This document shows, piece by piece, positions 1-64,000 of a DNA stretch of 64,000 nucleotides. The stretch lies in NCBI RefSeq assembly GCF_030867145.1, contig NC_134441.1:9459538-9523537 (forward strand), written 5' to 3'. Below the pieces are notes generated by a model that saw nothing but the letters and a program-made list of their open reading frames with translations, searched no databases and was not told the origin of the DNA. The translations under genes were made by a program, and so were the position numbers. Origin of the DNA: Opisthocomus hoazin (taxonomy: Eukaryota; Chordata; Aves; Opisthocomiformes; Opisthocomidae). How positions within the stretch are numbered: position 1 is the stretch's first letter; every line of letters begins with the position of its first letter.

Positions 1-690
1 ACCAGCTTGGCTGAACAGGGAATTCTTCATGGAGCTCAAGAGGAAAAAGAAATTGTGTGATCTCTGGAAGCAAGGTCAGGCTTTTCAGGAAGATTACAGA
101 TCTGTGGTTCATACGTGCAGGGAGAAGACATGAAAGGCCAAAGCTCAGCTGGAGTTGAAACTGGCCAGTGTTGTGTCAGACAAGACAAAAGTCTCTTGCA
201 AATCATGTTAGTAGCAAGAGGAGGTCTAAAGAAAATTGGACCGATACTGGTTGAAGATGGTCACCTGACTAATCGGGATGAATTAAAAGTGGAGGCATTC
301 AGTGTTGGTTTTGCTGGTGTGTGTTTTTTGGGGTTCTTTTTGTTTGTTTGTTTGTTTTTTTCCTCCTCGGTCATTAATAGTAGTGATATATCTTGGGCTG
401 CCTGGTCCCCTGAGCCAGAGGACCTCGAATGCGGGAGCAGTGACTTTCCATTTGTGGACGCTGAAATTACAAGGGACCAGCTGTATCAGCTGAATGTTCA
501 CAAGTCCATGGGGCCTGATGGGATTTACCCTGTAGTACTGAAGGAGCTAATGGGTGTTACAGCAGGACCCCTTTTGATCATCTATGAAAGGTCTTGGGAG
601 TCTGGGGAGGTCCCCGCTGACTGGAAGCTAGGCAGTGTCATTCAAATTTACAAGAAGGGTGTGAGGAAAGACCCAGAGAGCAAACTCTGT
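1..690 (+). mobile_element. CR1 LINE ORF2 fragment (reverse-transcriptase region), degraded
   Basis: This is a truncated, non-functional copy of the avian CR1 retrotransposon in sense orientation. Translation gives recognisable CR1 ORF2 pieces: a Trp-Leu-rich stretch before the reverse transcriptase domain in the first 200 bases, the motif GPILVEDGHLTNRDE near 238-282, and the RT start KSMGPDGIYPVVLKELMG near 502-555, followed by a SGEVPADWKL-like block. The reading frame is broken between these blocks, and a T-rich stretch near 325-362 disrupts the middle. Similarity ends near 690, so both ends of the element are missing. It lies in an intron of IKBKB upstream of the first exon seen here. 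CR1 is the dominant LINE of birds, which supports the taxon call. Confidence 0.9.
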
Positions 691-834
691 TTGTGTCCAA
701 AGTGTTTGATGCTGACTTTTTCTCTTGCACTTAGTGTTTCATCGAATGTTTGATTGTACAAGATTTGACCAAAAGCCATGCTTATACAATGGTAGAAATG
801 AATGATTGAATAATTTGGGTTGGAAGCGTGTAAA

Positions 835-1085
835 TCTCCCCTCTTTTAGTTTAAAGCCATTACCCCTTGTTCTATCGCAACAGGCCCTGCTAAAAAGTTT
901 GTTCCCATCTTTCTTTTAAGCCCTCTTTAAGTATTGAAAGGCCGCAATAAGGCCTTCCCGGAGCCTTCTCTTCTCCGGGCTGAACAACTCCAACTCTCTC
1001 AGCCTTTCTTCATAGGAGAGGTGTTCATTGCTGTGGCCTTCTCTGGCGCTGCTCCAACAGGTCCATATCTTCCTGTGCTGAATCC
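835..1085 (-). mobile_element. CR1 LINE 3' fragment, antisense
   Basis: This is a second CR1 piece in the same IKBKB intron, in opposite orientation. The text near 957-1010 (CGGAGCCTTCTCTTCTCC, then GCTGAACAACTCCAACTC) is typical of the reverse complement of the CR1 3' region, followed by the common CTCCAACAGGTCCAT block near 1052. It is divergent and truncated at both ends. No coding potential is retained. Confidence 0.85.
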
Positions 1086-1148
1086 TTACTGAGCTTGTGC
1101 TGGGTACTGTTAGTTACACTTTTACAAGTTGCTTTTTCTGTGTCTCAG

Positions 1149-9102
<7,954 letters not shown>

Positions 9103-9855
9103 AATCACTTCGGTTGCCTCTGAAGAGATGCTGCTTCAGGAAGCCAACTGTGAAAAGCTGCTGCCTCTGAGAAGGGAAGTTCAAGTGCCTGCTTCTACTG
9201 TCACCTACTGCTTATGTGATACACAGGGCCTAGCTTTTAGTATCTGCCTCTTGGACACTTCCCCCCCCCCCCAAAGATACAGTAGGAAATGCCTGTTCTA
9301 ACTGTTCGGGAAAAGTTCTTCATCATGCCTTAAGACAGCAGATATTCTCTGTTCTGGTGTATCTTCCCTTAGGAATCACATGTGGTCTGGCTGCCTTGTA
9401 GGCTTTCTAATGAACAATGGACAACACATGCAATCAGCTTGCACAGTCACTGGTAGATGTCACCTTCCTAATATACTTGAACTGTGAACATAGTTTCTTA
9501 ACTTTGCTGATTTGCACTTTTTTCTTGAGTGAAATGGTTGTACTTACCTAATACTTGTTTCCTATATGGGAACAAAATTATCTAAAATGTGTAAACTTTT
9601 GGTTTGCTCTTTTTGATACCCTCAATAACATTTTAATGAAAAAGCTGCTTTAACTGTGCAGGTCTCTAAAACATGATAGGTGTAAGGATGTTATCCTAGA
9701 GCCCACAGAGAAGGAAATCTTCTGCGTACACGTGTATTTTAACAAAGCATTTGCAGATTATCTATTAACCATGCTTAAGGTTGCACCAAAGAAAAGCACA
9801 GCTGGGTGGACCATAGCTTTTCTGAACCTCATTGAGAGACAAGACACCAACACTA
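9103..9855 (+). other. IKBKB 3' UTR and convergent IKBKB/VDAC3 gap
   Basis: This stretch follows the IKBKB stop codon and contains no further open frame of note. I find no canonical AATAAA on the plus strand. An AATATA variant occurs near 9469. The minus-strand VDAC3 3' UTR comes in from the right and probably ends near 9855. A C-tract (9260-9272) lies inside it. The exact IKBKB 3' end cannot be placed from sequence alone. Confidence 0.55.
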
Positions 9856-9873
9856 CATTCCAGCTGTGACCAA

Positions 9874-9879
9874 TTTATT
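9874..9879 (-). terminator. VDAC3: Putative VDAC3 polyadenylation signal AATAAA
   Basis: On the minus strand this reads AATAAA, about 370 bases downstream of the VDAC3 stop codon. It is the first canonical hexamer in that direction. Cleavage would be expected 10-30 bases further left. Confidence 0.55.
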
Positions 9880-10250
9880 TCATTCTGATGTAAACTGATT
9901 TTTCCACTCTAGCACAGAGACCACCTTTTATAAAAGGATGTGAAGTACAGGACATGCAGGATGCAATACAGTAATAGGGAGAGGTGGGATTTTCTTCTGG
10001 TTTTAGGAACATTTAAAATACAGGAAACTGAAGTGACATGTGGCACAAACATCACAACTTCCATGCGTGCCTTCAAGTATCTTCATTTGATGTGCTGGCA
10101 CTCTCTGCACTTCAGCGTTGGGTTAAAATGATTCTTTGGAAGAGCAGAAAGTTCACACTTCTTCAAATTTCAGAGTAATATTAAGGCCAAAACAGACGGG
10201 GTACACTTTTCCTTCATCTTCCAGAGCACCTTGTTTTACCTAAAGCTGCA

Positions 10251-13200
10251 TTAAGCTTCCAGCTCAAATCCCAGCCCAACTTTGTGACCTCCAGCACTGA
10301 AATTCTTGCCATCAATCAAGCCTGAGAGGGTCAGCTTTATACCTAGGAAAGCAAGTAATGAGACCCTTCATACACTGATATCCCTGTACAATGCCCTCCC
10401 TCCAGTACTTGAGCCTCCCTACTGTGTCTTGGTTGCTATAGGAAGTTCTGTACATACACACCCTTTACTTCTATGAGCCTATGTAAGATTTCTAGCTAAT
10501 TTATCCATTCTATTCTAGACATGATAGTACAATAACTCACAGTGTAGTACTATTACTATTTGCTGGTACCAGTTGGACGTACATACCAGGTCGGAGGGCA
10601 TGAGTGTAACCAATTCCAATCAGGCTGGCATTATTCAGTTTAGCCTACAAGAAATAAAGAAATCACAATATTTATACACCATGTATAAATATTCAGACAG
10701 AATTGTCCCGGTGCCCTGAGAAGGTGGCTTATGCATTAACTGTTTCAGCTACTTGTAGACTAACCTCTAGCAGAGGTGTATTCCAGTCTTCTCCTTTTCT
10801 CAAGTTTCCAACTTAAGTAATAGTTCCAATCGTTCCCTCAAATTGTGACCCATTATGCCTACATAAAATGCCACCCTGTCCTTCACTGCCCACAGCATTG
10901 TCTCTTTATATCCTTTAAAGGGCTAGTTACTGCAGTCCCTTCGCAGCAAATGCAGTCTGTCCTCTTCATAGACCTCTATTCACAAATTGCTTACTAGTGG
11001 TTATTTTCTTTAATGAACGATAAATACATGAATATGCAAACCTATTTTTGCATTACTAAGTTTTGAGCTGTTTATAATAGTATTTCCCGTCTTTAATTTT
11101 GGCTGAATTGTCCTGGAACTAATTCTTGTTTTGAAGCATAACAAATGCTTGCTGCTTTAGTTCTTAGTGTTAGAATGTACACATTGTTACTTTTATTCAC
11201 TGTCACTTCCCCATGGACATGTTTTGCCTTCTCAACCTCTTTCTCACTATTTAAACCTTTTAGCGTTTTTTTGGCCTTATCATTTCGCAAGAATTTGCAA
11301 GCGTCAGTACCAACGCTTATCTCAGGACCTCAGCTGACTTTCAAGGGTTAACTGATTGTTAGGAGAAGGCTGTAAGCTCAGCTGACCTTCCACCATTTTA
11401 CTGTAGTACATTATACATTAGATAAGAATTAGAGATTTAAAAGGGCACTGCATCCTCTCATTACCTTTTGAAAACATACTTTGCATAGTCTCCAAGCACA
11501 CTAGCCCAATGAGTGACTATTTCGCCACGGACAAAACAGTGCTTTAGAATTTTTTTCATCGTTTCACAATTATGACCTGTGAGGTCCCAATTTAAATTTG
11601 AACCACAAACGAAGCCACAGTTTGCCATACTTTCTCAGTAACAATTTAAAGCAACTACTTCATACCACAAATTTTCAGTATTTAAGGGAGCTTGAATTAC
11701 TCGTTCCTGTAACAAAATTCTTACCACAATGGAAGTCTTCTCATCCAGTTGGTACTTAGCAGCAATACCAAAACGTGTGTTGTTACTGCCAGCCGTCCAT
11801 GCAAGATTGACTGATGTCTCAACCTTATTATTAACCTTCTGATAAATAGACCCACCAAACTCGGTGCCATCATTCCTGTTTGCAATAGATGCAAGTGTAT
11901 CAAGCCCGGCCTTGTACAGTAAATAGTAACTCTTTAGATTAACCCTTCCCCACAATCGTTTCATCGTTATCTCTTAAAATGAACCAAGAGCTCAAATACT
12001 TCCCTGGACCCACGCTCATCTGCTTCCTACCTGGAGCTCGCAGACTCCTGCCCAAGTAGTTTTGTTTTGTTTTTTTTTACCCAAAACATACGTTTGGCTT
12101 GCAGAATGGAACAAGGCTTTCCAACAGTTAAGACCTATGGTTTGAGGTTCTGACAAACAAAAACCCCACCAGATAACTTGCTTGCTTGTCTTAACAAAGC
12201 AAGTGTATGATAACACATCAAGGCACAAATCCAGAAGGAGACTTAAGTCATTTATGAGACTGATGAGACTGAAAACAACGTTACTGCATTGCAATTGTTT
12301 AAATACACTACCTACAAAAAGACTCAGAGCACCTGAATGCCAAGACTAGGCCTACACTGTGATGACAGCTGGAAACACTCAAGCACAACGCAAAACACAC
12401 CTCTCTCCTCCACCTCAGGCATTTCTGAGCCAGAAGCTTTCTGTCTGGTGGGTAGGGGAGGGGAAGCTACAGTAGCTTAATTGAAGGCTCTTCTATCTAG
12501 TGCCAAAACAGAAGTTAAACTTTACAGATTTTAGTTCCAAGTTAACATTATAAAGTGCCTTTACACCACTATCTTACATACAAAAACCCCAAAATTACCC
12601 TGAAACAAGGTCTCAAAAGACAGCCAAGAGCTGGAAAGTTGCTGCTGCTTTAGTTGTACTGAAGATGAAGACACCGAATATAAATTATTTTAAAACAAGC
12701 CAGCATCCGCTTCCATCCACCCACCTTTCACCTAATTCCATTACTGCTCACTATTTGTCTAGTTTGGCTCCTCTGATAATGTTTGTCTAGGTTCAGATAA
12801 TACTTACACATTAGTGTGCAGCTGAAAGTCTCCTGCCTTATATCCCAAGGCAAAGTTATTTTGCGAAAGCTTAGACTTGGCTGTATCAAAAGCCATCTGG
12901 TAGCCAGCAAGCCAGCCTTCATAGCCCAGCACTGCCCAGCCATAGACGGTTGGTCCAGAGAGATCAATGTCTATGTTGCAGCCTAGATTTACATATTCTC
13001 TTTTGTAGGAGGTCTTCAACTTTCCACTCTTCTTCCTGCAGAGAGAAACATGCCATTTTATCCCTGCTAGTATACAAGTATGTATTATATGTAGTTTTAT
13101 TCACATATCTATGTGCCTTAAGGCCAGTTCATTAAATGACTGTAATGCCTACTCAAAACTTAACAGCTGCTGAAGATAAGAGTAATATAGGTCTTATGTA

Positions 13201-16200
13201 TATTTACATGGTGCTGCTTTTTCCTCCACTGTATATTTATGTGGTGCTGCTTTTTCCTCCACCATCTCCAACTCCTTAAAATCCTCAAGAAGCAAGAAAG
13301 ACAAAAGTGTTTCTGCTTAGTGCTCTAAAAACCATCAAGTTTCAAATTTTGTTCTCCACAAGTGAGTGCAATGCAGTACAGCATCATCAGTTTCTTTCAG
13401 GAGCATCCATGACATCCTGCACCTATAGCTGGCCTTTCTGTCCTTCAGTGACTTTTTAGTCTGCATGGTTCTCTCCAGTATTCCTTCATGTGCAGTGCTT
13501 GCTTTCCTCCCTTCTTCACTGCTGGATACCAGTCCCCTCTAGCGAAAATGGATTTCCTCAACCTTCAGACATCATCCACTTAGCCTTTTTCTGACCCTCT
13601 GGAGAAGGCTCTTCCTCTCATCTTTGCGCTCATTTTGCTATCAATTCAAACTTAACCGAGACAAAACTTTAGCACCTCTTTAATCCTCTCCCCAATGTCC
13701 TTTCTCTCCCACTGAAGACACAGCAGAACACCATGCTGCCTGTCACTTATACCTAGGCCTGGGGGTCTCATTTTTGACTTAAATTCTCATTCCTTACATC
13801 CAAGCAGTATTTCAGTCAAACTCTTTATTTTTCTGATAGGCTCTCCCCAACAACAAGGAAATACCAGTAATTATTTACAAAGCAGTCTGCAGCTTTGTGC
13901 ATTATGCAGACAAACACCGCTCTTTTGCTCTACTGCCTACCAAAAATAAATATATAACTGAGAAAGACAAATTCCACTGCCTATCATAATACCTCCTCAT
14001 TCAGTTGTGCATAGACATTTGCCCAAAAGCATCAGAAAAAAAAAATAATTTTGCTTTGTGTTCTTAAGGCACTGAGTTGACAGCAGTAGGACTGTCAACA
14101 CCATGACAAAGACGGTACAAGTTAAGTGGTCCACGTAAGACCTAGCAGATTAAGGGGAGAGTTACAAAAATATAATAGCTACTGCAAAACAACAAATTTG
14201 CCAATGGCCAAAAAAGCTGAAGAGTCATTTTTAGCGGATGTAATCCTTCTGAGCCCGGTATTACCCATCGCCTTCAAAATATCCCACAGTGCCTGCAGAA
14301 TATTCTACAGTAAATTTTGAGCATTTACACAATAACCAGAATAATCATTTCTAATTGAAAGTTACGGGACATTCTAGCACTCCTTAGATAAAGGTGACAG
14401 AAAATATTTACCCTGTGTTTGGTACAAATGTAGTGTCAAGAGCCACCTTCAATCCTTCAGCCAACTGCAAAGAAAAACAGACACATCTGCTCAGAACTCT
14501 GCTGAAACCTGATTTGTTATATTCCACTACTATAGCTCTACTTCCTGTCTAAAGAGAAGACAAAACACAACCATAACCTTTCCCACATGTTTTACAACGA
14601 AATCTGAAGATGCTGTATGATAAGGGATTAAAAGGGATTTTCTGTGAAAATTTGGACTTTTTCTCCCCACAATAAGGCCCTGTAATAGCGTGTGCTTTGT
14701 AGATACGTTATTACACAAAGATTTCAAATCTAGTGTTGACAAGAAAACTGAGAATCTATGTTAGAGAAAGAAAACTGTCAGTTCATTGCTTGTTCCCTAC
14801 AGTTACATTATTCATGCTTATTCCCTACAGTTCCAACAATCCATACGGTAGCTCAAGAATCTCTCTCGGAATCTACACATATTCTTTTAAGACACACTAC
14901 TAACTTCACAGGCCAAACCGTGTACCCGCCTCAGCTTTCCCACACTTATTTTGAGCTGGACAGCATTTTAAAGCACAGCTAAAAGTGCAAAACCATAACT
15001 ACGAAAATTTATGGCTATACATGGCAGAGGGCACCACAGAACTTTTACTACCTTTGGCATCATTACCTTACGCTTCAGACATTAAGTGAAAAGCATAAAG
15101 CTGTTACTTTGAGAAGGAATTGTGTGTTTTGAGAGTGCTGTATGCTAGCAACCCTTTGTGTAAGCAGTGTCAAGCTGCAAACACTTGTCTTTTTCTTCAA
15201 CCTTACAAAATATATTCAATCTCAAGGCAGCCAAACTTAAGTCCCTATGCATTAGAGCATTTAAAACTACGAGACCCCTCTTTTGCTTTCCCTGCATGAC
15301 TGGACAGTGACAGGTGTATGTAGCTAGAGTGCATCTTTAAACACGAACTCCTATTTAGAGTGGGTAATAGTGATATTTATTCAACCAGCTAGCTAGTTTT
15401 GCATTCCCGTAACTGCAATAACTCTGTACCTTTGGATCAGTACGTACCAGCACATTGCTATGGAAATGCCTGCACCTCCCACCCCCAAAATTCATGATGC
15501 TCTCAGTCTGTGCATTCTGCAAATACACATCACTTCTTTCTTTTTAGTACTCCAGATGGTTTTGTGCAACTTTCACTCTTCCATGTTTTCTGCTTAATAC
15601 TTTCTCATACCAGTTGCAGAAACATTTTCAGAGTATCTACTTCCTCTTACCTGATCCTCCATGGAAACTTCTGTTCCCAGTGTGTTATCTGTGTTCCACT
15701 TCTGGGTGAATGTAAGTCCATAGTCTTTGATCTTATATTTGGTCTCTAGACTGCCTGAAGCCTTGCCTGTGTCTGTGTTGGAAGAACCAGTTGCAGTGAA
15801 TTCCTGCCAAGAGCATAATGTGAGTTTCAGCATTCTGATATTCAATTACATTCAGTTTTTCCACTCGTCAAGTGCCAGCACTCATACTTGCTGCCCTTAG
15901 GCCTTTTGACAGACCCTCAAAATCCTCATACCCCTCTTCCCTGTCCCCACCAAAAATACTTATTTTTGCATCACAAAATGCTACTCCTTTTGGCAGCTCT
16001 GTTCTGGATATTTATTTTATTGAGGTGTGCTGGTAGAACCCTGGAACTTGCTAGGTTGGAAAAAGCACTATTACACAAAGACCTGACATCTTCACTTACT
16101 TTTCATCTGCATCATAATTAGAGGGGGGGGAGTAGGTAATCAAATCTTTGCCACACTTTTTTCCTAACTTATCCACCAACCTCCCCTGCACCAAAAAAGA

Positions 16201-17525
16201 AACCTTTTTCAGCCCTCTTTTTTCCACTCCAAAGCAGCAATTGTTATTTCCACATTCCACAACTTGCTCTGTATCTTCACATGGATACATACCCAGATAC
16301 AAACAGATACTCGCTTGGGATACAAAGCTGCTTGTATCCTTGGATTTTTCCTCACCATCTCCTCTGATTCCCCTTATTATCTTACCGGTACTGTCCCAAT
16401 TGTGCATGACATAGCACCCGTTAAAGTCCTCCTGGAAATCTACTCTCCCTTAAGAAAAGCAATCCTACATCCAACTTATGCTGCTAGATGAATAGCAAAA
16501 AAAAAAACAAGGAAAAAAAAGATTTTTTTTTTTTTTTTTTTTTTTTTTCATTTCTCCAAACATCTCATGGGTTTCTTCCTTTGCATTCTTTTTTTTTCTT
16601 TTTCCACCTTTCAGCAGTGAAAATGTTTTCTGGAGAATGGTCACTGATGCTTTTCACACTGACTGCTGCACCTTAACATTGTTGTTTCCCCTACCCTTTA
16701 TACTGTTGTCACTTAAGACTCTTCATATACTATGTTGATGACTTTAGTACCTTCTCCCTCAGCCTAACTTCTCTGTCATTGCCTCAGCCAGAAACTACAC
16801 TTTTGAAGCTAGGTCACTGCTTTGTAAGGCACCTTAAAATTGCAGACCTTTTCTCCTTCACAGTGTCAGAAAATAACGTGACCCCAGTGGCACCTTGACA
16901 TCTCTCCACGAGGCTGGTCCTTCACTGACACACTAGTGTAACTGAACCAATAACTCTGATTCTTGTATAATGTGTATTTTGTCACATGCTGTCCCTATGA
17001 TGTTTGGCCAGTCCCCCAACACATCAGAGCTTCCTGTTATTTAGGGGATTTGCAGTCTCAATAAACACCTCTCCTTGAATAACTCAGAGGGAGCCTACTC
17101 AGTGTTTCATGCACAACAGAGTACAAAGCAATGAGCAAGCATATTTCCGCTGTAGTAAGCTCAAACTGTATCAGCTAGTTTTTAAAAAGCATTTGAGAAC
17201 TGAACTCATTTCAGTTGTCCTTATTTCTCAGATATTTTTCTTGAAGAAAGATAATTAATCTGCCAATACATGTCCAAGTTACGCCTCTCTTGAAGTTTAA
17301 ATACTGAAAGATACAATGATTAAGAGATGGCAGTATCCATTGCCAACACATCCAAGCCTTGGAACCCTGACTTTCCAGATCCATCTCATTCCAGGACTAC
17401 ATTCCTGAATGCTGCATACATTACTTTTACAATTCTGGGCTTTGCAGAGTGTACAAAGACTGTCTTTAAATGGTTTTGAAGTGCCAGGGAAGTACGGCCA
17501 GGTAACACTGCTTACACACCGTGGG

Positions 17526-17563
<38 letters not shown>

Positions 17564-20500
17564 TTACTCAAGCTAATGCACTACTACAACAGCTTTATAA
17601 CACATCTAGCCAGCTAACAAAAATATGTCATGCAAGTCAGGATGTGTTAGACTATCCTTTAAGACATAACTGCTACACACTGCTCTAATGTCACTTCCAC
17701 AAACTCAGTGTAAAGACATCTCAAACCTGCATCAGAATTCAGAAGTAACTTTCTTCTCATCTTAGGGCAGGTAACCGGACTAAAAAGGCTTGATTTGTTT
17801 CTCAGACCAAGCAGATGAAAGACTGCAAAATGCTCTTTTCGCAGCCAAAGGAAAAAAAAAACCCTGAGCTGTCGTATGATCAAAAGCCAAAGCATTTTGC
17901 CAGGTATGAGAACTGGATCTCCTTCTGGAAACAGAAGGCACACAGTCAGCCTCTGCTGTCATCAATCTTTTAACTGTGTAAACTACAGACGTCTCATCAA
18001 ACCATCTCGTGTAGAAGCATTTCTTGAATTTTTTGTAGCTGCAAATCAAACTCATTCTGGCTCCATGTCACACTCCAGTCTGAATCAGCAGTCAAGCTCA
18101 GCTTCTCATTGACTTTCTAGTTTACGGTGGCTAACATCTTCAGGAAGGCCATGCATTTACTAGGCCACTTGCAATCTATGAAACAACTATAACCAATAGA
18201 CACTACCACTGTTGTTTTTTAAGTCCATGGGAAAAACATCCAAAACATTTCTGTATATAACAATAAGAGGCACTATTAGTACCCAAGTATGAATTAGATC
18301 TCACGCTTTGTTCCTAACCTTGTCTCCATCCCCAAAATCCCATTTTATTGTAGCAGAAACACTAACAAGCAGAAAATCTGAAGCAACAGACAACTGCATC
18401 AATGCTGTACCTATCTTCTTTTCCCTCGTGGTGTTTTTACAGTGTTCTTATTGTGGACTGTTGGACAAAGATTGCAAATGGCTTACACACATGGATCGTA
18501 CAGCAGATCAAGAGCTATGGACACAGTAAAACTTCATGACATGGATGATAAAATGACTCAAAACAATGCAACAGTTCATGAACAACAGTGTGCACTACAG
18601 AAAACCTCGCTAGACAAAGCAATAAAGAGCCAACATTCCAAAACAGTCACTATTCTTACCAGCTGGATAAACATCCAACACGAAAGTTGCATGAAAAAGG
18701 AAAAGCCTGTTTTAGAACTTAATACGGTTGTTCACGTTCTGTCACATTCAGAAGACAGCATAATTAACCATTAGCATATTATTTAAGAATCAAAACTTCC
18801 AGCCAGGAAAACTATGCATATCGTAAGATGTCAGTAAGTGGTAGCAGTCATAGTATAGAGACCACATAGTTCCTTGCGCCTACACATTCCTGGTGCACCA
18901 TGCAAGTAATCCATCGAAAGCTCAATTGAGACAGAATACGGTAACACAAAAGGAATGACTTACACCATCTGCATGATAAGAATGCAAGAGAAGGAGGGAG
19001 CTAAGACAAATATGGTTATGAAATAGGCTGAAAAGCTGCACAGCTTACCAACCAGAACAACATCAAGTGGTAGCATACACAGAACTGAGACTCAGTGTAA
19101 TTGTAAGCTTATCTAGTCAACTATACATGCCTGTGGTTAAAGACCAAAATTATGAAATCCATTCCTGGTTTTGCCAGCCCTCCTGTGAAATCATGAGGAA
19201 GCTCCACTTCTCCATCATTAAAATGGGGATCATAGTATTTTCTAGTTACCTGAAGTGCTAAAGCTTAATTAATGTCTATAAAATACTCTCAAATTCTACA
19301 TAAAGGGTACTGCAGGGTACTCCACCACTCTCTCTACAGTGGAGATAAGTGAAAATGAAGTTAAGTTAAACTGTGGCTATTACTTGCCCCTTGGCCTTTT
19401 GGATAGAAAGTCAGCGCGGACTCAAAATCCTATAAAAACCAACAACAGCAGAGAAACCCAGCTGCATTCATAAACAGAAATGAGAGCTATTTAGGGTGAA
19501 GCAGCTCATGTTTGGGATATGGCAATGGGAATGGGGAGGAAAGCTACATGTCCACCACAAAATGTGTGAAAATTCTTGCACGCTGCAGGAAAAGAAGTAC
19601 CGCTACGCGAGTTCCACATGTCATTACAGAAATACCTCAGTCAGCTACAGGTTTTAAAATGAGAAATGAAAGACAGAAGCAACACCTGTTAGCAAGTTAT
19701 TATCCCCAACCAGTTTAGGAATTTGCCCTTCCATTGCAACGCTGGTGATGTTGAAAGCCCCCAGTACTTACCACCCCACTGGAAGACTTGGTCTTCAACT
19801 CTAACTTGACCATTCCAAATCCTGAAAATGGAAGAGTACATAGCGTCTGTTTCACCACAATATACAAGCAAGGCTTATTTCCAACAAGTACAACAGGTAT
19901 GGTACACTGACCTGAAACAGCCTATTTTCATATTTCAACAGCTGTTGATCTTACTGAGGAATGACTGAAGGAATTTTGACAATTCAAAGTGGGTGGCCTC
20001 GTAATTTATAGTCAGTCACCCATCATCAAGTATCTCCACCTTCGGTAGCTACCTGCAGTCTAGGACCAATCAATACAGTTACCCTTTCTTCCGATTTACT
20101 CAACTTACTTTTATATTTCTGATTGCAGGGCAGGAATTTTTCTTTCCCCCTTCTCTGAGAAAATTATGTTTCAACTTACTTCAATCAGTGTCATACAGAG
20201 AGACATTATTGCTTTCTTCCTGTTCTTTCTAACGTGCTATGAATCTACAGAAATAACTGGCCCTTGCACAGAGTAGAAAAGCCTGAAACAACTGACACTA
20301 TAAAGCAGGGAACCTGAGTTCAATTTTAGCAAAGTCTGAACTTCGGGTTGGCAGACAGCAGACCAGAGCACTTTTTAGTTTTATGTAGTGTATGGATTTG
20401 GGATACAAATGCAATCTTTCTTACACACTCACAAAACCAGATAAAAAAAACTTCAGCACTTTTAGTACTGCTCCCAGAAAAGTGACTAGTACCAGAATTT

Positions 20501-20852
20501 CTCCATTTAAATTCTTTGAAGAGGAATGCAAATACTGTGAAATTATTTCCACTGTAGCTATGACAATAGGCTATTCTAATTAACACAAAGGTCATTTTAC
20601 CTCAGGAACTTGTTTGTTACATATCTAAAATTCAAATTCAGAAGGGGCTAGATGCTCCAGGCCTCTGCTGAATTCCTACCACAAGGTATCTGGGGGATCT
20701 CTGGGGTACTAATGTTTTTATTGTCATTTTCAAGACACCGAAGGAAAAATACAAAAGGTTATCAAACCACAGTCACATTACTTACCATATCCCTTGTTGA
20801 ATACATCCCTGGCAGACTTTCCCAAGTCACTGTATGATGGTGGGACAGCCAT
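10251..20852 (-). CDS. VDAC3: Voltage-dependent anion-selective channel protein 3 (outer mitochondrial membrane porin)
   Basis: VDAC3 is a 19-strand beta-barrel of the outer mitochondrial membrane that passes metabolites and ions. Coding exons on the minus strand, 5' to 3', are 20852-20786 (ATG at 20852), 19821-19772, 15803-15651, 14464-14412, 13035-12808, 11875-11725, 10644-10587 and 10342-10251. They sum to 852 nt, 283 residues plus stop, the usual vertebrate VDAC3 length. The N-terminal helix begins [18 protein letters not shown] and the C-terminus is the sorting-type strand VGLGFELEA. Isoform 3 is chosen over 1 and 2 from [42 protein letters not shown] and [20 protein letters not shown], and from the IKBKB/POLB neighbourhood. 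Only one cysteine is present (residue 127), unlike the cysteine-rich mammalian VDAC3. The coding part starts in the second exon, after acceptor TTTCAG at 20858-20863. Confidence 0.96.
13197..13262. repeat. Two-copy 33-bp tandem duplication in VDAC3 intron
   Basis: A block of about 33 bp beginning TGTATATTTA and ending GCTTTTTCCTCCAC occurs twice back to back with two base changes. It lies in the VDAC3 intron upstream of the exon at 12808-13035. It is a recent local duplication with no evident function. Confidence 0.85.
16523..16548. repeat. Poly-T tract in VDAC3 intron
   Basis: A run of 26 T follows an A-rich stretch. It lies in the long VDAC3 intron between exons at 15651-15803 and 19772-19821. 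It may be the tail of a decayed retroposed sequence, but no element body is recognisable. Confidence 0.8.
17531..17560. repeat. Poly-A tract in VDAC3 intron
   Basis: A run of 30 uninterrupted A residues, preceded by GTGGGGATTT. No SINE-like or processed-pseudogene body was recognised upstream of it. Confidence 0.85.
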
Positions 20853-21040
20853 AGGATCTGAAATATGTTGGAAGCTGTAGGAATCTCGGGTTTAACAGTA
20901 TAAAATCTAAACTATATCCAAAGCATTTAAAAATATCTGTGACTAGTTCCCTCTGCATACTTCACTGATATGGAACTGCAAGACCTTTGAAAAACATTTG
21001 TGAAAGTCATCCTTGTGTCATCATTGCTTTGTCAGAAACA

Positions 21041-21120
21041 GAATCACAGAATGGCAGGGGTTGGAAGGGACCTCTGTGGGTCATCTAGTCCAACCCTCCT
21101 GCCAAAGCAGGGTCTCCGTT
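21041..21120 (-). mobile_element. CR1 LINE 3'-end remnant
   Basis: This holds the reverse complement of the CR1 3' terminus: GAATCACAGAATGG near the left end, then GGTTGGAAGGGACCTCT and CATCTAGTCCAACCC. It lies in VDAC3 intron 1. Only about 80 bp remain. Confidence 0.9.
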
Positions 21121-22116
21121 ATTTGGAATCACTAAACCCCAGGAACAGTATTACATTCAACTACGTATGTAGGCCACACATTCTTACACTGCAAAGAGAG
21201 CTCACGGAAGCCTTATCACTGTTCCGATAACAAGCAAACCTTGCTTTCCTGACAGGACCCCTTCTGGAAAAGACACCAAGTGGCGAAGCCATGTCAGCAC
21301 CGAACAATCCCAAAGAAAAAGACATCTGACTTCCATGGTGCACTTGTGATTTCTTAGTAAGTTTTTTCATAGATTTGGAAAATATAAAAAGAGATCTCTG
21401 TACGCTGTCCAGCGGCCACCAGTAAACATTTCTGCACTGTGTATACACAGTAGCAAAAACTACATTTTCTAATACAGGTACCTGTTACAACTACTTTGGA
21501 TGACAAAACTCAAAAGGACAGGCATGCGATATTACAGCTACATGACATATTTAATGTTAGTTACCACAATTTAGGGATTTTGCATCAGAAAATCCACACC
21601 GAAAGAAGTAGGAAAACTCTTCTCTGGTGGAAAATTAGTCTTCCTCTTCTAGAATAAGTATGCCTTCATGTAAATGCGCACCTGCTCCAGAAAAAAGAAA
21701 AAAGCTAACAAAGATGAATGCTTTTTTTTCATTTTAAGGGTAACTCTTTGCCACTTAATCCTTCCTACAGCTGATGCATTTATTGATATTCTTCTCTGCA
21801 ACACCTGACACCAGAAATCCCTGATCCTCCATTTGTTACTTATGCCATACTGAAAGACTAATCTAAAAAGTAATAATGCAAGTGAAACATGTAAAATCCC
21901 TAAAGTCATCACTTCCACCATTTTAGCTGCTTATCGGTGTACTCGGTCCCTCTGTCACAAATGCAACAGTATCTGTATTGAGCAATTAAGTCCTGTTTTC
22001 AGATCGCTAGACCTTTCCGAAAACAAAGCACTGGGGCAATTTACATCCCACATTAGACAAACGCTCTATGTTCGGTGACTTAACTAACCTGCACTATGTA
22101 TCTATCAATACATGGA

Positions 22117-22165
22117 CGCGATGATCCTTACAGGTCCCTTCCAACTTGAGATACTCTACGAATAT
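22117..22165 (+). mobile_element. Short CR1 LINE 3'-end remnant
   Basis: The text GATGATCCTTACAGGTCCCT then TCCAACTTGAGATACTCTA resembles the CR1 3' end in sense orientation, with the terminal ATTCTATG-like octamers decayed. About 50 bp remain inside VDAC3 intron 1. Confidence 0.75.
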
Positions 22166-22528
22166 ATACATGTAGGTTTAGAGGATCTACAATAGCTGGA
22201 CATGACTGCAGGTTTCTTATCTGAAGATTAGTATGGTACGTCTCAAAACTACTATGTAAAAAGGCCTTTTTACCTGTCAAACACGGAGGGAAAAATTACA
22301 ATCAGTGAATCATTAAACTGACAAAAGAGAAAGGGAATGTGTAGTTCTATGACAGCATACTTTGAATTATTACAATAGTTTTAGCAACACAGCTATGGAG
22401 CAGAGCATACATTTCTTTTAAAACATTTGTTTTTCACACAAATCTCGCAATTCAGAAGTTTCAAATCATACCTTAAATTTGGGTTTGGGGGTCTTTTGCG
22501 TTTGTTTTTTTTTGGGGGGGAGGCTTGA

Positions 22529-22560
22529 GGGTTTTTGGGTTGGGTGGGTGGGTGAGTGGG
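22529..22560 (+). other. Potential G-quadruplex tract
   Basis: Five GGG runs with loops of 1-5 bases occur in a row, the tightest being GGGTTGGGTGGGTGGG at 22537-22552. This fits the standard G-quadruplex pattern. It lies in VDAC3 intron 1 on the strand that is the template for VDAC3. Confidence 0.6.
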
Positions 22561-24039
22561 TTTGAGGTTTCTTTTGTTTTGTTTCAGTTTTTTTAATAGG
22601 TTTGTCAGAATAGTTCAACCTGCTGATTTCAAAACCTTACTAAATCGAGTTTTAGGAGCAAGGCTGGTGCTTGGACATTTTAACATGGCGATACTCTAGT
22701 TATGCCGTAACTGCCTAACATGCTCTTGAACCTCATTTCTTCCAGCAAAAAAACAATACGAAAGATAACTCCCTGCATAAGAATTCACATGACACACAAG
22801 CAACACTTCTCTCTTTACACTATATAGTTGTATTTTCTGCATTCTACACGTTTTAACATATATTTTAAATATTGAGTCTTTAAACAGTATTAAAAAAAAA
22901 AAAGATTCTTTGGGTTAGCTCATGCTGTAATAGATAAATTCGTTGCTAATAACAAGCAGCTCTACGTACAAGAGGAGCTGAGCTCACAGGTCCACATTTA
23001 TTAGTGCTAAATTTGAATAGGCCTCCGTCAGCCAGATGCAATGACAACAGCCAACAAAACACAGTGCGAAGCGGGAAAAGAAACATTAACCCAGAGATCT
23101 AGAACTAAGCCACAGTACTCATTCTAAGCACCTTGTTTTCAAACAAAACCTTCTTAATCTTCTGCTTTGATTTTCCTTCCCACAACAATAAAATCACCAC
23201 AAGAGAAAATACATCAAGGAATAAAAGGCTGAGGACAACTGATGCTTAATGTTGCCACCTTCAGACATAGCGCACAGTATGCCAAGGTCCGTATATCAAC
23301 TGCAAAACGATAACAGCAGATTAGAAATTTCAGTGAGGAAATAAACGTGAGAATACCCACACTGGTCTACGGAATAACGGAAAGACAAACAAAACCAACA
23401 ACAAAACCGCACACAAGAAAGAAAAATGAGAAGAACTACCCTTCGGGCTGCCGGCTTCACCTGCACCGCCGGGCACCGCGGCCGCGCTGCCGGGACCGCC
23501 CCACGCACCCGAGGCCGGAGCCGAGCAGCCCGGCCGGGCAGCGCCGCGAGCGCACGAGCGCGCTCGCGAGCGGCGCAGCGCCGTTACGCAACGGGTAACG
23601 GAGCGCGGCCCGCCAGACGTCCCCGAGTCGGTCCGTCGCAGCCTCTTCTCTCCAGAGACACGGCGGCGTCGTGGGAACGCTCGGTCACTGCCGACTCCAG
23701 AAGTTCGTGATTCCCGGCCGAGAAACCGCAGCGCTAGCAAGACCCCGGCCCGCTCGCCCGCAGAGCGAGAGCCGGCCCGCGCCTCGGGGCCATCGCCTCA
23801 GCAGCCCGCGGCCGCGCCGCCGGGCCCAAGGAAGCGGAAGCGTCGGCTGAGTGAGCGCCCGTCGCCCCCCCCGGGCTCCGGCCCAGCCCCGCCGCGGCAA
23901 GGTGACTCGGGGGACGCCCGCCTCGGCCCCGACGAGAGCCAGAGGACGCCACCGGGCTCGGCCCGGACAGCGCCGCGGGCCCCGGTGAGGCCAGCCGCGC
24001 CCCGCCCCGCCCCGCCGCAGCCTGAGCCCCCGCCGCTAC

Positions 24040-24075
24040 CTGTCGGCCGCGCTGCCTCCGGCTAGAGGTCTCGGT
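24040..24075 (-). other. VDAC3: VDAC3 5' UTR exon 1 (3' part), donor at 24039
   Basis: On the minus strand this GC-rich stretch ends GGCCGACAG followed by the donor GTAGCGG (24039 leftward). It sits at the head of the CpG island and about 3.2 kb upstream of the ATG-bearing exon, so it fits a non-coding first exon. The transcription start is inferred to lie just right of it, between the exon and the NRF-1-like sites. Confidence 0.6.
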
Positions 24076-24086
24076 GCCCCCAAGCC

Positions 24087-24117
24087 CGCATGCGCAGCGC
24101 CACGCCGCGCATGCGCA
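24087..24117 (-). promoter_or_regulatory. VDAC3: Two tandem NRF-1-like sites upstream of VDAC3
   Basis: Two copies of the core CGCATGCGCA occur at 24087-24096 and within 24107-24117, each followed by GCGCCACGCC, so the site was duplicated as a unit of about 20 bp. The sequence matches the established palindromic NRF-1 consensus. NRF-1 drives nuclear genes for mitochondrial proteins, which fits a porin gene. They lie just upstream of the inferred start site. Confidence 0.65.
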
Positions 24118-24599
24118 GCGCCACGCCTAGAGTTGCTCCGGCCCCTCCTGTCAGAGTCCGCGGGCGCTGCGCGGACGGGGGCTGTGTGGGCCCCGGGGAC
24201 CGGCAGGGAAAGGGCGCTCTGCGGCAGCTCCAGCTCCTGGCGGCGCCCCCGCGGGGGTGGGGGCCCGGACGCCGTACGCGCCTGCAGGAGGGCTTCTCAG
24301 CGCCAGGGCCCCCTTCCCGGTGCGGGAAACGGTGGCGAAGCGGCCGGAGGCGACTCTGGTCTCGGCGGCCAGCAGAAATCTGCAACACCCGCCCGCGGTG
24401 CGCGCGGGGGAGGTAGGAGACCGCTCCCCAGGCCCGGTAGTAACTGCCCGGGCCCCACGGCCAGAGAGCTGCGGGGCAGCGCCGCTTCGCCCAACCTCTC
24501 AGAGGCGGTGCGAGGCTCCGGCGGGTGCTACAGCTGTTCTCAAACCCTTCGGCTACCTTACCAGCACCCCCCTTACTCCCTACCATCGCTCTTTTGCTC

Positions 24600-27500
24600 G
24601 GGCTAATCCCTTAGTAAGGGCCGCTGCAGGCCTCGGGCTCCGGAAGGAGGTAGGCACACCCTATGCTCAGTGCAAGACCTTGCAACTGGGACAAGAGCAA
24701 ACACTGACAAACCCCAACTGCCAGCCTACATAGCCATGAGGTTATGTATGTACAAACAATAGATAGTACATGCCCACTTACACAGATTCCCAATGATAAG
24801 CACAAGGCTTGCAGCTGTTGCTTCCTGTGTTTACCAGACATCTTGCAGTCCAGTTCTGCAGGAGGAGGGAATAAGTAACCCAAAACAGCCCACAGGCCAG
24901 TTAGGGCAAGGAAGACACATTGTATATTTATATAGTTCAAGAAAAACAAACAAGCACTCTGAACAAGCCATTTTTCTTCCACCTAGAAGAACTCACTGTC
25001 ATGGAGGGAGACTGCAAGGCCAGCAAACTCTACCTAAAGTCCCAACACAAAGTAGCCTCCCGAGCTACCTGTTGAGGATGACGGAGAATGCATCAGTCTA
25101 ATATTGTGTGCTGCCTAGGAAACATTTGTAAAACATGGTAAGCTCGTGACACTGCTTCTTGATACTCTTAAAATTACAGCTAAAAAAACCCAAAACAAAA
25201 CAGGATTACACGTTCATGATGGAATTCTCACCTTGTTTATTCCCACTGATTACTGAAGCAAACACTGAATACATTAGCTATATATATTTTTACTATGAGG
25301 CACCACAAGACTTCACATAGCACCCAGTTAACTTCTAGTCACATACCACTGCATGCATTAGGGCTGGGGAACATTCCCAGAACGTCTAATACGAAAATCA
25401 GAAAAAAATAAAGGGGTAAGCAAGAGTATCAGTTTATATTCACCATTATTAAGACTGGTCAACATTAATTATATAAGACGTAAAAAATGTAGTTGTTCTG
25501 TAGGCTTAAGTCAGACAAAAATAAGAAACAGTATTACATCCGTCTTTGTTTTATGATTCAAGTCAGGTTAAGTAGTCTGACAATACAGATGCAAACTTCT
25601 CTCTGCCCCCAAAAAGGCAGATAGAGGACCTAATCATTAATAAATCAAGAAAAGTGCTATATAATTAAGCAATAGTCAATTTGACTGTGTATAAAATAGT
25701 CTTGCCTTTTCAAGCTTGCAATTCTGTAATACATTTGCCTTATACTCCTACAAGGTATTCAAATACAGTAGCAGCAATACATTCCATGCTGATGCTCTGT
25801 AATATGTCAGTTAGTAGTTTACTACTTAAAACTAGTTAAGTTTTAAGCTAACCAACAGTATCCCTGCCCCAAATATAACTAGTGATGCAATCTTGATGGG
25901 ACCTCCTCTCACATCCAAAATAGTCGTTACCTTTCACAATGACTTAAGAGAACCTATGAAAGCAGAGCTGACAGGTTTGCATATAAAGAAGTGCAGACTG
26001 ACTCTACAGGAGTGGTAGAAACGCTTCAATTAATCAGACCAGTGTTCTGGGTAATGGCAAGTAGAACAAAATACAGAACACTGCAACTGATAGTACTGCA
26101 ACATATCTAGGAACAAAGAACATAGGTCACATGCAACCGGAGAATGGTCGCATTAGCATATGGCTGTATTGAAAGGTTTTAGAAATAAGGACATGGAAGC
26201 AGCTTAGCATAAGCTTCAGCACTGCACCAGGACACTTAAAGATAAGGAGATACAGATAGTAGCTGAAAATGGCGTTCTTTAGGAATACTTCAGGACACAG
26301 CCAGCTTTCTCATTCTGGTGTCTGCACATATGTAAGATACAAAGAAAGAATTAGAAACAGATTAGAAGAAAGATCTAGCAGACCAATATGCAGTTCTGAG
26401 AGGGTAAATGCCTACATCAGTTCAAAATTTCAATCTCTTAACCAGGAGAAGGCTGGTTAACCAAGAGAAGAGGTGCAGTCTGTCTTCAGAAGCAGGAGTG
26501 TTGCTGCTAGATTAAACAGTTGTCTGTTAAAAGCCTACATTAGACAATTTTATATATTATTTAAATTGGGTGGTTGGGCTTTTTCTTGGCTTTTTGTGTG
26601 TGTTTGATGTGCTTTTTTTTTTTAAACTGCAAAAAAAACCAGAGACTTTGCTTATTTTCATCACTTCACATTTTTGGATCAAGGCTCGATATAAAAAAAA
26701 GTAATGTACATAAAAAATAGGATCTGTGACCTTCATCGAGAATGTCTTTAAAAATTTATGCGGGTATAAATATTTAAGAGTATCAGGAGAAAACGAAACG
26801 TAGGTTCATTTTGCTCTCAAGGTACCAAGACAAATGCACCACAAGGCAAAGCATCAACACTATTCAGAGACTAAGTCATTAGAATTCTCATCCCCTTTGT
26901 CTACTCTCTAGGGAAACTCCGTGCCATTTCTCCTCTTCCTTTCACAGCCTATCTGAAACATGTGGCTATTGGCTCTCAGCTGCTTCCTCTGACATTAAAT
27001 TAGCATCAGAGGTACACCCACAGTGCTGTTCTGTATTGGTGTTTCCTTTACTTCGTAAATAAAAGCAAAGTCCATCCTGGTAAAAGCCTATGTCTACAAA
27101 CATAACCTCCACATTGTGTCACATGCAATGACAACATTCTTTTGTTTTAGACTTAGTTATAAGAAATGGAATAACTGCACAATTCTTGTAACAGTAATCT
27201 AGTTAATGTGCATAATGATGTCCTTAGATGAAAAGAAATGGAATGCTTTCTGCTGTCACTGTCTGTGGGCAACACAAAGCTCTCGGGAGCTCCCGACAAT
27301 TACAAACGGTCATCTACATGGCTATACCACTCACTAAGCCCATTACTAAGAGCTAAGCGCATAAAATAAGAACCGCAAGCACTTATGCACCTGCTTAACC
27401 CAACTGGAGAAACGGATGCGTAGAAAAACTATTATGGAGAACTTCCAAGGAGTTCTCCAGAATACGCAACTGCACTCTCATCAAAGACACAGAGAACAAA

Positions 27501-30462
27501 GAGAGAGGCAATTGTATGAGAACAATCTCTACACAAGGACACATCCTTGTGGTTTTAAAAGCCGCAACAGCAGTTCTTGCAGCCAGTTTCAGCTGGACAA
27601 ACTCTATAGGGAAGACCTTAGCAGATACATTATTTAGTAAAAGAAGAGCCCACCACTTTTAAAACAGCCAACTCAGCAGCAGAGCTAGTGCAGAGGAGGC
27701 AGAAAATAATCCTTTTATGTACATCAAGAACTTCCACCCATTTACAAAATCTCTGCATACCTTGCCAACCCTGTAACCAACACTTAGCCAGTAAACAAGG
27801 ATTACTTTCTGGATAAGAGAAACATCCACAAAGGAGATTCAAATTTATTCAGAACTGGCAAGGGAAGGCTCCTGTCTACAAGAAACCACACTTCAGCACG
27901 CATGACAGTGTAATGTTCTGTGTTCCCTACACGGGAAAACATAAAAGCCTTAGGATTTTCTCTGGATCTCTTAAATCATTTCAGTAGGACATTTGGGTCT
28001 GAATAGAAGGAGAATGCCAGAAAGAGGCTGGGGAAGAAGGTCACTAATCCACGGCCAGGGCATGTTGAACATTGATTTGTCCCAGGGAGAGCAGCTAGGA
28101 GGAATCTGCGGACAAGACAGAGGGGCTGAAGAAAGGACAGAAGGGCATACGACATGCTGCTTGTCATAGGTCGAGAGGGAGAAAGCTGCCTTTGCATCTC
28201 AGGCTGTGCTTCTGGGCTTTACTGCGCACATCATTTCCAGACCAAAATCTGCAATCCAGTTAGTTCTCAGTGACATTGCTCAACATCCAGATTTTTTTTC
28301 AGCACCGTGACTGTGGCTTCAGTTTGTCTCATCAAACACTGGTCAGCAGAGGAGCACAATGATCACACCTAAACACCTGCCAAAAGATTCAGATATTAGT
28401 AATGCAAAACAGTATAAAGGGATGTACATTTTAATGTAGAGTTATTTGCGCACTGTGCCACAAACTCAGGTCTCAATTTCCACAAGCTAACAGCAGCAAC
28501 TAAGGAAACATCAGCCTGCAACACATAAGCACCTGAACACCTTACATTTATTTCAGTCCATAATCCTGAATGATAAACAACAGTGTGTCCAACAGACTGA
28601 CCCCATGCTAGGAGATTCCTTTCCCTTCTCCCTAGGCAAGTAAGCTAAGTGAAGATTAGTTTCTTTAAAAGCTCAAAAGAGTATTTTAAAGTCTATATGC
28701 CTCAAACATTTCCACCTGGTGTCAAAATGACCTGTAATGTTTCAATAGTGCTGAAAAGAGAGCAACCAGCCCAGGAGACTTGCGGTTCTTCTTTATTGGA
28801 GGTTTTGGACAGCAGCCAACAGAGACATGAATAACGGTTTAAAAACTCCACTTCAAGACTGGAAAGGGTCTTCCAAACACATGTACCCCATTTCCTTTTC
28901 ATATTTGCTCCAGTTATTGCAGAACTTGAATCATCGTCCGGTTTTGAATTTGAAATCCTACAGAAAATTGTCAGTTATGTCTGGCTTGTGTGTAACATTC
29001 ATTCTTCTACAGTCACATAAAAGTGTAGTATTTCAATAGCACCAGCGATAATGACTTTGCATTCTATAACTATGTGCCAAGGTGCAACTTCAGCACTGGA
29101 ATTTTAATACATATCTGGCTTTCATGTTTCTCACTAGTCTTGGGTGTTCCAATAATGTATTTTTAAGCAAAAAATATTGGAGCAGTTAGCTCTGCAACTA
29201 AGCACATGGGCAGTCTTTTTTTGGCCTCATTTATGTGTTCTGAAAAGCCTGCTTCAACACATTTGCTGGCTAGTGGGGAGTCATAATACATCGTTTTGTG
29301 TAACCAATATGAAAAGTTGTTTATACTGTCATCTACTGAGTGGGGGTGGGAAATGGACTTTTAGGTGTTTTTTTCCGTCCACCACCCCTTCAAATACACA
29401 CTTGAAAAGACACACAAACATACACAGTCTGAGATCTAAGCACTGTAAGAAGACTCTTCTAATAATTATGGCACTTATATTAGGAGACCATTGTTCTTAC
29501 AGCACTTAATTCTTCTAGTCTCCTGATATATATGAAACAAACTGGTCTCATACTAAAGTTTCAGAATTATTTAAGTTTTATTAATTGTGCAGTGCCAGTA
29601 CTAATTCACTGCCATGGCCAAATCTAATCTATGGTTATTTATAAAGTGCTTGCTGCTACACACAGATGCTGTAGATTATATACCCAAGCAATTTATGCTG
29701 GCAGCCTGTATTAGCAAGACGTTCATTTGAACATTTCAAGATGCTCTACAGACATAATTACTCAAACTGCATTAAAAAAATAATTAAATAAACCCCATAC
29801 ATATTACTTAATTGGACAATTTGCAACAACTACACAAAAGCAATGGTTTTATTTCCAAGTCTTTCAATCTCAAAGTAGATAGCAAAAAAAAAAGTGATGT
29901 TATTTCCTCCAAGAACTACCCAGTTTTTAGATATTAAACAGTTATTAGTTTAGATATTTATTAGTTTAGATATTAACAGATATTAAACAAAGAGTATGTC
30001 TGTGTATATATTAAAACATGGAAGCATCAGAACTCTGATTGTCTTTTGCAAAACTACAAGAAACAAGCTAAGAAGGCTTGTTCAGTTTGAAATATCCAGA
30101 CTTTTCTAATAATCATCACAGCCTAAGGGCTACTGAAATTATTAGGAAAAAACCTAATAGCTTGATCATCACAGATATTATCAAATCAAAGCACACAGCC
30201 TTTTATAGAAGGCTAGTATTGTTTGTAAGACTTTCCAGTGACTCCAAAGAGCCAGCAGTAATTTTGATTAACAGCCACCATCTTCAAACCAAGCGGCAAG
30301 AAATTTAGTAAGATGAAACATTTTGCCTTTACGTCAGACCTTTCTGCTCCTCAGGGGCTAAACAGAAACCTGTGCTTTACTGTCTGATAGTTTTTTATTG
30401 AATCCCAAAGCAAAAGACAATATGCATTCTCTAAGGGGTCTGACTGCCACACCACCTTCATA
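24600..30462. other. VDAC3-POLB intergenic region, no gene seen
   Basis: This AT-rich stretch separates the VDAC3 promoter from the POLB 3' end. Open frames are all short and give no recognisable protein. I looked for the cysteine pattern of DKK4, which lies between POLB and VDAC3 in mammals, and did not see it. A few short duplications of TTAGATATT-like text occur at 29940-29990. The POLB 3' UTR may reach into the right part, since minus-strand AATAAA candidates occur near 30393 and 29955. Confidence 0.6.
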
Positions 30463-30985
30463 GAATCATTAAGGTTGGAAAAGACCTCTAAGATCATCAA
30501 GTCCAACCATCAACCCAACACCACCATGCCTACTAAACCATGTCCTGAAGTGCCACAGCTACACATTTTTTGAACGCCTCCGGGGATCATGACTCCACCA
30601 CTTCCCTGGGCAGCCTGTTCCAATGCCTGACCACTCTTTCAGTACATAAATTTTTCCTAATATCCAAGCTAAACCTCCCCTGATGCAACTTAAGGCCATT
30701 TCCTCTCATCCTATCGCTAGTTACCTGGGAGAACAAAAGCCACTTCACTACAACCTCCTTTCAGGTAGCTGTAGAGTGCCATAAGGTCCCCTCTTAGACT
30801 CCTTTTCTCCAGACTAAACAGCCCCAGTCCCCTCAGCCGTTCCTGCTAAGACTTGTTCTCTAGACCCCTCACCATCCTCGCTGCCCTTATCTAGACACGC
30901 TCCAACACCTCAATGTCCTCCTTGTAGTGAGGGGCCCAAAACTGAACACAGTACTCAAGATGCAGCCTCAGTACTGCAGCCCTTT
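30463..30985 (-). mobile_element. CR1 LINE 3' portion, antisense
   Basis: About 520 bp of CR1 in reverse orientation, starting with the terminal octamer remnant CATAGAATC and continuing through GGTTGGAAAAGACC and CATCAAGTCCAACC, then the 3' UTR and the end of ORF2. It is the best preserved CR1 in the window. It lies about 220 bp past the POLB stop codon, so it may be within or just beyond the POLB 3' UTR. Confidence 0.93.
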
Positions 30986-31204
30986 CAGTTAAACACAGCG
31001 AAAACTTTAATCTTCTTTAGGGGTGGAGATGGGGAGAGGAAGAGATTTACTGGTCACTACACATTCTATGCTAGCGCCATGGACTTGCTTTAAACACCAG
31101 TAACGTACACTTTTTGCAATAACATCCAAAGAAAGAATATGCACTTTGTATGTTCACGAAAAGCTATGAAAACATCTCTCTAGGTTACAGACCTGGACAA
31201 GAAG

Positions 31205-41830
<10,626 letters not shown>

Positions 41831-41896
41831 GGCCGGCACCGACACCGAGCGGCGGCGGAAGCGCAGGCCGGAGGTGGCAGGGAGGTGCTTCTGGAG

Positions 41897-41906
41897 GTGA
41901 CGTCAC
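41897..41906. promoter_or_regulatory. POLB: CRE/ATF palindrome of the POLB promoter
   Basis: The perfect 10-bp palindrome GTGACGTCAC lies 67 bp upstream of the POLB ATG. From established knowledge, the human POLB core promoter contains the same palindrome bound by CREB/ATF proteins and needed for basal and damage-induced expression. Its presence at the equivalent place indicates a conserved promoter element. Confidence 0.8.
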
Positions 41907-41927
41907 AGAGCCTGGCCGGCTGCGGTA

Positions 41928-41937
41928 CGCATGCGCG
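41928..41937. promoter_or_regulatory. POLB: NRF-1-like site upstream of POLB
   Basis: The core CGCATGCGCG matches the NRF-1 palindrome with one change. It lies 22 bp upstream of the CRE palindrome and could serve POLB or a divergent transcript. Confidence 0.5.
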
Positions 41938-41959
41938 GTGCGCGCGCCCGTAGCGGGAG

Positions 41960-42169
41960 GCCTGCGGTAGCGGCGGGGGCGGTGCGCGGGGACTGCGGGC
42001 CCATCTGGAGCGGCTGTTGTTGTCATCTCCTCCGCGTCAGCACGGTCTGCCGGCGTGGCCCCCTCCTCTGCCCGCACGGAGCTCTGCGTTCTGGCACGTT
42101 GTCGCGTAGCAGGGGTTTCCAGCAGGGTCTGTGGCTTGGGCCGCTCGCGTTGTCTGAGAGGCAGCTCAG
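41960..42169 (+). ncRNA. Possible first exon of a divergent transcript from the POLB promoter
   Basis: On the plus strand the CpG island ends in GCAGCTCAG followed by GTGAGTGG, a near-perfect 5' splice site at 42170. No open frame of interest precedes it. This is what a divergent non-coding first exon from a bidirectional promoter would look like, but a single good donor in GC-rich DNA can arise by chance. The start coordinate is a guess. Confidence 0.3.
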
Positions 42170-42179
42170 GTGAGTGGAG

Positions 42180-43330
42180 CGAGCCCGCGCTTCTGTCGCC
42201 GTGCTGGGTAGAGTCCGTTGTGCCTTAGCTGAGTCCCCCCAGTGTGTGAAGTGTCTGTGGTTTTTATTCTGGTTTTGCTGGATGCTGCTTTCTGAATGGT
42301 CTGGAGATGACTGAAAGCTTGGTGTGCCATTGGTGGTGTGTGCCTGTGTTTTCTGGGAAAACGGCTGGGGCTGTGGGGTTTTCCTCTCAAATAGCAGAGC
42401 TGAATTGTATCCTGCAAGCAACAAATGGAGGCAGGGAGGGGAGACTTACCAGATCAAGGGCAGCAGCAGGAGGAGCTGGCTGTTTCTCAACAGACTGATG
42501 CACGCTGCTATTTAGGTGTCACAGGGGGCGGGGGAACGTGTGGGCAGTGAGCCCCACGGCAGACTCACTCCTAGGAGCTATCTGCATTAATTAATAAACT
42601 GTAGCTTTATTCTTTGCATTTATGGCTATGCTGCACTCCCTTTGCACTTGGAAGTGCCCTTGACAGTGTCCAGTGAGGAGGTTATGCATTGTTTGTTGGG
42701 TATTGAGCAGGTGGTCCGAAAGCCTCTCACACCTCTTTGGGATCCCTGGGGATATACGGAGCGCCCGCCAGTGCTGTTCACAGGGCTGCAGGGAATTTCT
42801 GTTGCATTGCCATGTATGCTCTGGGCTGTTGGTGGCATTTTTCATCATCTGGTGGGCAGCCAGGGGCCCTCCAGGACTATGAGAGGTCCCCAGGCCACTC
42901 CTGGGTTTGCTCTCTGCACCCCCAGATTCTCCGGGCATGTCTGGGGTGAAGGGCTGCACCAGCGGAAGCAGTGCTGGGAGATGGGGTTTTTACAGAGCGA
43001 GGGGTTGCCTGCAGACAGCCCGTAAGCTACCCTGAACTTCACAGCACGTGGTATGGCCCCTTTGGTGGACAGCAAGGCCCTTTGTTTGTGTTTGGGTGTG
43101 CCCTGAAGCCTTTCTACACGCTCCCAGGCCCTGTGTACATCTTGCAGCACGCCACCAAGTTTTGCATTTGGCATTTTCCTATCCCACTGTTCCTGGTGGT
43201 TTTTGGCATGCTCCAGGGTCCTCTTGTTTTCCTTTCTGTATGCCCCAAGGAGTCCTCTGTTTGCATTGTCATCCCCTGGTGTTCTTTTTTCTTTCACTGC
43301 ACCCTAGAGCTCTCCTGGGGGCTCTGTTGG
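42180..43330. other. Region right of POLB promoter, no gene recognised
   Basis: Several frames stay open for 80-150 codons on both strands (for example 42971-43438 plus and 42845-43297 minus), but they overlap one another, match no family I know and run into the minisatellite at 43.3 kb. Phrases such as CCCTGGGG and GCCC...AGG recur loosely, suggesting old tandem duplication. I call no gene here. Confidence 0.5.
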
Positions 43331-43334
43331 GGTT

Positions 43335-43545
43335 GGCAAGGGGTGGAGGCCGCAGAGGGGTGGGAGGCCGGGGGCGAGAGTAGAGGCAGGAAAGAAGTGG
43401 GAGGCCACAGAGGGGTTGGAGGCTGGGGGCAAGGGTAGAGGCCAGAAAGAAAAGGAGGCTGGAAAGGGGTGGGAGGCCGAGGGCGAGGGTAGAGGCCAGA
43501 AAGAAAAGGAGGCCAGAAAGGGGTGGGAGGCCGGGGACGAGGTAC
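43335..43545 (+). repeat. G-rich minisatellite, about 55-bp unit, about four copies
   Basis: The block GTAGAGGCCAGAAAGAAAAG recurs at 43435 and 43489 (54-bp spacing), and a shorter form is at 43379. Units carry GGGGTGGGAGGCC-type cores. It is purine-rich on the plus strand and directly precedes the pyrimidine-rich repeat. The open frames across it are repeat artefacts. Confidence 0.85.
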
Positions 43546-43978
43546 CGCCCTCGCTGTTTAAATTTTCTGTCCGTGTCTTCATTTATTTAGTTTGCTCTCC
43601 CTATTTTTTAATTCTTACCCCCCTTAATCCCTTGGGTTTTCAAATTTGGTTTCTATGTCTGCTTTTATCAAGCTCCCTATCCCTATATTTTATTTCTTTT
43701 CTGTGTGCCGTGCACCCTGTCGCTTTTATAATATACTTGCTATGTCTATTTAGTTTGCCATCCTTATTTTGTACTTTTTTCTCTCAATCACACAGATTTT
43801 AATTCTTTTTACATCTGCTTTGATTTAGTTTTCTGTTTCTCTTTTTTAATCTTTTCCTCTCTTAATTCCCATCACTTTTAAAATTTACTCTCTATGTTTC
43901 TCTTAATTTTGTTTACTGCCCTTATTTTAAAACTTTTTCCTTTATTTTCCTAATTCCTGTCACTTTTAATATTTTCTA

Positions 43979-44599
43979 TGTTGAAGGAAGGGGTTAAAGG
44001 GATTTTAGTAGAAGCAGCCTTGCCTAAGAGGTAAGGAACTTAGTAGAAGCAGCACTGCCTGATAGTTGCTGTGCAGAGAACTGAGGGTGCTCATCTATTG
44101 TGTAAATTAACTGAGGCAGAGTCTTGCATTTCCTTAGAAAGGGGATAATTCCTGATAAGGGCTGGGGAGTCACCTAGAACTCACTAAGACTGACCTTGCA
44201 GTTTGGATGGAAGCCAGAAGAGAACTGAGTTTGCCCAGAAACAAAAGTCAATCAGCGAACACCGTGATGAAGAGGATGAGCCTTCATCTTGGGACCCCCG
44301 ACGACCACCACCAGGAGGCACTGCGCAAGTACAGCTGGGAGGAGTCTATGGAAATTACTCTTTGGAACTGATTTTAATGCAAAGCAGGGATAGGTCATGC
44401 ATATGTATAGGCGGATTGGGAATTTGATGAATATATAATATTTGACTGTATAAATTGAAGAAGCGAGTTACTGTCTGGCACACATGACTTTGGTGGGGCT
44501 ACCCCCCCCCCCCCCCCCCCTCCCTCCCCGTGCTGCCTGGCACCGAATAAACATACCTACTTTACAATCTTACAGATGGTGGAGTCTGTTTTCCGCACA
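43979..44599 (+). mobile_element. Solo LTR of an avian endogenous retrovirus (second family)
   Basis: This 621-bp insertion starts TGTTGAAGGAAGGGG and ends TTTTCCGCACA, with a canonical AATAAA at 44546-44551 about 50 bp before the end and a C19 tract at 44502-44520. The layout (TG...CA ends, promoter-like AT-rich TATATAATATTT near 44431, then AATAAA) is that of a U3-R-U5 LTR. A clean target duplication is not seen, so the borders are approximate. It interrupts the 85-bp repeat. No internal retroviral sequence accompanies it. Confidence 0.75.
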
Positions 44600-44695
44600 T
44601 CAATGTCATCTTTTTTCCAGTTCGCTGTCTGTATTTTTTTCTCCTCTGTCCTTTACGCATTTGCTTTTGAAATGTTATTTCTTTGTCTTTGTTTT

Positions 44696-45104
44696 TGTTA
44701 TAGTTTGGCTGTGGCTGGCAACAATAGGGCCACGATGCTGCTCTGCCGTCCCTCCCCCCACTGGAGTGGGGAGGAGAATAGAAAGAAAAAGGCAAAAACA
44801 CGTGGGTCAGGATAAGGGCAGTTCTAACAGAACAGCAAACAAAAGGAACAGTAACAACAACAATACTGATAAGGAGAATACACAAAACAAATAGCAAAAT
44901 GCACAGAGGGACTCTCACCACCTGCTGCGTGCTCCCGAGCCTCAAGTGACTTCCCACTGCCCAGCTTCCCCGAGCAGAACCCAGCATGACAGCACATGGT
45001 ATGGAATACCCTGTTCTGTTTGGCCAGGTGGGGTCAGCCCGTCCAGCTGTGTCCCCTCCTGGCTCCTAGTGAAAATTAACCCTGTCCTGGCTGAACCCAG
45101 GATA
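44696..45104 (-). mobile_element. Solo LTR, avian ERVL-like, antisense
   Basis: Read on the minus strand it begins TATCCTGGGTTCAGCC and contains GGTATTCCATACCATGTG, both typical of the same bird LTR type as the element at 33.8 kb. Its 3' end reads CTATAACA. A perfect 5-bp duplication GTTTT flanks it (44691-44695 and 45105-45109). At 409 bp it is a short form. The pyrimidine-rich repeat resumes on its right. Confidence 0.85.
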
Positions 45105-45899
45105 GTTTTACTTCACCGTCTGTATTTTTCTTTTTTTTTCCTTTATTGTCTCAATCCTTTTTTAAAAATACCCTTTCTGTGTTTACTTTTATCCCATTTG
45201 CTGTCTTTGTTTTTCAGTTTTCTTGTCTTTCCTTAGTGCCATCGCCTTTAAAATTTTCTTTCTATGTCTACTTTTATCAAGCTCCCATCCCTAGTTTTAA
45301 TTCTTTCTTGTCTGTCATGTACCCTGTCGGTCTTAATGTTTTTTTTTTTTTATGTTTCTATCCAGTTGCTTTTAAACTATTCTTTCTGTGTCTACTTTTA
45401 TCTACCTCACCGTCCCTATTTTTCAATTTTTCACTCTCGCATTCCTATTAGTTTTGAAGTGTTGTTTCTAGATGTACTTTTATCTCATTGTCTCTCCCTC
45501 TTTGTTAATTTTTTCCTGTTTCCCGTATCCCGTCTCTTGTAAAATTTTTGTCCTAGGTCTGCTTTTATCGAGATGTCTCTCCCTGTTTTTTAATTGTTTC
45601 CTGTCTGCCTGGTACCCTGTTGCTTTTAAATTTTCTTTCCTAGTCTGTTATTACCCAGTTCGCCACCTTTCCTTTTCAGTTTGTTCTTGTCCATCCTGTA
45701 CATGGTCACTTTTGTAATTTTCTTCCTATTTCTCCTAGCTATTTAGATTTTTTCTGTTTTAAAATTTTTTCCTCTCTCGATGTCTTCACTTTTGAATTTT
45801 TGTTTCTGTGTTCACTTTCATGTATTTTTCTGTCTCTATTGTCTGCTTTTTTCCTATCTGTCCTCTACACTGTCAATTTTAAAATTTGTTTTTTAAGTC

Positions 45900-46282
45900 T
45901 ACATCCTGGGTTCAGCTGGGCTAGCATGAATTTTCACGAGAAACAGGTCGGGCAAACCCAAACCAGGCGATTGAATGGGACATTCTGTACCATGTGACAT
46001 CACGCTCGGTATTTAAGGGGGCGAGCTGGCTGCAGGAGGGGGATTTGCTAGTCAGGAGGAAGCTGAGCATTGGGCAGCAAGAACACAGCATGCTGTATAT
46101 TCTTTTTATCAGTATTATCGTTGTTATTTTTCTTCTTCCTTTGCCGTTCTGTTAAACTGTTTTGATCGAACTCACAAGTTTTGCCTTTTCCTTCTGACTC
46201 TTCTCCCCGTGCCACCGGGGGTGGGAGAGGAGGGAGAGAGCTACTGCGTGGTTGGTTGTCACCAGCAGGGACCTAACCACAA
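45900..46282 (+). mobile_element. Solo LTR, avian ERVL-like, sense
   Basis: It begins CATCCTGGGTTCAGCTGG and carries the conserved block CATTCTGTACCATGTGAC then ATCACGCTCGG, followed by a TATTTAAG TATA-like box near 46010 and a pyrimidine-rich U5 ending near CTAACCACAA. It is the opposite-orientation relative of the LTR at 44.7 kb. A target duplication is not clear, so the ends are within a few bases. The two copies are too close and inverted to be the pair of one provirus. Confidence 0.82.
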
Positions 46283-47499
46283 TGCTGCCTTTTAGTTTGG
46301 TCTTGCTTTTTTTAAGTTCTTTCCTCTCAATCCCAGGGCTTTTAAATTTTTCAATTTTTATTCCATTTGCTGTATTTTTTTTTTTTTTATTATTTTGTCT
46401 CGTTAGCCCTTGGCACCATCACTTTTAAAATTTTCTTTCTGCATCTCCATTTTAGTTTGCCAATGTTTCTTTTTATTCTTTCCATTTATTTCCCTAACTC
46501 CCCCGCTTTTAAAATTTCATACATTTATCCCAGTTTGTCTTTATTTTACTGTTTTAAATATTTGCTCTGTTTCCTTAGCGCCGTCGCTTTTTAAGTTTTC
46601 TTTCTCAGGCTTTTTCAGTTTGCTGTCTCTATTTTTTAGTTTTTCCCTTTATATTCCTAATGCCCCTCGTATCTGAGTGTTCTACATCTGCTTTTTTCCC
46701 TTCGATGTCTTTATTTTTAATTCTTCATTCTCTTTCCTTAGCGTCCTTTCCTTTCAGATTTTCTACATCTCTGTTTTTGTTTGCTTTCCATATTTTTAAA
46801 TTTTTTCCCCTTTATTTCCCTCATCTCTGTCGTTTTTTAAATTTTGTACTTTTCTCTCATTGGCCGCCTTTACATTTTAATTACGTTTTCTCAGGTTTCC
46901 TTAGCGCCATTGCTTTTTAGATTTTCTTTCTTTTTACATCTCAGTATAATTTCTCGACACTCTTAATTTTGGCTTATTTCCTTAATTTCTTTTATAATGT
47001 TCTGTATAATTTTATCCCGGTTGCTGTAGTTATCTCCCTGTCCTCGTATTTTAATTATTTCCTGTGTTTCCTTAGCACCCTCGCTTTGTAAGTTCTCTTT
47101 CTCTGTTTCTTTTAGTTAGCTGTTCTATTTGTTCATTTTTCCCTTTATTTCCCTAATCCCCCCACTTTTTAAATTTTCTTTTTACACCTGCTTTTATTCC
47201 TTTTGCTGTTTTTTAAAATTATTTCTCGTCCTTTTTTTGTGCTGTCGGTTTTTAAATTTCCTTTCTGAGTCTCCTTTCTAGTCTGCTATCTCTATTTCAT
47301 AATTATTTCCTTTACTTTCTTAATGCCTATCATTTTTTAAATGTTCTTCATACGCCTGCTTTTGTTGCTTTGATGTCTTGAGTTTTAGCTATTTCTTCTC
47401 TTTCTTTAGTGCCCACGCTTTTTAGATTTTCTTTCTGCGTCTGCATTTTAGTTCACCGTCCCAATTTTTCAGGTTTTTTTTCCTCCCTTTTTTTCCAAG

Positions 47500-48300
47500 G
47501 TGGCTGCAGAGGGGTCGGGGGAGGGAGCGATGGGAGCGGTCTTTTTGTCCTCTCCTCCGTCTCGCTCATCTCCAGCGGGTCAGCGTCTCCCTCGGAACAT
47601 CCGTAATCTGTTCAGATCCCCTCCCGAGTACCTTTGTGCCCTTGAGCCACCATCCGTGTCTCCAGCCACATCTGCACCCCTCTATTTCCATCACGATGCT
47701 TCCTGCGAGCGTCCTTGTGTTGCACGGCCATCCTTTGGTTCTACAGCGGGCTTTGTATGTTTCTTATTCGAAAGCGAATCCTCCTCAGGCTTCCATTTCG
47801 CCCCAGAACACATTTACATTGTCTTCCACCACATCGGATGCCTCTGTTTGGTCCTCGGTCCCTCGGGACATCCGTCCTCCATTCGGATCCCTTCCGAAGT
47901 TCCTCATTGTGTTGGTGATCCCCCATTTGGATGCGCGTCTGCATTCCTCTCGCTCCCATCACGACACTTCCCGAGACGGTCCTCGTGCCCCTCGGCACCC
48001 TTTGAGCTCTGCCGCCCTCTTTGTGTCTCCCCAATTTAGACAGAACCCTTCCTTGGGCTTTCCCTGCACCCAGAGCTCTCTTACCTTATTCGCTGCCATC
48101 CAGGATGTCTCCGTTCGGGCGCTCGTCCCCCAAGGACATCCATACATTGCCGGAACACCCTGCGGAGTTTTGCATCGTGTCTGCTCTCCGCATCCCAGAG
48201 ACTTCGTCAATCTCTCTGGCCCCCTCAGGACCGCTCCAATCCCTGTGACGACGCCTCCCATTCTACCAGATTGTTTTTTAAAGCCATTTTTGTGCCCCAG
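47500..48300 (+). repeat. GC-rich tandem repeat, about 270-bp unit, about three copies
   Basis: A phrase of the form CCCTCGG-ACATCCGT recurs near 47595, 47865 and 48129, each followed by related text (CAGATCCC, CGGATCCC and so on) and by CATCACGA blocks, giving a spacing of about 270 bp. Units are diverged. It carries overlapping open frames of 179 and 236 codons (47500-48039 and 47636-48346) and minus-strand frames, but these follow from the repeat composition, and no protein family is recognisable. Confidence 0.65.
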
Positions 48301-48349
48301 AGTGGTATTTTTCTTTTCTGTCTTATCGTATGCTTCTGTTTGGTAGCTG

Positions 48350-49080
48350 GCGCCGTAAAGATGTCCATCATCAGCTCCTATCTCCTCTTTGGTTTTTCAG
48401 AGAAAGCGATAGCCTTCATCTGTTTTTATTGACACATCTCCCGTGGAGTTTTTTTGTTGAGTTTTGCAATTTATTTTTCTTCTGTCTACTTAGGTGTTAG
48501 CTGGGCTGCCTTTGTACTGTTTCCAATATATTCCTTGTATTTCCACCTTTTTTTTTCCATTTTCTGTCCTTTGGGACTCACCTAGCTGTCTTAAGGGAGT
48601 CAGCCAGAGAGACCTTCGAAGCGGGTCTGAATTATCTGCCATTGACGGTAAATAATTCACTTTGCGACCAGAGATATTTTTGAGAAAAAATTATTATGGA
48701 ATCAAATTCTGCTTTGTTATTCAATCCTATCCAGAAAATAGTTCTGGTGGAAGTTAGGTCATATGCCTGGTCTCGCTAGAAACAAAGAGTAAACCCATAG
48801 CATTTTGGATTTTTTTAATAGGAAACCAAAAAGCATAAATTTTGGTAATAACATTGTTACCATATTTAGCAAGCTACTTTCTTACGTACTTTAGTAGGAC
48901 CTCTTTTTCCATCCACACTGCAGAAAAATTAAGTTTAATTACTTACTTGGTCACATCGCTGCTGTGACAGATGTAGTTACAGTAGAAGACCAGGCATCAT
49001 TATTTCCAGTAAGGATTGCCATCTCCAGTCAGTGCTTTTCTCAACGTAAATTTAAGGCAGATGAGAGAACTTGCTGCTGC
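48350..49080. other. Unassigned AT-rich spacer
   Basis: Between the GC-rich repeat and the promoter-like site I see no gene, no recognisable transposon and no clear tandem structure. A few short plus-strand frames begin near 48964 but are not supported. Confidence 0.5.
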
Positions 49081-49119
49081 TCTTCCCGCTGGCTTTATAC
49101 CTTTTGGTGGTTCACCCCT

Positions 49120-49206
49120 CCCCTTTCCCAGGGGAGCGTGGGAAGGGTGGTGGGCGAGGCCAGGAGTATATGAGCCGCAGCTGCCGGGGTGGGAAGCTCA
49201 TTCCAT
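49120..49206 (+). promoter_or_regulatory. TATA-plus-initiator core promoter-like site
   Basis: A C-rich box (CACCCCTCCCCTTTCCC, 49112-49128) is followed by GAGTATATGAG, with TATATG at 49167-49172. It is then followed 33 bp downstream by TCATTCC (A at 49200), a perfect match to the YYANWYY initiator. The surroundings are GC-rich compared with the spacer on the left. It points right, towards two exon-like segments and the large array. This is inferred from motifs only. Confidence 0.5.
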
Positions 49207-49617
49207 TCCTGGCTTTCTTTGGTCTTAGAGCTCTACTCTTCCTTCAGTCAGTTACAGCTTTTGAGCTAAGCTACTTAGAGATATGCATTTTGATATTTAG
49301 AGAAGCGGAGGCCTCTGTTTGAGGTAGGACTTTAAGGATAAGTCAAGGCTCGGCAGCAGCCCTAGTACAGAGTACGTTTAACCACAGCCTTTGTCTTCAG
49401 GTCAGTAATTTTTTATTCAGAGTTTGTGGGCGGTGAGATTGTTTAATAGTATGTGTTGTTCTCTTTATTCTAGGTGCATTACGCTTTCCTGGAACTCCTG
49501 ACTTGATTGAAGATGGAACATTGTGGTTTTTTCACTAGCGGTGCTATTTACTGTGTAACTTGCTGGCACTGCATCTCTTAATCAGATTGACGATGATATT
49601 GTCTGGCAGGGGTTAAG
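49200..49617 (+). ncRNA. Candidate 5' exons of a spliced transcript reading into the array
   Basis: From the inferred start at 49200, a first exon could run to 49323, where GAG is followed by GTAGGAC. A second exon-like segment, 49474-49617, is framed by CTTTATTCTAG and by GTGAGTG, a near-consensus acceptor and donor. The 144-nt segment has stops in all frames I checked, so a coding role is unlikely. Together with the promoter-like site, this resembles the start of a non-coding RNA whose later exons would be the array modules. No transcript evidence is available from sequence. Confidence 0.4.
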
Positions 49618-49623
49618 GTGAGT

Positions 49624-50230
49624 GTCTTCTACACATTTGTGCAGAGATCGAGAGTTTCTCAAGCGAGTGGCAGGGTTGTGACACGTAGTGTCTTTCAGAG
49701 CATGGAATGGCTCGTCACCTTTACCAATTGCTCAGTGGATCACATCACCCCTGGAAACTTTGCGGCTCGTGGCGGGCCCCTCATAGATTATAAGCGTTGG
49801 GGCTTCACTTACTTTGTGGTCCTGTAGCAGATCCCCGAGGCTGCGGGAAGGCGTAATGTGGGAGATGCCTACAGAACACAGGGCATGGTTTGGAAGAAAG
49901 GCTCCCGAGGAGCGGCCGATGCGGGGAGTTTAGGGGTGCAAATACAGGGAAGCGGCTGTCGGGAGGGGGTGTGCGGTTCCTTCTTTGCCAGTTCAGAAGA
50001 AGAGAAGAGTTTCTAAAGCTTTGAGATGGGGGGATGGTTGAGGAAGCGAGGAGGGTTTATTGGTTTCTCTGAGTTTAGTTTTGCAGTCTCCATGGGATAT
50101 CAATGAGGTTCATTTTGTTTGAGTCTCTCTGCTGCTGGCGGGGAGCTATGGCAAAGACACAGGAGATGAAACGCAAACCCTCTGGGCCTCCACATCTGAA
50201 GATGGAGGGCCCAACGTCAGGCCTTTGAAC
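49624..50230 (+). other. Spacer between candidate 5' exons and the array
   Basis: This stretch shows no repeat of the array landmarks and no recognisable gene. A possible acceptor TCTTTCAG lies at 49692-49699 but has no matching donor nearby. Similarity to the array becomes visible from about 50230 (GGTGTTAAGGCTTGTATGTG). Confidence 0.4.
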
Positions 50231-50411
50231 CTCAAGGGTGTTAAGGCTTGTATGTGAAGAGCTTAACGTTCTTTTGCTTTTGATTTTGTTTTTTTTGTAA
50301 CGGCAGGTTGTAGTTGGACTCTGGGTGGCATTTCTGAATGGAAACAAGACTTCTGGAATTCCTAAGCTATTGGTCAGTACTGGGATGACTTCTACAATAT
50401 GTTTTTTGCAG

Positions 50412-52225
50412 ATGCAGAGGAATGAGCCGTGCGCCAAAGGGTGACAGAGGAGAGGTGAGCGGAGTGTCATAAGAAGGTGGGTTCGCATGTGATGTTGGAG
50501 GGTAGATGTGACTGGTGGCTATAGGACTAGCTTTTAGGTTTTGATTTGTGGGTGTTTTTTTTTTTTTTAAATTTGAAGGCGCAAAGCGGGTTTACGGGCA
50601 GCAGAGGTGACTCGGGCAAGGTGAGCTGTGACTAGCAGCCTGCAGTAGCAGTTAATGTTCAGGTGTCTTATTGTTGGCAAAGCTACAAGCTTTTGCAGGG
50701 GCCTTTGGCATTGGTCCAATGTTTGAGGTGAGCCAAGGCGTTAGTGAGGAGGAGCATGGGGCGGATGATTTCTCAGCAGCGCAACGGTAATTTTGTCTCT
50801 TAGTATCTTGGGATATCAAGAGCGATGAGGACTGCAGCATCCCATTCTGGACCCGGCAGGTGTGTGGAGAATCCTGGTGCTTCTGAGGACGGGGATGTTG
50901 TGGAAGGTGTTGCATTGGCCAGCTTGATGCTTACTGTCAGAACTGTGTTTGGGTTTTCTTTTTTTGCAGAGGAGGAAGCGGAACCTGGCGACTGCAGGAG
51001 CATCCCAGATAGCCGATGCGTTTTCTGTTGAGGATGGGTTTAGAACCGTGTCCCTCTGAAAGCGAAGTAGAGGGATCAGGGCCCGGGGAGGGTCTGTAGG
51101 GAGGGGACCACGGTTGGGCATTGTGGGGAGGGCTTGCGAAGTTAGCATAGGGGAGTAGGCTGTCCCGGAACAGGCCCCTTTGGGCCAGTAAAGGGAAGGG
51201 GTTTCTCTTAAGCCCCGGCGGGCAGGGCAGTTCCGGCCTGTGTCTGTGGTGTTGTGTTGTTTGTGTGGTCCGTCTTATGCATCTTAAAACTTACCTGGGT
51301 CTCCAGTTCTTCATTGGTCTTTGTGCTCAATGAGCATCTTAGGTACATCAGGTGCCATCCCTAGGGTCTCGAATGCCTGTGGTCAGTGGCATACTGTCAA
51401 TTGGGCGATTCTTTTATTTCCCTGTGAGCGTAAAGCGTGGATCGGTGTCACATCTCACAAGTTTCTGGTTGGTTCTCATTTGCGGCATCATTCCTGGCTG
51501 TGTCAGCCACTCTGCTCTGTACCAGTCCATTTTCACAGACAGTGGGACTTCTTCCTTGCATCCTTACATTCTTAGGTCTTGAAGCCGGGCTTCTCGTGCA
51601 TCCGTCATCTGTGTTGACCGTAACTTCTTGTAAGGGCCTCTTGCATTGTCTGTTTTTCTGGGGCTGCCGTAGCGCCTCCTTGCTCTGGGCCATCACGGCC
51701 CCATAGGTCTTCTTGCCTGACAGCGTTTCCCACTGGGGAGTCATTCTTCTTGCAGAGAGTTTTCTCTCTTCTTTGAATCACATGTGTGGTGGTGTGTGTA
51801 CTATTGGTCTGTGCCTGTGTGTTGTCTTGGAGCTGCTCTGTCCAGGGGTGTGAAGTCAGGGGTAGAAGGAATAGCGATAGGAAGCTGCGGTTAATATGTC
51901 GATAGGCCTAGACGGTTGCGGCAGAGGTTGGGCAGCGAGCTCGCAGGGAGCAGCCATCGGCAGGCTGCGTGGTCTGTCATTTGAACAGTGGTTAGAGGAG
52001 GTGCTGGGAGCTGCGTGGGAGGGGTCGATCAGCAGCAGCAAAGGAGCTTGAATCTGGACAGCGTTCTGGCTTGTATGTGTGGGGCTTGAAGTCTGGCCCT
52101 TTTTTCATTTATTTAGTGGCAGGCTGCAGTTGCACTGCAGATAGTATTCCAAAATGGAATCAATACATCTGGAACAGCTAATGGCTTGAGCAGCATCCAG
52201 GTGACTTTTTCAATGTTTTTTTCAG
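50412..52225 (+). repeat. Array unit 1 (first, partly deleted)
   Basis: Modules seen: E1 50412-50476 (CAG before, GTGGG after), E2 50579-50620 (GTGAGC after), E5 50699-50727 (shortened to 29 nt), E6 about 50811-50859 (acceptor decayed to TTG, donor GTGTG) and E7 from 50970 (TTTTTTGCAG before). E3 and E4 are missing, so the E2 intron runs straight into the E5 acceptor. In the tail, E8 follows CATTCTTAG near 51575 and ends at GTAAGGG near 51630. As the array edge it is more worn than the middle units. Confidence 0.7.
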
Positions 52226-54363
52226 ATGTTGGGGGACAAGATGGGCACAGAGGACCAATGGAGGCATTGAACAGATTGCTCTATGAAGGTGGATGGGCGC
52301 ATAGCGTCAGAGGGAAGGATGCATTTGGTGGCTATGTGACTGCATTATGGTTGGTGGGTTTTTTCCCCAATGTTGTAGGTGCAAAGAAACAAGCAAAGCA
52401 GGATATGGGCACCAGGGGTGTCTTGGTCAAGGAGAACAATGAAGTAGTAGGCTACAGTAGCAGTTACTGTTCTGGTAGGGTATTGTCATTGAAGTTATCA
52501 ACATCCCTTATTTGTGGTTTTTCAGGTGGTACCAGAGCCTTGAGGTGGCAACATGTAAACAGCAGGGGCGACACAGGCGAGCAGCCAAGGTGAAGGAGCA
52601 AAAGATGGGAATCGGTGCGGGCAGGCTGCAATTTTGGCAGTATCTCAGCATGTGTCTTCTACTTTGTTTTCTTTGCAGGTGTGACGTGGTCTCGGACGTG
52701 CAAAGCAGCATGCTGACAAGAGATCTGACAAGGTGAGGAGGTCGCGTGTCGGATCAGGGTCTTGGAGCAAAGTATCATACGGCTCCTCAATGACGCGTAT
52801 CTCTTTTGGTTTTGCAGGGGCTGTGCGGCCCGCCTTTGGCACTAGACCAGTGTTTGAGGTGAGTCGGGGTGGTGGCAAGGACATGCCTGGGGCAGGTGAT
52901 TTCTCAGCAGTGCAACTGTAATCTTGTGTCTCTTGGTATCTTAGGTTAGCAAGAGCAACGAGGGCCGCAGCATCCCATTCTGGACCCAGCAGGTGAGCAG
53001 AGAATCCCAGTGCTTCTGAGGGAGATGCTATGGATGATGTTGGTGTTGGCCAGCATGATGCTTACCATCAGAACTGTTTGTGGGTTTTCTTTTTTGCAGA
53101 GGAGGAAGCGGAACCTGGTGAGTGCTGGAGCATCCGGTTAGCTGATGCGCGTTCATGTTGAGAATGGATTCAGACCCTCGACTCTCTAAAAGCTAAGTTG
53201 AGGGATTGGGGAGGGTCTGGAGGGACGGGACCACAGTTGGGCATCGCAGGGAGGGCTTGTGAAGTTAACGTAGGGGATAGGGCTGTGCAAGAGCGGGCCC
53301 CTTTGGGCATGTAAAGGGAAGGAAGGGGTTTGTCTTCAGCCCAAGTGAGCAGGGCAGTTCCAGCCCGTGTCTGTGGTGCTGTGTTGTTTGTGTCGTCTGT
53401 CTTCTGTGTCTTAGACTTTACCAGGGTCTCAACATCCTTGTTGTTCTTCACAGTCAAGGAGCACGTTATGCACATCAGGCACCACCCTTGGGGTATTGAA
53501 TGCCCCTACTCATTGGCATAGTGCCAATTGGGCGTGTCTCTCCTTGCCTTACAAGCATAAATCACGGATCGATCTCACGCCTCAGAGGTTTCTAGTCGGT
53601 TCTCTTTTGCGGTGTTCCAGGCTGTGCCGGCAGGTCTTCTCTCTACCGGTCCATTTTCATGGACTGTCGGACTTGTTCCCTGCATCCTTACCATCTTAGG
53701 TCTTGAAGACGGGCTTCTTGCACATCCATCGTCTCCATTTTGACCGTAACTTCTTGTAAGGGACCATTGGGTTCTCCTGTTTTTCTGAGGCTCCTGTGGA
53801 GCCTCCTCGCTCTGGGCCATTGCAGCCCTTTAGGTCTCCTTGTCTGACAGCTGCTCTGGTCCAGCAGTCATTGTTCTTGCAGAGAGTTTTCTCTCTTCTT
53901 TGAATCTCATTGTTTGTGGTGTTGTGTGTAATGTTGGTCTGTGCCTATGTGTGTTTTGGCTTGGAGCTGCTCTGCCCAGCGGCGTAGAGTCAGGCATAGG
54001 TGTCATAGCGATAAGAGGCTGTGGTTAATAGGTCGGACAGGCCTAGACTGTTTAGGCAGAGGCTGGGCAGTCCGCTTGAATGGAGCGGCCATCAGCAGGC
54101 AGTGTGGACTCTCATTTCAACAGTGTTTTACAGAGATGACTGGAGTTGTGTAGGAGGGGCTGATTGACGGCAGCAAAGCGGATTGAATCTCAACAATATT
54201 CAGGCTTCTATGTGTGGGGTCTAAAGTTTTGTCCTTTTTCCATTGTTTTTTCTTAGTGGCAGTCTAGAGTTGGCCTCTAGATGGTATTCTGAAATCAAGC
54301 AATAGAGCTGGACTCTAAGTTCTTGGTCAGCCTTCGGGTGACACGTTTATTACTTTTTTGCAG
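52226..54363 (+). repeat. Array unit 2 (long type, most complete modules)
   Basis: Modules: E1 52226-52288, E2 52379-52431 (donor GT lost), E3 52526-52589, E4 52679-52732, E5 52818-52858, E6 52945-52992 and E7 53100-53117. Acceptors read TTTTTTTCAG, TGTTGTAG, GGTTTTTCAG, TTCTTTGCAG, GGTTTTGCAG, GGTATCTTAG and TTTTTTGCAG. Six of the seven donors are GTG-type (GTGGAT, GTGAAG, GTGAGG, GTGAGT, GTGAGC, GTGAGT). The introns are about 85-110 nt. Tail module E8 is 53700-53755, between CATCTTAG and GTAAGGG. This unit shows the splice-like design most clearly. Confidence 0.75.
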
Positions 54364-56068
54364 TTGCCTGTGGACAAGATGGGCACCAAAGAGCCATGGA
54401 GGTGACGAGATGTGCACCAAAAGAAGGTGAGTTGGTGCATGACAGCAAGGGAAGACGTGACCGGTGGCTACATGACTCCACTTAGCTGGTGGTTTGTGAG
54501 TTATTTTGAAGGTGCAAAGGAATAAGCGCAGTGAGATATCGGCACCAGCGGTGACCTCAACAAGGTGAGCTATGACCAGTGGGCTGAAGTATCAGTTACT
54601 TTTCAGGAGTCATATTGTTGGTGAAGCTATAAGCGTCCTTTGTTTGTGTTTCGTAGATGGTACCTAAGCTGCAGCATGGCAATATGTAAATGGCAGAGAA
54701 CACAGGTGAGCAGCCAAGGTGTAAAGGCTGGGAGATGGCAGTTGGTGTGGGTAGACTGTGTGGTCTTGGGCAGCATCTCAGCGTGTCTCTCTTTGCTGTG
54801 ATTGTTGCAGATACCGCATGCAGACTCAGAGGGGCATGACAACATGCTGACCGGAGGTCTGAGAAGGTGAGGCGATTGTGTGCTGAGTCAGTGTGCAAGA
54901 GCAAATTATTGTGCAGCAACTCAGTGAAGCGTATCTCTTAGTTTTGCAGGGGCTGTGTGGGCCGCCTTTGGCATTGGACAAGCTCTTGAGGTGCGTCAGG
55001 GTGGCAGTGTGGGGTGGGTGACTTCTCATGGGCGCAATAGTAATTTTGTCTCTTGGTATCTGAGCTAGCAGAAACGATGATGGCTGCAGTGTCTGACTCG
55101 GGAACGAGCAGGTGAGCAGAGCACCTGGGTGCTTCAGAGGAGGGGGTTGTTGTGGAAGAGGTTGGTCTTGGCCAGTGTGATGCTTACTGTCAGCACTGTT
55201 TCTGGGTTTTTCCCTTTTCAGATAACAAAGCAGAACCAGGCGACTGCAGGAGCTTCCCAATTAGCCAATGTGCTTTTTTTGAGGATGGATTCATACCCCC
55301 GGCCCTCCAAAAGCTAAGCCGAGGGACTGGAGGGAGGGGACCATGGCTGGGAATTGCAGGGAGGGCTTGTAAAGTTAGCGCAGGGGAGAGGGCTGTCCAG
55401 GAGCAGGTCCCTTTGGGCATGTAAAGGGAAGGAAGGGGTTTCTCTTCAACCCAGGTGGCCAGGGCAGTTCCAGCCTGTGTCTGTGGTGCTATGTTGTTTT
55501 GGTGGTGTGTCTTGTGTCGCAGACCTTCCTCTGGTCTCCATGTCCTTGTTTCTCTTTGCACTCACAAAGCTCATCATGTGCCTCCGTGCCATACCTGGGG
55601 TCTTGAATGCGTGTACTCATTGGCATAGTGCCAGTTCAGCTCTTCTCTTCTTGCTTTAGAAGTGTAAAGCATGGATCAGTCTTGCATCTCTCTTTTGTGG
55701 CGGCGTTCCAGGCTGTGCCAGCAGCTCTTCTCTCTTCTGGTCCATTTTTCTGGACTGTGGGACTTCTTCCCTGCATCCTTATGCTCTTAGGTCTTGAAGC
55801 CGGGCTTCTTGCACATCCATCGTCTCCATTTTGACCGTAGCTTCTTGTAACGGACCATTGTGTTCTAATCCGGTTTTCTGGGGCTGCCGTGGAGCCTCCT
55901 CGCTCTTGGCCATTGCGGCCCTGTCGGTCTCCTTGTCCAACAGCGTCTCCCGTCAGGGAGTCATTCTTATTGTGGAGGAGTTTTCTCTCTTGATTCCCAT
56001 TGTTTCTGGTGTTGTGTGTAATGTTGGTCTGTGCCTGTGTGTGCTTGCCTTGGAACTGCTCTGCCCAG
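54364..56068 (+). repeat. Array unit 3
   Basis: Modules: E1 54364-54427 (TTTTTTGCAG before, GTGAGTT after), E2 54512-54564 (acceptor decayed to TGAAG, donor GTGAGC), E3 54657-54718 (with an internal alternative donor GTGAGC at 54705), E4 54811-54866, E5 54950-54990 (donor GTGCGT), E6 about 55065-55111 (acceptor TGAG) and E7 from 55222. The unit ends at 56068, where the tail joins a remnant of E3 directly, making the next interval short. A plus-strand frame of 101 codons (55354-55659) and longer minus-strand frames lie in the tail. Confidence 0.7.
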
Positions 56069-57900
56069 GGAAACCAGGGAATCCATAAATGGCAGGGGCA
56101 GAGCGGGTGAGCAGCCAAACAAAGGAGCAGGAGATTGGAATGGATGCAGGCAAGCTTTGTTTTTGGGCGGTATTTCAGCACGCGCTGTTTGCTTTGATTT
56201 TATTGCAGGTGCCGCACATATCCTCAGAGGGGCGAAGCAGCATGCTGACAAGAGGTCTGAGAAGGTGAGGTAGTTGTGTGCCGGGTCAGTGTGTGAGAGC
56301 AAATTATTGTGCAGCAGCTCAGTGAGGGGTGTCTCTCTTGGTTTTGCAGGGGCTGTGCGGGCTGCCTTTGGCATTGGACAACTGTTTGAGGTGAGCTGGG
56401 GTGGCAGCGAGGAGGAGCGTTCAGCGTGTGACTTCTCACGGGCATAATAGTAATTTTGTGTCTGTTGGTATCTGATGCAGCAGAAGTGATGATGGCGAAG
56501 CGTCCGACTCTGGAACGAGCAGGTGAGCAGAGCACCCTAGCTCTTCTGAGGAGGGGGTTGTTGTGGAAGAGGTTGGTCTTGGCCAGTGTGATGCTTCCTG
56601 TCAGCACTGTTTCTGGGTTTTTTCCTTTTCAGATGACAAAGCAGAACCAGGCGAGTGCAGGAGCTTCCCAGTTAGCTAATGTGCTTTTTTTTCGAGGATG
56701 GATTCAGACCCCTGGCCCTACAAAAGCTAAGTCGAGGGACTGGGGCTGGAAGAGTTTGGAGGGAGGGGAACACGGTTGGGCATTGCGGGCAGGGCTTGTA
56801 AAGTTAGTGTAGGGGAGAGCTGTGCAGGAGCGGGCCTCTCTAGGCATGTAAAGCGAAGAGGTTTCCCTTCATCCTTGGACTAGTATGGGCAGGGCAGTTC
56901 CAGCCTGTGTCTGTGGTGCTATGTTGTTTTTGTGGTGTCTTCTGTGTCGTAGACCTTCCTCTGTTCTTGATGTCCTTGTTTCTGTTTGCACTCAAGAAGC
57001 TCATCAGGTGCCTTGGATGCCATCTCTAGGTCCTCAAATGCCTGTACTCCTTGGATAGTGCCAACTGGGAGGTTCTCTTCTTGGCTTACAAATGTAAAGC
57101 ATGGATCAGTCTTGTGTCTTGAAAACTTCTGGTCAGTTTTCTTTGTCGGTGTCGTTCCAGGCTGTGTCAGCAGCTCTTCTCTCTACCGGTCCGTTGTCAT
57201 GGACTGTGGGAGTTTTTCCTGGAATCCTTATGCTTTTAGGTCTTGAAGACGGGTTTCTTACACATCCATCGTCTCCATTTTGACCATAACTTCTTGTAAG
57301 GGACCATTGGGTTCTCCTGTTTTTCTGAGGCTGCCATGGAGGCTCCTCGCTCTCGGCTGTTGCGGCCCTGTCGGTCTCCTTGTCCGACAGCTTCTCTCGT
57401 CCGGCAGTCATTGTTCTTGCAGAGAGTTTTCTCTCTTCTTTGAATGCAGTTGTTTGTGGTGGTGTGTGCAATGTTGGTCTGTGCCTGTGTGTTTTGGCTT
57501 GGAACTGCCCTGCCCAGGGGTATAGAGTCAGGGGTAGGTGTCATAGCGACAAGAGGCTGTGGTTAATAGGTGGACAGGCCTAGACTGTTTAGGCAGAGGC
57601 TGGGAAGTGAGCTCGGATGGAGCGGCCTTCGGCAGACGGTGTGGACTGTCATTTCAACAGTGTTTTACAGAGGTGATGGGAGTCTTGTGGGAGGGGCTGA
57701 TCATCAGCAGCAAAGCAGATTGAATGTTGACGGTGGTAAGGCTTATGCATGGGGGGGCCTTTAAGTTTGGCCCTTTATTCCTTTATGTAATGGCAGGCTG
57801 TATTTTGAACTCTAGGCGCTATTAGAAAATGGAATCAATACATCTGGAATTGTTAATGTCTTTAGCAGCATATGGGTGACTTGTTCAATACTTATTTCAG
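56069..57900 (+). repeat. Array unit 4 (short type, lacks E1-E2)
   Basis: A deletion of about 0.7 kb removes the end of the preceding tail together with E1 and E2, so the tail text TGCTCTGCCCAG runs into an E3 remnant (CCAGGGAATCCATAAATGG). Modules: E4 56209-56264, E5 56350-56390, E6 56481-56522 (42 nt, using a TGATGCAG acceptor) and E7 from 56633. Its own tail is complete and includes E8 between TGCTTTTAG and GTAAGGG (57240-57296). Confidence 0.7.
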
Positions 57901-59661
57901 GTGCCAGGGAACAAGAAGGGCACCAAAGACCAATGCAGGCGCCGAGCAGAGCATCGTTAGGAGGTGGGTTGGCACGTGGTGTTGAAGGGAAGACATGATC
58001 AGTGGCTATAGGACTGCCTTACAGTTGGTGTGGTGTTTTTTTCCAGTATTGTAGGTGCAAAGCAACGAGTGAAGCATGATATCGGCACCAGGGGTGACTC
58101 AGGCAAGGTGAGCAATGAGTAGTAGGCTGGAGTAGCAGTTATTTTTCTGGAGTGCTGTTGTTGGTGAAATTACCATCATCCCTCTTTGTGTTTCCCAGGT
58201 GGTACCTGAGCCTCAGCATGGCAACATGTAAATGTCAGGGGCAACATGGTTAAGCAGCCAAGGTAAAGGAGCAGGAGGTGGGAATCAGTGTGGCAGATGG
58301 CAGTTTTGGGCAGTATCTCAGCGTGTGTCTTCTGTTTTCTTTTTGTAGGTGCCACACATAGTCCTGAAGGGGCAAAGCAGCATGCTGACAAGAGGTCCGA
58401 GAAGGTGAGGTGGTTGTGGACCGGGTCAGTGTGTAAGAGCAAAGTACTGTGCAGCAACTCAGTGAGATGTCTCTGTCTTGGTTTTGCAGGGGCTGTGCGG
58501 GCCGCCTTTGGCATTGGATAAGCTCTTGAGGTGAGTCGGGGTGGCAGCGAGGAGCGTAGGGCAGGTGACTTCTCACGGGTGCAATGATCATTTTGTGTGT
58601 CTTGGCATCTTAGGTTGCAGAGGCGATTATGGCTGCAGTGTCCGACTCCGGAAAGAACAAGTGAGCAGCAGAGCATCCTGGTGCTTCTGAGGAGGGGATT
58701 GTTGTGGAAGAGGTTGGTCTTGGCCAGTGTGATGCTTACTGTCAGCACCATGTGTGGTCTGTGATGTCCTCATCTTTTCCTCTTTTTCAGATGACGAAGC
58801 AGACGTGTTGACTGCAGGAGCATCCCATTTAGCCAACATGCTTGTTGTCGAGGATGGATTCAGACTCCTGGCTCTCCAAAGGCTAAGTCGAGGGACTGGG
58901 GCTGGGAAGGGTTTGGAGGGAGGGGACCACAGTTGGGCATTGCGGACAGGGCTTGTAACATTAGTGCAGGGGAGAGGGCTGCGCAGGAGCGGGCCTCTCT
59001 GGGCACAGAAAGGGACCGAGTTTCCCTGCATCCTAGGACTAGCATGGGCAGGGCAGTTCCAGCCTGTGTCATCTGTGCTATGTTGTTGTTGTGGTGTGTC
59101 TTGTGTCACAGGCCTTCCTCTGGTCTCGATATCCTTGTTTCTCTTTGCACTCACAAAGCTCATCATGTGTCTCCGTGCCATACCTGGGGTCTCGAATGCG
59201 TGTACTCATTGGCATAGTGCCAATTCAGGTCTTCTCTTCTTGCCTTACAAGCGTAAAGCGTGGATCAGTCTAGCATCTTTCTGCTGCGGCATCGTTCCAG
59301 GCTGTGTCAGCAGCAGCTCTTCTCTCTTCCGGTCCATTTTTATGGACTGTGGGACTTCTTCCCTGCATCCTTATGCTCTCAGGTCTTGAAGCCGGGCTTC
59401 TTGCACATCCATCGTCTCCATTTTGACCGTAACTTCTTGTAACGGACCATTGTGTTCTAATCCGGTTTTCTGGGGCTGCCGTGGAGCCTCCTCGCTCTGG
59501 GCCATTGCGGCCCTGTCGGTCTCCTTGTCCAACAGCGTCTCCCGTCAGGGAGTCATTGTTCTTGCGGAGAGTTTTCTCTCTTCTTGAATCCCATTGTTTT
59601 TGGTGTTGTGTGTAATGTTGGTCTGTGCCTGTGTGTGCTTGCCTTGGAACTGCTCTGCTCA
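57901..59661 (+). repeat. Array unit 5 (long type) with a 211-codon open frame
   Basis: Modules: E1 57901-57963, E2 58055-58107, E3 58199-58262, E4 58349-58404, E5 58490-58530, E6 58614-58660 and E7 from 58791. Acceptors are CAG or TAG after pyrimidine runs, and donors are GTGGG, GTGAGC, GTAAAG, GTGAGG, GTGAGT and GTGAGC. Module spacing is 154, 144, 150, 141, 124 and 177 bp. From the E6-E7 intron into the tail a plus-strand frame runs 58754-59389, 211 codons. Minus-strand frames of 184-191 codons overlap the same DNA, so I do not call it coding. E3 has stops in all three frames here. Confidence 0.72.
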
Positions 59662-61480
59662 GGGCAACCAGGGAATGCGTAAATGGCAGGTCCAGGGTGG
59701 ATGACTAGCTAAGGTACAGGAGCAGAAGGTTGGGATTGATGCAGGCAAGCTTTGGCTTTCGGCAGTATCTCAGCATGCGCTGTTTGCTTTGATTTTATTG
59801 CAGGTGCCGCACATATCCTCGGAGGAGCAAAGCAGCATGCTGACATGAAGTCTGAGAAGGTGAGGCAGTTGTGGGCCCGGTGAGCGTGTGAGAGTAAATT
59901 ATTGTGCAGCAACTAAGTGAGGGGTGTCTCTCTTGGTTTTGCAGGGGTTGAGTGGGCCGCCTTTGGCACTGGACAACTGTTTGAGGTGAGCTGGGGCAGT
60001 AGCAAGGAGGAGTGTGAGTCGGGTGACTTCTCACGGGTGCAATGATCACTTTGTGTCTCTCGGTATCTCAGGTATCGCGAGCAACGATGGCTGCAGCGTC
60101 CGACTCTGGAATGAGCAGGTGAGCAGAGCACCCAGTTCTTCTGAGGAGGGGGTTTTTGTGGAAGAGGTTGGTCTTGGCCAGTGTGATGCTTACTGTCAGC
60201 AGTGTTTCTGGGTTTTCTCTTTTTCAGTGGTGAAGTGCAACCTGGTGACTGCAGGAGCATCCCAGATACCTAATGCATTTTTGGTCGAGGTTGGATTTAG
60301 AGCCCACGTCCCTCTGAAAGCTAAGTCCAGGGGCTTGGAAGGGTCTGGAGGGAGGGGACTACAGTTGGGCAGTTCAGGGAGAGCTTGTGAAGCTAGTGTA
60401 GGGGAGAGGGCTGTCCAGGAACAGGCCGCTTTGGGCGGATCAAGGGAAGGGGTTTTTCTGTAGCCCGAGGGGGCAGGGTAGTTCCAGAACTGTGTCTGTG
60501 GTGGTGTCATCTGTGTGGTCTGTGTTTTGTGTCTTGGATTTTACCTGTGTCTCAACATCGTCATTGCTCTCTGTGCTCCATGAGCACATTATGCATATCA
60601 GGTGCCATTCCTAGGGTCTGGAATGCCTGTACTCTTTGGCATAGTGTCCATTGGGCGCTTCTCATCTTATGTTTTTCACATAAAGCATGGAGCGGTGTCA
60701 CATCTTGGAAGTTTCCCATCAGTTCTCTTTTGCGGTGTCATCTCAGGCTGTGTCAGCAGCTCTTCTCTCTTCCGGTCCATTTTCATGGACTGTGGGACTT
60801 CTTCCCTGCGATCTTGTGTTCTTAGGTCTTGAAGCCAGCTTCTTGCAGATCCATCGTCTCTGTTTAGAGCGTAACTTCTTGTAACGGAGCATTCTGTTCA
60901 ACTCTGCTCTTCTGGGGCTGCCGTAGAGCCTCCTCGTTCTGGGCCACTGTGGCCCTGCTGGTCGTCTTGCTGGACAGCATCTCCCGTTGGGAAGTCATTC
61001 TTGTCGCCGAGAGTTTTCTCTGTTCTTTGAATCCCATTGGTGGTGGCGGTGTGTGTAATGTTGGTCTGTGTCTCTGTGTGTGTTTTGTTTCGTGCTTTTC
61101 TGCCCAGGGGTGTAGAGTGAGGGTTACTTGGCATAGCGATAGGAGATCATGCTTAATCTGTTGATAGGCCTCGACTGTTCAGGCAGCGGTTGGGTAGTGA
61201 GCTCGCATGGAGTTGCTCCTTGGCAGGCTGTGCAGTCTATCATTTCAATGGTGTTTTGAACTGATGATGGGAGCTATGTGGGAGGGGACGATCAGCAGTG
61301 GCAAAGAAGACTGAATGTTGACAGCGTTCAGGCTTGTAGGTGTGGGGCCTCAAGTTTGGGTTTTTTGGGGGGTTTGTTTTAAATAGCAAGCTTCTGTTGG
61401 ACTCCAGACGGTATTCCAAAATGCTACCACTATTGCTGGCCTTCCTAAGTTACATATCGGCAACTGGGTATCTTGTGGAA
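59662..61480 (+). repeat. Array unit 6 (short type, lacks E1-E2)
   Basis: It carries the same tail-to-E3 deletion junction as unit 4 (CTGCTCTGCTCAG then CCAGGGAATGCGTAAATGG), showing that units 3+4 and 5+6 are copies of one dimer. Modules: E4 59804-59859, E5 59945-59985 (41 nt), E6 60072-60118 and E7 from 60228. Plus-strand frame 60014-60463 crosses modules and introns and is not called coding. The tail continues to about 61480 and is more divergent than the others. Confidence 0.7.
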
Positions 61481-61489
61481 GGGAGCGGT

Positions 61490-61960
61490 CTTTGCTAATG
61501 TGATGCTTCCAGTCAGTAATGTTAGTGAGGCGTGTGCGTTTATATATGTTATGCAGATACTGATGTAGAACACGTGGAATGCAGGAGCATCTGATTTTAT
61601 GATGTGCTCAATGAGGATGGATTCTGCATCCTTCCCTCAAAGGTAAGTCCAGGGCCAAAGCTGTGGGTGGGGTGAGGCCGGCAGGAGGTGTAACACCAGG
61701 GTTGCGGAGGGAGCTATTTAGGGTCTGTTAAGTTTGGGGCGGACAGAGGTCCTGGCATCTGTCCTTTAGGGTGTGACTGTTCTGGCCTGTGTGTCTTTCC
61801 CAGTGTCATTTGTGTTGTGTGATTAGTCTTGTATGTGATGCTTTGTACAGGTATCTACCTTCTGCGCTCTTGTGCACTTTGGTCGGTGTGCACTGGGTGT
61901 CTCAAGCTTCTCTGCTTTGGCCTAGAGCCTTGGTCAAGCGTTCCTCATCTTGCGACCGGA
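61490..61960 (+). repeat. Decayed terminal array unit (unit 7)
   Basis: Only the part around E7 is recognisable: TGTGATGCTTCCAGTCAG near 61498, acceptor TATGCAG, then an E7-like segment 61557-61642 ending in a near-perfect donor GTAAGTCC. In the other units the same place reads CTAAGTC or CGAAGT. After it, tail phrases such as TTCTGGCCTGTGTGTC are still visible to about 61810. This fits decay at the array edge, or a preserved ancestral splice site. Confidence 0.6.
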
Positions 61961-62240
61961 GCTTAAGGTGCGGTTTTCATCAGAGGTCTTTCTGGAGAGT
62001 CCCCTTTGCGGAGGTGATCTAGGCCACCGTGAAAGCTCTGCTCGTGGCAGTTCTGCTACCATAGAGTTCCCCTGCAGCATTTCATCTCTGCCTCGTTACG
62101 GGCTCGGGTCTTACATCCTGGCTTCTCAGAGCTCCGTATTGGTTTTGACCACCATCTGCGACTGCATCGTTTTGCAGCGTTTTGTGTTCTTTTTAACTGT
62201 ATTATTATGGCTCGTATCGTATGCCACGTGAGTGTCTCGC
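61960..62240. other. Unassigned spacer right of the array
   Basis: Nothing recognisable. A 93-codon plus-strand frame (61950-62231) exists without family features. Confidence 0.4.
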
Positions 62241-63050
62241 ACCGAATAGTCCTTTATTGTTTGTTGTATTGCCGTGCTCTATTTCTATTGAATTGTACGG
62301 CCCTGTATTTCTTTCTCGTAGCACTGTTGTTTGTTTTGTATTGCCTTGTATTGCTCTGTATTGTTGTTGTGTTGTAGTGCTCTATATTTGATATTTTATT
62401 TCAATGTTTGGGCGTGTTGCACTGCAGCACGCACTACTTGCGTGGACCGCTATCGGAGACTGTATTGCCTTGTATGAACTTGTACTGTGTTTTGTAATGT
62501 GGAGCTCTGTATTTGAATATGTATAGGCTTGTATAGCCGCGTATTGTTTTTTTCTTGTGGATCTCTGTATTTGATCTAGCATTGCATTGTTTGTGTCTGT
62601 ACCGGTCTTGGATTGCAGCGCTCCGTACTTGTAGCGAGCGATACCTGGGACCGTCTTGCATCGCACGGCTCTGTACTGTGTTTTGTATTGCATTGCATCA
62701 ATCTGTACTTGTATCGAATGTTACCTGAGAGCATCCCGCTTTGTATGATGCTGTATTGCGTTTTTGTACTGCAGCACTCTGTACTTGAATTTGCATTGCA
62801 GCGCTTGTGTGCGTATCGATCTGGCATTGCAGTGCTCTGTATTTGTAGTCTCTGTTCTCGGAGACTGTCTTGCCTTGTAATGAGGGCCGTGTTGCGTTTT
62901 GTAACGTGGAGCTCTGTATTTACTGGATTTTGCATTGCATTGTATATCTCTGTGTCAGTCTTGCGTTGCAGCGCTCTTTATGGACGCTCTCTGAGACGGT
63001 TAAGCATTGTATGGGTCCGTGTTGCGGTTTGTCTTGTCGGTTATGTAAGA
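62240..63050. repeat. Degenerate tandem repeat, about 45-bp subunit with TGTATTGC cores
   Basis: Phrases such as CTTGTATTGC, GCAGCGCTCTGTACTTG and TTTTGTAATGTGGAGCTCTG recur through the block. Larger similar segments with CGGAGACTGTATTGCC-like text start near 62450, 62631, 62717, 62846 and 62982, so spacing is irregular at about 85-180 bp and built from smaller subunits. It is GT-rich on the plus strand and strongly diverged. Its units do not resemble the large array. Confidence 0.65.
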
Positions 63051-63059
63051 GCGCGTTGC

Positions 63060-64000
63060 ATCGTATGGCATTAATCTTGCCAGTGTTCTCCGGTTCTGCG
63101 TTTAAGTCCATATGGTATGGCATTGCGGTGTCAGGGTAGAGGCCGGGAGCGACTCAGAGGTCTTTACGCACGTGAGATGGAGTCAAGCCGATCGCAATTG
63201 GATCGAGAGCTAGCATGAGGTAAATTTGTAACTCGGCAATGTCTTTCCTATTGGCTTTGCAGGCACTTTGCAGCAAGCCTCCAGAAACAGTCGAGATGAG
63301 GTCTGAGGTGCAGCGTGACGGGCCTCAGCAGTCGGTTGCTTCGGTGCTCATCAGTTATTAGGATGCTCTGGAATTCTTAATTGTCACAGAGGACTCTGAC
63401 TGTAAATCTTGGTTTTGGAGCGGAGCTGCAGAGGGCCATCTTATATTCTGGGTGCGGTGTCTGTTAAGGAGGCTCGTGTTCTGTTTTCGCATGTGACAGA
63501 GCAGCGCGAGGCGCTTGTAGAGCATCAGGCATATTGTCATCGTACTGCAATCGCAGCAGCTGACAGCAGTGTCTATGCAAGTTTGAGTTACTGACATGGC
63601 GCCAGTCGAGCAGATCTCGTTTCACGGAATGATGTGCCAGGGCAGCGCCACTAGACGGATCTAGCATCATTTGTGCACTAGGCTAGTCTGCTGTGCAGCT
63701 TGGGCTTTACCAGCAGGTGTTTCCTCGCTGACTGTTCTCGACAGCTCTCCCAGGGGTTTATTTCCTGCGGCATCCTAGTTCCTTTGTTTGTGTGGCATTT
63801 AGTCTCCATCGATTACTGTGACTGAATCCCCTGCCTTTTAGCCAAAACTGAGGTGCTCTCGAGGCAGGGCACACCAGAGGGTCCCTGCCACCTAGCCTCA
63901 GCACTGTTCTGTTTATTGTCAGGCTGCGTATCTCGGTGTAGCAGTAACAGTCCCCTGTGTGGTAGTCTGGTGTCCCAAGGTCACGTCTGTAGAGAGCGTG
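63060..64000. other. Unassigned sequence to the window end
   Basis: No gene, RNA gene or transposon is recognised. A splice-like pair (donor GTAAATTT at 63220, acceptor TTGGCTTTGCAG ending 63262) would bound an intron of only 43 bp, too short for normal vertebrate splicing. Confidence 0.4.

Follow-up and report, generated by a model that had tools for sequence, protein, structure and literature searches.

A candidate subtelomeric lncRNA gene family with mini-exons, facing the chromosome ends of Opisthocomus hoazin

Introduction

In lampbrush oocytes, bird telomere repeats are transcribed in the direction of the chromosome end, according to the available part of PMC3648425. Giant terminal RNP aggregates (GITERA) occur at chromosome ends in many birds, where they appear as SC35 domains, and those of pigeon contain poly(A)+ RNA, as far as the accessible sections of two papers go (PMC7151628, PMC5114574). 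Concerning human TERRA, the excerpts of PMC3928237 place some starts 1-2 kb from the repeats and attribute about half of the ends to a CpG-rich 61-29-37 element, apparently TATA-less. In chicken and quail, PO41 is a tandem repeat of 41 bp, both strands of which are transcribed, and its lampbrush loops are devoid of snRNAs (available part of PMC4301066); the LL2R lumpy-loop transcript is located on chicken chromosome 2 (available part of PMC7151628). Outward transcription of telomere repeats and giant end RNPs are known in birds, and their promoters and RNAs are not named in the portions of the literature examined.

Here we analysed a window of 64,000 nucleotides from Opisthocomus hoazin, at the right end of contig C28, which contains an array of mini-exons. 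This array probably forms the body of a gene that belongs to a subtelomeric lncRNA family present in many copies. Like TERRA, the predicted gene has a subtelomeric promoter, a telomere-ward orientation and the TTAGGG strand as sense, and it is present at many ends; it differs from human TERRA by a TATA promoter lying about 21-29 kb from the telomeres read and by a large multi-exon predicted body. It shares with GITERA the chromosome-end location, and the SC35-positive domains described in those sections would suit a splice-site-rich RNA; GITERA are a cytological structure. The likeness to PO41, as described in the available text, is that of a subtelomeric non-coding RNA in birds, but the units here are 1.4-2.1 kb long, contain exons and have their splice sites on a single strand. 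LL2R, compared by its partial description, is likewise a case of tandem-repeat non-coding transcription tied to an RNP domain. Among the titles and abstract starts found in an open-licence library none describes such a gene, although a description may exist elsewhere.

Results

The array extends over about 50.4-61.6 kb of the + strand, and its mini-exons are distributed in six diverged units. Inspection of the sites, together with the shuffle tests given below, confirmed the proposal of the first-pass annotation that mini-exons flanked by splice sites are arranged in tandem units. The approximate exon sizes are 63-65 nt for E1, 42-53 nt for E2, 62-64 nt for E3 (49 nt if the stronger donor of unit 3 is used), 54-56 nt for E4, 41 nt for E5 and 42-48 nt for E6; the introns measure for the most part 75-130 nt and the unit period is alternately about 2.1 kb and about 1.4 kb, with lags of 2140, 1440 and 3580. 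Unit 3 (54364..55313) and unit 5 (57901..58882) contain E1-E7, the latter having the best splice grammar of the single units. Unit 2 (52226..53192) also contains E1-E7, with AG at all seven acceptors and GT at six of the seven donors, as had been noted from the letters; the donor of its E2 is lost and reads GA. Unit 1 (50412..51062) comprises E1, E2, E5, a weak E6 and E7; it has no E3-E4, and its homologous E6 acceptor is devoid of AG. The short units 4 (56068..56724) and 6 (59665..60317) have no E1-E2 and begin with an E3 remnant followed by E4-E7. The constant length of E5 also held, with 41 nt in five of the six units and 29 nt in unit 1. At the homologous donor position of E7, GT is found solely in the partial unit 7 (61557..61642), a remnant made of E7 with an intact GTAAGT donor at 61642; units 1 to 6 read CTAAGT or CGAAGT there, and an alternative upstream GT is available in unit 2 (53117) and, weakly, in unit 6.

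The span proposed earlier, 50412..61642, does contain the array but is too narrow, as homology to other copies reaches beyond it on both sides, from before a promoter at 49.1 kb to the contig end at 64000. The array is part of a longer predicted gene, whose TATA/initiator promoter lies at 49.12-49.20 kb. All the elements that follow are on the + strand. A promoter core of 39 nt (49121..49159) was aligned over six copies, and the copy alignment then shows a TATA-type box, TATATGA (49167..49173), which was found in four of the five other copies of this gene (A copies) examined and in a related gene, B, the copy on C4 reading CATATGA. An initiator-like TCATTCC, with its A at 49200, would open a tentative first exon (49200..49323) that closes at a weak donor, GAG|GTAGGA. 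A 144-nt exon (49474..49617), with a strong acceptor (13.3) and donor (12.4), was found in all six A copies examined. Downstream of the array, the sequence reads as a TG-rich degenerate repeat tail (62200..63050), about 92% identical between the window and C4, and then the 3' part of the gene continues to the contig end (63051..64000); in copy C128 this 3' part is followed by a 61-bp satellite and TTAGGG-type repeats. Downstream of the promoter, no sense AATAAA or ATTAAA motif was found in the window, in C230, in C395, in B or in the 19.4 kb of C128, in which the absence extends up to the TTAGGG-type repeats. This absence is weak, 0 being also obtained in 10, 38 and 92 of 200 shuffles of C128, the window and B, respectively. 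Three such motifs are present in C4 and one in C1, both of them interior copies.

Splice sites were scored with matrices of vertebrate frequencies, not with MaxEnt; a strong acceptor and a strong donor 25-100 nt apart were counted as a strong pair, and dinucleotide shuffles served as controls. Over 50400-61700 we observed 13 strong pairs on the + strand, five of them chained, and 0 on the - strand, for a mean of 0.5, a maximum of 4 and 0 chained in 100 shuffles. Since the units are repeats of each other, they were also tested singly: units 1 to 6 have 3, 2, 2, 2, 4 and 2 strong pairs, counts that were matched by 1, 8, 7, 10, 0 and 4 of 500 shuffles, and none of the six has a pair on the - strand. 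The earlier statement that the AG/GT pairs line up beyond chance is therefore borne out, and the scoring of both strands against shuffled units that had been suggested as a check places the + strand far above shuffled sequence. When units are compared with each other, high-scoring splice dinucleotides are retained while other such dinucleotides decay.

We then observed the gene across the genome. With up to 3 mismatches tolerated, the promoter core has 123 copies, that of the window included (62 forward and 61 reverse; 0 for the reversed control). Among the 100 places listed, 51 are on contigs of at least 5 Mb; 40 of these lie within 100 kb of a contig end, all 40 face that end, and 28 of them are located 7.2-34.8 kb from 28 ends (25 contigs). 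On contigs below 5 Mb, the nearest end is faced by 17 of the 41 listed copies that are located no more than 100 kb from an end. Telomeric repeats were read at 21 contig ends, right ends being read solely where a + copy faces them, and at all 21 the nearest copy faces the repeats, with TTAGGG on its sense strand. Each of the 40 listed large-contig copies thus has the telomere-ward orientation expected of a TERRA unit, as does the nearest copy at each of these 21 ends, there with TTAGGG on the sense strand as also expected. Uniform orientation is also expected for any duplicon spread via exchange between ends. Where large right ends were read as TTAGGG, ten in all, the promoter is 20.8-28.6 kb from the end. 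A 36-mer of E5 has 406 copies (control 0), spaced by about 1.45 and 2.12 kb on C5, C6 and C23. The amplification suspected in the first-pass annotation is real and of larger scale, the whole gene being multi-copy and not its units alone.

The B gene, located further inward on C5, has the same plan and is 25% diverged. Between the window and B the promoter core is 92% identical, against 66% for the long part, and the homologue of the 144-nt exon is 88% identical. GT or AG is retained at all 11 hand-listed splice sites, and by score class retention is 12/13 versus 226/367. Strong exon pairs number 18 in the window and 7 in B, with 0 on the - strand of both, and 7-10 in each of the five other A copies examined. 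Splice sites have thus been kept over the older divergence, between units and with respect to B. Between recently split loci, no excess of splice-site constraint was found: strong GT were kept at 17/22 sites versus 653/778 for other GT, and AG at 26/31 versus 634/722, when the window was compared with C4; the values are 17/19 versus 563/696 and 19/24 versus 534/620 with C230, and 17/19 versus 573/698 and 18/24 versus 542/620 with C1. A constraint was at first apparent in these comparisons; it disappeared when other stretches rich in pyrimidines served as the control (p = 0.135, 0.67 and 0.64) and in this score-class test. Exons diverge as fast as introns, and C230 and C128 have 114 differences in 11136 sites.

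Discussion

The sequence shows the copy number of the family, the position and orientation of its promoter core, its promoter and splice grammar and its non-coding evolution. As the best reading we favour, with fair confidence, a family of spliced lncRNAs directed toward the telomere and a candidate precursor of avian TERRA; transcription, splicing, the reach to the telomere and any function are inferred. RNA polymerase II would initiate at the TATA/initiator promoter and proceed telomere-ward; the 144-nt exon would be spliced first, then dozens of exons of 41-65 nt across introns of about 75-130 nt. Because the telomere-side copies were read without sense AATAAA or ATTAAA, the transcript would continue through the 61-bp satellite into the TTAGGG repeats, giving a G-rich RNA of TERRA polarity. 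Exchange between chromosome ends would maintain the near-identity of some copies.

This reading overlaps with that of a passive subtelomeric duplicon, a once-working lncRNA gene spread by telomere exchange, in slow decay and possibly still transcribed; the difference between the two is a present function. The duplicon is a serious possibility, though not the one that we would expect. The recent copies without excess splice-site constraint, exons as diverged as introns and the few differences between C230 and C128, as expected from exchange, all agree with it, and orientation uniformity does not need selection; the strong exon pairs that persist on one strand of both the window and B, and a promoter core far better conserved than the long part, argue against it. 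It is rather unlikely that the RNA is instead the scaffold of GITERA on bird lampbrush chromosomes, a nascent end RNA crowded with splice sites and holding splicing factors: the position at chromosome ends, the density of splice sites and the SC35 domains reported in the partial sources agree with this role, but the gene is devoid of sense poly(A) signals whereas GITERA are poly(A)-rich. More speculatively, and with similarly low expectation, both roles could belong to a dedicated bird telomere gene, in which two paralogous TATA-driven, splice-site-dense, telomere-oriented lncRNA genes at many ends would give read-through RNA acting as avian TERRA, their nascent transcripts loaded with splicing factors would build the GITERA of oocytes, and the mini-exons would recruit the splicing machinery and encode no product.

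Two further explanations give the array a product. A repeat-domain protein-coding gene, present or until recently, is highly improbable: one spliced frame of unit 5, the third, has a single stop in 138 codons, E1-E6 of this unit sum to 324 nt and the amino-acid similarity in frame 2 of E7 was matched by 18 of 300 permutations, but each of the three spliced frames has at least one stop in all seven units, substitution rates are flat over the codon positions of E4-E6 (0.22/0.22/0.22), which speaks against coding for present copies, and the four unspliced array frames searched gave 0 Pfam families. On these grounds the coding repeat gene was rejected; codon positions and splice-pair shuffles support the many-exon, non-coding reading already proposed from the letters. 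Many non-coding exons in tandem cassettes are also found in snoRNA host genes, such as GAS5 and the SNORD116 hosts. That the array is such a host gene, with small RNAs (snoRNA, miRNA) in its short introns, is very doubtful; the repeated exon-intron cassettes are similar in outline, and among the introns it is intron 6 that is conserved best from unit to unit (769/894), but Rfam gave 0 matches at the gathering score, and a C/D snoRNA scan of 49200-63999 found no candidate in the array and a sole one outside it, at 63629-63731. When E values up to 5 were admitted for 42000-64000, a single Rfam hit appeared, an lncRNA match below threshold that falls on a poly-C run at 44498. Alignment folding gave low z values, possibly inflated by gaps, that are scattered on both strands. 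The Rfam search, the C/D scan and these scattered values led us to discard snoRNAs and structured RNAs. The suggested likeness to repeated host genes is not supported by the Rfam and C/D results, and the introns are short.

If expressed, this would be an unusual lncRNA, whose units retained splice signals rather than exon sequence. For many chromosome ends, the family supplies a promoter, exons and sequences usable as probes; the TERRA and GITERA questions are therefore directly testable.

A search with an array frame in viral and GTDB genome contigs gave no relative. Two chance reading frames, used as queries in protein searches, gave 2 and 19 proteins from metagenomes or ENA; identity to the window or C230 is 96-99% for four of these 21, and the remaining 17 share 53-87% identity with the loci of the window's family that were compared. 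We take all 21 for bird DNA in such samples, and another species is a possible source of the 17.

Surroundings and promoter of the mini-exon array

The window forms the terminal 64 kb of C28, a 9.52-Mb contig in a genome of 1.48 Gb and 415 contigs. Translated pieces matched IKBKB on the + strand near 5 kb and DNA polymerase beta on the - strand; the array lies past POLB on the contig-end side, on the strand opposite to POLB, whose first exon is presumably at ~41.8 kb. A frame at 61-753, which we take to be CR1-like, gave zero match in Pfam; this frame and the spread of contig sizes, from large to small, agree with the bird origin assumed in the first-pass annotation.

A GC-rich block upstream of the array contains TATATGA (49167) and, 33 bp on, the A (49200) of a TCATTCC that resembles an initiator. 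The 144-nt exon that follows this promoter block (49474..49617, + strand) has an acceptor of 13.3 bits and a donor of 12.4 bits. On the + strand, G exceeds C from ~49 kb to the window end and T exceeds A throughout, a skew that is suggestive only, as a possible trace of left-to-right transcription.

Several repeats were also observed. Ahead of the promoter, an extended degenerate, pyrimidine-rich repeat (43500-48400) is interrupted near 43984-44600 and 45900-46300 by apparent LTR insertions, judged by eye. Part of it is seen again near the C1 copy of the gene (66%), and on C5 a second gene of the same plan, the B gene, is followed by a similar pyrimidine-rich stretch. A 54-bp tandem repeat (43345-43542) has an inverted match adjoining the B gene (69-81%). 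On the 3' side, 62200-63050 is a TG-rich degenerate repeat, TGTATTGCAT-like.

Splice signals are retained among the units

The first-pass annotation had taken the array for a series of splice-bounded mini-exons, and the splice scores bear this out: a strict count gave 13 acceptor-donor pairs on the + strand, 0 on the - strand and 0.5 in shuffles. In each of the six units (6/6), the pair count was matched by at most 10 of 500 shuffles. We compared the six units (U1-U6) and one remnant. At hand-picked sites AG/GT is intact in 44/47 cells versus 499/833 elsewhere; because hand-picking biases this count, it was retested with sites selected by score from a single unit. With U5 block B as reference, GT was intact at 9/9 versus 129/250 and AG at 14/14 versus 227/334; the values were 15/19 versus 114/222 and 14/14 versus 199/303 with U2, and 11/11 versus 128/232 and 10/10 versus 224/328 with U3. 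U5 block A gave GT 5/6 versus 42/96 (p 0.071) and AG 8/8 versus 70/103 (p 0.053). Among the same units exon bodies have no clear conservation advantage over introns, and substitution in mini-exons E4-E6 is equal across the three codon positions, so that the units have preserved splice signals and not exon sequence.

The donor of mini-exon E7, GTAAGT (61643), is intact at the homologous place solely in the final partial unit. Since CTAAGT or CGAAGT stands there in U1-U6, the E7 end may differ in these units.

Copies across the genome and a second gene on C5

A search with unit 2 returned at least 65 matches, on 11 contigs besides C28. The copy at 29.9 Mb of C4 is ~91% identical over window positions 47534-64000 (83-94% per 500-bp step) and lacks 2145 bp, or one unit. 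Those on C1 (2.8 Mb), C230, C128 and C395 are ~90% identical over 52832-64000 and also have the promoter part in common; C230 differs from the other three by 1.0-1.4%. The 39-mer promoter core (49121..49159, + strand) occurs 123 times in the genome including the window's own (at most 3 mismatches; reversed control 0). E5 has 406 occurrences, its control none. In the 100 E5 matches listed, spacing is ~1.45/2.12 kb on C5, C6 and C23, and C24 has repeats at multiples of 1440 bp (26.7-41.1 kb), where the short unit has expanded separately and probably more recently.

The sole inner copy read, C5:56001-65000, is the B gene. It has a variant form of the core, TATATGA 32 bp upstream of the initiator, a homologue of the 144-nt exon and mini-exon units, and its long matches to the window are 72-77% identical. 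GT/AG is intact at 11/11 hand-listed sites and, by score class, at 12/13 versus 226/367 (p 0.018; GT alone p 0.16, AG alone p 0.085). Identity is 0.92 in the promoter, 0.88 in the 144-nt exon and 0.66 in the long part; the promoter value is high and not unique, since the 5' part, introns included, is mostly at 0.72-0.88.

Orientation of the copies and telomeric ends

Position and orientation were counted for 100 listed of the 123 core places, 2 of them on contigs without a length value. Among these 100, contigs of at least 5 Mb carry 51 cores; 40 are no more than 100 kb from an end, all 40 directed at that end, and the 11 interior ones are directed at the nearer end in 6 cases. Twenty-eight of the 40, at 7.2-34.8 kb, represent 28 ends of 25 contigs, with one variant core (on C2); the remaining 12, at 61-92 kb, are all the variant core GGGGACTGTGGG. 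Smaller contigs of known length carry 47 of the 100 listed: 41 are at most 100 kb from an end, 17 of them directed at the nearest one, as are 3 of the 6 farther inside. These small-contig counts speak against a naive toward-nearest-end rule. Where small contigs have readable telomeric repeats, these lie on the side faced by the gene, sometimes the far end.

We read 89 contig ends, among them 60 starts taken regardless of orientation and a set of right ends chosen because a + copy faces them. Among 11 large contigs with a + copy, the right end is a TTAGGG array in 10 (14-16 hexamers per 100 bases); in the eleventh, C1, it falls within the gene. CCCTAA arrays open C6, C27, C43, C197, C269, C237 and C310, each with a - copy; C161 and C230, with + copies, end in TTAGGG arrays, and C395 and C128 in degenerate TTAGGG. 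At 21/21 of these telomeric ends the closest copy is directed at the repeats, its sense strand carrying TTAGGG; the other 68 ends are satellite, other sequence or N, and uninformative.

On C128 the gene is followed by a 61-bp satellite and then TTAGGG-type repeats (TTAGGG 137, CCCTAA 0 in the last 1.5 kb). The satellite (L015:1371-6551) runs ~2 kb in one orientation, then ~3 kb inverted, so read-through RNA could form a kb-long hairpin. Centromere-side of the C230 gene (L013:1-2440) is a GC-rich satellite of ~20 bp (gagcccccaggaccccaaca), with which several unplaced contigs also begin or end.

A putative transcript directed at the telomere

From these sequence features we consider it probable that the family consists of genes. 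Against the gene reading, uniform orientation is expected from exchange among contig ends alone. When the window is compared with C4, C230 or C1, strong splice sites are retained no better than others, and strong exon pairs are fewer in other copies than in the window. An apparent 3' splice-site constraint between loci was gone against matched sequence. This counter-evidence limits the claim to a family of genes whose splicing was under selection at an older stage, with present function no more than possible.

If these are genes, Pol II would initiate at the TATA promoter and transcribe outward, the transcript would be spliced across many short exons and, without poly(A) signals, transcription would run on into the telomere. 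Missing poly(A) signals are weak evidence for read-through; the interior copies on C4 and C1 have 3 and 1. That the RNA extends into TTAGGG is a tentative proposal, which we hold with some doubt. In PMC3648425, transcription of telomere repeats on bird lampbrush chromosomes is directed at the chromosome end. Giant terminal RNP aggregates (GITERA) are described, in PMC7151628 and PMC5114574, as SC35-positive masses bound to the ends, with poly(A)+ RNA in pigeon; we infer that they may be connected with the window gene.
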